Positions 1 to 64,000 of a stretch of DNA of 64,000 nt are shown here, piece by piece. Source of the stretch: Brachybacterium huguangmaarense (GTDB taxonomy: Bacteria; Actinomycetota; Actinomycetes; Actinomycetales; Dermabacteraceae); assembly GCF_025725725.1 (NCBI RefSeq), contig NZ_CP107020.1, forward strand, positions 1,798,001 to 1,862,000, in the 5' to 3' direction. The notes below the pieces were generated by a model, which saw only the letters and a program-made list of their open reading frames with translations, searched no databases and was not told where the DNA came from. The translations under genes and the position numbers were made by a program. Every line of letters starts with the position of its first letter. Position 1 is the first letter of the stretch.

Positions 1-366
1 CACGTCGTCGTGCGCTCCGCGAGCTCCGAGGATGCCGCGCTCGCCGTCGCCCGCGAGATCGCCCGCTCGAACCTCGTCAAGGCCGCGATCTTCGGCAACG
101 ACCCCAACTGGGGGCGCATCGTCGCGGCGGCCGGCTGCGTCCCCGAGCACGTCGCCCCCTTCGATCCCGAGCACCTGTCGGTGCGGGTCAACGGGGTCGA
201 GGTGTGCCGCGACGGCGGCGTCGGCGAGGACCGCTCGCTCGTCGACATGACCCCGCGCGAGACCCTCATCGAGGTCGACCTCGCCGCCGGCGACGCAGCG
301 GGCGACATCTGGACCAACGACCTCACCCACGACTACGTCGAGGAGAACAGCGCGTACTCGTCATGA
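1..366 (+). CDS. argJ: Glutamate N-acetyltransferase / ornithine acetyltransferase, C-terminal part (5' end outside window)
   Basis: Only the last 121 codons are present; the frame is open from the first base, so the gene starts upstream of the window. ArgJ moves the acetyl group from N-acetylornithine to glutamate in the cyclic arginine pathway. The visible part holds the conserved stretch [14 protein letters not shown] and the C-terminal [10 protein letters not shown], typical of the end of the beta chain of this self-cleaving enzyme. The stop overlaps the argB start (ATGA), as expected inside an argCJBDFRGH-type operon. argC should lie just upstream. Confidence 0.95.
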
Positions 367-1352
367 CCGATCAGCCGCAGCCCCCCAGCGTCGACCCCGA
401 GGCCACCGCGCCCCGCACCGTCGGCAAGAACCCGCTCGCCCAGCTCGACGCCGCCCGCGAGGACGCGCGCGCCAAGTCCGAGGTGCTCATCGAGGCCCTG
501 CCCTGGATGCAGCGCTTCGCGGGCACCATCGTCGTCGTCAAGTACGGCGGCAACGCCATGGTCGACGACTGCCTCAAGCGCGCCTTCGCCGCCGACATGG
601 TGTTCATGCGCCAGGCCGGCCTGCACCCCGTCGTCGTGCACGGCGGGGGGCCCCAGATCAACGCGATGCTCGAGCGCCTCGGCGTCGCCTCGGAGTTCCG
701 CGGCGGCCTGCGGGTGACGACCGAGGAGACGATGGACATCGTCCGCATGGTCCTCGTGGGCCAGGTCGGGCGCGAGCTCGTCGGCCTCATCAACGCCCAC
801 GGGCCCTACGCCGTCGGCATGTCCGGGGAGGACGCGCGGCTGCTCCAGGCCACCCGGCGCGGCACGGTGGTCGACGGCGAGGACGTCGACCTCGGCCACG
901 TCGGCCAGATCGTCGCCGTCGACCCGGCCGCGATCCAGGACGTGCTGCGGAGCGGTCGCATCCCCGTCGTCTCGTCGATCGCGCCCGAGGTCGACGGCGA
1001 GGGCACGCCCACCGGCGCCGTCCTCAACATCAACGCCGACACCGCGGCGGGCGCGCTCGCCGTCGGCCTGGACGCCGAGAAGCTCGTGGTCCTCACCGAC
1101 ATCGAGGGGCTCTACCGCAGCTGGCCCGATCGGGGCTCGCTCATCCCCGAGATCAGCGCGAGCGAGCTGCGCGACATGCTCCCCGCGCTCACCGCGGGCA
1201 TGATCCCCAAGGCGCAGGCGCTGCTCGACGCCGTCGACGCCGGTGTCCACACCGCCGCCATGATCGACGGCCGCATCGAGCACGCCGCCCTGCTCGAGGT
1301 GTTCACCACCAAGGGCGTGGGCACGATGGTCAGGAGGGACGACTATGTCTGA
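363..1352 (+). CDS. argB: Acetylglutamate kinase
   Basis: This 329-residue cytoplasmic enzyme phosphorylates N-acetylglutamate, the second step of arginine synthesis and usually the feedback-inhibited one. The amino-acid kinase fold shows in KYGGNAM near residue 60 and HGGGPQI near residue 93. The C-terminal [15 protein letters not shown] also fits the family. An N-terminal extension of about 40 residues precedes the core, as in the hexameric, arginine-sensitive kinases, so feedback inhibition by arginine is likely (inference). The ATG at 363 was chosen because it forms an ATGA overlap with argJ; a longer frame upstream exists but is a shadow of argJ. The gene overlaps argD by 8 nt. Confidence 0.96.
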
Positions 1353-2658
1353 TCTGTCCGAGCAGGCACCCGGAGACGCGCAGGCGCGCTCGGCGACGGG
1401 GGCGGGCGCCTGGACCCGCCAGGGCGACCTCGCCGAGCGCTACGCCGACGCGATGATCCCCGTGTTCGGTGCCCCGCAGCGGGTGCTCGTGCGCGGCGAG
1501 GGCCCCTACGTCTGGGACGACCAGGGCAGGAAGTACCTCGACCTGCTCGGCGGGATCGCCGTCAACGCCCTCGGGCACGGCCACCCCGCGCTCGTGCAGG
1601 CCCTCGTCAAGCAGGGCGAGTCGCTCGCGCACGTCTCCAACTTCTTCGCGACCGCGCCGCAGATCGAGCTCGCCGAGACGCTGCTGGCCCTTGCGCACGC
1701 CCCCGCCGGGTCCGGCGTCTTCTTCGCCAACTCCGGGACCGAGGCCAACGAGGCGGCGTTCAAGCTCGCCCGCCGCCACGGCGGCGCCGACCGCCCGCGC
1801 ATCCTCGCGCTCGAGAACTCCTTCCACGGCCGCACCATGGGGGCGCTCGCCCTCACCTCGAAGGCCGCCTACCGCGAGCCCTTCGAGCCCCTGCCCGGCG
1901 GCGTCGAGTTCCTGGAGCCCGAGGACGAGGACGCGCTGGCCCGCGCACTGGCCCCCGGCGACGTCGCCGCCATGTTCGCCGAGCCCATCCAGGGCGAGGC
2001 GGGCGTGCGGCCGCTCAGCCCCGACTACCTGCGCGCCCTGCGCCGCGAGACCGCGCGCACCGGAACCCTGCTGATCCTCGACGAGGTGCAGTCCGGGATC
2101 GCGCGCACGGGCCGGTGGTTCGCGCACCAGGCGGTCGAGGGCGTCGTGCCGGACGCCATGACGCTCGCCAAGGGCCTCGGCGGCGGCTTCCCGCTCGGCG
2201 CGCTCGTCGCCTTCGGTCCCGAGGTGCGCGGGCTGCTCACCGCCGGCCAGCACGGCACGACCTTCGGCGGCAACCCGCTCGGCGCCGCCGTCTCCCTCTC
2301 CGTGCTCGGCACGATCGCGGAGGAGGGCCTGGCCGACCACGCCCGCGAGGTCGGGGCGGCCTTCGCCGCCGAGGTGATGGCCCTGCACGACCCCCGCATC
2401 ACCGAGGTGCGCGGCGCCGGGCTCCTGCTCGGCATCGGCCTCACCGAGCCCGTGGCCCCCCAGCTCGCGGCCGCCGCCCTCGACGCCGGCTTCATCGTCA
2501 ACGCCCCCAACCCGACCACGATCCGCCTGGCCCCGCCGCTCATCGTCACCGGCGAGCAGCTCGCGACCTTCACGGTCGCCCTCGGGCCGCTGCTGGATCA
2601 GGTCGCCCCCACCCCCGACCGCCGCCCGACCGGCGCCGACCCCGCAGGAGAGCACTGA
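1345..2658 (+). CDS. argD: Acetylornithine aminotransferase
   Basis: A 437-residue class-III PLP-dependent aminotransferase that makes N-acetylornithine from the semialdehyde using glutamate. Visible landmarks are the substrate/PLP region [18 protein letters not shown], the cofactor-binding aspartate in [15 protein letters not shown], and the Schiff-base lysine near residue 276 in [14 protein letters not shown]. Length is slightly above the usual 390-430 because of a polar N-terminal extension of about 25 residues. It overlaps argB by 8 nt and is followed by argF after one base, so translation is probably coupled. Confidence 0.96.
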
Positions 2659-2659
2659 C

Positions 2660-3642
2660 ATGCCCCGCCACTTCCTCCGTGACGACGACCTAGCGCCCGC
2701 CGAGCAGAAGCAGGTCCTCCTGCTCGCGGCCGACCTCGCCGCCGACCGCTTCGCCCGCCGCCCCTTCGCCGGTCCCCGCACGGTCGCGATCATGTTCGAC
2801 AAGTCCTCGACGCGCACCCGGGTGTCCTTCGCGACGGGCGTCGCCGAGCTCGGCGGCAGCCCGCTCGTGATCGAGGCCGGGTCGAGCCAGCTCGGACGCG
2901 GCGAGTCGATCGCCGACACCACGCGCGTGCTCACCCGGCAGGTGTCGACGATCGTGTGGCGCACCTTCGGCCAGGAGCGCCTCGAAGAGATGGCGGCCCA
3001 CGCCACCGTGCCCGTCATCAACGCGCTCACCGACGAGTTCCACCCGTGCCAGATCCTCGCCGACCTGCTGACGATCGCCCAGCACGCCGGTGGCGTCGCC
3101 GAGGGGGACGCCGCGCTCGCCGGGCGCTCGATGGCCTATCTCGGCGACGGCGCCAACAACATGGCCCACTCCTATCTGCTCGGCGGGGCCACCGCCGGCA
3201 TGGACGTGCGCATCGCCTCGCCCGCGAGCCACCGCCCCGATCCCGCCGTGCTCGAGCGCGCCGAGCAGATCGCGGCGACGACCGGCGGCTCCGTGCTCGT
3301 CACCGACGACCCGGCCGCCGCGGTCGCGGGCGTCGACGCCGTCCTCACCGACACCTGGGTCTCGATGGGCCAGGAGGGGGAGTCCGGGCGCGATGCCGAG
3401 ACCTTCTCCGCCTACCGCGTGACCGACGAGCTGATGGACCGGGCCGGGGCCTCCGCCGTCTTCCTGCACTGCCTGCCCGCCTATCGGGGCAAGGAGGTCG
3501 ACGCCTCCGTGATCGACTCGGCGCGCTCAGTCGTCTGGGACGAGGCCGAGAACCGCCTGCACGCCCAGAAGGCGCTCATGACGTGGCTCGTCGACCACCC
3601 CGACGAGGCCACGGCGCCGCACGCCCGCTCGGGGGAGACCGC

Positions 3643-3646
<4 letters not shown>
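2660..3646 (+). CDS. argF: Ornithine carbamoyltransferase
   Basis: This 328-residue enzyme makes citrulline from ornithine and carbamoyl phosphate. The carbamoyl-phosphate loop STRTR is near residue 50, the HPCQ motif near residue 127, and the ornithine-binding HCLP motif near residue 269, all intact. Anabolic type is inferred from its place between argD and argR. The ATG starts one base after the argD stop, with GGAG about ten bases upstream inside argD. The 3' end overlaps argR by 4 nt. Confidence 0.96.
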
Positions 3647-6965
<3,319 letters not shown>

Positions 6966-7135
6966 CGACCCCGTCGGGGCGCACGGCGCCGCGGGGCCGG
7001 AATGGAGATGTCGCACGCGCCGTGCCCTGCGACAATGGGCGCGGCCGAGACGATCGGCCGTGCCCGCCCCGCCCGCCGGACGGGGCAGGCGGCCGCCGCA
7101 GCGGCCGCCATCCGCATCGAGAGGACACCCGAGCA

Positions 7136-8404
7136 ATGCAGACCATCCTGGACGACCTCGAGACACGAGGACTCGTCGTGCAGACCACCGGGCGCGAGGC
7201 GCTCGGGCAGGCTCTCGCGGATGGACCGGTCTCCCTGTATTGCGGCTTCGACCCCACGGCCTCGTCGCTGCACGTAGGTCATCTGACGCAGGTGCTCACG
7301 ATGCGGCGCTTCCAGCTGGCCGGACATCGCCCGTACGCCCTCGTCGGCGGGGCCACCGGGCTCATCGGCGACCCCCGGATGACGGGGGAGCGCGTGCTCC
7401 ATGACGCGAGCGTCGTCGAGGGCTGGGTCCAGAACCTGCGCGACCAGATCTCCCGCCTCGTGGACCTCGACGGCGAGTTCGGGGTGCGCATGGTCAACAA
7501 CCTCGACTGGATCGGGCAGATGAGCGCCCTGGAGCTCCTGCGCGACATCGGCAAGAACTACCGCATGGGCACGATGCTCGCCAAGGAGACCGTGGCGAGA
7601 CGCCTCGCGAGCGACGAGGGGATCAGCTACACCGAGTTCAGCTACCAGATCCTGCAGGGCATCGACTTCCTCGAGCTCCACCGGCGCCACGGGGTCACGC
7701 TCCAGTACGGGGGCAACGACCAGTGGGGCAACCTGCTGTCCGGGGTGGACCTCGTGCGCAAGACGGACGGCGACGAGGTGCACGCGATGACCACGCCCCT
7801 CGTCACGAAGGCCGACGGGCAGAAGTTCGGCAAGTCCGAGGGCGGCGCCGTCTGGCTCGACCCGGACCAGACCTCGCCGTACGCCTTCCACCAGTTCTGG
7901 CTCAACGCCGCGGACGCCGATGTCGTCGCCTACCTGCGGTACTTCACGTTCCGCGACCCCGACGACATCGCCGAGCTCGAGCGGCTGACCCGGGAGGAGC
8001 CGCAGCGCCGCGCGGCCCAGCGTGCGCTCGCCGACGATCTGACCACGCTCGTGCACGGCCGACGCGCCACCGACCAGGCCGTCGAGGCGGCCGCGGTCCT
8101 GTTCGGGCGAGGGGACGTGCGCTCCCTCGACGAGCAGACCGTGCAGGCGGTGGCCCGGGAGCTGCCGCAGAGCACCCTGGCCCGGTCGACATCGCTCCTC
8201 GACGCCTTCGTCGCGTCCGGGATCGTGACCTCCAAGGGCGAGGCACGCCGCGCCGCCGGCCAGTCCGGCCTCACCGTCAACGGCGAGCCGGTGTCGGTGG
8301 ACGGACTCGCCGGCCCGCTCGAGGACGTCGCTCCGCTGCCGGGCGGCCGTGTGCTGCTGCGGCGAGGCCGCAAGTCCGCCGCGATGGTCGCGCTCGCGCC
8401 CTGA
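7136..8404 (+). CDS. tyrS: Tyrosyl-tRNA synthetase
   Basis: A 422-residue class-I synthetase that charges tRNA-Tyr. The HIGH-like motif HVGHL is near residue 45 and the KMSKS-like KFGKS near residue 230. YGGNDQWGN belongs to the tyrosine-binding site, and an S4 RNA-binding domain fills about residues 355-420. The ATG at 7136 follows a GAGAGGACACC stretch. It stands 170 nt after argH, so it is probably transcribed separately; I see no T-box in front of it. Its likely substrate tRNA-Tyr is encoded at 52706 in the same window. Confidence 0.96.
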   Translation: MQTILDDLETRGLVVQTTGREALGQALADGPVSLYCGFDPTASSLHVGHLTQVLTMRRFQLAGHRPYALVGGATGLIGDPRMTGERVLHDASVVEGWVQNLRDQISRLVDLDGEFGVRMVNNLDWIGQMSALELLRDIGKNYRMGTMLAKETVARRLASDEGISYTEFSYQILQGIDFLELHRRHGVTLQYGGNDQWGNLLSGVDLVRKTDGDEVHAMTTPLVTKADGQKFGKSEGGAVWLDPDQTSPYAFHQFWLNAADADVVAYLRYFTFRDPDDIAELERLTREEPQRRAAQRALADDLTTLVHGRRATDQAVEAAAVLFGRGDVRSLDEQTVQAVARELPQSTLARSTSLLDAFVASGIVTSKGEARRAAGQSGLTVNGEPVSVDGLAGPLEDVAPLPGGRVLLRRGRKSAAMVALAP

Positions 8405-8449
8405 TCGCAGGTCCCGTCGTCCCGCGATCCATCGCCGAACACACCCGCG

Positions 8450-8482
8450 AGGCCGCCGGTTCCCCAAGGGAGCCGGCGGCCT
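8450..8482 (+). terminator. Intrinsic terminator after tyrS
   Basis: A 15-bp stem with one G-U pair (8450-8464 with 8468-8482) closes on a 3-nt loop and is followed by TCGTCGTC. It ends tyrS transcription before the rRNA leader. The U tract is weak, as is common in high-GC actinobacteria. Confidence 0.85.
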
Positions 8483-8703
8483 TCGTCGTCCGCGGGGCCC
8501 TTGCGCAGGGAGTCGGAGCGTGCCCGATGAGGGGGATCCGGGACGCCCCTGGCAGACGGTGCGGCGTCGACGCAAATCCGTGTGAAGCGGCCCTCAGCCC
8601 CAGGTCACACACCGCTGGACACAAGGGGCGACCCGCGCATACGAAGCGCCGTGACCTGCACATTCGTCGGGGATGGGGGCGCTACAGGTCGCCCGGGGCC
8701 GGT
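8483..8703. other. Intergenic region between tyrS terminator and rrn promoters
   Basis: About 220 bases without a credible gene. It is GC-rich, lacks a good ribosome binding site and probably serves as upstream activating or spacer DNA for the rRNA promoters. I see no further clear promoter in it. Confidence 0.5.
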
Positions 8704-8733
8704 TTGACGGTCGCTTCGCCAGACCCGTAATGT
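8704..8733 (+). promoter_or_regulatory. rrn promoter P1
   Basis: TTGACG at 8704-8709 and TAATGT at 8728-8733 are separated by 18 bases, a good match to a primary sigma-factor promoter. Position about 440 bases before 16S fits the distal promoter of an actinobacterial rrn operon. Confidence 0.7.
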
Positions 8734-8918
8734 CTTCCCTTGTCAGCCGGTGAGGCGGACGGAAAGAAGGGCCGAGGGGCTCGCCGAGAGCGAGACCGGA
8801 AGCCCGACGGGACGTCCACTGCACGGAGGACTCGATCCCTCGGGATCGACCGCGGGTCCGCGGAGCGAGGCACATCCATGAGGATGCCGCAGCGTGACGG
8901 GGACCACACGGAGCGGAG

Positions 8919-8948
8919 TTGCAACGGCCCGCGAAGCACTGCTAGAGT
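8919..8948 (+). promoter_or_regulatory. rrn promoter P2
   Basis: TTGCAA at 8919-8924 and TAGAGT at 8943-8948 with an 18-base spacer. The proximal of two tandem promoters in the rRNA leader, about 230 bases before 16S. Confidence 0.65.
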
Positions 8949-9064
8949 AGTGACTCGCGCCGGGACGACGAAGCACAAAAGTCGGAACGGGTATCCGGAC
9001 CGGCGCCACCGAGCCTCTGAGCCGGACCGAGAACTTCGGATTCGGTGACGATGTGCGCGTGTTG

Positions 9065-9080
9065 TTTGAGATCTCAATAG
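9065..9080 (+). promoter_or_regulatory. boxA-like antitermination motif, rrn leader
   Basis: TTTGAGATCTCAATAG resembles the boxA-containing leader motif of actinobacterial rrn operons, where Nus factors bind nascent RNA. A close relative, TTTGAGAACTGCATAG, recurs in the 16S-23S spacer at 11007-11022. Confidence 0.5.
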
Positions 9081-9177
9081 CGTGTCTGTTTGTTGATGCC
9101 AAATGTTTGTTTGGCAGTTTATTGGACAGCAGCAGTTTTTACTGGCTGTTCGTTTTTACTGCCGGGATTGTTTTCAT

Positions 9178-14127
<4,950 letters not shown>

Positions 14128-14246
14128 CATTTATGTCTGTTGCTGTGTGATGTTCGCGTCTACTGTGTGGTTCTCGAGGAACAACCACCATCATGCTCAA
14201 ACCCGTTTGTGGGGTGTGGGTGTGGGGGGTCTGGTTGTCTCGTCGT

Positions 14247-14365
14247 GTTACGGCGGTCATAGCGTCGGGGAAACGCCCGGTTCCATTCCGAACCCGGTAG
14301 CTAAGCTCGACAGCGCCGATGGTACTGCACTCGGTAGGGTGTGGGAGAGTAGGTCGCCGCCGGAC
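14247..14365 (+). rRNA. rrf: 5S ribosomal RNA
   Basis: About 119 nt, from GTTACGGCGGTCATAGCG to GTCGCCGCCGGAC; both arms of helix I pair. The central GGAAACGCCCGGTTCCATTC and CCGAACCCGGTAGCTAAG are characteristic. It lies about 120 bases after 23S and closes the rrn operon. Confidence 0.96.
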
Positions 14366-14378
14366 ATCTTCCTTCGAG

Positions 14379-14535
14379 AGAGGGGGAAGAGGTCGTGGTT
14401 GTTGTGTGTGAGTGGTGGTGTCGTGGCACACCGTTCCCGCGCCGGGTCCCTTGACGGGGGTCTGGGTGTGGGGGTGGTGGTGCCGACACGTGAAGCCATT
14501 CGCGCACGCGCCATGGTCTCTTCCCCCTCTTTTGT
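14379..14535 (+). terminator. Long-range stem and terminator after the rrn operon
   Basis: AGAGGGGGAAGAG at 14379-14391 is a perfect 13-nt inverse complement of CTCTTCCCCCTCT at 14518-14530, followed by TTTGTCTT. Between them an imperfect nested repeat (GTGTCGTGGCAC near 14429 against GTGCCGACAC near 14481) could extend the structure. It may act both as a processing stem and as the rrn terminator. The large loop (126 nt) is unusual for a simple intrinsic terminator. Confidence 0.6.
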
Positions 14536-14805
14536 CTTGCCCTGACACCCGGTCCCCGCGTGCACGAGAGCGCTGCGCGGGGGCACAGCGATGTCCGGGC
14601 TTCACAGGTCCGCTCGCGAGGACGGGGCCGGGCGTCCACGTGGGAGCGTGACCCCGCTCGGCCCTCACCCGGGTCCTGTGATGTGCGGCGTGCGGACCGC
14701 GGGTCCCGCGTGCCCCCACGGTAGACTGTGGCGGTCGCGGCCGCCGTGCCGCGCGCCCGTGTTCCTGCCGGCCCCGTGCCGCCGTCTTCCGTCCTGAGGA
14801 GTCCG
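14536..14805. other. Intergenic region before the polyprenyl synthase gene
   Basis: About 270 bases with no gene. A TAGACT at 14722-14727 could be a -10 box for the following gene, leaving an 80-nt leader; no good -35 box is seen. GGAGG-like GAGGAG sits just before the ATG at 14806. Confidence 0.4.
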
Positions 14806-15816
14806 ATGCGCTCGTCCCTGGCGTTCGTCCCGGACGTGGATGATTCCCTCGCCGCGGCGATCGAGGATCGGCTCGAGCGGGTCGAGGAGCGGCTGCGCGA
14901 GGTCGTGAGCACCTCGGACACCATGGCCCGCTGGACCTCCCGTCACCTCATGGACGCGGGCGGCAAGCGCGTGCGCCCCCTGCTCGCCCTGCTCGCCGGC
15001 TCCTTCGGCGACCTGGAGCGCCCCGAGGTCGTCGACGCCGCCGTGCTCGTCGAGCTGACCCATCTGGCGACCCTGTACCACGACGACGTCATGGACGACG
15101 CCTCGACCCGGCGCGGCGCCCGCACCGCCCACGAGGTCTGGGGCAACTCGGTCGCGATCCTCACCGGCGACTTCCTCTTCGCGCGCGCGAGCGCGCTGAG
15201 CTCCTCGCTCGGCCCCGAGGCCGTGCTGATCCACGCCCGGACCTTCGAGCGACTGTGCATGGGCCAGCTCCACGAGACCGTGGGGGTCGGCGCGGACGAG
15301 GACCCCTTCGAGCACTACCTGGGCGTGCTCTCGGACAAGACGGCGTCGCTCATCGCCTCGGCCGGACGCCTCGGCGCCCTCCAGGCCGGCTGCCCGGCCT
15401 CGATCGCCGACACCCTCGCCCGCTACGGCGAGAAGGTCGGCGTCGCGTTCCAGCTCGCCGACGACGTGCTGGACCTGCGCAGCGACCCGGCCTCCTCCGG
15501 CAAGACCCCGGGCACCGACCTGCGCGAAGGCGTGCCCACCATGCCGACGCTGCTCGTCCGCCGACGCGTCGCCGCGGGCGAGGCGGGCGCCGACGCACAC
15601 CGTCTCGTCGAGCTGCTCGACGCCGATCTCACCGACGACGCCCCCCTCGAGGCGGCCCTCGATCTGCTGCGTCGCGATCCCGCCGTCGACCAGACCGAGC
15701 TCATGGCCCAGCGCTACGCCGACGAGGCCGTCGCGATCCTCCATGAGCTCCCCGCCGGCTCGGTGCGCGATGCGCTCGAGCACTTCACGCAGTCCCTGGT
15801 GCGCCGCTCCGTCTGA
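14806..15816 (+). CDS. All-trans polyprenyl diphosphate synthase
   Basis: A 336-residue trans-prenyltransferase that builds the long isoprenoid chain, most likely the menaquinone side chain. The first aspartate-rich motif is in YHDDVMDDAS near residue 90 and the second in FQLADDVLDL near residue 218. GGKRVRPLL near residue 50 binds isopentenyl diphosphate. I chose the ATG at 14806, which has GAGGAG 6-10 bases upstream, over a GTG 78 bases earlier that would add Arg/Pro-rich sequence not seen in the family. Chain length cannot be read from sequence. No menaquinone genes adjoin it. Confidence 0.9.
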   Translation: MRSSLAFVPDVDDSLAAAIEDRLERVEERLREVVSTSDTMARWTSRHLMDAGGKRVRPLLALLAGSFGDLERPEVVDAAVLVELTHLATLYHDDVMDDASTRRGARTAHEVWGNSVAILTGDFLFARASALSSSLGPEAVLIHARTFERLCMGQLHETVGVGADEDPFEHYLGVLSDKTASLIASAGRLGALQAGCPASIADTLARYGEKVGVAFQLADDVLDLRSDPASSGKTPGTDLREGVPTMPTLLVRRRVAAGEAGADAHRLVELLDADLTDDAPLEAALDLLRRDPAVDQTELMAQRYADEAVAILHELPAGSVRDALEHFTQSLVRRSV

Positions 15817-15863
15817 GCCCTCGACGGCGCGACGAGGACGGCTTCTCACACCATGCGACGGCC

Positions 15864-15893
15864 TTGGCCCGACCTGAGCGCCACCGCTAGGCT
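15864..15893 (+). promoter_or_regulatory. Probable promoter of the secretion-locus operon
   Basis: TTGGCC at 15864-15869 and TAGGCT at 15888-15893, 18 bases apart, about 93 bases before the GTG start at 15987. The only promoter-like sequence seen in the 170-bp gap; it would serve the long operon that follows. Confidence 0.4.
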
Positions 15894-15986
15894 GACCGGC
15901 GATCGCAGCGGCGAGCAGACGCCGCGCGGTCGACAGACGGACATGAGCGCGGGCACACCTCCGAGAACCCGAGGCGAGGGGGAGCA

Positions 15987-18900
15987 GTGACGGTCGCGAG
16001 CGGCAGGTCCCGCGGGCGCCGACGCCTCGGCGCCGTCACCTCCGCGCTGCTGGCCGTCCTTGCCCTCGTCGTCACGATCCTCGCGGTCATGGACAAGGGC
16101 TATGCCGGCTCCGAGGTCCACACCCACAACGGCGGGGTCTGGGTGCTCAACACCGCCGACGGCCTGCTCGGACGGATCAACGTCGACGCGCAGGAGTTCG
16201 ACGCGCGCCTCCAGGTCGAGTCCACCCAGGACGTCCTGCAGTCGGGATCGGCGGTGTTCCTGCGCACGACCGACGGCATCGAGCGTGTCAACACCGCGGC
16301 ACAGCGCCGCGAGAGCCGCGTCCCGCTGGCCGGGACCGACCTCGTCGCCCTCGGCGGCGACCGCGCAGCCCTCCTGAACGCCGACGGGAAGCTCTGGATC
16401 CTGAGCCCCGACGAGCTCGCCGCCTTCGACCCCCAGGAAGCCACCCCTGTCGCCACGCTCTCCTCCGGCTCCGGGGCGCAGGGCACCCTGACCGTCACGA
16501 CCTCCGGCGACGTGTACGTGCTCGACGGGGACTCCCTGCTCTCCTTCCCCCGCGCCGCCACGGCGGCCGCCACGACGGCGGAGGACCCGATCAGACTCAC
16601 CGGCCTCGCGACCGGGGAGGACGACGTCGCCATGACCGCGGTCGGCGACCAGCCCGTCGTGCTCGACCGGGCCCATGCGACCCTGCACGTCGGGACCGAC
16701 GACACCGTGATCGGGCTCGAGGACGCCGGGGTCGGCGACGCGGGCACCGCGACGCTCCAGCAGCCCAGCCCCACCTCCTCCCACGTGCTGCTCGCGACGG
16801 GGGACTCGCTCTACGCGGTGCCGCTGAGCGGGGGCGCCGCCACCCGGGACAAGGCCAAGGGCAGCGGCAGCCCGGTCGCCCCCGTCCAGGCCGGCGGCTG
16901 CGACTATGCGGCCTGGAACGGCGCGCAGACCTACCTGACCCGCTGCGGCGACGCTCCCGCGACCCAGGCCCGGGTGCCCGATGCCGCCGCCGACGCCGAC
17001 CTCCGCCTGCGCACGAACCACGATCTCGTCGTGCTCAACGACCAGCTGAACGGCACCTCCTGGATGATCGCCGACGACATGCAGATCGTCGACGAGTGGG
17101 AGCTGACCACCCAGCTCGACATCGAGAAGCAGCTCGAGGAGCAGAAGGAGACGCTCACCTCGAGCGTCACCAACGTGCCTCCGGACCAGCGGGAGGAGAA
17201 CCGCGACCCGGTCGCCAACCCCGACGCCTTCGGCGTCCGGCCCGGGGCGAGCGTCGTGCTGCCGGTCATCTCCAACGACACCGACCCCGACGGCGACGTG
17301 CTCATCGCCTCGGTCGACACCCAGCCCGGCATCGGCACCGTGACCCCGATCCGCGGAGGCACCGCCCTGCAGATCGACGTGGCGGCCGACGCCGCCGGCA
17401 CCGCCGCCTTCTCCTACTCGGTCGAGGACGGCCGCGGCGGCAGGGCCGCCACGACCGTCGAGCTCACGGTGCACGCCGACGGCACCAACGAGGGGCCCCG
17501 AGCGGTCGACGACAGCCCGCCGCAGCTGCACATCGCCCAGGGCGCCGAGGTCTCCTTCAACGTGCTGCCGCACTACGAGGACCCCGACGGCGACGACTTC
17601 TACCTCGCGGGCGCGAGCATCGACAACGACGACGACCAGGTGACCTTCCGCCCCGACGGCATGGTCACGTTCACCGACGCGGGCCTGGCGACCGGGCTCA
17701 AGACCGTCGAGCTGCGCCTCCACGACGCCCAGGGCGCGACCTCCGAGGGCACGCTCCTGCTCGACGTCGCCGCCGATCCCGAGATCCCGCCCATCACGAC
17801 CGCCGATCACGTGCAGACCGTCGCAGGGCGCACCGTCACCCTCGACCCCCTCCTCAACGACCTGAACCCCTCGGGCGGCCAGCTCACCCTCCTGCACGTC
17901 GGACAGGCCGAGGGCCTGACCGCCGTCGCCGACGCCCAGGACGGCACGATCGACATCACCGGCACCGACCCGGCCACCCGCTACCTCACCTACCAGGTCG
18001 GCGAGGGCGCCCAGAGCGTGCAGGGGCTCATCCGGGTCGACGTCCGGGAGCCCACGAGCCAGGCGATGGAGCCCGTCACGGTCGACGACCTCGGCATGGT
18101 GACCACGGGCTCGAGCACGCTCGTCGACCCGCTGGAGAACGACGTCGACCCGACCGGCGGCGTGCTCGTCGTCGACCGGTTCTCGGCCCCCGAGGACTCG
18201 GGGCTGACCGCCGAGCTCATCGACCACCACTACCTGCGGGTCTCGGCCCGCGCCGACGCCCCGCGCTCGGACACCCCCGTCGAGGTGGGCTACCGCGCCG
18301 CCAACGCGACGGGCACGAAGGAGGGCACCGTCCGGGTGATGGTCGTGCCGCCCGAGGCGCAGCCGCCCTACCCGGTCGCGGGCCGCGACCAGGCGCTCGT
18401 GCGCGCCGGCGACGCCGTGAAGATCCCCGTCCTGGACAACGACCGCTCGCCGAGCGGCGCGCCCCTCGAGATCGACGCGATCAGCAGCCGGACCGGGCTC
18501 GAGGGCAGGGGCGAGGCCGATATCGTCGAGGACCAGATCCGCTTCATCGCCCAGGACGGCGCGAGCGGGACCGCGACCTTCGCCTACGACGTCGTCGACG
18601 ACACGGGCCGCCGTGCGACCGCCGAGGTGACCGTGCGCATCGTGGCCGCCGACGACCCCAACGACGCCCCCCAGCCCGAGAACGGCGAGGCCCGCGCGAT
18701 CGCCGGCACCACCGTGCGGATCCCGGTGCGGACCTCCGGCATCGACCCCGACGGCGACTCGACGCTCCTGACGTCGATCACCGCTCCCGCACCCACCCTC
18801 GGGCGCGTCACCTCCGCATCGGGGGAGTGGATCGAGTACGAGGCCTTCGCCGGGTCGGTCGGCACCGACACGATCGCCTACCAGGTGCGCGACCGCTTCG

Positions 18901-21900
18901 GCGGCGTCGGGACCGCCCAGATCGCGGTCGGCGTCGCCAAGCCCTCGGGCACCAACCTCGAGCCCGTGGCCGTCGACGACACCGTCCGGGTGCGCCCGGA
19001 CCGGGAGGTGCAGGTGTTCGTGCTCGGCAACGACACCGACCCCGAGGGCGCCTCCCTGGCCATCGACCGCGCCCGCACCGTCTCCGACGACGAGAAGACC
19101 ATGCCGCTCGACGAGCCCGACGACCGCGAGCGCATCCCCGCCGTCTCGACGCGCTCGCCGGCCACGCCGGGCGCGTACACGTTCTCCTACGGCGCCTCGG
19201 ACGGCCAGCTCACCGCGACCGGCCACGCGACCGTCGTCGTCGACGAGGACGCCCCGCTGCTGCCGCCGCTCGCACGAGACGACTACGTCGACCCCCAGGA
19301 GCTCGCGGGCGCCGACGAGGGCCACCTCACCGTCGACGTGCTCGCCAACGACCAGGACCCCGACGGCAGCGTCGCCGACCTCCGACCCGCCCTCGCAGGC
19401 CCGGTCGAGGGGGCGACGGTGCGCGACGACGGCACCATCGACGTCCCCGTGACGACCGGGCAGCAGCGGATCCGGTACACGATCACCGACCAGGACGGCG
19501 GCACCTCGGCCGCGTTCATCTGGGTGCCCGGCACCGACGCCCAGGCGCCCCGCTGGATCGGCCAGCCGGTCGAGGCCCGCGCCGGGGAGCCGATCGACAT
19601 CGCGATCGACGATCCCCGGAACGTGCTCGTGCGGGCCGGCGCCGCGGGCGTCACGATCACCGACCCCACGACCGCGACCGCCCAGCATGCCGACGGCACC
19701 GAGCTCGTCGAGGACGCCTCGACCCTCCGGTACACGGCGCGCGAGGACTACGTGGGGCCCGACCAGGTGGCCGTCGAGGTCACCGACGCGGCGGACGCCT
19801 CCGACGAGAAGGCGGCACGCGGGACCCTCGTGATCCCGATCGAGGTCACGTCGAGCACCAACCATCCGCCCAGCCTCGAGGGCGCCGAGCTGAACGTCGT
19901 GCAGGGCGAGGCGGCGACCCCGCTCGAGCTGTCCGCGGGCGCCGACGACCCCGACGGCGACACGCTGCGCTACGCGGCCGGCCAGTTCGCGCCGCCCGAC
20001 GGCGTGACGGTCGACGTCGCCGCGGACGGCACGATGCTCGTCGAGGCCGCGGCCGACGCCGCCAAGGGCACCACCGTCGACGTGCCCGTGAGCGCGGACG
20101 ACGGGCAGAACGACCCCGTCTCCGCCGTCGTGCACGTGACGGTGGTCGGCAGCCGCCAGTCGCGCATCTCGACCGGCGTCGACGAGGCGGTCGTCGACGC
20201 CGGGTCCCAGACGAGCGTTCCCGTGCTCGCCAACGACTCCAACCCCTTCCCCGGCAAGCCCCGCACGGTGCTGGACCCGCAGGTCGTCGCGGGTCAGGTC
20301 ACGGCGCGCGTCGAGGGGGAGGACGTGGTGCTGGCCGCGCCGCCCGGCTGGCACGGCAGCGCGACCGTGACCTACCGGGTCCAGGACGCGACCCGCGATC
20401 CCGATCGCGTCGTCACGGGCACCATCCATGCCGCCGTACGCGACGTGCCCGGCGCGCCCTCCGCACCCCGCATCGACGCCGTCGGCGACGGCACCGCGAC
20501 CGTGAGCTTCACCCCCGGCGACGACAACGGCGCGCCGATCGACCACTACACGGTCACGTCCGCCTCCGGCGGCCCCTCCACGACCACCTGCACGGGCACC
20601 ACCTGCGAGATCACGGGCCTGTCCAACGGCACCGAGTACACCTTCGCGGTGAGCGCGCACAACGCCGTCGGCGACTCGGCGCCGTCCACGCCCTCGGCCG
20701 TCGCCCGTCCGGACGTGCGACCGGACCCGCCGAGCGCCCCGACCGTGCGGCGCCAGGACTCCCGCCTCGACGTGTCCTGGACGCCCCCGGTCAACCGGGG
20801 CTCGGCGATCGACCACTACGAGCTGCAGATCCTCGACGCCGGCTCGGGCGCGTCCGCGACCCGCACGTATCCCGCCTCCGCCACCTCGATCACGTGGGAG
20901 GGGCTGACCAACGGCACCTCCTACACCTTCCGGCTGCGCGCGTTCAACGGCGCCCCCGACCCCTCGGACTGGTCGCCCTCCTCGGCGCCCGAGCACCCGG
21001 CGGGGCTGCCGACCAAGCCCCGCGGCACCCCGAGCGCGCAGCGCGTGAACACGGTCTTCGGCGGCGGCGTCACGGTCTCCTTCCCGGCGATGTCCGCGGC
21101 CGAGGCCAACGGCGAGCCGATCACGGCGTACGTCGTCCGCGCCTCCGACGGCACCGAGGTGACGGTCGGCGGCGACCAGACCTCCGCGACCTTCCAGGGC
21201 CTCGACCCCAACGGCTCGTTCACCTTCACCTACGTCGGCGTGAACTCCGTGGGGCGCGGCACCGTGCCGTCGGCGGCCTCGGACGCCGTCGAGCCCTACG
21301 CCGTGCCCGAGGCGCCCCAGGGCGTCGCCGCCGAGGTCACCGAGCCCCATGGGCGCGCGACCGTGCGCTTCCGGCCGGCGACCACGCGCGGCACCGATCT
21401 CACCCAGTACGTCATCACCTACAGCGGCGGCTCGATGACCGTGCCCATCCGGGACGCGGTCCCCGGCGCGGACGGCCGGATCGCCGTGACCGTCACCGGG
21501 CTCGGCAACGGGACGGCGTACAGCTTCAAGGTCCAGGCGGACAACGGGCACGCGGGCGGCCAGAGCCCCCTGTCTGCGGCGTCGAACTCCGTCGTGCCCT
21601 ACACCGACCCCCAGGCTCCGTCCGTCACCGCGACGGCCGACTCGTGCACGGACGACCCCTGCTCGGTCACGTTCACCGCCGCCGCCAACGGCAGCGGCGG
21701 CGCCGACCCCGTCTCGCTGTCCTACAGCCTCGACGGGGGCGCCTTCGAGCCCTATCGCAAGGCCGTGACCGTCGCGGGCAGCGGCGCGAAGCACTCGATC
21801 ACCGTGCGCGCGACCAACGCGCAGGGCCTCACCGCCGACGCGTCCGCCTCCGCGACCGCGGCGCGCCCCCAGCCGGCGCTCATGCCGGGCAGCGTCACGT

Positions 21901-22181
21901 GGGGCGCGAAGACGGGCGTGGTGCCGGGCTGTGAGTCCGGGATCTGCCGCTACGTCGGCTTCACGCTCGAGCACCTCGAGCCCGGCCGGTCCTACACCGT
22001 CACGCTCTCCAACAGTGAGGACCCCAACTACCTGTCGTTCGACCTGGTGGCGGGCGCCGACGGCCGCGCGGTCCTCGAGCCCAATCGCACCTTCTACGGG
22101 CAGTACGAGAGCAGCGGCATCCCCCTCGTCATCCTGGTCGACGGCACCGAGGTCGGCCGCGCCTACACCCCCTATCCCTGA
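15987..22181 (+). CDS. Giant membrane-anchored protein with tandem Ig-like and fibronectin type III domains
   Basis: The 2064-residue protein has a basic N-terminus, one membrane segment at about residues 13-36 and no further hydrophobic span, so almost all of it should lie outside the membrane. Residues 40-380 look like a beta-propeller-like region. Residues about 405-1480 hold roughly ten Ig-like units with Big/cadherin-like NDTDPDGD motifs. Residues 1480-1960 hold about five FN3 domains with the LSNGTEYTFAVSAHN type of core, followed by a small C-terminal beta domain with a Cys pair. There is no sortase motif. GTG start with GAGGGGGAG upstream. It begins the MoxR-DUF58-kinase-EssC locus, so I infer a surface fibre or scaffold of the secretion apparatus; adhesion is an alternative. 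Confidence 0.85.
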   Translation: MTVASGRSRGRRRLGAVTSALLAVLALVVTILAVMDKGYAGSEVHTHNGGVWVLNTADGLLGRINVDAQEFDARLQVESTQDVLQSGSAVFLRTTDGIERVNTAAQRRESRVPLAGTDLVALGGDRAALLNADGKLWILSPDELAAFDPQEATPVATLSSGSGAQGTLTVTTSGDVYVLDGDSLLSFPRAATAAATTAEDPIRLTGLATGEDDVAMTAVGDQPVVLDRAHATLHVGTDDTVIGLEDAGVGDAGTATLQQPSPTSSHVLLATGDSLYAVPLSGGAATRDKAKGSGSPVAPVQAGGCDYAAWNGAQTYLTRCGDAPATQARVPDAAADADLRLRTNHDLVVLNDQLNGTSWMIADDMQIVDEWELTTQLDIEKQLEEQKETLTSSVTNVPPDQREENRDPVANPDAFGVRPGASVVLPVISNDTDPDGDVLIASVDTQPGIGTVTPIRGGTALQIDVAADAAGTAAFSYSVEDGRGGRAATTVELTVHADGTNEGPRAVDDSPPQLHIAQGAEVSFNVLPHYEDPDGDDFYLAGASIDNDDDQVTFRPDGMVTFTDAGLATGLKTVELRLHDAQGATSEGTLLLDVAADPEIPPITTADHVQTVAGRTVTLDPLLNDLNPSGGQLTLLHVGQAEGLTAVADAQDGTIDITGTDPATRYLTYQVGEGAQSVQGLIRVDVREPTSQAMEPVTVDDLGMVTTGSSTLVDPLENDVDPTGGVLVVDRFSAPEDSGLTAELIDHHYLRVSARADAPRSDTPVEVGYRAANATGTKEGTVRVMVVPPEAQPPYPVAGRDQALVRAGDAVKIPVLDNDRSPSGAPLEIDAISSRTGLEGRGEADIVEDQIRFIAQDGASGTATFAYDVVDDTGRRATAEVTVRIVAADDPNDAPQPENGEARAIAGTTVRIPVRTSGIDPDGDSTLLTSITAPAPTLGRVTSASGEWIEYEAFAGSVGTDTIAYQVRDRFGGVGTAQIAVGVAKPSGTNLEPVAVDDTVRVRPDREVQVFVLGNDTDPEGASLAIDRARTVSDDEKTMPLDEPDDRERIPAVSTRSPATPGAYTFSYGASDGQLTATGHATVVVDEDAPLLPPLARDDYVDPQELAGADEGHLTVDVLANDQDPDGSVADLRPALAGPVEGATVRDDGTIDVPVTTGQQRIRYTITDQDGGTSAAFIWVPGTDAQAPRWIGQPVEARAGEPIDIAIDDPRNVLVRAGAAGVTITDPTTATAQHADGTELVEDASTLRYTAREDYVGPDQVAVEVTDAADASDEKAARGTLVIPIEVTSSTNHPPSLEGAELNVVQGEAATPLELSAGADDPDGDTLRYAAGQFAPPDGVTVDVAADGTMLVEAAADAAKGTTVDVPVSADDGQNDPVSAVVHVTVVGSRQSRISTGVDEAVVDAGSQTSVPVLANDSNPFPGKPRTVLDPQVVAGQVTARVEGEDVVLAAPPGWHGSATVTYRVQDATRDPDRVVTGTIHAAVRDVPGAPSAPRIDAVGDGTATVSFTPGDDNGAPIDHYTVTSASGGPSTTTCTGTTCEITGLSNGTEYTFAVSAHNAVGDSAPSTPSAVARPDVRPDPPSAPTVRRQDSRLDVSWTPPVNRGSAIDHYELQILDAGSGASATRTYPASATSITWEGLTNGTSYTFRLRAFNGAPDPSDWSPSSAPEHPAGLPTKPRGTPSAQRVNTVFGGGVTVSFPAMSAAEANGEPITAYVVRASDGTEVTVGGDQTSATFQGLDPNGSFTFTYVGVNSVGRGTVPSAASDAVEPYAVPEAPQGVAAEVTEPHGRATVRFRPATTRGTDLTQYVITYSGGSMTVPIRDAVPGADGRIAVTVTGLGNGTAYSFKVQADNGHAGGQSPLSAASNSVVPYTDPQAPSVTATADSCTDDPCSVTFTAAANGSGGADPVSLSYSLDGGAFEPYRKAVTVAGSGAKHSITVRATNAQGLTADASASATAARPQPALMPGSVTWGAKTGVVPGCESGICRYVGFTLEHLEPGRSYTVTLSNSEDPNYLSFDLVAGADGRAVLEPNRTFYGQYESSGIPLVILVDGTEVGRAYTPYP

Positions 22182-22207
22182 TCCCTCCGCCCTCCGAAGG
22201 AACCCCC

Positions 22208-23182
22208 ATGACCATGACCGCCGAGCAGGCCCGCTGGTTCGCCGACACCTTCGACAAGCTCGTCACGGGCGTCGGCCGTGCGGTGATCGGCAAGAACGAC
22301 ATCGTGCGCCTCGTGCTCACCGCGATGCTCGCCCCCGGGCACGTGCTGCTCGAGGACGCCCCGGGCACCGGCAAGACGTCGCTGGCCCGCGCGATCGCCG
22401 CGACCGTCAAGGGCACGAGCTCACGCATCCAGTTCACCCCCGACCTGCTGCCCTCCGACGTCACGGGCGTGACGATCTACGACCAGAACACCCAGGGCTT
22501 CGACTTCCACGCCGGGCCCGTGTTCGCGAACATCGTGCTCGCCGACGAGATCAACCGCGCCTCGCCCAAGACCCAGTCCGCGCTCCTGGAGGTGATGGAG
22601 GAGGGGCGCGTGACCGTCGACGGCACGAGCCACGAGGTGGGTCGCCCCTTCCTCGTCATCGCCACCCAGAACCCGATCGAGCAGGCCGGCACCTACCGCC
22701 TGCCCGAGGCCCAGCTCGACCGCTTCCTCATGAAGACCTCGCTCGGCTACCCGGACCACGCCTCGACCGTCCAGATCCTCCAGGGCTCGGCGATCCGCGA
22801 CCGCTCCGAGCAGATCACCCCGATGATCTCCCTGCAGGCCGTCGAGGACATGAGCGCGCTCGCCGCGACCGTGCACGTCGACGCCGCCGTGCTCGAGTAC
22901 GTCTCGCGGCTCATGGAGGAGACGCGCCTGGCGCCCGAGGTGCGTGTGGGCGTGTCCATCCGCGGCGCGCTCGCCCTCATGCGCGCCGTCAAGGTGTGGG
23001 CGGCGATCGACGGGCGCCACTACGTGATCCCCGACGACGTCAAGGACCTCGTGCGCTCCGTCTGGCTCCATCGCTTCGTGATGGACGCCGAGGCCGAGTT
23101 CAACGGCGCGAGCGCCGCCTCGGTGCTCGATCGCATCCTGGGCGAGGTCGCGCCGCCGCAGGCCCGCCAGCAGTCCGCATGA
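22208..23182 (+). CDS. MoxR-family AAA+ ATPase
   Basis: A 324-residue cytoplasmic ATPase. Walker A is EDAPGTGKTSLARAI near residue 50, Walker B with sensor is LADEINRASPKTQSALLEVM near residue 115, and the C-terminal lid is complete. MoxR proteins act as chaperone-like ATPases and are commonly paired with DUF58 and transglutaminase-like proteins, as here. The ATG at 22208 follows AAGGAAC. The stop overlaps the next start (ATGA), the first of six such 4-nt overlaps in a row. Confidence 0.94.
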   Translation: MTMTAEQARWFADTFDKLVTGVGRAVIGKNDIVRLVLTAMLAPGHVLLEDAPGTGKTSLARAIAATVKGTSSRIQFTPDLLPSDVTGVTIYDQNTQGFDFHAGPVFANIVLADEINRASPKTQSALLEVMEEGRVTVDGTSHEVGRPFLVIATQNPIEQAGTYRLPEAQLDRFLMKTSLGYPDHASTVQILQGSAIRDRSEQITPMISLQAVEDMSALAATVHVDAAVLEYVSRLMEETRLAPEVRVGVSIRGALALMRAVKVWAAIDGRHYVIPDDVKDLVRSVWLHRFVMDAEAEFNGASAASVLDRILGEVAPPQARQQSA

Positions 23183-24459
23183 GCTCCGTGCGCACCCCGC
23201 GGCGAGGCGGGCGCGTCCGTGCGCTCGCCGGCGCCCTGGGACCGGCGCGCGCCCGGCTGGGGCGCGCCCTGCGCGCGGGCCGCGAGCTCGTCGTCACGCG
23301 TCTCGGGCCGCCCCTCGGGGTGATCTCGCCGATCGGGTGGACGCTGCTCGCGGCCGCCGTGGTCTGCTGGGTCGTCGGTCTGCGCCTGCACCTGACCGAG
23401 CTGACCGTGCTCGCGGCCGTCCTCACCGTGCCCCTGCTGGTGGCCGGCGTGTTCATCCTGGGCCGCTCCGCCTACCGGGTCACGATGGACCTCTCGAGCA
23501 CCCGGGTCGTGGTGGGGGAGAGGGCGCTCGGCACGATCGAGGTCATGAACGACTCCTCGCGCGCGATGCTGCCCGCCCGCATCGAGCTGGCCGTCGGCGG
23601 GGCGACCGCCCAGTTCCTGGTGCCCCGTCTGGCCCCCGAGCGCGCCCACGAGGAGATCTTCGCGATCCCGACGCGGCGCCGCGAGGTGCTCGTCGTCGGG
23701 CCCGTGCGCTCCGTGCGCGACGATCCGCTCGGGCTCATGCGCCGCCAGGTCACGTGGGCCCGCGCCCAGGAGGTCTACGTGCACCCGCGCACCGCGCGTC
23801 TCGACGGCTTCGAGACGGGCTACCTGCGCGACCTCGAAGGCACGCCGTCCTCCGCGCTCTCCTCGTCCGACATCGCCTTCCACGCCCTGCGGGAGTACGT
23901 CAGCGGCGACGACCGCCGCCACGTGCACTGGCGCACGACCGCCCGCACCGGTCGCCTCATGGTCCGTCAGTTCGAGGAGACCCGCCGCTCGCACGTCGTC
24001 GTCGCCCTCGGCAACGTCGGCGTGCACTTCGCCGGCGAGGCGGAGTTCGAGCTCGCCGTGTCGGTCGCAGCCTCGCTCGCCGCGCAGACGCTGCGCGAGG
24101 AGAAGGAGCTGACCGCCCTGTCCGTCGACGCGCGTCTCAGCGCCCGGACCTACCGCTCCCTCATGGACGACTACACGCTGGCCGCCACGGTCAGGGCCCG
24201 CCACGGCCTGCGCGATCTCGCGCGCACCGCGTCCGAGAGCGCGCCGAGCGCCTCGGCCGTCATGCTCGTCGTCGGCTCGGGCGCGACCGTGACCGAGCTC
24301 GCCGCCGCGACGTCCGAGCTGCCCGTCGGCGTGATCGCCGTCGCCGTGCGGTGCGTGGACGGCGCCAGCGTGCGCCGCTCCCATCTCGGGGGCCTCGAGA
24401 TCGTCGACGTCGGCGCGATCGAGCACCTCCCGCGTGCGCTGAGGGCGGTGGCCCGATGA
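23179..24459 (+). CDS. DUF58-domain membrane protein
   Basis: A 426-residue protein with two adjacent membrane segments at about residues 50-95 and a cytoplasmic or extracytoplasmic DUF58 region after residue 200. The signature SGDDRRHVHWRTTARTGRLM lies near residue 240. DUF58 proteins are usual partners of MoxR ATPases and have a vWA-like fold; their biochemical role is not settled. The start is set by the ATGA overlap with moxR; the N-terminal 45 residues are Arg-rich. Confidence 0.9.
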   Translation: MSSVRTPRRGGRVRALAGALGPARARLGRALRAGRELVVTRLGPPLGVISPIGWTLLAAAVVCWVVGLRLHLTELTVLAAVLTVPLLVAGVFILGRSAYRVTMDLSSTRVVVGERALGTIEVMNDSSRAMLPARIELAVGGATAQFLVPRLAPERAHEEIFAIPTRRREVLVVGPVRSVRDDPLGLMRRQVTWARAQEVYVHPRTARLDGFETGYLRDLEGTPSSALSSSDIAFHALREYVSGDDRRHVHWRTTARTGRLMVRQFEETRRSHVVVALGNVGVHFAGEAEFELAVSVAASLAAQTLREEKELTALSVDARLSARTYRSLMDDYTLAATVRARHGLRDLARTASESAPSASAVMLVVGSGATVTELAAATSELPVGVIAVAVRCVDGASVRRSHLGGLEIVDVGAIEHLPRALRAVAR

Positions 24460-26840
24460 CCGCCGCCCCGTCCCGCCCGGCCGTGCGCGGCACGGCCGCG
24501 CGCGCGATCGACGTGACCGCCCTCGCGGCCCTGTTCGCGCTCGCCGCCGTCGGCTTCTGGCCCGTCTACGGCGGCCCCGTGGTGCTCGTGACCGTCCTCG
24601 CCGCCCTCGCGTTCGCCCTGCTCATCGCGCTCGCCGGAGCCCGCTGGTCCTGGGGGCCGCTGCGGATCTTCGCGGCCGTGGTCGTCGTGCACCTCGTGCT
24701 GGGCACCCCGTTCGCGGCGCCCGCCCGCGGCCTGTGGGGCATCCTGCCCACCCCCGGCTCGCTGCTCGAGCTGCTCACGGCGCCCGTCACGGCCTGGAAG
24801 GTCACGCTCACCATGGCGCCGCCCGTGGGCGTGGCCGAGGGCGTTCTCGTCGTCGCCTGGCTGCCCACCCTCCTGCTGGCCCTCGGGGCGTTCACCATCG
24901 TCCTGCGGACCCGCCGCTACGTGCCCGCGTGGCTGCTGACCGCGGTCCTGCTCGCCGTCACCATCGTGTTCGGCACGCGCGAGGGCACGCTCACGCTCGT
25001 GCGCGGCATCCTCCTGGCCGCCGTCTCGATCGCCTGGCTCTGCTGGCGCTACGAGTCCGATCGCCTGGCGGGCGCGCACTCCACGATCATCTCCGACACG
25101 GTGCGGCCGGGCTCGTGGCGCAACCCGGTGCTGCGGCGGCGGGTCGTGGGCGGCGCGCTCATCGTCGTGCTCGCGGCCTGCGCCGCCGTCGCCGCCCGGC
25201 CCCTGCTCGACGTGCCCGAGGGGCGGGCCCGCTACGCGCTGCGCGACCAGATCGTGCCGCCGTTCGATCCGCGCGACGAGACCTCCCCGCTCGCGCAGTT
25301 CCGCGGCTACCTCAAGAACCAGGGGTCCGACACCCTGTTCACCGTCTCGGGGCTGTCCGAGGGCGACCGCGTGAGCATCGCCGTGCTCGACGACTACGAC
25401 CGCGAGGTCTACCTCGTCGTGGGCGGCTCGGACAAGGACAGCGCGAGCGGCGCGTTCCTGCGCACGGCCGCCGACGTCGACTACGCCGGGCCGTACCCCG
25501 GGGAGCGCACGGCGACCTTCACGATCGGCGACTACGACCGGATCTGGATGCCGACCACGGGCAGCCGGACGACCCGCATCAGCCCCGGCGGGCACGATCC
25601 CGCCGCGATCGCCGAGTCCCTCTACGTCAACCAGTCCACGCAGACCCTCGTCGACGCCGACGGCCTGCGCTCGGGCGACGCCTACGCCGTCACCTACGTG
25701 CCCTACCGAGACCCCACGCCGGCCCAGCAGAAGGCGCTGCGCTTCGGCGACGTCGACCTGCCGTCCATCCCGCCCATGGACCCCGAGCTGCGCGCCCGGG
25801 CGCTCGAGATGATGGGCGACGCCCGCACCGACTACGGCCGGATGCAGAACCTGACGGCCTCGCTCAAGGACCAGACCTTCTTCACGCACGGGCTCGAGGG
25901 CGACACCCCGTCCTGGCCGGGCCATGGCGAGTACCGCCTGCTGTCGATGCTGCAGGAGCCCGGGATCGACACCGAGGACTCCGCGGCGAGCCCCACGGGC
26001 ATGATCGGCGACCAGGAGCAGCTCGCCGCCCTCGAGGCGCTCATGGCGCGCTCGACCGGCATCCCGGCGCGCGTGGTCATGGGCTTCACGGTCCCCGGCG
26101 GAGGCACGGGCCCGGTCGCGGTGACGGGCGAGGACGTCACCGCGTGGGTCGAGGTCTACTTCGACGGTGTCGGCTGGGTGCGCTTCGACCCCACCCCCGA
26201 GGACGACAAGGACCCCACCCAGCCCGAGAAGACCATCGTGGACCAGCCCAAGCCGCAGGTCGCCCAGCCCCCGCCCCCGCCGGTCGAGCCGCCGCGCCTG
26301 CCCCCCGCCATGACGGGGGAGACCGGGGACCGCAGCCCCGAGGACGCCGAGCCGACCCCCACCTGGGTGCTCGCGACCGTCGGCGCCGCCTCCCCGTTCG
26401 TGCTGCTCGCCGTCCTCGCGGGCGCCGTCGTGGCCCTCAAGGCCCTGCGGCGCCGGCGCCGGCGCCGACGGGGCGAACCGGATCAGCGGATCCTCGCCGG
26501 CTGGACCGAGGTGCTCGACACCGCGCGCGATCTCGGCCGTGCGCCGCCGACGCGCCGCACCCGCCGCGAGACCGCCCGGGCCCTGGCCGCCGACTTCCCC
26601 GGCACCGATCTCGAGGCGCTCGCCGTGCGCGCCGACCGCGGGGTCTTCGGCCCCGAGTCCATGGCGCCGCAGGCCGTCGAGCAATACTGGGACCAGGTCA
26701 TCGCCTCCCGCCGCACGATGACGCGGACCGCCTCGCGGTGGCGCGCCCTGCGCGCCGCGGTGTCGCTCCGCTCCCTCGTGCCCGGACGCCACCGGCGGCG
26801 GGCGAGGACCCGAGGCGGGAAGGGACGGCGACGGCGATGA
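24456..26840 (+). CDS. Transglutaminase-like (TgpA-type) membrane protein with degenerate active site
   Basis: A 794-residue protein with about six membrane segments in residues 15-260, an extracytoplasmic middle part, a transglutaminase-core region at about residues 510-580, a Pro-rich linker and a last membrane segment near residue 635 followed by a basic cytoplasmic tail. The core keeps GIPARVVMGF and WVRFDPTP. Where active members have Cys (GxCEQFA), this one has Gln in GDQEQLAAL near residue 518; where they have His before AW, it has Thr in VTAWVEVY near residue 561. It is therefore predicted to be non-catalytic, perhaps peptidoglycan- or protein-binding. Start and stop both overlap neighbours by 4 nt. 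Confidence 0.85.
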   Translation: MTAAPSRPAVRGTAARAIDVTALAALFALAAVGFWPVYGGPVVLVTVLAALAFALLIALAGARWSWGPLRIFAAVVVVHLVLGTPFAAPARGLWGILPTPGSLLELLTAPVTAWKVTLTMAPPVGVAEGVLVVAWLPTLLLALGAFTIVLRTRRYVPAWLLTAVLLAVTIVFGTREGTLTLVRGILLAAVSIAWLCWRYESDRLAGAHSTIISDTVRPGSWRNPVLRRRVVGGALIVVLAACAAVAARPLLDVPEGRARYALRDQIVPPFDPRDETSPLAQFRGYLKNQGSDTLFTVSGLSEGDRVSIAVLDDYDREVYLVVGGSDKDSASGAFLRTAADVDYAGPYPGERTATFTIGDYDRIWMPTTGSRTTRISPGGHDPAAIAESLYVNQSTQTLVDADGLRSGDAYAVTYVPYRDPTPAQQKALRFGDVDLPSIPPMDPELRARALEMMGDARTDYGRMQNLTASLKDQTFFTHGLEGDTPSWPGHGEYRLLSMLQEPGIDTEDSAASPTGMIGDQEQLAALEALMARSTGIPARVVMGFTVPGGGTGPVAVTGEDVTAWVEVYFDGVGWVRFDPTPEDDKDPTQPEKTIVDQPKPQVAQPPPPPVEPPRLPPAMTGETGDRSPEDAEPTPTWVLATVGAASPFVLLAVLAGAVVALKALRRRRRRRRGEPDQRILAGWTEVLDTARDLGRAPPTRRTRRETARALAADFPGTDLEALAVRADRGVFGPESMAPQAVEQYWDQVIASRRTMTRTASRWRALRAAVSLRSLVPGRHRRRARTRGGKGRRRR

Positions 26841-28483
26841 GCGAGTCGATGCGGTACTGCAGCACGTGCGGAGCACTCCTGACCACCGACGCGGTGCTGT
26901 GCGGGGAGTGCGGCGCGCGCTATCGCCCCTCGCCCTACGACCGGCGCCCGACCGACACCCCGGGGGCCTGGGGGCCGCCGCCGCAGCGCCGCCGGTCCCG
27001 GGCACCCGAGGCCGCGGCGCCCGCCGCCGAGCCGCCGCGCGTCGAGCTGCTCACGCGCCCCTCCCCAACGTCCCCACCGGGCGCCCCGGCCGCTCCGAGC
27101 GTGGGCGGGCCCCAGTACGATCGGCCCATGGCCATGCCCGCCCCGTCCTCCGCCGCGCCGTGGAGCTCGCCCGCGCCCGCCGCCGTCGAGCCGCGTCGCG
27201 GCCTCGACGCGCCCCTCGACGGCTGCGTCCCGGCGGGCATCCCGGCCCGCCTCGTCGCGTGGCTGCTCGATGCCCTCGTGCTCGGCGTCCTGACCGTGCC
27301 CCTCCTGATCGGGCTCGTCCTGATCGTCGTGCAGGACGGCGCCGGGATCCTCGCGCAGGTGCTCGTGGGCCTCGGGGTCGTCCTCGTGGCGGTCGCCGCG
27401 ATCGTGATGATCTGGCTCGAGGGGGCTCGGGCCCTCACCCCGGGACAGGCGGCCCTCGGCCTGCGCACCGTGCGCGCCCGGACCGGCCGCCCGCTCGGCT
27501 TCCTGCGGGCCCTCGGACGGGCGGTGCTGCGCGGCATCCCGCTGGTCGGCCTGGTGATGGTGATCCCGGTGCTGTTCGACGCGCGCACCCGCCGCGGCCT
27601 CCACGACACCGCGGTCGACGCGATCGTGCTGTCGGTGCGGCAGGGGCGCAACCCGCTGCTCGGCCGTCCTGACGACTACGCCCGTCAGGGTGCCGACCAC
27701 TACCTTCCCGGCGCGCCCGTCACGGTGGGCGCCCATGCCAACCTGATGGCGCAGCCCGGCGCCCCGTGGGGGCTCAGCCCCTCCGAGGCCGGCGCGATGT
27801 GGGACCAGCCGCTGTCGACGACGGGGGAGTCGGGCATCATCGAGCGCTCCCCGTGGGCACCCCAGGACGCGGCCCCCGCCGGGCCCGCAGCCGGCGCTGG
27901 GCCCGTGCCCGGCGCAGGGCCCGGTGCCGCAGCGTCCGGCCCGGCGCCCGCGGCCCCGTCGGCGCCCGCGGCCCCGTCCGCCCCCGTGGTCCCGTCGGCC
28001 CCGGCGGCCCCGCCCGCCGTGCCGACCATGCCCGGCGCGCCCTCCGCTCCGGCGGCCCCTGCCGTGCCCCCCGCCCCCGCCGCCTCGGACCCGGCGGCCC
28101 TCGAGGACCCCGAGGATCTCGACCGGACCCGCGTGTCCGCGTCCCGGCTTCCCCGGGTGGCGCTCCGGCTCGACGACGACGCCCCCGTCGTGGCCGTCGC
28201 CCCCGTGCTCGTCGGACGCAACCCCTCCGCCGACCCCGCCGAGCCCCGACTGTCCGTCGCGGCGCTGGCCGATCCGACCCGCTCGATCTCCAAGACGCAC
28301 CTGCGCCTCGACGTCCGCGGTCGCGAGCTCACCGTCACGGATCTGGGCTCGACCAACGGCACCGTCCTCCTCGGCGAGGACGGGACGCGGACCGAGCTGA
28401 CGGCGTCCGAGCCCTTCACGGCGGCGGCGCCGAGCCGTTTCGCGGTCGGGGACCGCACCCTGACCGTGGAGGTGCTGCCGTGA
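26837..28483 (+). CDS. Zinc-ribbon / RDD membrane / FHA domain protein
   Basis: This 548-residue protein opens with a zinc ribbon (Cys 8, 11, 23, 26), then a Pro/Ala-rich linker, an RDD-type membrane domain at about residues 120-270 with three hydrophobic spans, a second long Ala/Pro linker, and an FHA domain at about residues 440-545 with SKTHLRLD and LGSTNGTVL, the phosphothreonine-binding loops. The FHA domain probably binds a phosphorylated partner made by the kinase at 31673. Both ends overlap neighbours by 4 nt. Function in the locus is inferred: a membrane-bound phospho-reader. Confidence 0.85.
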   Translation: MSESMRYCSTCGALLTTDAVLCGECGARYRPSPYDRRPTDTPGAWGPPPQRRRSRAPEAAAPAAEPPRVELLTRPSPTSPPGAPAAPSVGGPQYDRPMAMPAPSSAAPWSSPAPAAVEPRRGLDAPLDGCVPAGIPARLVAWLLDALVLGVLTVPLLIGLVLIVVQDGAGILAQVLVGLGVVLVAVAAIVMIWLEGARALTPGQAALGLRTVRARTGRPLGFLRALGRAVLRGIPLVGLVMVIPVLFDARTRRGLHDTAVDAIVLSVRQGRNPLLGRPDDYARQGADHYLPGAPVTVGAHANLMAQPGAPWGLSPSEAGAMWDQPLSTTGESGIIERSPWAPQDAAPAGPAAGAGPVPGAGPGAAASGPAPAAPSAPAAPSAPVVPSAPAAPPAVPTMPGAPSAPAAPAVPPAPAASDPAALEDPEDLDRTRVSASRLPRVALRLDDDAPVVAVAPVLVGRNPSADPAEPRLSVAALADPTRSISKTHLRLDVRGRELTVTDLGSTNGTVLLGEDGTRTELTASEPFTAAAPSRFAVGDRTLTVEVLP

Positions 28484-29337
28484 GCGACGCCGCATCCCCG
28501 ACCCCCTTCCGCGTGCGCGGCGGATGGGCGACCGACGTCGGACACGTCCGGGACCACAACGAGGACAGCGTGCTCGTCGCGCCCCCGGTCTTCATGGTGG
28601 CCGACGGCATGGGCGGCCACGACGCCGGGGAGGTCGCGAGCGCGATCGCCGTCGAGGAGTTCGGCGACCTCGCCGGCTCCGAGGACCTGCGCATCGAGGA
28701 CCTCGGCGCGGCGCTCCGCGAGGCCGAGCGGCGCATCCACGAGATCGGCACCGGCGGTCCGCTCTCGGCGGGCACCACCGTCGCGCTCGCCGCGACCATG
28801 CTCATCGACGGCGCCGGGTACTGGGTGGTCCTGAACCTCGGCGACTCCCGTGTCTACCGGCTCTCGGGCGACGTCTTCGAGCAGGTGAGCGTGGACCACT
28901 CGGTGGTCCAGGAGCTGGTCGACGCGGGGGAGCTGACGGCCGCCGAGGCCAAGGTGCACCCCTACCGGCACATGATCACGCGCGCTCTGGGCGCCGGGCC
29001 GCAGTCCGACCCCGACTACTGGCTGATCCCCGCCGAGGCCGGCGATCGCCTCCTGGTCTGCTCCGACGGGCTCAGCGGCGAGCTCGACGACGAGACGATC
29101 GAGCGGGTCCTGCGCCGCACCGCCGGCGTCCAGGAGGCGTGCGACGTCCTCGTCGAGCTCGCCCTGGCGGCGGGCGGCCACGACAACGTCACGGTCGTGA
29201 TCGTCGAGGCGATCGAGGTGCCCGGCGCCGAGGGCGACGGGGACACCGGCCCCGCCCCGCGCGCTCCCGAGCGCGTCGACGACGCCGGGGAGGACACGGT
29301 GCCCCGCCGGCTGCGCCGAGACGGAGGGGAGCCGTGA
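28480..29337 (+). CDS. PP2C-family Ser/Thr protein phosphatase
   Basis: A 285-residue soluble phosphatase of the PPM/PP2C (Stp/PstP) family. Metal-binding motifs are complete: DHNEDS near residue 25, VADGMGGHDAGE near residue 40, NLGDSRVYR near residue 122, LLVCSDGLSG near residue 190 and GGHDNVTVV near residue 232. No membrane segment. It most likely reverses phosphorylation by the kinase encoded two genes downstream. GTG start in a GTGA overlap. Confidence 0.94.
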   Translation: MSDAASPTPFRVRGGWATDVGHVRDHNEDSVLVAPPVFMVADGMGGHDAGEVASAIAVEEFGDLAGSEDLRIEDLGAALREAERRIHEIGTGGPLSAGTTVALAATMLIDGAGYWVVLNLGDSRVYRLSGDVFEQVSVDHSVVQELVDAGELTAAEAKVHPYRHMITRALGAGPQSDPDYWLIPAEAGDRLLVCSDGLSGELDDETIERVLRRTAGVQEACDVLVELALAAGGHDNVTVVIVEAIEVPGAEGDGDTGPAPRAPERVDDAGEDTVPRRLRRDGGEP

Positions 29338-31676
29338 GCGAGAGCCGCCCGCTCCTGCCGCCCGGCACCTGGTACCAGCCCGGACCCGCCTACCTGATCC
29401 GTCGAGCGGACTCGTTCGTCGTGCTCACCCCCACCGCGCCCAAGCCGCTCCTCGACGCCGCGTGGGCCGTGCTCGGGCACGGCCCCGCGAGCGACGACCT
29501 CCTCGAGACCCTGGCCCGCGAGGCCGGGCTCGAGGGCGCCGACGCCCTCGGCGCCGTGCTCTTCGGCACCCTCGGAGGCGACAGCACGCTGCTGGGCGTC
29601 AAGGGCGACACACCTCTGGCGGCCTACACGCACGACGGACGCGAGCTGGTCGCGGCCGAGGACGGGCCGGCCCTCGCACGCCGCGAGGGCGTCCTGCGCC
29701 TCGCATTCGGCGACCTGCCCACCGAGCAGGGGCCGGGGGTGCTGACGCTCGAGTCGGGCATGGTCCGCATCCGCGGCTTCGTGCACATGACGGAGGCCGC
29801 CGGCCGCCTCGACGACGCCGCGCGCGACGCGCTCGCCGCCCTGGTCGAGCAGGACGGCCGCTCGATCGAGGACCCCGAGGTGCGGCGCCGCCGCGAGCAG
29901 AACCCGCCGCCCGCCCGCGCGCCCCGCACGCCCCCTCCCGCACCGGCGCGCCCGGCCCCGGCGGCACCGCTCGTCGTCCCTGCCGCGGCACCTTCCGCCC
30001 CGGACGCCCCGGAGCCCGCGGTGCCCAACATCTTCGCCGACCTGCTCGGGGAACCCGCCCCGGCCGCGCCTCCCGCCCCCGCGGCCGCCACGACGGCCCC
30101 GGCCCCCGAGAGTGCACGCACCACGGCGCCTCCGCCGTCGGTGCCGCCGTCCGCCGCACCGTCGGCCCCCGGCTCCCAGGAGCCGCCCGACGCGTCACCC
30201 CCCGAGCCCGCCCGCCCGGCCCCCGTGACCCCGGGTGTCGCCGGCCGCGACGCCCCGCGCCGGCCCTCGCAGCGCAGCTCGCTGTTCGATCGCGCCGCCG
30301 GCTCCTCGGCCGGGCGGTCGGCGCCGCGCCCGGTGGCCCCGGCCGCGCCTCAGCATGCCTCCATCGCCTCCTCGCTCGAGCTCACGCGCGATCCCTCGAC
30401 CCTCGAGTTCAGCCCCGACGAGCCCGAACCGGAGGCCGGGGCACCCTCGCAGACCCCGGCCGCACCGCCCACCGCGCCCGCGCGCCCGACGGGCCCGGAG
30501 GCCGGGCCTCCCGCCATGCCGCCGGGCCCCCAGCGGTCGACCGAGCACAGCACCCCGGCTCCGCCGCCCGCAGCGCGTCCCAGCCCCGCACCTGCTCCCG
30601 CCCCGGCGGCGCCCGAGGCCGATCCGGTGGCGCCGGAGCCACCGGCCGTGAGCCCTCCGGCATCCCCCGAGGCCGGACCCGCGGCCACCGGACCCGCCGC
30701 AGACGACCCACGGGAGGAGTCCCGCTCGTACGACGACCTCTTCGGCCACACCCTGCACCGGCGGATCGAGGACGCCGCCCGGCCCCGGCACGCCGAGGAG
30801 CCGCCGCCCGTCGCTCCCGTCGCTCCCGCGCCCGGGCCGCCCGCGGCTCCCGGCGCCGCCCGGCCGGAGCCCGACCGGGCCGCACCCCCACCGGCCCCGG
30901 CCCCAGTCTCCGAGGTCCCGGCTGCCGAGTTCATCGACTGGGTCCCGGGCGTGCGGCGGGAGACCTCCCCACCGCCCCCGCTCGCGACGCCCGCGGCCCC
31001 GGCTGCCGCGCCGCCGCAGGGCGTCGCCCCTGCGGCCCCGGCCGTCCCCTCCTCGGCCGCCTCGTCGCCGGGCCCCTCACACTCCCCGGCCGCACCGTCG
31101 TCGGGTCCCTCGCCGTCCTCGTCGTCGGGCCCGCCCGCACCGGCCCCCGTGCCGTCGCCGGGCCGTCCCGCCGGCTCCGCGGGGCCGATCCAGCAGCCGA
31201 TGACCGCCCCCCGCGCCGCCGTCACGGTCCCCGCCCTCGTGTGCCCCGCCGGGCACGCCTCCCCGCCCGACCGCGACACGTGCCGCGTGTGCGGGACCCA
31301 CGTCGGCGGCCCCGTGCGCACGGTCGTCCGACCCCCGCTCGGGCGGCTCGAGATCTCGACCGGCGGCACCGTCACCCTCGACCGCACCGTGGTGCTGGGG
31401 CGCCGCCCTCGCGCCTCCCGCGTGGGCGGCGACGACGTGCCCCTGCTCGTGACCGTGCCGAGCCCCCAGCAGGACGTCTCCCGCTCCCACCTCCAGATCC
31501 GCCCCGAGGGATGGCACGCCGTCGCGACCGACCTCGCGACCACCAACGGCACCCTGCTCGTGCGCTCCCAGCACGAGACAGTCCGCCTGCGCCCGCACGA
31601 GGCCGTCGTGCTCGTCGACGGCGACGTGCTGGACCTCGGCGACGGCGTCGTGCTGCGCTGGTCGGAGCAGGCATGA
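29334..31676 (+). CDS. FHA-domain protein with long Pro/Ala-rich linker
   Basis: A 780-residue protein. Residues 1-190 form a folded N-terminal domain I do not recognise. Residues 190-640 are a low-complexity Pro/Ala/Ser linker, probably disordered. A short Cys-containing segment (CPAGH then CRVCG near residues 640-660) looks like a zinc ribbon. The C-terminal FHA domain covers about residues 680-775 and keeps SRSHLQIRP and TTNGTLLV. It resembles phospho-dependent scaffold proteins such as Fha in type VI secretion, by architecture only. GTG start in a GTGA overlap; stop overlaps the kinase start. Confidence 0.8.
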   Translation: MSESRPLLPPGTWYQPGPAYLIRRADSFVVLTPTAPKPLLDAAWAVLGHGPASDDLLETLAREAGLEGADALGAVLFGTLGGDSTLLGVKGDTPLAAYTHDGRELVAAEDGPALARREGVLRLAFGDLPTEQGPGVLTLESGMVRIRGFVHMTEAAGRLDDAARDALAALVEQDGRSIEDPEVRRRREQNPPPARAPRTPPPAPARPAPAAPLVVPAAAPSAPDAPEPAVPNIFADLLGEPAPAAPPAPAAATTAPAPESARTTAPPPSVPPSAAPSAPGSQEPPDASPPEPARPAPVTPGVAGRDAPRRPSQRSSLFDRAAGSSAGRSAPRPVAPAAPQHASIASSLELTRDPSTLEFSPDEPEPEAGAPSQTPAAPPTAPARPTGPEAGPPAMPPGPQRSTEHSTPAPPPAARPSPAPAPAPAAPEADPVAPEPPAVSPPASPEAGPAATGPAADDPREESRSYDDLFGHTLHRRIEDAARPRHAEEPPPVAPVAPAPGPPAAPGAARPEPDRAAPPPAPAPVSEVPAAEFIDWVPGVRRETSPPPPLATPAAPAAAPPQGVAPAAPAVPSSAASSPGPSHSPAAPSSGPSPSSSSGPPAPAPVPSPGRPAGSAGPIQQPMTAPRAAVTVPALVCPAGHASPPDRDTCRVCGTHVGGPVRTVVRPPLGRLEISTGGTVTLDRTVVLGRRPRASRVGGDDVPLLVTVPSPQQDVSRSHLQIRPEGWHAVATDLATTNGTLLVRSQHETVRLRPHEAVVLVDGDVLDLGDGVVLRWSEQA

Positions 31677-33292
31677 GCCCCCGTCCGCCGTCGCGGCCGC
31701 CCGAGCTGCCCGGCTACGAGTACCAGACGCTGCTGGGCAGCGGCGGCTTCGCCGACGTGTTCCTGTACCGCCAGGAGCGCCCCCAGCGAGAGGTCGCCAT
31801 CAAGGTCCTGCTCGCCGACGTGCACGACCCCGCCGTGCGGCGCCAGTTCGAGTCCGAGGCCAACGTGATGGCCACGCTGTCGACCCACCCCTCGATCGTC
31901 ACCATCCACCAGGCCGACGTGTCGGCCGACGGACGTCCCTACATCGCGATGGAGTTCTGCTCGCGACCGAACTACGGCGTGCGCTTCCGCAGCGAGCGGA
32001 TCGCGGTCGACGAGGCGCTGCGGGTGGGCGTCCAGATCGCCGGGGCCGTCGAGACCGCGCACCGCGCAGGCATCCTCCACCGCGACATCAAGCCCGCGAA
32101 CATCCTCGTGACCGCGTACAACCGGCCCGCGCTGACCGACTTCGGGATCTCCATCGCGGCGGGCGAGGGCGACCTCGACGACAGCGTCGGTATGTCCGTG
32201 CCGTGGTCGCCGCCCGAGTGCTTCGCCGACCCGCCCCGCGCCGACGTCCGCAGCGACGTGTTCTCGCTCGCCGCATCGGTCTACTCCCTGCTCGCGGGAC
32301 GCTCGCCCTTCGAGCCGATCGGCACCCGGGCGAGCGCCGCGGACCTCATCCGCAGCATCGAGACCGTGCCGCTCGCGCCGCTCGACCGGCCCGACGTCCC
32401 GCCCTCCCTGAACCGGGTCCTCGCGGTCGCGATGGCCAAGGACCCCGCCGGCCGCTACGACAGCGCGCTGTCGCTCGGCCGCGCGCTCCAGAGCGTCGAG
32501 AGCGAGCTGTCCCTGCCCGTGACCGGCATGGACGTGCTCGAGGAGCGCGGCGCGGCGGCCGAGCCGCACCCCGCCGACGACGAGCTCGACGCACACACCC
32601 GGATCCGGTCGATCACGACGCTCCCGGCCCCGGGCGCGAGCAGCCCGAACGGTCCCGGTCGCGTGCGGGACCCGTTCGCCGCAGTCGCCCCCGCCCCGGG
32701 CGCCGTGCCCGGCCCCCGCCGCTCCGCGCGCACGGTGCCCGAGACCACCGCGCCGACCGTGCTGCGCCCCGCCTCGGCCGCGAGCCCGACCCCCGTCGAG
32801 CCGGAAGACCCCGCCGGCGCCGACCGTCCGGGTCTGCGGCGCGGCCGCGTCCCCGCCTGGGCCGTGCTCACGCTCGTCACGGTGCTCGTGCTCGTCCTCG
32901 GCGTCGGCGCGGTCGTCGCCGTGCGCATCCTGTTCCCCGTCGAGACCCCCGCCGTCGCCTCCCGGACCACCGCCCCCGTGCTCATCGGCAGCGCGGACGT
33001 CCCCGTCCCGGAGGGCGTGACGATCGAGCCGATCGACATGGGCCCCGGGATCGACAAGGCGCGCATCACGTGGCAGCGGCCCGAGGGGTTCGACGCGTCC
33101 GACAGCTACACCGTGCACTGGGACATCGACGTCGACGGCTACGAGAAGTACGCGCAGCCGGTGACCGTCACCGGACGCGAGGCGGTCGTGCTCGACATGC
33201 CTCCCCACCAGGACCAGGTGTGCGTCGAGGTCGCCGTGGTCCCCTCGTCCGGCGCGATCGGCGAGCCTGCGGAGCAGTGCGCCTCGCCGTGA
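31673..33292 (+). CDS. Transmembrane Ser/Thr protein kinase (PknB-like catalytic domain)
   Basis: A 539-residue kinase. The Gly-rich loop GSGGFADV is at residues 22-29, the ATP lysine at 44 in VAIKVL, the catalytic loop HRDIKPANIL near residue 139 and DFGIS near residue 159, so it should be active. A Thr/Pro-rich juxtamembrane stretch leads to one membrane segment near residues 395-420. The external part of about 115 residues is FN3-like rather than the PASTA repeats of PknB. It should phosphorylate partners read by the FHA proteins of the same locus (inference). Start overlaps the preceding gene by 4 nt. Confidence 0.92.
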   Translation: MSPRPPSRPPELPGYEYQTLLGSGGFADVFLYRQERPQREVAIKVLLADVHDPAVRRQFESEANVMATLSTHPSIVTIHQADVSADGRPYIAMEFCSRPNYGVRFRSERIAVDEALRVGVQIAGAVETAHRAGILHRDIKPANILVTAYNRPALTDFGISIAAGEGDLDDSVGMSVPWSPPECFADPPRADVRSDVFSLAASVYSLLAGRSPFEPIGTRASAADLIRSIETVPLAPLDRPDVPPSLNRVLAVAMAKDPAGRYDSALSLGRALQSVESELSLPVTGMDVLEERGAAAEPHPADDELDAHTRIRSITTLPAPGASSPNGPGRVRDPFAAVAPAPGAVPGPRRSARTVPETTAPTVLRPASAASPTPVEPEDPAGADRPGLRRGRVPAWAVLTLVTVLVLVLGVGAVVAVRILFPVETPAVASRTTAPVLIGSADVPVPEGVTIEPIDMGPGIDKARITWQRPEGFDASDSYTVHWDIDVDGYEKYAQPVTVTGREAVVLDMPPHQDQVCVEVAVVPSSGAIGEPAEQCASP

Positions 33293-33339
33293 CGCCCGCG
33301 GACGGGCGACGGGCGGCAGCGAACACGAAGGAGAGGGAC

Positions 33340-34044
33340 ATGGCAGCGATCTCGGTGGAGTTCTGCGGGGAATGGTTCGACCTCGAGGACGGCGGGGAGC
33401 TGACCATCGGCCGCGACGCGCAGCTCGCGATCGACGAGGACAACCAGTTCCTGCACCGGCAGTTCCTCTCGATCGTGCAGGTCGACTCGCTGTGGTGGCT
33501 CGTCAACATCGGCTCGCGGCTGTCGGCGACGATCACCGACTCGACGGGGACCATGCAGGCGTGGCTCGCCCCCGGCGCGCGGATCCCGCTCGTCTTCCCG
33601 ATCACCAAGGTCGTCTTCACGGCCGGACCCACCACGTACGACCTCTCCATCCACGCCCAGTTCCCCGAGTTCGAGCGCTCGCCGACCGCGGACGACCCCG
33701 CCGGCGACACCACGGTCGGCCCGGTCGCCCTCACGGTCAGCCAGAAGCAGCTGATCCTCGCCCTGTCCGAGCCGATGCTGACCCGGGACGGGACCGGGAT
33801 CAGCGCCGTCCCCACCTCCGCCCAGGCCGCAGAGCGTCTGGGCTGGTCGAGCACGAAGTTCAACCGCAAGCTCGACAACGTGTGCGACAAGCTCGACCGG
33901 CTCGGCGTGCGGGGCCTGCGCGGCGGCCCCGGCCGACTCGCGAGCAACCGACGTGCCCGGCTCGTCGAGCACGCCGTGTTCTCGCGCCTCGTCACCGCCG
34001 ACGACCTGCCCCTCCTCGACCTCGGCGCCGACGACGAGGACTGA
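33340..34044 (+). CDS. FHA-like domain plus C-terminal winged-helix protein
   Basis: This 234-residue protein has an N-terminal FHA-like beta domain (about residues 20-110, with LTIGRD and a degenerate phosphate loop) and a C-terminal helical domain (about residues 125-220) with AAERLGWSSTKFNRKLDNVC, which reads as a helix-turn-helix. ATG at 33340 with AAGGAGAGGG upstream. It may be a phospho-controlled DNA-binding protein of the locus and is a candidate to bind the palindromes before the WXG100 genes; that is inference. The FHA phosphothreonine residues are not all conserved. Confidence 0.65.
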   Translation: MAAISVEFCGEWFDLEDGGELTIGRDAQLAIDEDNQFLHRQFLSIVQVDSLWWLVNIGSRLSATITDSTGTMQAWLAPGARIPLVFPITKVVFTAGPTTYDLSIHAQFPEFERSPTADDPAGDTTVGPVALTVSQKQLILALSEPMLTRDGTGISAVPTSAQAAERLGWSSTKFNRKLDNVCDKLDRLGVRGLRGGPGRLASNRRARLVEHAVFSRLVTADDLPLLDLGADDED

Positions 34045-34134
34045 GGTGCACGGCGCCCGCCTCCCCGCGGACGCCTCCCTCGTCGCCGCGCGCACCACCC
34101 ATCCCGCCCCAGCCCCAGGAGACGACGACCCCTC

Positions 34135-37100
34135 ATGCGCATCAAGCTCACGCTGCGACGTCCCGAGGACCGCCTGACCGACGTCGAGGTGACGGCGGAC
34201 GCGACCGCGACGGTCGCCGACGTCGCCTCCGCGCTCTACCTCGGCGACCCCCTGCGGGCCGGCATGCAGGCCCCCGAGGGTCTCACCCTGCAGGTGCAGG
34301 ACCCGGGCGCCGGGCCCGGCGCGAGCGGGGTGCGCACCCTGCGGCGCGACGCCGACCTGATCCAGGCCGGGCTGCGCTCGGGCAGCGTCGTCTCCATCGC
34401 GCGGTCGAGCGACCGCTATGCGAGCGCCTCGGAGTCCCGCGGCGCGGGCGTCGCCCTGCTGCGCGTGCTCTCCGGGCCCCAGGAGGGCCGCGAGTACCCG
34501 CTGCCCGCGGGCGCCACCGTGATCGGGCGCGAGGGCGACGTCGACATCCGCATCGCCGACGAGATGCTGTCCAAGCGCCACTGCCGTCTCAACGTCTCCG
34601 ACACCGTGGAGATCGTGGACCTCGGCTCCTCCAACGGGGTCGTGATCGCCGGCGAGCGCGTCGAGCGCGCCGTCGTGGGCCCCGCCGACACGGTCCTCAT
34701 CGGCGGCACCTCCTTCGCCGTGGTCCTGCTGCACCGTCCCGGCGGTGCCGCCCCGTCCTCGCCCGTCGTCGAGTTCAACCGGTCGCCCCGCGTGGTGCCG
34801 CGCTTCCCCTACCGGCCCCTGCAGGCGCCGACCCCGCCGAGCGAGCCGCAGGCCCAGCCCTTCCCCGTCATCATGATGATCGCGCCGCTGTTCATGGGAG
34901 CGTTCATGTTCCTGCTGACGGGCAGCCCGCGCTCGCTCATGTTCGTGTTCATGATGCCGCTCATGGCCGCGGCCGGGTACTTCACCCGACGGTCCCAGCA
35001 GCGCAAGATGCTCGAGACCCAGATCGCGCGCTTCACCGATGCGATGGCGTCCCTGCGGCGCCGCGTGAGCGCGGCCCAGGAGCTCGAGCGCGCGGTGCGC
35101 CTGGTGGAGGCACCGAGCGCCGCCGACACCGTCGACTCCGCCTTCCGCCTCGGCCGCCTGCTGTGGACCCACCGCCCCGAGCACGCCGCGTTCGGCACGG
35201 TCCGGCTCGGGCTCGGGATCGCCGAGTCCCGCGTCGGGATCGCGATGCCCAAGGAGAACAACGCGATCGCGGCGTACTGGGACGAGCTCGTGGACATGCA
35301 GGAGGAGTACAGCCGGATCGCCGGGGTCCCGATCGTCGCGGACCTGCGCACGTGCGGGTCGATCGGCGTCGCGGGGGCGGGGGAGGAGGCGCGCGGGGCC
35401 GCCCGGGCCGTCGCCGTGCAGCTGGCCGGGCTGCACTCGCCGGCCGAGGTCGCGCTCGCCGCGATCGTCTCCCCGCGCAGCCGGCGCGACTGGGAGTGGC
35501 TCAAGTGGCTGCCGCACACGTCCAGCCCGCACTCGCCGCTGCCGGGCGACCACCTCGCGGACTCGCGTCTGCTCGGTGCGTCCCTCGTCTCGCGCCTCGA
35601 GGAGCTGATCGCCGAGCGGGCCGGCGAGGACGACAGGCCGCAGAGCCGCGGCGCGCTCACGCCCGACGTGACCCAGGTGCCCGAGCTGCCGCCGGACCCC
35701 GTCACCCCGTCCCTCGTCGTGATCGTCGAGGACGACGCCCCCGTGGACCGGGCACGCCTGGTGCGCATCGCCGAGCGCGGCCCCGACGTCGGGGTGCACG
35801 TGCTGTGGTGCGCCGCCAACGTCGCCGCCCTGCCCGCGGCCTGCCGCACCCACCTCGTGATCGACGAGGCCGTCCAGGGCGCCTCCGCCGGCCACGTCCG
35901 GCTGGGGGAGCGCAGCTATCCCGTCACGATCGAGACGGTCGGACCGGACGTCGCCACGGGCGTCGCCCGCCACCTCGCGCCCGTCATCGACGCGGGCGTG
36001 CCCGTCGACGACGACTCCGACCTCCCGCGCTCGATCAACTGGCTCCAGCTCGCGGGCACCGAGCTGGCCGAGATCCCCGGCAGCATCGTCGAGCGGTGGC
36101 GCGAGAACGGCTCGCTCGTCCCGCGCGACGGCGCGGCCCCCGTGCGACGCAGCCACGACGCGGACCTGCGCGGCCTGATCGGGCACGACGGCGCCGACGC
36201 CTTCCACCTCGACCTGCGCACGCAGGGCCCGCATGCCCTCGTCGGCGGCACCACGGGCGCCGGCAAGTCGGAGTTCCTGCAGGCGTGGGTGATGGGCATG
36301 GCCACGGCCCACAGCCCCGACCGCGTGACCTTCCTGTTCGTCGACTACAAGGGCGGCGCCGCGTTCGCCGACGCCGTGACCCTGCCCCACGCCGTCGGCC
36401 TCGTCACCGACCTCTCGCCCCACCTGGTCCGGCGCGCCCTGACCTCCCTGCGCGCGGAGCTGCAGTACCGCGAGCACCTGCTGAACCGGAAGAAGGCCAA
36501 GGACCTCGTCTCGCTCGAGCGCACCGGCGACCCCGACTGCCCGCCGAGCCTCATCATCATCGTCGACGAGTTCGCCGCCCTGGCCAAGGAGATCCCCGAG
36601 TTCGTCGACGGCGTCGTCGACGTCGCCGCCCGCGGCCGCTCCCTCGGGCTGCACCTGATCCTGGCCACCCAGCGCCCCGCCGGCGTCATCAAGGAGAACC
36701 TGCGGGCCAACACGAACCTGCGCATCGCCCTGCGCATGGCCGACGAGGCGGACTCGAAGGACATCCTGGGCGACCAGATGGCCGCCCATTTCGATCCCGG
36801 CATCCCCGGGCGCGCCGCCGCCAAGACCGGTCCGGGGCGCATCGCCACCTTCCAGACCGGGTACGCGGGCGGCTGGACCACGGACGAGCCCGAGCAGGCG
36901 CGCGTCGACGTCGTCGAGAAGGCCTTCGGCACGGGGGAGACGTGGGACATGCCGGCGCCCGCCGTCGCCGAGACCGCCGACCCCGGGCCCAACGACATCA
37001 CCCGCATGGTGCGCACGATCCGGCGCGCCGCCGACGAGGCGGACGTGCCCGATCCCCGCAAGCCGTGGCTCGCCGAGCTCGCCGAGGCCTACGACCTCTC

Positions 37101-38601
37101 GCGCCTGCCGAGCCGCCGCACCGACGAGGAGCTCCTGCTCGGGGTCATGGACGTGCCCGAGAACCAGGCGCAGCCGACCGTCTCCTACCTGCCGGACCGC
37201 GACGGCAACATGGCGGTCTACGGCACCGGCGGCTCGGGCAAGTCGACGACCCTGCGCACCCTCGCGATCTCCGCCGCGAGCACCGTGCGCGGCGGGCCCG
37301 TGCACGTCTACGGGCTCGACTTCGGCGCCTCGGGCCTCACGATGCTCGAGGAGCTCCCGCACGTCGGATCGATCATCGCGGGCGATGACGAGGAACGGGT
37401 GACGCGGCTGCTGCGCACCCTGCGCCAGGAGATCGACGACCGCGCCAAGGAGTTCGCGCGCGTGCGCGCCGGCACGATCGCCGAGTACCGGCGGCTCGCC
37501 GAGGCGCCGGAGACCCCGCGCATCCTGCTGCTCGTCGACGGCATGGCCGCCTTCCGCGAGGCCTACGACTTCTCCCACCTCGCCAAGTGGTTCACGACCT
37601 TCGTGCAGATCGCGACCGACGGGCGCCAGGTCGGCGTGCATGTCGTGGTCACGGGCGATCGGCCCAGCGCCATCCCCACCTCGCTCGGCTCGTCGATCCA
37701 GCGCCGCCTCATCCACCGGCTCGCCTCGGCCGACGACTACTCGGTGTTCGGCGCGGCCCGCGACGTGCTGGACTCCTCCTCGCCTCCCGGGCGGGCGATC
37801 CTCGACGGCCACGAGGTGCAGATCGCCGTGCACGGCGGCGACGCCAACGTCGCCATCCAGTCGCGCGAGGTCGCGGCGCTCGCCCAGGCGATGCGGAGAG
37901 CCGGCGTGGGGCGGGCCCCCGCGATCGCCCGCCTGCCCGAGCGCGTCGAGTTCTCCTCGCTGCATCCCGTGCTCGGCGGGCGGCCCGTCGTGGGCGTGGC
38001 CGACGAGACGCTCTCGGAGATCGCGATCGAGCCGCGCGGCGCGTTCATGGTCTCCGGGCCGATCGGGTCGGGACGCACGACGACGCTGCTCACCCTCGCC
38101 ACCGCGCTGAAGGCCATGGAGCACCCGATGCGGATCGTGCGCTTCTCGGCCCGCCGCACGCCGTTGACGGGCCAGGGCATCTGGGACGTCGAGGCGTCGG
38201 ATCCCGACGAGGTGCGCACCCTCGCCCAGCAGCTGCTCGCGACCCTCGAGTCCGGCGGCGTCGCCGAGGGGCGGCTCGCGGTGTTCGTCGACGGCGTCGC
38301 GGACTTCACCGGCACGGGCGCCGAGGGCGACCTCGAGAAGCTGATCCGCAGCGCCGCCCGCGAGGGGCAGTTCGTGGTGGGCGAGAACGAGTCCTCCACC
38401 TGGTCCCAGGCCTACACGCTCGCCAAGCCCTTCAAGTCCGGGCGCCGCGGGATCCTGCTGCAGCCGAGCGACGGCGAGGGCGACACCCTGCTGGGCACAC
38501 CGCTCGGGCGGGTCCGGCGCGCGGACTTCTCGGCCGGCCGCGGGTTCCTGGTCGCCGGCGGGCGCGCCACCAAGCTCCAGGTCGCGCAGGTCACCGGCTG
38601 A
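34135..38601 (+). CDS. FtsK/SpoIIIE-type type VII secretion ATPase (EssC/EccC-like)
   Basis: A 1488-residue motor protein. Residues 1-100 form an N-terminal ubiquitin-like or FHA-like domain, residues about 108-205 an FHA domain (SKRHCRLNV, LGSSNGVVI), two membrane segments follow at about 244-290, then three ATPase domains. ATPase 1 has GGTTGAGKSE near residue 704 and IIIVDEFAALAKE near 809. ATPase 2 has GTGGSGKST near 1028. ATPase 3 has GPIGSGRTT near 1307, with Arg in place of the Walker lysine. N-terminal FHA plus two TM plus three ATPases is the EssC (Firmicutes T7SSb) layout rather than the split mycobacterial EccCa/EccCb. It drives export of WXG100 proteins and partners (family knowledge). 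Confidence 0.93.
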   Translation: MRIKLTLRRPEDRLTDVEVTADATATVADVASALYLGDPLRAGMQAPEGLTLQVQDPGAGPGASGVRTLRRDADLIQAGLRSGSVVSIARSSDRYASASESRGAGVALLRVLSGPQEGREYPLPAGATVIGREGDVDIRIADEMLSKRHCRLNVSDTVEIVDLGSSNGVVIAGERVERAVVGPADTVLIGGTSFAVVLLHRPGGAAPSSPVVEFNRSPRVVPRFPYRPLQAPTPPSEPQAQPFPVIMMIAPLFMGAFMFLLTGSPRSLMFVFMMPLMAAAGYFTRRSQQRKMLETQIARFTDAMASLRRRVSAAQELERAVRLVEAPSAADTVDSAFRLGRLLWTHRPEHAAFGTVRLGLGIAESRVGIAMPKENNAIAAYWDELVDMQEEYSRIAGVPIVADLRTCGSIGVAGAGEEARGAARAVAVQLAGLHSPAEVALAAIVSPRSRRDWEWLKWLPHTSSPHSPLPGDHLADSRLLGASLVSRLEELIAERAGEDDRPQSRGALTPDVTQVPELPPDPVTPSLVVIVEDDAPVDRARLVRIAERGPDVGVHVLWCAANVAALPAACRTHLVIDEAVQGASAGHVRLGERSYPVTIETVGPDVATGVARHLAPVIDAGVPVDDDSDLPRSINWLQLAGTELAEIPGSIVERWRENGSLVPRDGAAPVRRSHDADLRGLIGHDGADAFHLDLRTQGPHALVGGTTGAGKSEFLQAWVMGMATAHSPDRVTFLFVDYKGGAAFADAVTLPHAVGLVTDLSPHLVRRALTSLRAELQYREHLLNRKKAKDLVSLERTGDPDCPPSLIIIVDEFAALAKEIPEFVDGVVDVAARGRSLGLHLILATQRPAGVIKENLRANTNLRIALRMADEADSKDILGDQMAAHFDPGIPGRAAAKTGPGRIATFQTGYAGGWTTDEPEQARVDVVEKAFGTGETWDMPAPAVAETADPGPNDITRMVRTIRRAADEADVPDPRKPWLAELAEAYDLSRLPSRRTDEELLLGVMDVPENQAQPTVSYLPDRDGNMAVYGTGGSGKSTTLRTLAISAASTVRGGPVHVYGLDFGASGLTMLEELPHVGSIIAGDDEERVTRLLRTLRQEIDDRAKEFARVRAGTIAEYRRLAEAPETPRILLLVDGMAAFREAYDFSHLAKWFTTFVQIATDGRQVGVHVVVTGDRPSAIPTSLGSSIQRRLIHRLASADDYSVFGAARDVLDSSSPPGRAILDGHEVQIAVHGGDANVAIQSREVAALAQAMRRAGVGRAPAIARLPERVEFSSLHPVLGGRPVVGVADETLSEIAIEPRGAFMVSGPIGSGRTTTLLTLATALKAMEHPMRIVRFSARRTPLTGQGIWDVEASDPDEVRTLAQQLLATLESGGVAEGRLAVFVDGVADFTGTGAEGDLEKLIRSAAREGQFVVGENESSTWSQAYTLAKPFKSGRRGILLQPSDGEGDTLLGTPLGRVRRADFSAGRGFLVAGGRATKLQVAQVTG

Positions 38602-38686
38602 GACCGGGCCAGGCCGGCGAGGGCCGGGGGTCCCGGGAGGCCCGCGCGCCGGGGAGACACGGGACCTCCCCACGGGCGGCTTGTCC

Positions 38687-38708
38687 ACATGGGGAGTGCT
38701 CCCCATGT
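38687..38708. promoter_or_regulatory. Perfect palindrome upstream of first WXG100 gene (site 1)
   Basis: ACATGGGGAG and CTCCCCATGT flank TG, a perfect 22-nt palindrome. A TAGAGT -10-like box lies at 38729-38734, its first base 31.5 nt from the palindrome centre. The preceding GTCCACATGGGGAGT is identical to site 2 at 39690-39704. Probable operator or activator site. Confidence 0.65.
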
Positions 38709-38797
38709 CGGTCCCGGTCGCCGCTCCCTAGAGTGGGCCCGGTGGAGACACGCGGCGCCGGGCACCCGGGCCGCGCCGAGACGGACGGGGAGGCACC

Positions 38798-39067
38798 GTG
38801 AACACAGCCGCCAAGGGCATGTCCGTCGACGAGGTCCGGCGCATGGCGCGCGATCTCGCCGACGCGGCCGAGGAGATCGAGCAGATGCGGACCGAGCTCA
38901 CCACGGGGCTCGAGGAGGTCGACTGGACGGGCCCGGACGCGGACCGCTTCCGGGGCCAGTGGGCCGACGAGATGGCCCCCGCCCTCGAGGACCTCTCCAC
39001 CGCCATCGCCGCGCTCTCGACGACCGCCGAGACGAACGCGCAGGAGCAGGAGTCCACCTCCGCCTGA
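38798..39067 (+). CDS. WXG100-family protein 1
   Basis: An 89-residue helical hairpin protein of the ESAT-6/WXG100 type. The turn motif is DWTGPDADRF near residues 43-52, with Trp-Thr-Gly as WXG. Both flanks are amphipathic helices. These small proteins are exported as dimers by the EssC/EccC motor encoded just upstream. GTG start with GGGGAGG upstream; own promoter region with palindrome site 1. A Tyr-xxx-Asp/Glu export tail is not evident. Confidence 0.9.
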   Translation: MNTAAKGMSVDEVRRMARDLADAAEEIEQMRTELTTGLEEVDWTGPDADRFRGQWADEMAPALEDLSTAIAALSTTAETNAQEQESTSA

Positions 39068-39135
39068 TCGCAGGCACGGGGCCGCCGGCCCGCGGTGGGT
39101 ACAGTGACGGCGACCGAGCCGAGGAGCGCCGCGCC

Positions 39136-39628
39136 GTGACATCCCCTCCGACCAGGACCGTCGAGTTCCCGAGCGTCGAGCTGCCTGCGCCCCCCGCATC
39201 TGACGATGTCGGTGCCCGAGACCTGGGAGACCGTGATCGTGCCGGGCCTCCAGGTCGCCGTCGCCGAGCCCGCCGCGCCGGGCCGTTTCCGCGCCAACGT
39301 CGTCGTGACGTGCGAGCGTCTGCCCGCCGAGGGCGGGCCGGCCCGCGCCGTCGAGGCGCTCGGGCAGCGGAGCTCGGCGCTCCCGTCGCTCGAGGAGATC
39401 GTCACGGACGAGGTCGAGATCGCCGGTCGTCCGTGGCTGCGCCGCGAGTACGGCTACACCCAGCCGGGCTCGGAGACGGTGGTCCAGGCGGTCCGGCACA
39501 CCCACCTTGACCGCGGCCGGGCCGTCGACGTGATCGAGGTCGTCGGCAGCTGTGGGGCCGCCCGCGCCGACGAGCTCTTCGCGGTGATCCGCGGGATCCA
39601 GGACTCGGTGCGGGTCTGGATCGACTGA
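39136..39628 (+). pseudogene. Mog1/PsbP-like (LpqN-like) protein gene with apparent frameshift
   Basis: A GTG at 39136 with GAGGAG upstream opens a frame encoding MTSPPTRTVEFPSVELPAPP, but the frame then leaves the conserved part, which continues one frame over from 39206 (SVPETWETV to the C-terminus at 39628). Removing one C from the run of six at 39190-39195 fuses both into a continuous 163-residue protein with a smooth junction. The 140-residue downstream frame has an ATG at 39206 but no ribosome binding site. It may be a real lesion, a sequencing error, or slippage. The fold assignment (small alpha/beta protein near WXG100 genes) is tentative. Confidence 0.55.
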
Positions 39629-39689
39629 TCGATCCGGCGGCCTGCATGCCGAGCCGGTCCCCGTCGGGCGGCGTGTGGAGGGGACGGCG

Positions 39690-39740
39690 TCCACATGGGG
39701 AGTTGTCCCCATCGTCAGGTGTGACAGGCACCTCTAGGCT
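39690..39740 (+). promoter_or_regulatory. Palindrome and -10 box upstream of second WXG100 pair (site 2)
   Basis: GTCCACATGGGGAGT, identical over 15 nt to site 1, forms the palindrome ATGGGGA-GTTG-TCCCCAT at 39695-39712. TAGGCT at 39735-39740 is 31.5 nt from its centre, exactly as at site 1. No good -35 box is present at either place, which suggests activator-dependent promoters. Confidence 0.65.
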
Positions 39741-39836
39741 GAAGCCATCACCGAGGGATCGGGCCGAGGACGCGACATCGTCGCCGAGGTGCCGGACCGG
39801 GTGGGCACAGCAGACCAACACCCCCAGGAGGGCACC

Positions 39837-40097
39837 ATGAAGAAGGGCATGATCCCGGAGGACGTCGACAAGATCGCCACCGACATCACCACGGCGGTCG
39901 AGGATGTGGACACCTACTACAACGACGCCTACAGCGCCCTCACGGAGCTGGACTGGACCGGCGACGACCGCGATCGCTTCGTGAGCGATTTCGAGGAGCA
40001 GGTGGGCGGCCTGCTCACCACGCTCAAGCAGGCCGCGAGCGACATGGCCACGCGCGCCACCACGAACGCCAACGAGCAGCGCAACGCCTCCGCCTGA
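39837..40097 (+). CDS. WXG100-family protein 2
   Basis: An 86-residue WXG100 protein; turn motif LDWTGDDRDRFV near residues 38-49. Helix-turn-helix hairpin with polar C-terminal tail ending NEQRNASA. ATG at 39837 with CAGGAGGGC upstream. It lies 46 nt before a third WXG100 gene, so the two are probably co-transcribed and may form the secreted heterodimer, as EsxA/EsxB do. Confidence 0.9.
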   Translation: MKKGMIPEDVDKIATDITTAVEDVDTYYNDAYSALTELDWTGDDRDRFVSDFEEQVGGLLTTLKQAASDMATRATTNANEQRNASA

Positions 40098-40143
40098 CCC
40101 GCCGTCGATCGCCACCGCCACACTCGAGAAAAAGGACTGAACG

Positions 40144-40428
40144 ATGTCTTTCAAGGGCATGAACTCGGAAGACGGCCGCACCGTGGCCGACACCCTCAAG
40201 ACCGCCGGGACCAACATCCAGGAGGCCTTCGCCACCGCCACCACGAGCGTGAACAGCGCCAACTGGGTCGGGGACGACCGCGAGTCCTACGTCGCGGACT
40301 GGAGCAGCCTCGTCACGAACCAGATCGATCCGCTCGTGGACGCCCTGACCACCAAGAGCGAGGATCTCCGCCAGCAGGCCGAGGAGCAGGACACGACCTC
40401 GACCGGCGGCGGCTCGTCCTACGCCTGA
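40144..40428 (+). CDS. WXG100-family protein 3
   Basis: A 94-residue WXG100 protein with the turn NWVGDDRESYV (Trp-Val-Gly) near residues 40-50 and a Ser/Gly-rich tail. ATG at 40144 with AAAAAGGACT upstream. Last gene of the secretion locus; a strong terminator follows at 40460. Likely partner of WXG100 protein 2. Confidence 0.88.
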   Translation: MSFKGMNSEDGRTVADTLKTAGTNIQEAFATATTSVNSANWVGDDRESYVADWSSLVTNQIDPLVDALTTKSEDLRQQAEEQDTTSTGGGSSYA

Positions 40429-40459
40429 GCCCCTCCGGCCCCCGGCCCCCCCCCCACCG

Positions 40460-40497
40460 ACGGGCCCGCTCTCGCCCCCACGCGAGAGCGGGCCCGT
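40460..40497 (+). terminator. Terminator of the secretion locus
   Basis: A perfect 15-bp stem (40460-40474 with 40483-40497) around an 8-nt loop, followed by TCTTCTCTCC. Strong intrinsic terminator after the last WXG100 gene. Confidence 0.88.
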
Positions 40498-40638
40498 TCT
40501 TCTCTCCCCGACGTCTCCCCGGCATCACCGAGGCGGCGCACAGGTCCCGGACAGGCCCCCTGCCTACACTAGATGCCAGGTGAGCGCCGGACGGAGACGA
40601 TCCCGGACGAGTAGAGCTCCACTCCGGAGGAGGAACAG

Positions 40639-41517
40639 ATGGGTCGCGGGGCCATGAACACGGTCAAGACGGCGGCGCTCTTCGGCGTGCTGTGGGGCGT
40701 CCTGCTCGCGATCGGCTTCCTCGTCGGCAACGGCCCGAAGTACCTGTGGATCTTCGCGATCGTCGGGCTGATCGGCACCTTCGTCAGCTACTGGAACAGC
40801 GACAAGATCGCCCTGCGCTCGATGCGGGCGGTTCCCGTCACCCCCGAGCAGGCGCCGCGCCTGTACGCGATCGTGCAGGAGCTCTCGACGGCGGCCAACG
40901 CGCCCATGCCGCGCCTGTACATCTCGCCGACCGACCAGCCCAACGCCTTCGCGACCGGCCGCAACCCCCAGCATGCCGCCGTCTGCGCGACGCAGGGGAT
41001 CCTGCGCATCCTCGACGACCGTGAGCTGCGAGGGGTGCTGGGCCATGAGCTCATGCACGTCTACAACCGCGACATCCTCACGAGCTCGGTGGCCGCCGGC
41101 ATCGCGGGCATCATCACCTCGCTCGCCCAGATGGCCCTCTGGTTCGGCGGCGGCCGCGACCGCAACGGCGGCAACATCATCGCCTCCCTCGCGGCGATGA
41201 TCCTCGCGCCGCTGGCCGCCTCCCTCATCCAGCTCGCGATCTCCCGGACCCGCGAGTACGACGCAGACGAGGACGGCGCACGCCTGACGGGCGATCCGCT
41301 CGCGCTCGCCTCCGCCCTGCGCAAGATCTCGTCCGGCGTCACGGCCAAGCCGCTGCGGCCCGAGCAGGACATCGTCGACAGCGCCCACATGATGATCGCC
41401 AACCCGTTCAGGGCCGGCGAGGGCCTGACCAACCTGTTCTCGACGCATCCGCCGATGGACAAGCGGATCGCGCGGCTCGAGGAGATGGCCGAGCAGGGCA
41501 AGCAGCGCCCCTTCTGA
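40639..41517 (+). CDS. htpX: HtpX-type M48 zinc metalloprotease
   Basis: A 292-residue inner-membrane protease that degrades damaged membrane proteins. Two membrane segments lie near residues 12-55, the HELMH zinc motif is at about residues 136-140 and two further hydrophobic stretches near 150-200. REYDADEDGARL supplies the third zinc ligand. ATG at 40639 with GGAGGAGGAA upstream. A TACACT at 40565-40570 may be the -10 box. It stands alone between two terminator structures. Confidence 0.94.
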   Translation: MGRGAMNTVKTAALFGVLWGVLLAIGFLVGNGPKYLWIFAIVGLIGTFVSYWNSDKIALRSMRAVPVTPEQAPRLYAIVQELSTAANAPMPRLYISPTDQPNAFATGRNPQHAAVCATQGILRILDDRELRGVLGHELMHVYNRDILTSSVAAGIAGIITSLAQMALWFGGGRDRNGGNIIASLAAMILAPLAASLIQLAISRTREYDADEDGARLTGDPLALASALRKISSGVTAKPLRPEQDIVDSAHMMIANPFRAGEGLTNLFSTHPPMDKRIARLEEMAEQGKQRPF

Positions 41518-41549
41518 CGGACCCGCCCGAGCAGGCGCACGCCGTCGAG

Positions 41550-41598
41550 ATCGCCTTGTCGGGCGGAATTCTCGGGGAGTTCCGCCCGACACGGCGAT
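41550..41598. repeat. Long inverted repeat after htpX
   Basis: ATCGCCTTGTCGGGCGGAA at 41550-41568 pairs with 41580-41598 over 19 bases with one mismatch around an 11-nt loop. It could be the htpX terminator, but there is no U tract, so a dispersed palindromic repeat is also possible. Confidence 0.6.
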
Positions 41599-41798
41599 TT
41601 CGATGCGCGAGAGGGACGCACGCGAGCGGCGACCGTTCGGCGATGTCGATGTCGATCGGCACTGTTGCCTGTAGCCCGCGGCCGGCCTCCGAGATCGCGG
41701 CCGCCGCGTCCCCTGCCCAGGAGCCTCTGATCGTTCCCCCAGCGAATCGACGGACGCCCGGCCTAGGGTGTCAGGAGTACACCCAAGGGGGGAACATC

Positions 41799-41984
41799 AT
41801 GGCTACGTACACCCAGCTCCGCCGTCTCGCCGCGGACTGCCGCATCGATCATGAGAAGGCTCCGGTGGCCCCGGACGACCTGGACGCGCTGCTCGACATC
41901 GCCGAGCAGCGCGAGCAGCCGGCGGCGAGCACGCCCGCCCGGACGTCACCGACCGTGACGGCGGGCTCTGCGCGTCGTCGCTGA
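41799..41984 (+). CDS. Small hypothetical protein
   Basis: A 61-residue acidic-to-basic protein (MATYTQLRRLAADCRIDHEK at the start, Ala/Thr/Pro-rich tail ending SARRR). Coding is supported by AAGGGGGG upstream of the ATG, a TAGGGT -10-like box at 41764-41769 and the terminator right after the stop. I do not recognise it. Before integration of the neighbouring element it would have faced yajQ tail to tail. Confidence 0.55.
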   Translation: MATYTQLRRLAADCRIDHEKAPVAPDDLDALLDIAEQREQPAASTPARTSPTVTAGSARRR

Positions 41985-42001
41985 GAGCCCGAGCGCGGCG
42001 A

Positions 42002-42043
42002 CGCGGCCCCGGTCCCGACCATCTGGCCGGGACCGGGGCCGCG
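42002..42043. terminator. Bidirectional terminator beside attL
   Basis: A perfect 16-bp stem (42002-42017 with 42028-42043) with a 10-nt loop. It ends the small gene at 41984 and, before integration, would have ended yajQ on the other strand. It now lies just outside the element's left core site. Confidence 0.8.
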
Positions 42044-42051
42044 GCCGTCTC

Positions 42052-42071
42052 AGCGGTAGTTGACGAACTGC
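42052..42071. repeat. Left core attachment site (attL core)
   Basis: AGCGGTAGTTGACGAACTGC, identical to 51935-51954. With the preceding TCTC (TCTT at the right end) the identity extends to 23 of 24 bases. Read on the minus strand it gives the last yajQ codons, so this copy is a remnant of the original yajQ 3' end or of attP. Confidence 0.92.
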
Positions 42072-42161
42072 CCCGGGGGTTCTGCGGCGCCCCGGCTGAT
42101 ACGGGAATGTCGCGCTGACCTGCGCGTATGTCATTGTGGCGTACTGGGTCGGATCGGGCTC

Positions 42162-42192
42162 CGCGGACTCTCCTGCGGACTATTTGCGGACT
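42162..42192 (+). repeat. Left cluster of arm-type YGCGGACT boxes
   Basis: GCGGACT occurs at 42163, 42175 and 42186, spaced 12 and 11 bases, each preceded by a pyrimidine. The same box occurs three times near the right core site. Likely arm-type binding sites of the integrase. Confidence 0.55.
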
Positions 42193-42240
42193 GCGCCGCT
42201 GGTCGCGACGGGTGCGTCCCGGGCGCTCGAGGTGCCGATC

Positions 42241-42278
42241 CGCAAGGAACTTCCTAGCGTCCGCAAGGAACTTCCTTG
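42241..42278. repeat. Two copies of a palindromic 17-mer
   Basis: TCCGCAAGGAACTTCCT occurs twice, 21 bases apart. Its centre AAGGAACTTCCTT is a near-perfect palindrome, complete in the second copy. Possible protein-binding sites at the left end of the element. Confidence 0.5.
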
Positions 42279-42369
42279 CGAAGTGCTCCCCGTGCGCGTA
42301 AGGACATCACCGGGCAGCATGCTTCCTGCGGCGCAGTAAGCAGGTCCTCCCCGGGCGCGCGAGGTGCCG

Positions 42370-42400
42370 ATGGGTTAGCGCATGGGTTAGCGCATGGGTT
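42370..42400 (+). repeat. 12-bp tandem repeat, about 2.6 copies
   Basis: ATGGGTTAGCGC at 42370-42381 and 42382-42393, then ATGGGTT at 42394-42400. Function unknown; iteron-like. Confidence 0.7.
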
Positions 42401-42422
42401 CCGGCCCCCCTTCGCGCAGAGA

Positions 42423-42455
42423 ACCGCCCCCTCAACGTGGTGTCGAGGGGGCGGT
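42423..42455 (-). terminator. Terminator of the head/packaging operon
   Basis: Perfect 11-bp stem (42423-42433 with 42445-42455) with an 11-nt loop; on the minus strand it is followed by TTCTCTG. It lies 110 bases after the stop of the last head gene. Confidence 0.7.
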
Positions 42456-42565
42456 CGTACTGGCGCAGGAGCTTCTTCGGGGGAGGGTTCCCTCCACTCC
42501 TTCGATCCGCGTGGTCCGGGCTGCCCCATTAGAAGAGCCCGGGCGGTGACGTTCACGCCAGGTCG

Positions 42566-42892
42566 CTAGCCGGTGGTCTGCTCCACAATCAGCTCGTAGT
42601 GGTGGACACTGCCGTTCCAGAGGATCGGCATGGGCTGGCCGATCACTTCGAGGGTGGTGCCGAGGGCGCTGATTTTGGAGCTTGCGTCGATCTTCGCGGT
42701 GGCCGGCAGGATGAGCCGGAACCGGATCACCACGGCGTCACGGTTCGGTTCGTTCAGATCGTCCGTGGAGAGGGGAGAGAACTCTCCGTAGACGGTCTCC
42801 TCGACGTCCGGGCCGTAGATGGGGTTGCCGTAGCGGTCGCGGCCGATCTCCCCGCCCTTCCGGAGTATGACGATCTTCGTGTGGCCGATCAC
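42566..42892 (-). CDS. Phage head-closure (head-tail stopper) protein
   Basis: A 108-residue beta-rich protein similar in size and pattern to the SPP1 gp16/HK97-type head-closure family (VILRKGGEIGRDRYGNPIYG, then GEFSPLSTDDL). It would cap the packaged head below the adaptor and form the tail docking surface. GTG start in a GTGA overlap with the adaptor gene. It is the last gene of the element; where a phage would continue with tail terminator and tail tube genes, the element ends. A satellite that keeps this docking protein must match a helper tail (inference). Confidence 0.75.
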   Translation of the reverse strand: MIGHTKIVILRKGGEIGRDRYGNPIYGPDVEETVYGEFSPLSTDDLNEPNRDAVVIRFRLILPATAKIDASSKISALGTTLEVIGQPMPILWNGSVHHYELIVEQTTG

Positions 42893-43197
42893 TGGGCGCG
42901 CCGCCTATACCTGTTCAGCACGAACGTTTCGGCGAGAGTCCAGCCGCGGAAGGAGTCCTGCACGGTGACAGCGCCGGCCGAATACCGGAGTTGTTCCGGG
43001 TTGGCGATGAGGCGGGCGGTTGCCGTGGTGACGACTGCGGTGATCTCCTCGTTGGGCTCGTTGGCGGTGAAGCCGCCGCCGCGAGTGTAGGACCGAGCCA
43101 TGGCGATGATGATCGCAAGGTGCTCCCCGGCCAGGGCGGCAAGCTCTTCGTTGTCTCCCTGGCCGAGGAACTCTGCGACGTCCTTGCCTTCGATCAT
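42889..43197 (-). CDS. Phage head-tail adaptor (connector) protein
   Basis: A 102-residue mostly helical protein with the pattern of the Gp15/gp6-like adaptor family: short N-terminal helix, conserved ARSYTRGGGF followed by ITAVVTTATARLIANPEQ, and a C-terminal segment ending NRYRRRAQ. It would form a ring under the portal. One-nt overlap with the capsid stop and 4-nt overlap with the head-closure gene, so all three are translationally coupled. Confidence 0.78.
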   Translation of the reverse strand: MIEGKDVAEFLGQGDNEELAALAGEHLAIIIAMARSYTRGGGFTANEPNEEITAVVTTATARLIANPEQLRYSAGAVTVQDSFRGWTLAETFVLNRYRRRAQ

Positions 43198-44027
43198 CAG
43201 GCGGCCTTGGCGACGATGACACCTTCGGGGTGCAGCAGGCCGAGGTCGAAGCGGGCGGTCACGCGGATCGCCTGCTCGTCGTACTCCGCGTATCGCTGGT
43301 CCAGGAGCTTCACGGTCGGGTTGGTGTCCCGGGCGATCGCGACCTGCGACATGTCCGCGAGGACCGCGGTGCCGGCGGGCAGCTTGTTGGTGACGGTGAC
43401 GGGGACCCCGAAGAGGCGGTACGTGGTGCCCGTGGTGATGTCGGACTCCAGCACGTACTTGCCGGACGTGTCCTTGATCTTCCGCACGGAGAAGAAGTCA
43501 GCGCCGGAGATGAACCAGCGGTTCGGGGTGACCTCCGCGGCCGAGGCGAGGGCGAGGGCGTCGAGGAAGCTGTCGGGCTCCGTGGCATCGAGCACGGCGT
43601 GCTGCACACCGGGCTGGTTGATGATGCCGGTCACGGACTTGTCCGCGCCGTTGCCGGTGAGGAACGCGGTGTCGAGCTTCCGGGCGACGTCGGACACGAG
43701 ACGGGCCTTGAGGGTCGCGTCCAGGCCGATGACGGACTGGCGCAGAAGCTCGTTGGTGAACCGGATCAGCGTCTTGATGGACTTCCGGTCCGTGGGCATG
43801 AGGCGGACCTCGTCGAAGTTCACGTCGTGCTCGGGGATCAGCTCGCCCTCACCAACCCAGGCGGGATCGCTCGAGGAGACGAGCTTGGGGATGCGCAGCG
43901 GGGACGCGGTGTCGAAGATCCGGGGACCGGACGCGAGGACGACGGACGCGGCCTCGAGGGGCTGGAGAAGGATCGAGGCGACCTGCTCCTGGAGCAGTTC
44001 GGGGTTGGTGGTGGTGGTCTCAGCCAT
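43197..44027 (-). CDS. HK97-fold major capsid protein
   Basis: A 276-residue major capsid protein. The pattern (N-arm, then IPKLVSSSDPAWVGEGELIPEHDV, the E-loop region, the P-domain helix TLKARLVSDVARKLDTAFLTG, and the A-domain GVPVTVTNKLPAGTAVLADM) is that of the HK97 fold as found in siphophages of actinobacteria. It lacks a long N-terminal delta domain, consistent with the separate scaffold gene at 44328. ATG with AGGAG upstream. A strong hairpin lies between it and the gene before it. Confidence 0.9.
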   Translation of the reverse strand: MAETTTTNPELLQEQVASILLQPLEAASVVLASGPRIFDTASPLRIPKLVSSSDPAWVGEGELIPEHDVNFDEVRLMPTDRKSIKTLIRFTNELLRQSVIGLDATLKARLVSDVARKLDTAFLTGNGADKSVTGIINQPGVQHAVLDATEPDSFLDALALASAAEVTPNRWFISGADFFSVRKIKDTSGKYVLESDITTGTTYRLFGVPVTVTNKLPAGTAVLADMSQVAIARDTNPTVKLLDQRYAEYDEQAIRVTARFDLGLLHPEGVIVAKAA

Positions 44028-44086
44028 TGTTGGCTCCTAAGTCTGAGAAGTGAATGTGTTCTCGCTCAGGTGCCAGACCTGCAAAG

Positions 44087-44123
44087 CAATGAGGGCGCGG
44101 CCACCAGGACCACGCCCTCATTG
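44087..44123 (-). terminator. Hairpin between small gene and capsid gene
   Basis: Perfect 11-bp stem (44087-44097 with 44113-44123) with a 15-nt loop, right after the stop of the 59-residue gene and 60 bases before the capsid ATG. Without a U tract it may be an attenuator or an mRNA-stabilising/processing element that tunes capsid dosage. Confidence 0.5.
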
Positions 44124-44133
44124 TAGCGGTGAA

Positions 44134-44313
44134 CTACTTCTTGCGTACAGTCTTCACTTTGCTCGCGAGGATGGAGAAAACGATGCCGTCCTCGTCCGTG
44201 ATGAACTCGAAGTAGCCGTTGCGGTTCTCATACCGCTCGGCCTCGACCTCGATCGAAAGGTCATCCTTCGTCCGAGCGTTCTGCGTTCCTTCATTGATGA
44301 TGTACGTCCGCAT
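44134..44313 (-). CDS. Small phage structural-operon protein, unknown function
   Basis: A 59-residue protein (starts MRTYIINEGTQNARTKDD, ends VKTVRKK) that is easily overlooked because of its size. ATG at 44313 has AAGGAGAAG directly upstream, and it fits exactly between scaffold and capsid. Composition is unlike a shadow frame: balanced, with Tyr, Phe, Ile and Asn, and a plausible beta pattern (ERYENRNGYFEFITDEDGI). It might be a head decoration or assembly protein by position; I do not recognise a family. Confidence 0.7.
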   Translation of the reverse strand: MRTYIINEGTQNARTKDDLSIEVEAERYENRNGYFEFITDEDGIVFSILASKVKTVRKK

Positions 44314-44327
44314 CTTCTTCTCCTTGT

Positions 44328-44798
44328 TTAGGCTCGTGACCGCAGCAGTGCGGCGAGGTCGACCGTACCGTGGGAGTCGGACATCTGGCCCTGACCAACG
44401 TCACCGCGGGGCCGACGGGAGGCGAGGTGGGGCTTGCGGGCGAGGAGATCGTCAACTGCAGACTGCAGTTTCGCGGGGTCATCGAGGTGGTCGTCTGCGA
44501 AGGGCAGATCCTCAGGGTCGGCGAGGCGGCCCGTCGCCTTCACGAGCTGCACGTGGAGACGGTGGGCGAGGTCGTCGGCCTCCTGGGCTCGTTGACGGTA
44601 GCGGCCATTCTCCTGGCGCAGCTTCTCGACGTATTCACGGGGGAACGTCTCAGCGGTCTCCTGAGACTCCTCCTGACCCTCGGGAGCGTCCTGGGGCGTC
44701 TCCTGACCGTCCTGGGGCTCGTCATGGCCCTCGGCGGCGTGGTGGACGTCCTGGGGCGTCTCCTGGGGCTCCTGGGGAGTCTTCTGGGCGTGGGGCAT
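44328..44798 (-). CDS. Phage head scaffolding protein
   Basis: A 156-residue, very hydrophilic protein. The first 50 residues are Glu/Gln/Pro-rich with repeated QETPQD; residues 52-90 form a likely coiled coil (YVEKLRQENGRYRQRAQEAD); the C-terminus is basic (LAALLRSRA). This acidic head, coiled coil and basic tail is typical of scaffolds encoded just before the capsid in actinophages. ATG with AAGGAG upstream, 16 nt after the MuF-like gene. Confidence 0.8.
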   Translation of the reverse strand: MPHAQKTPQEPQETPQDVHHAAEGHDEPQDGQETPQDAPEGQEESQETAETFPREYVEKLRQENGRYRQRAQEADDLAHRLHVQLVKATGRLADPEDLPFADDHLDDPAKLQSAVDDLLARKPHLASRRPRGDVGQGQMSDSHGTVDLAALLRSRA

Positions 44799-44814
44799 GG
44801 TGTTCTCCTTCGAT

Positions 44815-45423
44815 CTAGTGGTCCAGTCGGGTCTTGCGGGCTTCGGACGCCTCCCAGCTCCTCTCGTCAGGCGTCCTCATGTCGTCGGCAGCGATCATCA
44901 CGGGCACTTGACGGCAGGTGCAGCCCTTATGGGTCTGCAGGCTGTAGCCCTTCGGCCAGACACGCCCCTCCCGCCACCACCATGTGCACAGCTCGCAGGC
45001 ATCAGGTTCCATGCCGCGTTTCCAGCCCTTGACGCGCCGAGAGGTCTGCATGGTCCTGCTGAACGCGCTCTGTGCGGCCTCGATCGCCTCGGAGCGCGCG
45101 AGGCGTCCCGCGGCCATGACGGCCGACCCCTGCTCCGCAAGTGCCGTCCTGGTGGCCTTCTGGATGCGCTCGGCGTCGTGGACGTGTGAGTACGCCTCGC
45201 CTGTGACCACGGAAGTGTCGTCGCCCAGGGAGATCAGCAGTTCCCTGCACGCGGCTTCACCGAGGTTGAGGCCGCGCGCGTTGGACGTACGCACCACGAC
45301 CTCGAGGCCGTCGATCGCGATCTCAAGGTCGATCTGCCCGGACACGTACTTCGAGGCGATCGTGGTGGCCTGGCGCTCAGCCCGGGAACCGAGGTGCGCC
45401 AGGAGATCCGTGAACGTGGTCAT
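44815..45423 (-). CDS. MuF-like minor head protein
   Basis: A 202-residue protein placed after portal, as SPP1 gp7/Mu gpF relatives are. The C-terminal part has the conserved Cys/His pattern of the family: ACELCTWWWREGRVW, then THKGCTCRQVPV. The N-terminal half is helical and probably binds the portal. ATG overlaps the portal stop (ATGA). Toxin fusions are common in this family; none is present here. Confidence 0.8.
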   Translation of the reverse strand: MTTFTDLLAHLGSRAERQATTIASKYVSGQIDLEIAIDGLEVVVRTSNARGLNLGEAACRELLISLGDDTSVVTGEAYSHVHDAERIQKATRTALAEQGSAVMAAGRLARSEAIEAAQSAFSRTMQTSRRVKGWKRGMEPDACELCTWWWREGRVWPKGYSLQTHKGCTCRQVPVMIAADDMRTPDERSWEASEARKTRLDH

Positions 45424-46700
45424 GCCGCGACCTGTCCGACGAGGCCGGCGGCGGCGCGGTCAACTGCCTCAGTGCGGGAAGCGGCCCGGATCTCCGCGAT
45501 CTCGTCATCCCCGTAGCCGAGGCGCTTGAGCGCATACGTCGCGGGCAGCAGGCCGGCGGTGTACAGCTTCACGACGGCGTCGGCTTCCTGGGCGATCGAG
45601 CGGGTCGCGGGGTCCGCCCACGTGATCCGCACGTCCACGGTCGAGGGGTCCACGCCGGTACGGACCGCGACGACGAGGCGGGCGACCTGCTCCCACGCGC
45701 GGCCGAAGATCTGCTGACGCTGCTCGGCCCGTGCCGTCAGAGACGCCTCAGCGGCCCTCAGAGCGTCCGCGGACGGCGGCTGCGACGCCGAGATCCCCAC
45801 GTAGTGATCCGGGAGGCCGGAGAGGGCCTGCATCTGCTGCACCACGACCTTGATAGCCGCGTCATAGGCGGAGAGGTCCGCCGCCGGCAGGGAACCGAAC
45901 TTCGACGCAGGGTCCTCGGAGATCATCATTCGGTTGTTCTCGGGGAACGGGTTGGCGACCTCCCCGTCCTCGTCCTCGACCAGCTCCACGCCCGTCGCCC
46001 AACGTCGGGGGCGTGCGTAGTACTCCGAGCCCACCATGAGGTCCGCCAGGAGCTTGTTCAGGGAGTCCTGGAGCGGAAGGAGGTCGCGCATCTCTGACAT
46101 GCCCGGGGCGTTCAGCCGGTCCGTGTTCACCAGCTCCACGACGGGGACGACGCCGAGGGGGTTCTCGAGGGTCTCCATGACCGCATAGCCGGATGCGGCG
46201 TCGGTCCCCTGCGCCCGGTAGCGGACGATCGTGTCCGGCCCGTACAGGACCGCGTGGGTGTGCGTGGCATCCGTCCACCGCTTCACCCCGGCGACGATCT
46301 CCCGCGAGGCAGGGTCACGGATCACAGCGACCTGCCGGGCGTCCTCCACGGTGATCGTCGGCCGGCCCTGCTCGTCGGCCCACACGATCACGAACGCGGA
46401 GCCGAGAGTCAGGGCCTCCCGGTGGGCGACCGGGGCGAGCTGGTCCAGATCGTTGCGGATCCAGTCGGCCCACACGTCGGCGCCCGTGAAGCCGGTGACA
46501 CGGAGCCGCTCCGACAGGGCGGTGACCGCGAGGCGGCACAGGTTCGAGCCGAGGACACCGAACCGGTTGCCCAGCGCTTCCTTCGCCTCGGGGGCGAGGA
46601 ACGCCAGGGGCGGCTGCCCGGTGTAGTACCGGTCGAGGCGGGAGAACTTGCCGGTGTTCTCGTCCAGCCGCTGAATCAGAGTAGTCAGAATGTCGCTCAC
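45420..46700 (-). CDS. Phage portal protein (SPP1 gp6-like)
   Basis: The 426-residue dodecameric vertex protein through which DNA enters and leaves the head. Recognisable stretches are SRLDRYYTGQPPLAFLAP near residue 20, LVVAVRTGVDP and the pattern GLPDHYVGISASQPPSADAL near residue 300. I chose the GTG at 46700 because it forms a GTGA overlap with the terminase stop and has AAAGG upstream; a GTG 45 bases earlier would add 15 residues. Complete, with no internal disruption. Confidence 0.88.
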   Translation of the reverse strand: MSDILTTLIQRLDENTGKFSRLDRYYTGQPPLAFLAPEAKEALGNRFGVLGSNLCRLAVTALSERLRVTGFTGADVWADWIRNDLDQLAPVAHREALTLGSAFVIVWADEQGRPTITVEDARQVAVIRDPASREIVAGVKRWTDATHTHAVLYGPDTIVRYRAQGTDAASGYAVMETLENPLGVVPVVELVNTDRLNAPGMSEMRDLLPLQDSLNKLLADLMVGSEYYARPRRWATGVELVEDEDGEVANPFPENNRMMISEDPASKFGSLPAADLSAYDAAIKVVVQQMQALSGLPDHYVGISASQPPSADALRAAEASLTARAEQRQQIFGRAWEQVARLVVAVRTGVDPSTVDVRITWADPATRSIAQEADAVVKLYTAGLLPATYALKRLGYGDDEIAEIRAASRTEAVDRAAAGLVGQVAA

Positions 46701-48163
46701 TTGAATGATCTTACCTTTCGCTTCTTCGATTTCATAGCGTTCCACGTGGAACGTGAATGTGCCATGACGGCCGCGGCAGCCAAGTCGATATGCCGCGTCG
46801 AGCCGCGCTTGGACTTGTCGAGCCGCACACCGCGCTCGGACTCATTCACGACAGCGTTGCCGATATGCCGCGCGAAGTCCTTGTCCCCGGAATGTGTGAC
46901 CGCGCCATTGATGCACGCGTTGTAGAAGTCCGTGGTCGCAGGCGTGATGCGCGCCGCCGACCAGGGGAACTCCGTGATGGGCAGGCCCTCGCGCTCAAGG
47001 ACTTGTAGCGTCCTCGTCCACCGGAACGGGTCAGCGACGATCTCCTTGACCTTCCAGCGGCGGCAGGCGGCGCGGATCGTGTCCTCCACGTCCTCCACGG
47101 GCACCCGGTAGTCGGAGTCGCCCACGGGCGGCTCCCACATCGCGAGCTTGTCCATGTGCGGGGTCAGGGAGATCGTGGAGATCACCAGCGCCGTCGCATC
47201 GGAGTTGAAGGAGCCGTCCAGGGCGATCACCACCTCCGCGCCGTCCTCGATCTCCTCGCCCGTGGACAGGCCGTCCCACACCCGCTCCGGCAGGAACCCG
47301 CCGCTGCTCTCGCTGACGAACTGGCAGAGCCTCGCCCGGCGGAAGGTCGCCTCACGGGTCTTCGGTGGTAGGAGCGCCCGGATCGCGTCGACGTGAAGGA
47401 AGTCGCCCAGCGCCGGGTTCGCCAGCTCCCAGCAGTGCTCGCAGTCCACCGGGTGATCCTCGAAGCCCGCAGCGGAGAACTCGCGCCACACGAAGGACGT
47501 GTCCTCCGGGTGGGCCCGCCCGTACGCCCGCAGGTCCGCCAGGACGTTCTCGTGTGGGTTCGGCCCCGGAGTGCCAATACCGATCAGCACCGACTCGGCG
47601 CGCTTGCCCTGGGCGAGGCTCAGGACCTCCCACGTGTCCCTGCGGACCACGCCGATCTCGTCCACGATCGCCAGCGACGGGTCCAGGCCCTCCAGTGACG
47701 CCGGAGTGGCCGGAAGGACCACGAACTCCGCGCCCCGCGACGGCACCCGCAGCTTGTCCTGGTACACCTGCACCCGGGCCGCGAGATCCTCGTTCAGCTC
47801 GACCATCCGCACAGCCGTCTTGAAAATGATTCCCGCCTGGCGTTCGTCATACGCGACCACGACCACCGACGCGCCCTCCTGGCCGAGCATCAGCTCGAAC
47901 AGGCCCAGCGCCGCCAGCAGCGTGGACTTCCCCTGCCCTCGAGGAAGCATCCACCCCGCCGTCCGCGGCATCGGCTTCGCATCCAGCACAGAGCCCACCA
48001 GCTCCACCTGCCACGGCCGCAGCTTCAGGGGCTTCGACGCACCCGTGCCCTTCGGGACCACGACGTAGTCCCGCACGAACTTCGCGAACCTCTTCGAGCC
48101 CTTCAGTCGCGTGTTGAACGGAAGCGGTGACGGATCGACTGCTGCTTTCCTACCTGCCTGCAT
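46697..48163 (-). CDS. Phage terminase large subunit
   Basis: A 488-residue DNA packaging motor. Walker A PRGQGKST is near residue 75, Walker B LAIVDEIG near residue 165, and the RNase-H-like nuclease domain has aspartates in VIALDGSFNSDATALV and VADPFRW, with a late acidic cluster around HIDLAAAAVM. The ATG at 48163 has GGAAGGA five bases upstream and gives a 14-nt overlap with the HNH gene; a start 102 bases earlier would overlap it by 116. No small-subunit (TerS) gene is recognised in the element. Confidence 0.92.
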   Translation of the reverse strand: MQAGRKAAVDPSPLPFNTRLKGSKRFAKFVRDYVVVPKGTGASKPLKLRPWQVELVGSVLDAKPMPRTAGWMLPRGQGKSTLLAALGLFELMLGQEGASVVVVAYDERQAGIIFKTAVRMVELNEDLAARVQVYQDKLRVPSRGAEFVVLPATPASLEGLDPSLAIVDEIGVVRRDTWEVLSLAQGKRAESVLIGIGTPGPNPHENVLADLRAYGRAHPEDTSFVWREFSAAGFEDHPVDCEHCWELANPALGDFLHVDAIRALLPPKTREATFRRARLCQFVSESSGGFLPERVWDGLSTGEEIEDGAEVVIALDGSFNSDATALVISTISLTPHMDKLAMWEPPVGDSDYRVPVEDVEDTIRAACRRWKVKEIVADPFRWTRTLQVLEREGLPITEFPWSAARITPATTDFYNACINGAVTHSGDKDFARHIGNAVVNESERGVRLDKSKRGSTRHIDLAAAAVMAHSRSTWNAMKSKKRKVRSFK

Positions 48164-48635
48164 GAGAATCCTTCCCAATAGCAACTGCCCCTGTGCCTTG
48201 CGGCTCGGGGTCGAACGTGATATGGCGAACCCCTGCCCCCCAGGGTTGGCCGGGTTCTTGACCACGAGGACGACCAGCTCGGACCCAGACCTCGAACCGC
48301 TCGGTACCCGGCCGCGAGGAACCCCGATCCGTGTTGCAGCCGGCGCAGACCACGTCCACGTCAGGGAGGCCGATGGGGAGGCCCTGGGAGCGCCGCCACC
48401 ACGCGGACGGCAGATGGTCGGTCGTCAGGTTGTCCTCACGACCGCAGGTCGCGCAGAACGGCTGTAGACGGCGCGCACGAGCCGCGATCCGCTTCCACGT
48501 CCCGTCGTAGCCGCGTCCCGTGGTCGAGCGATTCCTCGGAGCCCGCGGCGTCGCCCGATCCAGCTCGGCAGCACAGTCCATGCACCTGCTGCCCTCGACC
48601 GGCACACCACACCCCAGGCACGGACGGCGCGTCAC
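48150..48635 (-). CDS. HNH endonuclease
   Basis: A 161-residue nuclease with two zinc-type Cys pairs at the N-terminus (CLGCG, CMDC) and the HNH core CATCGREDNLTTDHLPS followed by VDVVCAGCNTDRG. HNH proteins next to the large terminase are needed for cos cleavage in several HK97-like phages (family knowledge), so it is probably part of the packaging machinery. GTG at 48635 has GGAGGTGG upstream and overlaps the preceding stop (GTGA). Confidence 0.88.
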   Translation of the reverse strand: MTRRPCLGCGVPVEGSRCMDCAAELDRATPRAPRNRSTTGRGYDGTWKRIAARARRLQPFCATCGREDNLTTDHLPSAWWRRSQGLPIGLPDVDVVCAGCNTDRGSSRPGTERFEVWVRAGRPRGQEPGQPWGAGVRHITFDPEPQGTGAVAIGKDSHAGR

Positions 48636-48838
48636 GACTCCACCTCCCACGACGCCAGCCGAGCCCGGTAGCACTCCACGCACGGACACTCGAGCCGGGG
48701 CCGATGCTTCTGCTGCATCCACCTGTCCGTGCGACCCCGTGCGATCTGACCGAGCAGCGACTCGTCCTTCGCGATCTTCGCGACGTAGTCACACACGCAC
48801 GGCCAGCCCTTGCAGCGAATGCACACCGTCTTGCTCAC
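48632..48838 (-). CDS. Small Cys-rich protein of the element
   Basis: A 68-residue protein with four Cys clusters (CIRC, CVC, CPCVEC), probably zinc-binding. GTG at 48838 overlaps the replication gene stop, and its own stop overlaps the HNH start, both as GTGA, so it is a real member of the operon. I do not recognise the family. Position would suit a packaging or replication accessory factor; it does not look like a small terminase. Confidence 0.7.
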   Translation of the reverse strand: MSKTVCIRCKGWPCVCDYVAKIAKDESLLGQIARGRTDRWMQQKHRPRLECPCVECYRARLASWEVES

Positions 48839-49479
48839 GATGCCGCACCCCCGTAGTAGGTGAGCGCCGCCCATGGCTGAGGATCGGGCGACTTCTCCCC
48901 GGAGCCGGGAAGCTCTGACTGCTCGTCGTACATCTCGGCTTCGAAGTCGAAGGCGTCGTCGTGGGTCACCGTGTCACGCTCAGAATCGCTCTCGGGAACG
49001 ATCTTGTAGTCCTGGCCCGTCCTGTCCTGTCCCGTCCCGATGTCACTCGTAACGTCACGCGTGACATGACTCGTGACCTCTCCCGTGGAGGTGTTGACCT
49101 TGACCTTGTCGCAGTTCTCCGGGAGGCACATGGAGTGGTCGCCGTCCTTGTGGGCGCGGCTCCTGCGCTTGCGGATCTTCGCGCGCTCGGCTTCCTGCCT
49201 GACGCTCGGCGGGGGGATGTGCTCGTCGATGGAGCCGACCTTCACCATGTTGTCCGGCAGCAGGGTCAGCAGCTCGTGGGCGGCGAGGTTCTGGATCGCG
49301 CGGGCGGGGTCGTCGATGTCGGAGCATCGGCGGGCGTCGGACATCTTGAGCACGCCGTCGTAGCGCTTGGTGCGGGAGCAGAACTGGATCATCGTGAGGT
49401 AGTGCCAGCGGTCGGCGTACGTGAGGTCGGCCAGCGCGGGCTGGTCGGTCCAGGCGTCGTCGAGTCTCGTCCAGGTCAT
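48835..49479 (-). CDS. Phage-type replication initiation protein (winged-helix N-terminus)
   Basis: A 214-residue protein. Residues 1-95 (MTWTRLDDAWTDQPALADL at the start, then FCSRTKRYDGVLKMSDARR) match the N-terminal winged-helix replisome-organiser domain common in actinophages. A basic linker (KIRKRRSRAHKD) follows, and the rest is acidic and low in structure. It probably binds the element's origin and recruits host replication proteins. ATG with AAGGAGGAG upstream. No primase or helicase gene accompanies it. Confidence 0.75.
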   Translation of the reverse strand: MTWTRLDDAWTDQPALADLTYADRWHYLTMIQFCSRTKRYDGVLKMSDARRCSDIDDPARAIQNLAAHELLTLLPDNMVKVGSIDEHIPPPSVRQEAERAKIRKRRSRAHKDGDHSMCLPENCDKVKVNTSTGEVTSHVTRDVTSDIGTGQDRTGQDYKIVPESDSERDTVTHDDAFDFEAEMYDEQSELPGSGEKSPDPQPWAALTYYGGAAS

Positions 49480-49504
49480 CTGCTCCTCCTTTCGTTGGTA
49501 TGGG

Positions 49505-49536
49505 GAGGGGGCCGGCCCTGTGGGCTCGGCCCCCTC
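49505..49536 (-). terminator. Hairpin between early and late genes of the element
   Basis: Perfect 10-bp GC-rich stem (49505-49514 with 49527-49536), loop of 12, in the 63-nt gap before the replication gene on the minus strand. Could attenuate read-through from the excisionase promoter into the replication and head genes. Confidence 0.5.
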
Positions 49537-49542
49537 GGGGTC

Positions 49543-50004
49543 TCAGTTGTTGGTGTGCGCCTGGATCTGCGCCAGCTCGTCGCGGGCTCGGGCGAGGAGT
49601 TCGGCGAAGGTGGCCACGGTGGACAAGCTGTGTGTCTCGGCGGGGTCGAAGTTCGGGGAGAGGAGCACGCCCGCAGGGGAGATCTCGACGCGCAGCTTGT
49701 CGGTGTCGAAGTGGCACTCGACGCTCTGCACGATGTCGACGGCGATCCCGTTAAGCTCTATGGCTCGGACGTGCTCGACGTACGCGGTGCCGTTGTCGAA
49801 GATGGCGGGACCGTGCGCGCGATCGCACCAGAACGGACACTCCGTCGTAGTCGGCGTGGACTTCTGCTTGCAGTACTGCGCCGGGGTGAGGGCGTGTGAG
49901 ATCATGGGGCCGTTCTGCTCCTTGGTAGGTGTGGACGTCAGGCCCTCGTCGCGATCGCCGCCAAGCTCTGCGACGGGGGTCTTCTCTGTGCGGTTGGTGG
50001 TCAT
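49543..50004 (-). CDS. Conserved small protein of actinobacterial integrative elements (DUF6907-like)
   Basis: A 153-residue protein with the pattern ECPFWCDRAHG followed by a beta-rich C-terminal domain (SVECHFDTDKLRVEISPAG). I recall similar proteins next to excisionases in actinobacterial integrative elements, but the family name is tentative. ATG at 50004 overlaps the excisionase stop (ATGA), so the two are expressed together. Role unknown, perhaps early regulation. Confidence 0.65.
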   Translation of the reverse strand: MTTNRTEKTPVAELGGDRDEGLTSTPTKEQNGPMISHALTPAQYCKQKSTPTTTECPFWCDRAHGPAIFDNGTAYVEHVRAIELNGIAVDIVQSVECHFDTDKLRVEISPAGVLLSPNFDPAETHSLSTVATFAELLARARDELAQIQAHTNN

Positions 50005-50186
50005 GCGGACTCCTTCTCGAACTGCTCGTTGATCCACGCCTCGATGTCCGACTCGCGGAACATGCGACGGCCGCCGATCTTGGCCGAGCGCGGCGCCTGG
50101 CCGGTGTAGATGAGCCACTCCATCTGCCGGGGCGACTTCCCCAGCAGCTCCCCGGCCTGGGGGATGGTCAGCAGCTTGATGTTCAC
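50001..50186 (-). CDS. Excisionase / AlpA-like helix-turn-helix protein
   Basis: A 61-residue MerR-like winged helix: MNIKLLTIPQAGELLGKSPR at the start, then KIGGRRMFRESDIEAWI. This is the compact Xis/AlpA fold that bends DNA for excision and often activates the element's operon. ATG at 50186 with GGGAGGAG upstream. First gene of the minus-strand operon, divergent from the regulator. Confidence 0.88.
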   Translation of the reverse strand: MNIKLLTIPQAGELLGKSPRQMEWLIYTGQAPRSAKIGGRRMFRESDIEAWINEQFEKESA

Positions 50187-50204
50187 AGTGCACTCCTCCC
50201 TGTT

Positions 50205-50263
50205 CTAGTCACGGCGCGACTGCGATATCTAGTAGAGCACGAATCTAGTCGCGCCGCAACTAG
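50205..50263. promoter_or_regulatory. Divergent control region with two operator-like palindromes
   Basis: CTAGTCACGGCGCGACTGC (50205-50223) and CTAGTCGCGCCGCAACTAG (50245-50263) start exactly 40 bases apart; the second is a palindrome at 16 of 19 positions and the first matches its complement closely. They lie in the 99-bp gap between excisionase and regulator. TAGGGT at 50273-50278 may be the regulator's -10 box, placing the transcript start at its ATG. Confidence 0.6.
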
Positions 50264-50285
50264 GCAATCCTGTAGGGTGCTGGTC

Positions 50286-50810
50286 ATGACCAGAGACGAG
50301 GAGATCGGACAGCGCCTCCAAGCGCTCCGAGGCCCAGTCATCTCCCAGGCGGGGCTAGCCGGGGCGATGAAGGAGCGCGGATACGAGAAGTGGTCACAGG
50401 CGACCGTGTGGGCCATCGAGGCGGGGAAGCGCCCGCTGCGGCTCACGGAGGCGCAGGATCTCGCGTCGATCCTGAGCGTGGAGGTCGGCGACCTGCTCCA
50501 GTCCACCGAGGTTGCGCAGACGTTGGACGCTCTCTTCTCGGCGACCTTGCGCGTGGAGGGTGCACTCCGGATGGTGATGGGGTCGATCGGGGAGCTCGAG
50601 CAGGAGCGCGCGAAGCTCCGGGAGGTCATGGCCAGCATTGATCCTGACGACGTAGCTGGGTGGTCGGAGTCCGCACGGGAACGTCTCCACGACCTTCTCG
50701 TCGATGCGAAGGCAAAGCTGAAATGGTCTGTCCACGACCTCCTGGACTACCGGGAGCAGCACGACGGAGACGACATCTACTTCAGGGGGCAAGACGGTGT
50801 CCTCGATTAG
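50286..50810 (+). CDS. Phage-type helix-turn-helix regulator
   Basis: A 174-residue protein. Residues 1-75 form a Cro/CI-type HTH (SQAGLAGAMKERG, then SQATVWAIEAGKRPLRLTEA), residues 95-130 a coiled coil, and the acidic C-terminus is unknown. No RecA-dependent peptidase (S24) domain is visible, so induction may not follow the classic SOS route. A -10 box lies seven bases before the ATG and no ribosome binding site is seen, so the mRNA is probably leaderless, as for lambda cI from PRM. It overlaps the integrase gene by 14 nt. Likely master repressor of the element. Confidence 0.8.
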   Translation: MTRDEEIGQRLQALRGPVISQAGLAGAMKERGYEKWSQATVWAIEAGKRPLRLTEAQDLASILSVEVGDLLQSTEVAQTLDALFSATLRVEGALRMVMGSIGELEQERAKLREVMASIDPDDVAGWSESARERLHDLLVDAKAKLKWSVHDLLDYREQHDGDDIYFRGQDGVLD

Positions 50811-51936
50811 GAAGCGCCCTGACGGCCGGTGGCGGGCTCGTTACCGGGATGAGGCGGGTAAGGAGCACGCGCGGCACTTCCGGCGGAAGCTGGACGCGCA
50901 GAGGTGGCTGGACGAGACGACGACGTCGATCGTCTCGGGTATGTACGTGGACCCGCGAGCCGGGAAGATCACGTTCAACGGCTTCTATCGGGAGTGGGCG
51001 GGTCGGCAGGTGTGGACGGACTCGACTCGGGGGACCGCCGATCAGGCTGTGGAGTCGGTGCCGTTCGGGGGAGTGCCACTGTCGAAGATCCGTCGCGCAC
51101 ACGTCGAGGACTGGGTGAAGTCGATGTCCGTGACGGCGGGGGAGCGGAAGGCCCTCGCGCCGTCGACGATCACCACCCGGTTCAGCTACGTGTCCATGGC
51201 GCTTCGTGGCGCTGTGCGGGACAAGCGGATCGCCGTCGACCCGTCAGAGGGGGTGAAGCTCCCGCGCCGGCGTCGCGCGGACCAGGCGATGCAGATCCCG
51301 ACGACGGAGCAGGTACGCGCGGCGCTCGACGCGGCTCCGAAGGAGTATCGGGCGCTCGTTGCCGTGTGTGCGTTCGCGGGGCTGCGCCTGGGGGAGGCAG
51401 CCGGTCTGCAGCTCGCCGACATCGACTTCCTGCGCCGAACCCTGCGCGTCCAACGGCAGATTCAGGGCGCGAACGTGAAGACGGCCAAGGTCGTGCCGCC
51501 CAAGGCAGGATCGGAGCGCACCATCGCGATCCCCAAGGCCCTCGCGGACGAGCTGGCCGCGCACGTCACGGAGATCGGCACCATGAAGAGCTTCTTCTTC
51601 TTCCGCGGCCCGGACCCGTTGAACAGGAACTCCGCGGCCCACATCTGGCGTGAGATCAGGAAGGCCGCGAAGCTCCCGTCCGCGTACACGCTGCACACGC
51701 TCAGGCACTTCTACGCCTCGGCGCTCATCTCGTCCGGCTGCGACGTGGTGACCGTGCAGCGGGCGCTGGGGCACTCGACGCCGGCGATCACGTTGAACGT
51801 GTACAGCCACCTGTGGCCGTCCGCGGAGGACCGGACGCGGACTGCGGCGGCGGACCTGATGACAGCGGTTCTCGATCCTGCTGCGGACTCTGTGCGGACT
51901 ACGGAGCAGAATCCCGTCGCTGACCTGGGGTCTTAG
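50797..51936 (+). CDS. int: Tyrosine-type site-specific integrase
   Basis: A 379-residue tyrosine recombinase. The N-terminal arm-binding domain ([20 protein letters not shown]) is present, followed by a core-binding SAM-like domain at about 60-160 and the catalytic domain. Catalytic residues visible: Arg in AGLRLGEA near 196, His-xx-Arg in [10 protein letters not shown] near 302, His in LGHSTP near 325 and Tyr in TLNVYSHLW near 336. GTG start overlaps the regulator by 14 nt. Its stop TAG lies in the right core site and shares TTAG with the yajQ stop on the other strand. Confidence 0.95.
51836..51900 (+). repeat. Right cluster of arm-type YGCGGACT boxes
   Basis: GCGGACT at 51837, 51883 and 51894, the last two 11 bases apart, each preceded by a pyrimidine. 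They lie inside the 3' end of int, 35-100 bases from the core site, mirroring the left cluster. Confidence 0.55.
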
Positions 51937-52421
51937 CGGTAGTTGACGAACTGCAGGGCGACGTCGAGGTCCTTGCCCTTGAGCAGGGCGATGACGCCCT
52001 GCAGGTCGTCGCGGCTCTTGGAGGACACCCGCAGCTCGTCTCCCTGGATCTGCGCCTTGACGCCCTTGGGGCCCTCGTCGCGGATGATCTTGGAGATCTT
52101 CTTCGCCTCGTCCGAGGCGATGCCCTCCTTGAGTCCGCCCACCAGGCGCACCTCCTTGCCGGACTGCCGGGGCTCGCCCACGTCGAGGGACTTGAGGGAG
52201 ATGCCGCGGCGGATCAGCTTGGACTGGAGCACGTCGAGCACGGCCAGGACGCGCTCCTCGGCGTTGGCGACCATCACGATCTCATCGCCGCCGAGGGTCA
52301 CGCTCGCTCCCGTGTTGCGGAAGTCGTAGCGCTGCGCGATCTCCTTGGCGGCCTGGTTGACGGCGTTGTCGACCTCCTGGCGGTCGAGCTTGGAGACGAT
52401 GTCGAACGAGGAGTCGGCCAT
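51933..52421 (-). CDS. yajQ: YajQ family (UPF0234) nucleotide-binding protein
   Basis: A 162-residue protein with two RRM-like domains; it starts [20 protein letters not shown] and ends [10 protein letters not shown], both highly conserved. Members bind nucleic acid or cyclic di-GMP in other bacteria; the role in actinobacteria is unknown. ATG with CAGGAAGGA upstream. The last codons are the integration target of the element: the present stop is TAA, whereas the copy at the far end of the element would give TGA. Confidence 0.94.
51935..51954. repeat. Right core attachment site (attR core)
   Basis: AGCGGTAGTTGACGAACTGC, identical to 42052-42071. It encodes the last residues of YajQ (QFVNYR) on the minus strand, so integration kept the gene product intact and swapped only the stop codon region. 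Confidence 0.92.
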
Positions 52422-52705
52422 GGTCGGGGTCCTTCCTGTCGGGAGTCGGTCGGCGCGGGCGGGTCATGCCCGCCATCCGGCGTCGTCCGGAGGCGGTCGT
52501 GTGCGGGCCCGGACACCCGCGTCCCGCCACTGTAGACGGCGCGGCGAGCCGGACCCGGAACAGCCCTGTGACCAGCCTCATGCGCCCCGGAGCGGGCTCC
52601 GGTTCGCACGATCACGGGTGCGTCTGTACGATGTACGAGTCCGGTTCTGCGGCGCGCTCCGACCCTCACGGTTCGGGACGCGGACACGGGGCCAGGCGCC
52701 TTCCC

Positions 52706-52787
52706 GGCAGGTTACCCGAGTGGCCAAAGGGGGCTGACTGTAAATCAGCTGGCATCGCCTACGGGGGTTCGAATCCCTCACCTGCCA
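52706..52787 (+). tRNA. tRNA-Tyr (GTA)
   Basis: Acceptor GGCAGGT pairs with ACCTGCC; anticodon loop CTGTAAA with GTA at 52740-52742; long variable arm as in class II tRNAs; T-loop TTCGAAT. No encoded CCA. First of three tRNA genes in a row. Confidence 0.96.
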
Positions 52788-52877
52788 CCGCCGAGGATCA
52801 CCGCGTGTGATCCCAGGCACCGAGGAGCGCATGCGGATTGTCCGCAGGTCAGAGCGCATGTAAGCTTCCTCGGGCTT

Positions 52878-52950
52878 GCCCTGATAGCTCAGTCGGCAGA
52901 GCATCTCCATGGTAAGGAGAAGGTCAAGGGTTCGATTCCCTTTCAGGGCT
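52878..52950 (+). tRNA. tRNA-Thr (GGT)
   Basis: Acceptor GCCCTGA pairs with TCAGGGC; anticodon stem TCTCC/GGAGA with loop ATGGTAA, anticodon GGT at 52911-52913; T-arm with TTCGATT. No encoded CCA. Confidence 0.96.
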
Positions 52951-53004
52951 CTGATGGGTTCGTCGGCCCGGTCTCGCACGAGACCGGGCCGACGTGCCGA
53001 TCAC

Positions 53005-53081
53005 GCCGGGGTAGCTCAGACGGTTAGAGCGCACGACTCATAATCGTGAGGTCGCGGGTTCGATCCCCGCCCTCGGTACCA
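53005..53081 (+). tRNA. tRNA-Met (CAT), elongator type
   Basis: Anticodon stem CACGA/TCGTG with loop CTCATAA, anticodon CAT; T-arm GCGGG/CCCGC; encoded CCA. The acceptor contains two G-U pairs. Location just before rpmG and absence of initiator features point to elongator Met; a CAT-bearing tRNA-Ile modified with lysidine is less likely. Confidence 0.92.
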
Positions 53082-53189
53082 CTCCGTTCCGCCGGCCGCG
53101 GAGCGGTGTGCAGGATCAGCAGTCCCCGCCCGGCGGGGACACCACCGGCGCGCGGGCCACACCGCGCCCCCGACGGAAAGAGGCGAGTC

Positions 53190-53360
53190 ATGGCGAGCAA
53201 GAGCTCTGACGTGCGTCCCAAGATCACGATGGCCTGCACCGAGTGCAAGTCGCGCAACTACATCACCAAGAAGAACCGTCGCAACACCCCGGATCGGCTC
53301 GAGCTCTCGAAGTTCTGCCCGACCTGCGGCAAGCAGACGGCGCATCGCGAGACCCGCTGA
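53190..53360 (+). CDS. rpmG: 50S ribosomal protein L33
   Basis: A 56-residue ribosomal protein with the zinc-binding form of L33: CTEC near residue 16 and CPTC near residue 43. ATG at 53190 with AAAGAGG upstream. The tRNA-Met, rpmG, MaoC pair, murB order is common in actinobacteria. A strong terminator follows. Confidence 0.96.
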
Positions 53361-53376
53361 CCCGAGTCGCGTATCC

Positions 53377-53418
53377 CACGAAGGCCACCCGGCGGCACGC
53401 CCCCGGGTGGCCTTCGTG
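53377..53418 (+). terminator. Terminator after rpmG
   Basis: Perfect 16-bp stem (53377-53392 with 53403-53418) with a 10-nt loop. Separates rpmG from the dehydratase-murB operon. Confidence 0.85.
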
Positions 53419-53505
53419 CATCCTGGGGTCGTGCACCCTGCGGCTCCGCCCGTCGGATGCCGACCCCGTCCCACCGACACCCGCCTGAGCGCCCGAGGAG
53501 ACCCC

Positions 53506-53955
53506 ATGAGCACGACCCCCGATCCGTCGTTCGCCGGGAAGGCGTACCCGCCCGGCGCGCCCCGCCTCGTCTCCGGCGCCAAGATCGCCGAGTTCGCGGC
53601 CGCGACCGGCGCCACCAGCCCGCTGCACACCGACGCCGAGGCGGCCCGCGCGGCCGGCCACGCCGACGTGATCGCCCCGCCGACCTTCCTCGTCTCCCTC
53701 GCCCAGCAGGCCGAGGCCGACTACATCCGCGACCCCGCCGCCGGGATCGACTTCTCCCGGGTCGTGCACGGCGAGGAGGGCTTCGTGCTGCATCGTCCCG
53801 TCGTCGCGGGAGACCGCCTCACCCCCACCCTGACGGTCGAGAACGTGCGCCTGGTCGGCGGCAACGCGATGATCACCACGCGCGTCGAGTTCGCCGACGA
53901 CCACGGCGACGACGTCGCGACCGTCCGCAGCAGCCTCGTCGTGCGCGGCGAGTGA
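53506..53955 (+). CDS. MaoC-type dehydratase N-terminal domain protein (HadA-like)
   Basis: A 149-residue hot-dog-fold protein (FAS1-like dehydratase domain). It carries the HTDAEAARAAGHADVIAPPTF pattern but, like HadA, seems to be the subunit without the full catalytic Asp-His motif. It likely pairs with the next gene product to dehydrate 3-hydroxyacyl thioesters in fatty-acid elongation. ATG at 53506 with GAGGAGA upstream; 14 nt before the partner gene. Confidence 0.8.
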   Translation: MSTTPDPSFAGKAYPPGAPRLVSGAKIAEFAAATGATSPLHTDAEAARAAGHADVIAPPTFLVSLAQQAEADYIRDPAAGIDFSRVVHGEEGFVLHRPVVAGDRLTPTLTVENVRLVGGNAMITTRVEFADDHGDDVATVRSSLVVRGE

Positions 53956-53969
53956 GAGGAGACGACCCC

Positions 53970-54440
53970 ATGGCCGAGAACACCCCGACCGAGCAGACCC
54001 CCGCCGTCGTCCGCCTCGCGGACCTCGCCGTCGGCGACGTCGTCGCGACCCGCACCTTCGAGATCAGCCGGGACACGCTCGTGCGCTACGCCGGCGCCTC
54101 GGGCGACTTCAACCCCATCCACTACAACGACGCGGTCGCGACCTCCGTCGGGCTCGACGGCGTGATCGCCCACGGCATGCTCACGATGGGCACCGCCGTC
54201 AACGCCGTCGTCGACTGGATCGGCGACCCCGCCGCGATCCGCGAGTACTCCACGCGCTTCACCAGGCCCGTGCTCGTGCCAGCGCTCGGCAGCACCGAGC
54301 TGACCGTGACGGCGACGGTCGGCGCGATCGACGCCGAGGCCGGCACCGCCCGCATCGACCTCGTCGCCGAGGCGGCGGGCGCCAAGGTCCTCGGCCGCGC
54401 CCGCGCGACCGTGGCCGTCGGGGACGGGGGAGCGGCGTGA
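53970..54440 (+). CDS. MaoC-type dehydratase (HadB-like), catalytic subunit
   Basis: A 156-residue hot-dog protein with the hydratase-2 motif YAGASGDFNPIHYND near residue 40, which holds the catalytic Asp and His, and GVIAHGMLTMG near residue 63. In mycobacteria the homologous pair works in mycolic-acid elongation; here no mycolate genes are seen, so a general fatty-acid role is more likely (inference). ATG with GAGGAGAC upstream; stop overlaps murB (GTGA). Confidence 0.85.
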   Translation: MAENTPTEQTPAVVRLADLAVGDVVATRTFEISRDTLVRYAGASGDFNPIHYNDAVATSVGLDGVIAHGMLTMGTAVNAVVDWIGDPAAIREYSTRFTRPVLVPALGSTELTVTATVGAIDAEAGTARIDLVAEAAGAKVLGRARATVAVGDGGAA

Positions 54441-55564
54441 GGCTCGCCGACCTGACCACGCTGCGCATCGGCGGCGAGATCTCCCACCTCGTCGAGGCCC
54501 GCTCCGAGCCCGAGCTGATCGACGCGGTGCGCGGCGCCGACGAGCGCGGCGAGCCCCTGCTCGTCCTCGGCGGCGGCTCCAACCTCGTGGCCTCCGACGC
54601 CCCCTTCGCGGGCACCGTCGTGCTCGTGCGCGACCCGCGCACGCCGCCGCGCCTCGAGGCGTCGTGCGAGATCCCGCCGGCGGGGGAGCCCGACGGTGCG
54701 GACGCCGATCCCGCCGCGCTCACCCCGCTCGAGGCCACCTGCGGCGGCGCGGTCGTCGAGCACTTCGCGGGCGTGACCTGGGACGACGCGGTCCACTACG
54801 CGGTCGAGCGGGAGATGGTGGGCATCGAGGCCCTGTCCGGCATCCCCGGCAGCGTCGGCGCGACCCCGATCCAGAACGTCGGCGCCTACGGCCAGGAGGT
54901 CGCCCACACCATCACCCGGGTGCGCACCTGGGACCGCGAGCGCATGGCCGTGCGCACCTTCTTCGCGGCCGACTGCGGCTTCTCCTACCGCGACTCGGTG
55001 TTCAAGCGCACCCCGTACGCCGGCCCGGTGCCCTCGGCGACGGGACGCTACGTCGTCCTCTCGGTCACCTTCCAGCACACCCAGGGCTCGCTGTCGGCCC
55101 CGGTGCGCTACGCCGAGCTCGCCCGACGGCTCGGCGTCGAGCCCGGCGCGCGCGCCCCCATGAAGGAGGTGCGGGCAGCGGTCATGGCGATCCGCGCCTC
55201 CAAGGGCATGGTCCTCGACGCGGGCGACCACGACACCTGGAGCGCCGGCTCCTTCTTCACCAACCCGATACTGCCCGACGAGGTCGCGGCCACCCTGCCC
55301 GAGGACGCCCCCCGCTTCCCGGCGGGACCGGGCAGGACCAAGACGAGCGCGGCCTGGCTCATCTCCCACGCCGGATTCGACCGCGGCTTCGCGGTCGGTC
55401 CCCGCGCCGCCCTGTCCGGCAAGCACTCCCTCGCGCTGACCAACCGCGGCGGCGCCACGAGCCAGGACATCGCCGACCTCGCCCACGCCGTGCAGCGCGG
55501 CGTCGCCGAGCGCTTCGGCATCCGCCTCGAGGCCGAGCCGGTGCGCCTGGGCGTCGACATCTGA
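54437..55564 (+). CDS. murB: UDP-N-acetylenolpyruvoylglucosamine reductase
   Basis: A 375-residue FAD enzyme that reduces UDP-GlcNAc-enolpyruvate to UDP-MurNAc in peptidoglycan synthesis. FAD site GGGSNLVASD near residue 46, IPGSVGATPIQNVGAYGQE near residue 137 and the proton donor serine in SAGSFFTNP near residue 270 are visible. It is a type-I MurB with the extra loop domain. GTG start in a GTGA overlap with the HadB-like gene. Confidence 0.95.
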   Translation: MRLADLTTLRIGGEISHLVEARSEPELIDAVRGADERGEPLLVLGGGSNLVASDAPFAGTVVLVRDPRTPPRLEASCEIPPAGEPDGADADPAALTPLEATCGGAVVEHFAGVTWDDAVHYAVEREMVGIEALSGIPGSVGATPIQNVGAYGQEVAHTITRVRTWDRERMAVRTFFAADCGFSYRDSVFKRTPYAGPVPSATGRYVVLSVTFQHTQGSLSAPVRYAELARRLGVEPGARAPMKEVRAAVMAIRASKGMVLDAGDHDTWSAGSFFTNPILPDEVAATLPEDAPRFPAGPGRTKTSAAWLISHAGFDRGFAVGPRAALSGKHSLALTNRGGATSQDIADLAHAVQRGVAERFGIRLEAEPVRLGVDI

Positions 55565-55699
55565 CACGCCCCCGGGCGCGCCGGGGAGACGGTCCGCGGA
55601 CCAGGACCCTCAGGCGCGGCCCGGCGGCGGCGACCTAGGATGTCCAGGTGCCCGGTGACGGGCGCACACCTCGTCCCGCAGTGCCGACCAGGAGGCCAC

Positions 55700-56968
55700 G
55701 TGAGCGTCACCGATCAGTCCATCGCCGACCTCGACCCGGACATCGCCCGGGTCCTCGACCGCGAGCTCGACCGCCAGCGCGCGACGCTCGAGATGATCGC
55801 GAGCGAGAACTTCGTGCCGCGAGCGGTGCTGCAGGCCCAGGGCTCGGTGCTCACCAACAAGTACGCCGAGGGCTACCCCGGTCGCCGCTACTACGGCGGC
55901 TGCGAGGAGGTCGACGTCGCCGAGACCATCGCGATCGACCGGGCCCGCTCGCTGTTCGGCGCCGCGCACGCCAACGTCCAGCCCCACTCCGGCGCCACCG
56001 CCAACGCGGCCGTCATGCACGCCCTCGCCCGACCCGGCGACACCCTGATGGGCCTCTCGCTCGCCCACGGCGGCCACCTCACCCACGGCATGAAGATCAA
56101 CTTCTCCGGGCGCCTGTACGACATCGCGGCCTACGAGGTCGATCCCGCGACCGGCCGCATCGACATGGACGCGGTGCGCGCCCTCGCGCTCGAGCATCAT
56201 CCCCAGGTCATCGTCGCCGGCTGGTCGGCCTATCCGCGCCACCTCGACTTCGCGGCCTTCCGCGCGATCGCCGACGAGGTCGGCGCCGCGCTCTGGGTCG
56301 ACATGGCCCACTTCGCCGGGCTCGTCGCCGCGGGCCTGCACCCGAGCCCCGTGCCCCACGCCGACGTCGTCTCCACCACGATCCACAAGACGCTCGGCGG
56401 GCCCCGCTCCGGCATGATCCTGTCCACCGACGAGTGGGCCAAGAAGATCGACTCCGCCGTGTTCCCCGGACAGCAGGGCGGCCCCCTCATGCACGTCATC
56501 GCCGCCAAGGCCATCGCGCTCAAGATCGCCGCGAGCGACGAGTTCGCCGACCGCCAGGCCCGCACCCTCGAGGGGGCGCGCCTCCTCGCCGACCGCCTCC
56601 AGGGCGCCGACGCCCAGCGGGCAGGGGTCAAGGTCGTCTCGGGCGGCACCGACGTCCACCTCGTGCTCGTGGACCTCGTGGACTCCGCCCTCGACGGGCA
56701 GCAGGCCGAGGACATCCTGCACGAGGTCGGCATCACCGTGAACCGCAACGCGGTGCCGAACGACCCGCGGCCGCCGCGCGTGACCTCCGGGCTGCGCATC
56801 GGCACCCCGGCGCTCGCGACCCGCGGGTTCGGCGCCGACGAGTTCACCGAGGTCGCCGACGTGATCGCGCTCGCCCTCCAGGACGGCGCCGACCTCGAGG
56901 CGCTGCGCGCCCGCACCCGCGCGCTCGCCGACGCCAAGCCGCTGTACGCGGACCTGCGCCAGTACTGA
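55700..56968 (+). CDS. glyA: Serine hydroxymethyltransferase
   Basis: A 422-residue PLP enzyme that interconverts serine and glycine and loads tetrahydrofolate. Landmarks: [15 protein letters not shown] near residue 28, [16 protein letters not shown] near residue 50 and the Schiff-base lysine in [14 protein letters not shown] near residue 230. GTG at 55700 with GGAGG upstream was chosen over an ATG 60 bases earlier that lacks one. TAGGAT at 55636-55641 may be the -10 box. It is followed by a terminator and folD, the next step of one-carbon metabolism. Confidence 0.95.
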
Positions 56969-56975
56969 CGGCAGA

Positions 56976-57004
56976 AGGGCCCGGCCGCCCGTCGGCCGGG
57001 CCCT
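56976..57004 (+). terminator. Terminator between glyA and folD
   Basis: Perfect 12-bp stem (56976-56987 with 56993-57004) with a 5-nt loop, followed by CCCGCCCTTTCG. May reduce rather than abolish read-through into folD, which has no obvious own promoter. Confidence 0.75.
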
Positions 57005-57042
57005 CCCGCCCTTTCGCCCGCCACGACCTCGGAGGCACCTCC

Positions 57043-57954
57043 ATGACCGCTCAGATCCTCGACGGCAAGGCCACCGCGACGGCCATCAAGGAGGAGCTCG
57101 CGCGCCGCGTCACGGCCCTCACCGACGCCGGGCATGCCCGCCCGGGCCTCGCGACCGTGCTCGTGGGCGACGACCCCGGCAGCGCCGCGTACGTGCGCGG
57201 CAAGCACCGCGACTCCGAGCAGATCGGGCTCACCTCGATCCAGCGCCATCTGCCCGCCGACGCCACCCAGGCCGAGGTCGAGGCCGTGATCGACGAGCTC
57301 AACGCGGACGACGCGTGCACCGGCTACATCGTGCAGCTGCCGCTCCCGGCGCACATCGACACCGACGCGATCCTCGAGCGCATCGACCCGGCCAAGGACG
57401 CCGACGGCCTGCACCCCATGAACCTCGGGCGCCTCGTGCTCAACGCGTACCGGCCGCTGACGACCCCGCTGCCGTGCACGCCGCGCGCCGTCATCGAGCT
57501 CATGACCCACTACGGGCTCGACCTGGCGGGCAAGGACGTCGTCGTGATCGGACGCGGCGTGACGGTCGGCCGCAGCATCGGCCCCCTCATGACCCGCCGC
57601 GAGGTCAACGCGACCGTCACCCTGACCCACACCGGCACGCTCGACCTGCCCGCCCAGCTGCGCCGCGCCGACGTGATCGTGGCCGCGGCGGGCGTGGCCC
57701 ACCTCGTGCGCCCCGAGGACGTCAAGCCCGGCGCCGTCGTGCTCGACGTCGGCGTCTCGCGCGTCGAGGGCGAGGACGGCAAGGCCCGTCTCACGGGGGA
57801 CGTCGCGCCCGGCGTCGCCGAGGTCGCCTCGTGGATCTCCCCGAACCCCGGCGGGGTGGGGCCCATGACCCGCGCCCTGCTGCTCACCAACGTCGTCGAG
57901 TCCGCCGAGCGCGCCGCCGGCCTCGAGGTCGGCCGCCTGCTCGACGAGAGCTGA
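57043..57954 (+). CDS. folD: Bifunctional methylenetetrahydrofolate dehydrogenase / cyclohydrolase
   Basis: A 303-residue NADP enzyme converting methylene-THF to formyl-THF. Signature pieces are [17 protein letters not shown] near residue 47 with the catalytic lysine, QLPLPAHID near 98, the dinucleotide site [12 protein letters not shown] near 170 and [10 protein letters not shown] near 265. ATG at 57043 with CGGAGGCA upstream. Works directly downstream of GlyA. Confidence 0.95.
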
Positions 57955-58051
57955 GACCCGCCGGCAGGGCCCGGCCCGGCCGGGCTCCCGCCCGACCCGA
58001 CCGGGCTCCCGCCCCGCCCGAACGTCGGCCGGCCCTGGGATACTGGTCGGC

Positions 58052-58873
58052 ATGACCCTCACCATCGCGACCGTCAACGTCAACGGCCTCCGGGCCGCCG
58101 CACGCAAGGGCATGGGCGACTGGCTCGCCGCCACCGATGCGGACGTCATCACCCTCCAGGAGGTCCGCGCGCCCGACGAGCTGGTCGCGAGCCTCGTCGG
58201 CGACGGCTGGAGGATCGAGGGGGAGGCCTCCGCCCTCAAGGGGCGCGCCGGGGTGGCGATCGCCGCCCGGGTCGCGCGCGAGGACGTGGACCTCGACGGC
58301 GTGCGACGCGGCGTCGGCCTCGAGGGCGACGCGCACACGGGCCGCTGGCTCGAGGTGGATCTCGCTGACCCCTTCGACGACGGGCGCACCCTCACGGTGG
58401 TCTCGCTGTACATGCACTCGGGCAACACCGAGAAGCCGCAGACGATGGTCGACAAGTACGCCTTCCTCGACCAGATGCTCGAGCACCTGGCGGCCCTGCG
58501 CGCCGACGGCCGGCACGTGCTCGTGACCGGCGACCTCAACATCGCGCACACCGAGCGCGACATCAAGAACTGGAAGGGCAACCTGAAGTCCGCGGGCTTC
58601 CTGCCCGCCGAGCGCGCGTACGTCGACCGCCTGACGGGCGACGAGGGCGGGCTCGTCGACGTGCACCGGGCGCTCGCGGGGGACGTCGCGGGACCGTACA
58701 CGTGGTGGTCCCAGCGCGGCAAGGCCTTCGACAACGACTCCGGCTGGAGGATCGACTACCAGCTCGCGACGCCGGACCTCGCCGCCCGGGCGGTCACGGC
58801 GACCGTCGACCGTGCCCCCAGCTACGACACCCGCTGGTCCGACCACGCCCCGCTCGTCGTCCGCTACGAGTGA
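58052..58873 (+). CDS. Exodeoxyribonuclease III (AP endonuclease family)
   Basis: A 273-residue member of the EEP nuclease superfamily. Metal and catalytic residues appear in ATVNVNGLRAA (residue 6), TLQEVRAP (34), GDLNIAHTERDIKNWKGN near 165 and the C-terminal SDHAPLV. It repairs abasic sites and removes 3' blocks. A GATACT box lies about 10 bases before the ATG, so the transcript may be nearly leaderless. Convergent with sdhB across a shared terminator. Confidence 0.93.
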   Translation: MTLTIATVNVNGLRAAARKGMGDWLAATDADVITLQEVRAPDELVASLVGDGWRIEGEASALKGRAGVAIAARVAREDVDLDGVRRGVGLEGDAHTGRWLEVDLADPFDDGRTLTVVSLYMHSGNTEKPQTMVDKYAFLDQMLEHLAALRADGRHVLVTGDLNIAHTERDIKNWKGNLKSAGFLPAERAYVDRLTGDEGGLVDVHRALAGDVAGPYTWWSQRGKAFDNDSGWRIDYQLATPDLAARAVTATVDRAPSYDTRWSDHAPLVVRYE

Positions 58874-58903
58874 GCCGCCGGGGCGCCGGCCCCGCCGACG
58901 GAC

Positions 58904-58941
58904 GATCCCCCGTCGCGATCACAGGATCGCGGCGGGGGATC
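58904..58941. terminator. Bidirectional terminator between xth-type gene and sdhB
   Basis: 17-bp stem with one G-T pair (58904-58920 with 58925-58941) and a 4-nt loop, between converging genes. Confidence 0.82.
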
Positions 58942-58990
58942 GGCACGGCGACAAGGGGCGGCGTGCGCCGCCGGTGAGCCGGGGCGCGTC

Positions 58991-59764
58991 TCAGACGCGG
59001 CCGCGGATCACCGCCTGCTTGACCTCGGCGATCGCCTTGGTGACCTGGATGCCGCGCGGGCAGGCCTCGGTGCAGTTGAAGGTCGTGCGGCAGCGCCACA
59101 CGCCCTCCTTGGAGTTGAGGATCTGCAGGCGCTGCTCGCCCGCGTCGTCACGCGAGTCGAAGATGAAGCGGTGGGCGTTGACGATCGCGGCGGGGCCGAA
59201 GTACTGCCCGTCGGTCCAGAACACCGGGCACGAGGACGTGCACGCGGCGCACAGGATGCACTTGGTCGTGTCGTCGAAGCGCTCACGCTGCTCGGCGCTC
59301 TGCAGGCGCTCGCGGCTCGGCTCTTGGCCATGCGCGATGAGGAAGGGCTGGACCTCGCGGTAGGCGTCGAAGAAGGGCTCCATGTCGACGATGAGGTCCT
59401 TCATGACCGGCAGGCCCTTGATGGGCTCGACCGTGACCGGCTTGCTCAGGTTCAGGTCCTTGAGCAGCGTCTTGCAGGCCAGGCGGTTGCGGCCGTTGAT
59501 GCGCATCGCGTCCGAGCCGCACACGCCGTGGGCGCACGAGCGGCGGAACGTGAGCGACCCGTCGAGGTGCCACTTGATCTCGTGCAGGGCGTCGAGCACA
59601 CGGTCGGTGCCGTGCATCGTGACGGTGAAGTCCTCCCAGCGGGTGGTCGCGTCCTCCGCGTCCGGGTCGAAGCGGGCGATGCGCAGCGTGACCTCGAACG
59701 AGGGGATCTCGGCGGCCTGGGACTCGGGCTCTGCGGCCCCCTGCTTCTCGGCGACGGCGCTCAT
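58991..59764 (-). CDS. sdhB: Succinate dehydrogenase iron-sulfur subunit
   Basis: A 257-residue subunit. The [2Fe-2S] ligands are in SCAHGVCGSDA and LACKTLL near residues 75-95; the [4Fe-4S]/[3Fe-4S] ligands are in CILCAACTSSCP near 170 and CTEACPRGI near 230. It passes electrons from SdhA to menaquinone. ATG at 59764 overlaps the sdhA stop by one base (TGATG), which fixes the start; a longer upstream frame is a shadow of sdhA. Confidence 0.96.
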   Translation of the reverse strand: MSAVAEKQGAAEPESQAAEIPSFEVTLRIARFDPDAEDATTRWEDFTVTMHGTDRVLDALHEIKWHLDGSLTFRRSCAHGVCGSDAMRINGRNRLACKTLLKDLNLSKPVTVEPIKGLPVMKDLIVDMEPFFDAYREVQPFLIAHGQEPSRERLQSAEQRERFDDTTKCILCAACTSSCPVFWTDGQYFGPAAIVNAHRFIFDSRDDAGEQRLQILNSKEGVWRCRTTFNCTEACPRGIQVTKAIAEVKQAVIRGRV

Positions 59765-61536
59765 CAGAACGTGCGCTCCTTCGGCTCGTAGCGGGTGATG
59801 ATGACGGGTTTGGTGCCCAGGCGCACGTCCGTGCCGTCCTGGCCCTGCCCGTCCAGGGTCTTGTAGGCCATGGTGTGCCACAGGAAGTTCACGTCGTCGC
59901 GCTGGGGGTAGTCCTCGCGGAAGTGCCCGCCGCGCGACTCCTTGCGCTCGAGCGCGCCGAGGGCGACGACCTCGGCGAGGTCGAGCAGGAAGCCGAGCTC
60001 GACGGCCTCGAGCAGGTCGAGGTTGTAGCGCCGGCCCTTGTCCTGCACGGCCACCGTCTCGTAGCGCCGCTTGAGGTCGGCGATGTCCGACAGCGCCTGA
60101 CGACAGGTGTCCTCGGTGCGGAACACCTGGACGTTGGCGTCCATGGTCTCCTGCAGATCGCGCCGGATGTCGGCGATCCGGTCCTGGGTCGCGGGCCGGT
60201 CGCGCAGGCGCTCGAGCAGCTCGACGGTGGGCAGCTCCGAGCCCTCGGCGATCTCGGCCTGGTCGACGCCGTGGGCGTGGTCGGCCGCGGCGATGCCGGC
60301 GCGCCGCCCGAACACGTTGATGTCCAGGAGCGAGTTGGTGCCCAGGCGGTTGCCGCCGTGCACGCTCACGCACGCGACCTCGCCGGCCGCGTACAGCCCG
60401 GGGATCACGTCGGCCTCGTTGCGCAGCACCTCGCCCTTGATGTTGGTGGGGATGCCGCCCATGCCGTAGTGCGCCGTGGGGTACACGGGCACCGGCTCGG
60501 TGTAGGGCTCGACGCCCAGGTAGGTGCGCGCGAACTCCGTGATGTCCGGGAGCTTGGCGTCGATGTGCGCGGGCTCGAGGTGCGTGAGGTCCAGCAGCAC
60601 GTAGTCCTTGTTCGGGCCGCAGCCGCGGCCCTCGCGCACCTCGTTGGCCATCGCGCGCGCGACCACGTCACGCGGGGCGAGGTCCTTGAGGGTCGGCGCG
60701 TAGCGCTCCATGAAGCGCTCCATCTCCGAGTTGCGCAGGATCGCGCCCTCGCCGCGGGCGGCCTCGGAGAGGAGGATGCCCAGGCCCGCGAGGCCCGTCG
60801 GATGGAACTGGAAGAACTCCATGTCCTCGAGCGGGATGCCGCGGCGCAGGGCCATCGCGGGGCCGTCGCCCGTGAGCGTGTGCGCGTTCGAGGTGGTCTT
60901 GAACATCTTGCCGAAGCCGCCCGAGGCGAAGACGACCGACTTGGCGCGGAAGATGTGCACCTCGCCCGTCGCGAGCTCGTAGGCGACGGCGCCGGCGGCG
61001 CGCACGTCCTCGTCGGTGCGCGGATCGCCCGTCATGAGGACGTCGAGCACGTAGAACTCGTTGAAGAACTCCACCTGCTGCTTGACGCAGTTCTGGTAGA
61101 GGGTCTGCAGGATCATGTGGCCCGTGCGGTCGGCGGCGTAGCACGAGCGGCGCACCGGCGCCTCGCCGTGCTCGCGCGTGTGCCCGCCGAAGCGGCGCTG
61201 GTCGATCCGGCCCTCGGGCGTGCGGTTGAAGGGGAGGCCCATCTTCTCGAGGTCGAGCACCGCGTCGATGGCCTCCTTGGCCATCACCTCGGCCGCGTCC
61301 TGGTCCACCAGGTAGTCGCCGCCCTTGACGGTGTCGTACGTGTGCCACTCCCAGTTGTCCTCCTCGACGTTGGCCAGGGCGGCGCACATGCCGCCCTGCG
61401 CCGCGCCGGTGTGGGAGCGCGTGGGGTACAGCTTGGTCAGCACCGCGGTGCGGGCGCGGGTCGAGGACTCCAGGGCCGCGCGCATCCCGGCGCCGCCGGC
61501 GCCGACGATCACCACGTCATAGCTATGGGTCTGCAT
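59764..61536 (-). CDS. sdhA: Succinate dehydrogenase flavoprotein subunit
   Basis: A 590-residue catalytic subunit that oxidises succinate to fumarate. The FAD-binding VIVGAGGAGMRAAL is at the N-terminus, and the histidine for covalent FAD is in SHTGAAQGGMCAAL near residue 42. The active-site region FGGHTREHGE and the conserved HPTGL near 250 are present, as is RLGTNSLLDINVFG near 390. Complete length for the family. Sits between sdhD and sdhB in the operon. Confidence 0.96.
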   Translation of the reverse strand: MQTHSYDVVIVGAGGAGMRAALESSTRARTAVLTKLYPTRSHTGAAQGGMCAALANVEEDNWEWHTYDTVKGGDYLVDQDAAEVMAKEAIDAVLDLEKMGLPFNRTPEGRIDQRRFGGHTREHGEAPVRRSCYAADRTGHMILQTLYQNCVKQQVEFFNEFYVLDVLMTGDPRTDEDVRAAGAVAYELATGEVHIFRAKSVVFASGGFGKMFKTTSNAHTLTGDGPAMALRRGIPLEDMEFFQFHPTGLAGLGILLSEAARGEGAILRNSEMERFMERYAPTLKDLAPRDVVARAMANEVREGRGCGPNKDYVLLDLTHLEPAHIDAKLPDITEFARTYLGVEPYTEPVPVYPTAHYGMGGIPTNIKGEVLRNEADVIPGLYAAGEVACVSVHGGNRLGTNSLLDINVFGRRAGIAAADHAHGVDQAEIAEGSELPTVELLERLRDRPATQDRIADIRRDLQETMDANVQVFRTEDTCRQALSDIADLKRRYETVAVQDKGRRYNLDLLEAVELGFLLDLAEVVALGALERKESRGGHFREDYPQRDDVNFLWHTMAYKTLDGQGQDGTDVRLGTKPVIITRYEPKERTF

Positions 61537-61575
61537 GAAGGTCAGAACTCCTGGTTCACGAAGCGGCAGGACGGG

Positions 61576-62034
61576 TCAGCGGCAGATGCTCGGGAGCAGG
61601 CTGGGGTCGCCGCCGGAGGGGCACGGGTCGAAGGTGAAGATCACGAGGGTGCCCAGCACGACGGTGATGATCACGGCGAGGTAGAGCAGGCCCTTGAGAA
61701 CGAGGCGCAGACGCGGTCCGTGCGCGTAGTCGTTGATGATGGTGCGCACGCCGTTGCCGCCGTGCAGCAGGCCCAGCCACAGCATGAGCAGGTCCCAGAC
61801 CTGCCAGAAGGGCGAGGACCACTTGCCGGCCACGAAGGCGAAGTCGATGCGCTTGACGCCCTCGCCGAGCCACAGGTTCACGAACAGGTGGCCGAACACG
61901 AGGATCACGAGCAGCAGGCCCGAGCCGCGCATGAACAGCCACGACAGCATCTCGGCGTTGACGCCGCGCTGGCCCGTGCGGCGGTAGCGGCCCGTGGGCT
62001 CGGGGATGGTGGTGGTGGGAGAGGCAGAGGTCAT
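61576..62034 (-). CDS. sdhD: Succinate dehydrogenase membrane anchor subunit
   Basis: A 152-residue membrane protein with three hydrophobic spans (about residues 33-55, 75-95 and 115-135) and the conserved FGHLFVNLW, whose histidine probably ligates haem b. ATG at 62034 follows sdhC by 2 nt. HGGNGVRTIINDY matches the conserved loop of SdhD/FrdD-type anchors. The Pro/Cys-containing tail (DPCPSGGDPSLL) is unusual but harmless. Confidence 0.9.
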   Translation of the reverse strand: MTSASPTTTIPEPTGRYRRTGQRGVNAEMLSWLFMRGSGLLLVILVFGHLFVNLWLGEGVKRIDFAFVAGKWSSPFWQVWDLLMLWLGLLHGGNGVRTIINDYAHGPRLRLVLKGLLYLAVIITVVLGTLVIFTFDPCPSGGDPSLLPSICR

Positions 62035-62036
62035 GA

Positions 62037-62414
62037 TCAGGCTCCGAACATGTGCATGAGCTGACGCGGGACGAATCCGAGCATGAGAAGGACCCACACG
62101 ACGACGACGACCCAGAACAGCATGCGCTGGCGCCGCGGGCCCTGGGACCAGAAGTCGACCAGGATGATCCGCAGCCCGTTGAGGGCGTGGAAGCAGATGG
62201 CGCCGACCAGCCCGATCTCGCCGAAGCCGAACACGAGCGTCTTGTAGTGGCCGATGACCTCGTTGTACGCGGCGGGGGAGACCCGCACGAGGGCCGTGTC
62301 CAGGACGTGCACGAGCAGGAACAGGAAGATGAGCATTCCCGAGATGCGATGCGCGACCCAGGACCACATGCCCTCGCGCCCGCGATAGAGCGTGCCGGAC
62401 TGGGCAGATGCCAC
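62037..62414 (-). CDS. sdhC: Succinate dehydrogenase cytochrome b556 subunit
   Basis: A 125-residue anchor with three membrane spans. WSWVAHRISGMLIFLFLLVH near residue 18 is the family signature, its two histidines facing quinone and haem; FHALNGLRIILVDF near 75 is the second conserved region. GTG at 62414 with CTGGAGG upstream. First gene of sdhCDAB; the promoter should lie in the 198-bp gap to manC, where I see no strong consensus. Confidence 0.92.
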   Translation of the reverse strand: MASAQSGTLYRGREGMWSWVAHRISGMLIFLFLLVHVLDTALVRVSPAAYNEVIGHYKTLVFGFGEIGLVGAICFHALNGLRIILVDFWSQGPRRQRMLFWVVVVVWVLLMLGFVPRQLMHMFGA

Positions 62415-62612
62415 GTGAGCCTCCAGAGGGGACGTGAAGGATGATGGACGGACGTCGGCTGCACCGCGCGGCGGTCCGGGCGATCGCTGGTGATCGCGGG
62501 GGCGTCGCAGCGGCGACGCGGGCGAAGCGCGGCGGGGCGGGCCGACCTCGGATGGGGCTCTGCCACCCTAGCATCGGAAAGTGCCGGTGACCGGTGAGGC
62601 TACCCTTCCCCC

Positions 62613-63770
62613 ATGGTGTCCGCGTCGCCCTCCGTCCCGTCCTCCGCGCCGCCCGCGTCGCCGTTCGTCCCCGTGGTCCCGGCCGGGGGCGCGGGCACCC
62701 GGCTGTGGCCGCTGTCACGACGATCCCACCCCAAGTTCCTCCTGGACCTGACCGGCAGCGGGCGCTCGCTGCTGCAGCAGACGCTGGACCGCCTCGCGCC
62801 GCTCGGCGACCGCGCACCGCTCGTCGTGACCGGGAGGGCGCACGAGGCGGAGGTCCGCGAGCAGGCGGGCGCCGGCGTGCGCGTGCTCGCCGAGCCCTCG
62901 CCGCGCAACTCGATGCCCGCGATCGCGCTCGCCGCGGCCGTCGCGGCCGCCGACGACGAGGACGCCGTCATCGGCTCCTTCGCGGCCGACCATCTGATCG
63001 CGGACGAGGCGGCCTTCGCCCGCGCCGTGGCGAGCGCCCGGGCGGCGGCCGAGCGCGGCTACCTCGTGACCATCGGGATCGAGCCGACGCATCCGGCCAC
63101 GGGCTTCGGCTACATCGAGGAGGGCGCCACGCCGTCGTCGCTCGCCGGGACGGGCGCCGTGGGCGTCGAGCGGTTCGTCGAGAAGCCGGACCGGGACCGG
63201 GCCGAGGAGTTCGTGCGCTCGGGCCGCTTCCGGTGGAACGCCGGCATGTTCGTCGTGCGCGCCCGCGTGCTGCTCGAGGCGCTCGACGCCCAGATCCCTC
63301 CGCTCGCGGCGGGAGCGCGCCGGATCGCCGCGGCGCTCGGCACCGCGGAGGAGGCCGAGGTGCGCGAACGGGTCTGGCCGACCCTCACCGCGATCGCGAT
63401 CGACCACGCCCTCGCCGAGCCCCTGAGCGTCGCCGGGCGGGTCGCGATGGTGCCCGCCGCGTTCGGCTGGGACGACGTGGGCGACTTCGCGGCGCTCGCC
63501 CGCCAGCTGCGCGAGCGGCGGGAGGGCGCGGACGGCGTGCACGCCGAGGGCTCGGACGTCGTGGTCGTCGGCGGCGCTGAGACGATCGCGATCGACGCGC
63601 AGGCCACGGTGTACGGTTCCCCCACTCGGCCGGTCGCCCTGGTGGGCGTCGAGGGCATCAGCGTCGTCGACACCCCGGACGTCCTCCTCGTGCTCGCCGA
63701 CGAGCGGGCGCAGGACCTCTCGCGCCTGGGCTCGCTGCTCGACGCGGAGGGCCTGGACGCGCTCCGCTGA
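62613..63770 (+). CDS. manC: Mannose-1-phosphate guanylyltransferase
   Basis: A 385-residue nucleotidyltransferase making GDP-mannose for glycans and lipoglycans. The pyrophosphorylase motif PAGGAGTRLWPLSR is near residue 23, and FVEKPDRDRAEEF and WNAGMFVVRA near residues 190-210 are the acceptor-side motifs. There is no phosphomannose isomerase domain. No ribosome binding site precedes the ATG, and TACCCT lies about eight bases upstream, so the mRNA may be leaderless. Divergent from sdhC. Confidence 0.92.
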   Translation: MVSASPSVPSSAPPASPFVPVVPAGGAGTRLWPLSRRSHPKFLLDLTGSGRSLLQQTLDRLAPLGDRAPLVVTGRAHEAEVREQAGAGVRVLAEPSPRNSMPAIALAAAVAAADDEDAVIGSFAADHLIADEAAFARAVASARAAAERGYLVTIGIEPTHPATGFGYIEEGATPSSLAGTGAVGVERFVEKPDRDRAEEFVRSGRFRWNAGMFVVRARVLLEALDAQIPPLAAGARRIAAALGTAEEAEVRERVWPTLTAIAIDHALAEPLSVAGRVAMVPAAFGWDDVGDFAALARQLRERREGADGVHAEGSDVVVVGGAETIAIDAQATVYGSPTRPVALVGVEGISVVDTPDVLLVLADERAQDLSRLGSLLDAEGLDALR

Positions 63771-63828
63771 CGCGGCGGTGGCACGAGGCGGGCCGCAGCC
63801 GTCACGCAGCAGGCAAGGAGCGCCAGAC

Positions 63829-64000
63829 ATGACCCTCACGTCCATCGACCAGGACGTGCTCGGCGAGCACGGTCTCATCCGGCGCGTCATCGGGGCCCGC
63901 ACCGATCAGCTGCGTGAGATCCGCCGCCACCTCCACCGCCACCCCGAGCTCAGTCATGCCGAGCACGCGACGACCGACTTCGTCGTCGCCCAGCTCGAGG
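63829..64000 (+). CDS. M20-family amidohydrolase, N-terminal part (3' end outside window)
   Basis: Only 57 codons are inside the window. LREIRRHLHRHPELSHAEHA near residue 28 is the characteristic N-terminus of M20D metal-dependent amidohydrolases (hippurate or N-acyl amino-acid hydrolase type). ATG at 63829 with AAGGAG upstream. Substrate cannot be told from this fragment. Confidence 0.88.
   Translation, partial: MTLTSIDQDVLGEHGLIRRVIGARTDQLREIRRHLHRHPELSHAEHATTDFVVAQLE

What the first reader, a model, noticed from the sequence alone, without database searches (positions are those of the whole stretch)
38687..39740. Same palindrome at identical spacing before two WXG100 promoters
A perfect 22-nt palindrome at 38687-38708 and a related one at 39695-39712 share 15 identical bases (GTCCACATGGGGAGT). 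In both cases the centre is 31.5 nt before the -10 hexamer, i.e. around -43, and no -35 box is seen. That geometry is typical of class-II activator sites. I see no other copy in the window, so this looks like a dedicated regulon for substrate expression.
Basis: seen in the sequence. Interest (0 to 1): 0.75.

Follow-up and report, generated by a model that had tools for sequence, protein, structure and literature searches.

The report
Genome-wide regulon of secreted WXG100 proteins
The two matching palindromes look like genuine control sites at one fixed distance before secretion-substrate genes; the same site recurs in this genome and in many related bacteria, and it travels with one uncharacterised protein that is probably its regulator.

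Summary
Confirmed, with small corrections. The first dyad is 20/22 self-complementary, the second 14/18; both centres lie 31.5 nt before a -10. The regulon idea holds beyond the window. The host is a Brachybacterium; its genome has 7 sites with a -10 at that distance, 5 before WXG100 genes (one truncated). Exact sites occur in 36 of 38 Brachybacterium genomes (reversed control 0). In 252 oriented copies TANNNT starts 22-24 nt after the palindrome 91 times and at most 3 times at any other offset. Across 396 genomes of the order, exact sites occur in 106 of 169 that encode the cluster's FHA-HTH protein (33340-34044) and in 2 of 227 that lack it; those 2 have no -10. With EccC but no FHA-HTH: 0 of 24. 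The C-terminal domain is predicted LuxR/NarL-like, which suits a class-II site near -43. Best reading: an unnamed FHA-LuxR-type activator drives a dispersed regulon of type VII substrates. The regulon is well supported. The regulator is inferred from co-occurrence, position and weak fold matches; binding, activation and signal are untested. Its FHA motif is degenerate, so phosphothreonine reading is doubtful.

The parts
38687..38708 (+). Operator 1: dyad ACATGGGGAG-TG-CTCCCCATGT (core 38689-38706), centre 31.5 nt before the -10
   Evidence: a match with up to 2 mismatches lies before the orthologous esx gene in 13 of 14 named Brachybacterium loci that have DNA beyond eccC
38729..38734 (+). -10 hexamer TAGAGT of the esx1 promoter (start near 38741 predicted, not tested)
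   Evidence: offset histogram
38798..39067 (+). esx1: WXG100 protein, 89 aa
   Evidence: Pfam PF06013 E 1e-06, 29.3 bits, above cut-off 27.3
39206..39628 (+). 140-aa protein of unknown function between esx1 and esx2
   Evidence: Found (47-56% identity) in 13 of the 14 named Brachybacterium loci with DNA beyond eccC; no Pfam or NCBIfam family at E<=1
39695..39712 (+). Operator 2: ATGGGGAGTTGTCCCCAT, centre 31.5 nt before the -10
39735..39740 (+). -10 hexamer TAGGCT of the esx2-esx3 promoter (start near 39747 predicted, not tested)
   Evidence: offset histogram
39837..40097 (+). esx2: WXG100-like protein, 86 aa
   Evidence: TIGR03930 E 0.0019, below cut-off; no Pfam WXG100 hit; conserved position
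40144..40428 (+). esx3: WXG100-like protein, 94 aa (NWVGDD motif)
   Evidence: Sequence and conserved position; no Pfam or NCBIfam hit
33340..34044 (+). Candidate regulator: FHA-like N-terminal domain plus predicted LuxR/NarL-type HTH, 234 aa
   Evidence: co-occurrence; conservation; predicted folds
34135..38601 (+). EccC/EssC-type ATPase with FHA domain, 1488 aa
   Evidence: PF01580 E 2.5e-51, PF00498 E 5.6e-12; TIGR03928 EssC 542.9 bits, below cut-off 778.4
31673..33292 (+). Ser/Thr protein kinase, 539 aa
   Evidence: PF00069 E 1.7e-34
28480..29337 (+). PP2C-type phosphatase
   Evidence: PF13672 E 2.2e-13
29334..31676 (+). FHA-domain protein, 780 aa
   Evidence: PF00498 E 1.5e-05

Best explanation
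The palindromes are operators of a dispersed regulon of type VII secretion substrates in Brachybacterium and relatives. A dimer of the FHA-HTH protein encoded in the T7SS cluster (33340-34044; predicted degenerate FHA fold plus LuxR/NarL-type helix-turn-helix) binds ATGGGGAsTNCTCCCCAT centred about 43 nt before the start. There it takes the place of the missing -35 element and activates RNA polymerase at a TAnnnT -10, as class-II activators do. It switches on the esx genes of the cluster and, elsewhere in the genome, WXG100-headed proteins of mostly about 280-480 aa and some membrane proteins and lipoproteins. The neighbouring Ser/Thr kinase, PP2C phosphatase and FHA-bearing EccC suggest that its activity follows kinase or secretion state. 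Shown here: motif, spacing, recurrence, gene classes, co-occurrence with the protein. Inferred: binding, dimer, activation, input signal.
For: Own genome: 11 places with up to 2 mismatches, reversed control 1; 7 have TANNNT 22-23 nt past the palindrome. Genus: exact motif in 36 of 38 genomes, control 0 of 38. Offset of TANNNT over 252 oriented copies (each site in both directions, all loci held at that time, identical flanks removed, orthologous sites kept): 69 at 22, 17 at 23, 5 at 24, at most 3 at any other offset 5-49. Six Brachybacterium genomes: 37 of 43 exact sites have the box; 24 of 43 have box and WXG100 ORF (local HMM E<1e-5), 10 of them cluster esx genes and 14 dispersed. Regulator: exact motif in 106 of 169 FHA-HTH+ genomes against 2 of 227 FHA-HTH-, Fisher 1.8e-48, and 81 of 143 against 2 of 226 without Brachybacterium, 4e-39; reversed control in 1 of 396. 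Within the 18 genera holding both kinds of genome: 51 of 76 against 0 of 67, CMH p 1e-8. With EccC at E<=1e-80: 75 of 99 FHA-HTH+ against 0 of 24 FHA-HTH-. One mismatch allowed: 43 of 56 FHA-HTH+ genomes that lack an exact site, against 1 of 24 EccC+ FHA-HTH- genomes; reversed control 5 of 56 and 3 of 24. The HTH half is more conserved (mean pairwise 85.7%) than the FHA half (77.5%). C-terminal model: the first 48 of the 50 rows listed are LuxR/NarL-type regulators, Z 6.5-8.5, rmsd 1.5-3.9 over 58-77 residues (family labels partly recalled).
Against: No binding or expression data exist. Co-occurrence cannot separate FHA-HTH from undetected co-inherited regulators, nor from cluster genes that were not profiled (kinase, phosphatase, MoxR and others). 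63 of 169 FHA-HTH+ genomes lack an exact site, and 13 of the 56 re-examined lack even a one-mismatch site. 6 of 43 exact sites in six Brachybacterium genomes have no box at 22-24, and 19 of 43 were not scored as box plus WXG100 gene. In loci drawn from the order scans only 11 of 31 exact and 13 of 30 one-mismatch sites have the box at 22-23, and of those 24 only 13 precede an ORF that matches the esx HMM at E<0.01. Fold support is weak: 17-sequence alignments, pLDDT 71 and 79, no Foldseek match at E<=0.001 for the HTH half, and the VIA note warns that Z near 8 can mean only a common arrangement. No Pfam or NCBIfam family is recognised in the window protein. The FHA positions recalled as contacting phosphothreonine are mostly substituted (alignment), so a phospho-signal is doubtful.
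Confidence: 0.68

Rival explanations
1. The regulon is real, but the operator is read by another LuxR-type regulator encoded elsewhere in the genome; the FHA-HTH protein is only co-inherited with the secretion cluster.
For: A G-rich inverted repeat suits response regulators in general (recalled); a response-regulator-like ORF lies about 2.8 kb from a regulon site in the own genome (L014 8648-9334, minus strand; judged from sequence only). Not every FHA-HTH+ genome has exact sites.
Against: Exact sites are absent from 24 of 24 genomes that have EccC (E<=1e-80) but lack FHA-HTH (one of the 24 has a one-mismatch site) and from all 67 FHA-HTH- genomes of mixed genera. Of the other cluster proteins scanned, none gave a DNA-binding family: kinase, phosphatase, FHA, AAA-type ATPase, DUF58, transglutaminase, FtsK.
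Confidence: 0.2
2. The palindrome is a repressor operator rather than an activator site: a dimer at -43 blocks RNA polymerase until released.
For: Position alone does not prove activation. The FHA-HTH protein EspM represses whiB6 (PMC7002343, passages).
Against: No -35 element appears in 65 aligned promoters, and the spacing is nearly invariant, as an activator touching polymerase needs; repressors usually tolerate varied positions (established knowledge).
Confidence: 0.1
3. The similarity reflects recent duplication of an esx gene with its promoter, not a regulon.
For: The two window sites precede paralogous WXG100 genes and share 15 nt.
Against: The spacers between operator and -10 show no shared sequence; sites recur at dispersed places before other genes in the six genomes examined in detail and in other families.
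Confidence: 0.01
4. The dyads are transcription terminators or RNA hairpins.
For: They are inverted repeats between genes; the first follows eccC.
Against: They lie upstream of -10 boxes at fixed distance with no T-run after them, and copies stand before single genes in both orientations, including one bidirectional site.
Confidence: 0.01

Closest known systems
EspM of Mycobacterium (FHA + HTH regulator at the ESX-1 locus; PMC7002343 and PMC11005418, passages read)
   Same: FHA N-terminus and HTH C-terminus; gene beside a type VII locus; regulates T7SS genes.
   Different: EspM is 363 aa, described with two HTH domains around a helical bundle, and represses whiB6; 'palindrom' occurs in neither main text. 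The window protein is 234 aa with one predicted LuxR-type HTH, gives no hit to the NCBIfam EspM model, and goes with a dyad-defined regulon of activator geometry.
DegU of Bacillus subtilis (response regulator on which the Ess T7SS depends; PMC3701619, passages read)
   Same: LuxR-type DNA-binding domain linked to T7SS expression; a DegU (Listeria) DNA-binding domain is the top structural match (Z 8.5).
   Different: DegU works with the sensor kinase DegS; 'binding site' does not occur in that main text. The window protein has an FHA-like domain and lies beside a Ser/Thr kinase.
LuxR-type class-II activation (lux box near -42.5; recalled)
   Same: Dyad centred near -43, -35 absent, predicted GerE-type HTH.
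   Different: Sensor is FHA-like; contact with polymerase untested.
DosR-type operators (GGGAC inverted repeats; recalled)
   Same: G-rich half-sites; the DosR C-terminal domain is among the structural matches (Z 7.8).
   Different: Half-site here is ATGGGGA; different sensor domain.
PFNA gene cluster of bifidobacteria (listing and starts of abstracts only; gene make-up recalled)
   Same: Kinase, AAA ATPase, DUF58 and transglutaminase genes in one cluster.
   Different: Here the cluster runs on into FHA-HTH, EccC and esx genes, and the long first gene gave tandem-95 repeats, no FN3 assignment (NCBIfam only).

Membership tests
Class-II activator-dependent promoter | Operator centred about -41 to -44 with fixed spacing to the -10 | tested here: met
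   Centre to -10 start 31.5 nt at both window sites; 91 boxes at offsets 22-24 against at most 3 at any other offset. The start itself is predicted
Class-II activator-dependent promoter | No recognisable -35 element | tested here: met
   Between the operator flank and the -10 no column exceeds 0.35 bits in 65 sites
Class-II activator-dependent promoter | Transcription depends on the activator | not testable with these tools
   Needs reporter and deletion assays
LuxR/NarL (GerE-type HTH) regulators | Sequence match to the family profile | tested here: not met
   No LuxR/GerE family hit; 0 families for the window protein, weak HTH_8 and FHA in 4 and 2 of 17 aligned relatives
LuxR/NarL (GerE-type HTH) regulators | GerE-type DNA-binding fold | tested here: inconclusive
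   Predicted model only; Z 6.5-8.5 to LuxR/NarL domains in the first 48 of 50 listed rows, but no Foldseek E<=0.001
FHA domain | FHA beta-sandwich fold | tested here: met
   Predicted model matches solved FHA domains: 11 matches at E<=0.001, best 1.6e-4
FHA domain | Conserved phosphothreonine-contact residues (GR, SxxH, NG; motif recalled) | tested here: not met
   GR kept; the Ser/His and NG positions read LHR-F and G-RL-AT in the 17-sequence alignment; assignment of positions by eye
EspM | Match to the EspM family model NF052403 | tested here: not met
   No match for the FHA-HTH protein at E<=1; that model does match the FHA part of EccC weakly (E 0.0021)
WXG100 (ESAT-6-like) T7SS substrates | WXG100 profile match | tested here: met
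   esx1 above the Pfam cut-off; esx2 and the long proteins tested only below curated cut-offs or by the local HMM; esx3 by position and motif only
Type VIIb (EssC) secretion system | EssC ATPase above curated cut-off | tested here: not met
   TIGR03928 542.9 bits against cut-off 778.4; EccCa and EccCb models also below cut-off

The most novel reading that the evidence does not exclude
A previously undescribed family of transcription factors, a degenerate FHA domain joined to a LuxR-type HTH, controls type VII secretion substrates in many families of the actinobacterial order that holds Brachybacterium, through one conserved operator. The operator marks cargo scattered over the genome, including proteins without a WXG100 domain, and the FHA part reports the state of the kinase-phosphatase pair or of the FHA-bearing EccC motor, coupling cargo synthesis to secretion.
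Probability: 0.4. Interest if true: 0.78.

Novelty: new variant of a known kind. Interest (0 to 1): 0.66.

Why it matters
Outside mycobacteria and Bacillota little is known of how type VII secretion is switched on or what it secretes (own knowledge). An operator at one fixed distance before substrate genes gives a direct handle: scanning genomes for it lists candidate cargo wherever it lies, also cargo without a WXG100 domain, and it points to one uncharacterised protein to test as master regulator. It also puts an FHA-type regulator next to a Ser/Thr kinase and phosphatase.

Tried and rejected
Chance repeat: rejected. The 15-mer alone would be unremarkable (149 repeated 15-mers in the window), but spacing and genus-wide recurrence are not. 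Two apparent exceptions to the co-occurrence (G222, G320; sites but no FHA-HTH) were read in loci L163 and L162: G320 has two copies with identical flanks, and neither genome has a -10 at the distance; I take them for chance but kept them in the counts. Sequence route to the fold: Pfam and NCBIfam gave nothing for the FHA-HTH protein and the PDB-sequence search one meaningless match (E 0.64). G033, with FHA-HTH but no exact site, was kept as a miss; the named B. alimentarium locus L030 shows a degenerate dyad. EspG-like function for several regulon genes was suspected from sequence; Pfam gave them no family, so it is dropped. Fold families absent from the VIA list are not excluded. Literature: searches showed no paper on this motif or on an FHA-LuxR regulator; one search gave the two EspM papers, another the DegU paper. 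In one search, 179 papers hold the letters and only 15 were listed. The library is open-access only, and for all but the EspM and DegU papers I saw listings and starts of abstracts.

Dropped or limited before counts: of 44 exact sites in six genomes one (G008 2404346) was not fetched, so n is 43. In one search, 80 of 89 intended genomes were searched: six weak FHA-HTH matches of genus g44, G065, G222 and G320 were left out because of the 80-handle limit. The loci behind the 31 exact and 30 one-mismatch sites are the tool's picks, one a genome as a rule; they include G222 and G320 among the first and one Brachybacterium (G033) and one FHA-HTH- genome (G404) among the second. EccC absence is uncertain, since at most four candidates per genome were scored. 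The 148 segments behind the esx HMM are redundant and come from Brachybacterium and Microbacterium cluster genes, so hits to cluster esx genes are partly circular. FHA-HTH, motif and EccC lists were copied by hand into. In one search the kinase was given in a wrong frame (no hit); it was redone.

Full report
OBSERVATION. The two dyads, their coordinates and the 15 shared bases are as described, except that the first is not perfect: its central TG is not self-complementary (20 of 22). The second is 14 of 18. Both centres lie 31.5 nt before a TAnnnT hexamer (38729-38734 and 39735-39740). Only these two places in the window match GTCCACATGGGGAGT with up to 3 mismatches. The shared 15-mer alone is weak evidence, as the window has 149 repeated 15-mers; spacing and recurrence carry the case.

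WHOLE GENOME. The window lies in a 3.26-Mb genome whose nearest named relatives by EccC are 15 Brachybacterium records (76-83% identity). ATGGGGANNNNTCCCCAT with up to 2 mismatches occurs at 11 places, reversed control 1. Seven have TANNNT 22-23 nt downstream: the two window sites; 1040014 before a 360-aa protein with an N-terminal WXG100-like domain; 2301786 before a 332-aa WXG100-like protein and, in the opposite direction, a 193-aa protein with a bacterial PH domain; 1488816 before a truncated WXG100 gene; 1654487 before a 258-aa protein of unknown family; 1269216 before a 429-aa lipoprotein-like protein. The other four places lack the box. No site with up to 2 mismatches precedes the secretion-machine genes in the window.

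GENUS. Exact sites occur in 36 of 38 Brachybacterium genomes, 1 to 13 each, reversed control 0 of 38. In named loci, 13 of 14 Brachybacterium clusters with DNA beyond eccC carry sites with up to 2 mismatches before esx genes; the exception, B. alimentarium (L030), has a degenerate dyad. The named Microbacterium rhizomatis locus L035, which has FHA-HTH (60%), also has a site; the 7 EccC loci without FHA-HTH (L034, L037, L039-L043) have none. In six genomes 43 of 44 exact sites were examined: 37 have a box at 22-24, and 24 have box and WXG100 ORF, 10 in the cluster and 14 dispersed. Other downstream genes encode small membrane proteins, a DUF4352 protein, a bacterial PH-domain protein and unknowns. 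Over 252 oriented copies the box offset is 22 (69), 23 (17), 24 (5) and at most 3 at any other offset from 5 to 49. The consensus of 65 non-redundant sites is ATGGGGA[G/C]TNCTCCCCAT without a -35; that set was chosen for the core (up to one mismatch) and for a box at 22, so only the other columns are informative.

REGULATOR. The cluster encodes a Ser/Thr kinase, PP2C phosphatase, FHA proteins, EccC and, between kinase and EccC, a 234-aa protein (33340-34044). In 396 genomes of the order its relatives (E<=1e-10) occur in 169, in 57 of 110 genera. The exact operator occurs in 106 of these 169 and in 2 of the 227 others (Fisher 1.8e-48, not corrected for descent); the reversed control hits 1 of 396. 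Within the 18 genera holding both kinds of genome it is 51 of 76 against 0 of 67. Among 123 genomes with EccC at E<=1e-80 it is 75 of 99 against 0 of 24, so the operator follows this protein rather than the secretion ATPase; G007, a Brachybacterium with a divergent EccC and no FHA-HTH, has no site. Allowing one mismatch, 43 of 56 FHA-HTH+ genomes without an exact site have one, against 1 of 24 EccC+ FHA-HTH- genomes; the reversed control hits 5 of 56 and 3 of 24. The two exceptions have no -10 box.

OTHER FAMILIES. In loci from the order scans, 11 of 31 exact and 13 of 30 one-mismatch sites have the box at 22-23; 9 of those 11 and 4 of those 13 precede an ORF matching the esx HMM at E<0.01, mostly weakly. 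So the regulon seems older than the genus, though looser.

STRUCTURE. AlphaFold on a 17-sequence alignment gives pLDDT 71.4 for the whole protein, with an FHA fold, and 78.6 for the C-terminal domain alone. For the latter Foldseek has no match at E<=0.001; of the 50 rows listed by VIA-align the first 48 are LuxR/NarL-type regulators, top DegU Z 8.5, rmsd 2.2 over 68 residues. This is suggestive only. The HTH half is the more conserved (85.7% against 77.5% mean pairwise). The FHA positions recalled as binding phosphothreonine are mostly replaced.

MECHANISM. Shown: operator, spacing, gene classes, co-occurrence. Inferred: a dimer of the FHA-HTH protein binds the operator at about -43 and activates. 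The input is unknown; kinase, phosphatase and EccC are candidates by neighbourhood only.

KNOWN SYSTEMS. EspM (FHA + HTH, at ESX-1) is the nearest in architecture and role (PMC7002343, PMC11005418; passages), but the NCBIfam EspM model does not hit this protein. DegU is a response regulator on which the B. subtilis system depends (PMC3701619; passages). The searches showed no description of this operator or protein; one search listed 15 of 179 papers.

LIMITS. After checking against the calls, no probability of the main reading was changed.

Noticed in passing
42566-51936: Prophage-like block: capsid (PF05065), SPP1-type portal (PF05133), terminase large subunit (PF03354), integrase (PF00589); it follows the M48-peptidase (HtpX-like) gene, and tRNA-Tyr/Thr/Met genes lie at 52706-53081.
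   Followed up: partly
9181-14365: Complete 16S-23S-5S rRNA operon.
   Followed up: yes
15987-22181: 2064-aa protein with tandem-95 repeats (NF012211) heading a MoxR-DUF58-transglutaminase-RDD/FHA-PP2C-FHA-kinase run that resembles the bifidobacterial PFNA cluster (make-up recalled).
   Followed up: partly
39206-39628: 140-aa protein between esx1 and esx2, found in 13 of 14 named Brachybacterium loci with DNA there (47-56%), no known family.
   Followed up: no
L014 from about 5817 (own genome 1488816): Regulon promoter with a truncated WXG100 gene behind it, apparently a decayed substrate gene.
   Followed up: no
L013 5787-5804 (own genome 2301786): One operator with a correctly spaced -10 on both sides: apparently a bidirectional promoter between a WXG100-like gene and a PH-domain gene.
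   Followed up: partly
G007 (a Brachybacterium genome): Divergent EccC (55% identity to the window's), no FHA-HTH and no operator: apparently a replaced secretion cluster.
   Followed up: no
52967-52988: A second dyad with exact 10-nt arms and 2-nt gap, unrelated in sequence, beside the tRNA genes.
   Followed up: no
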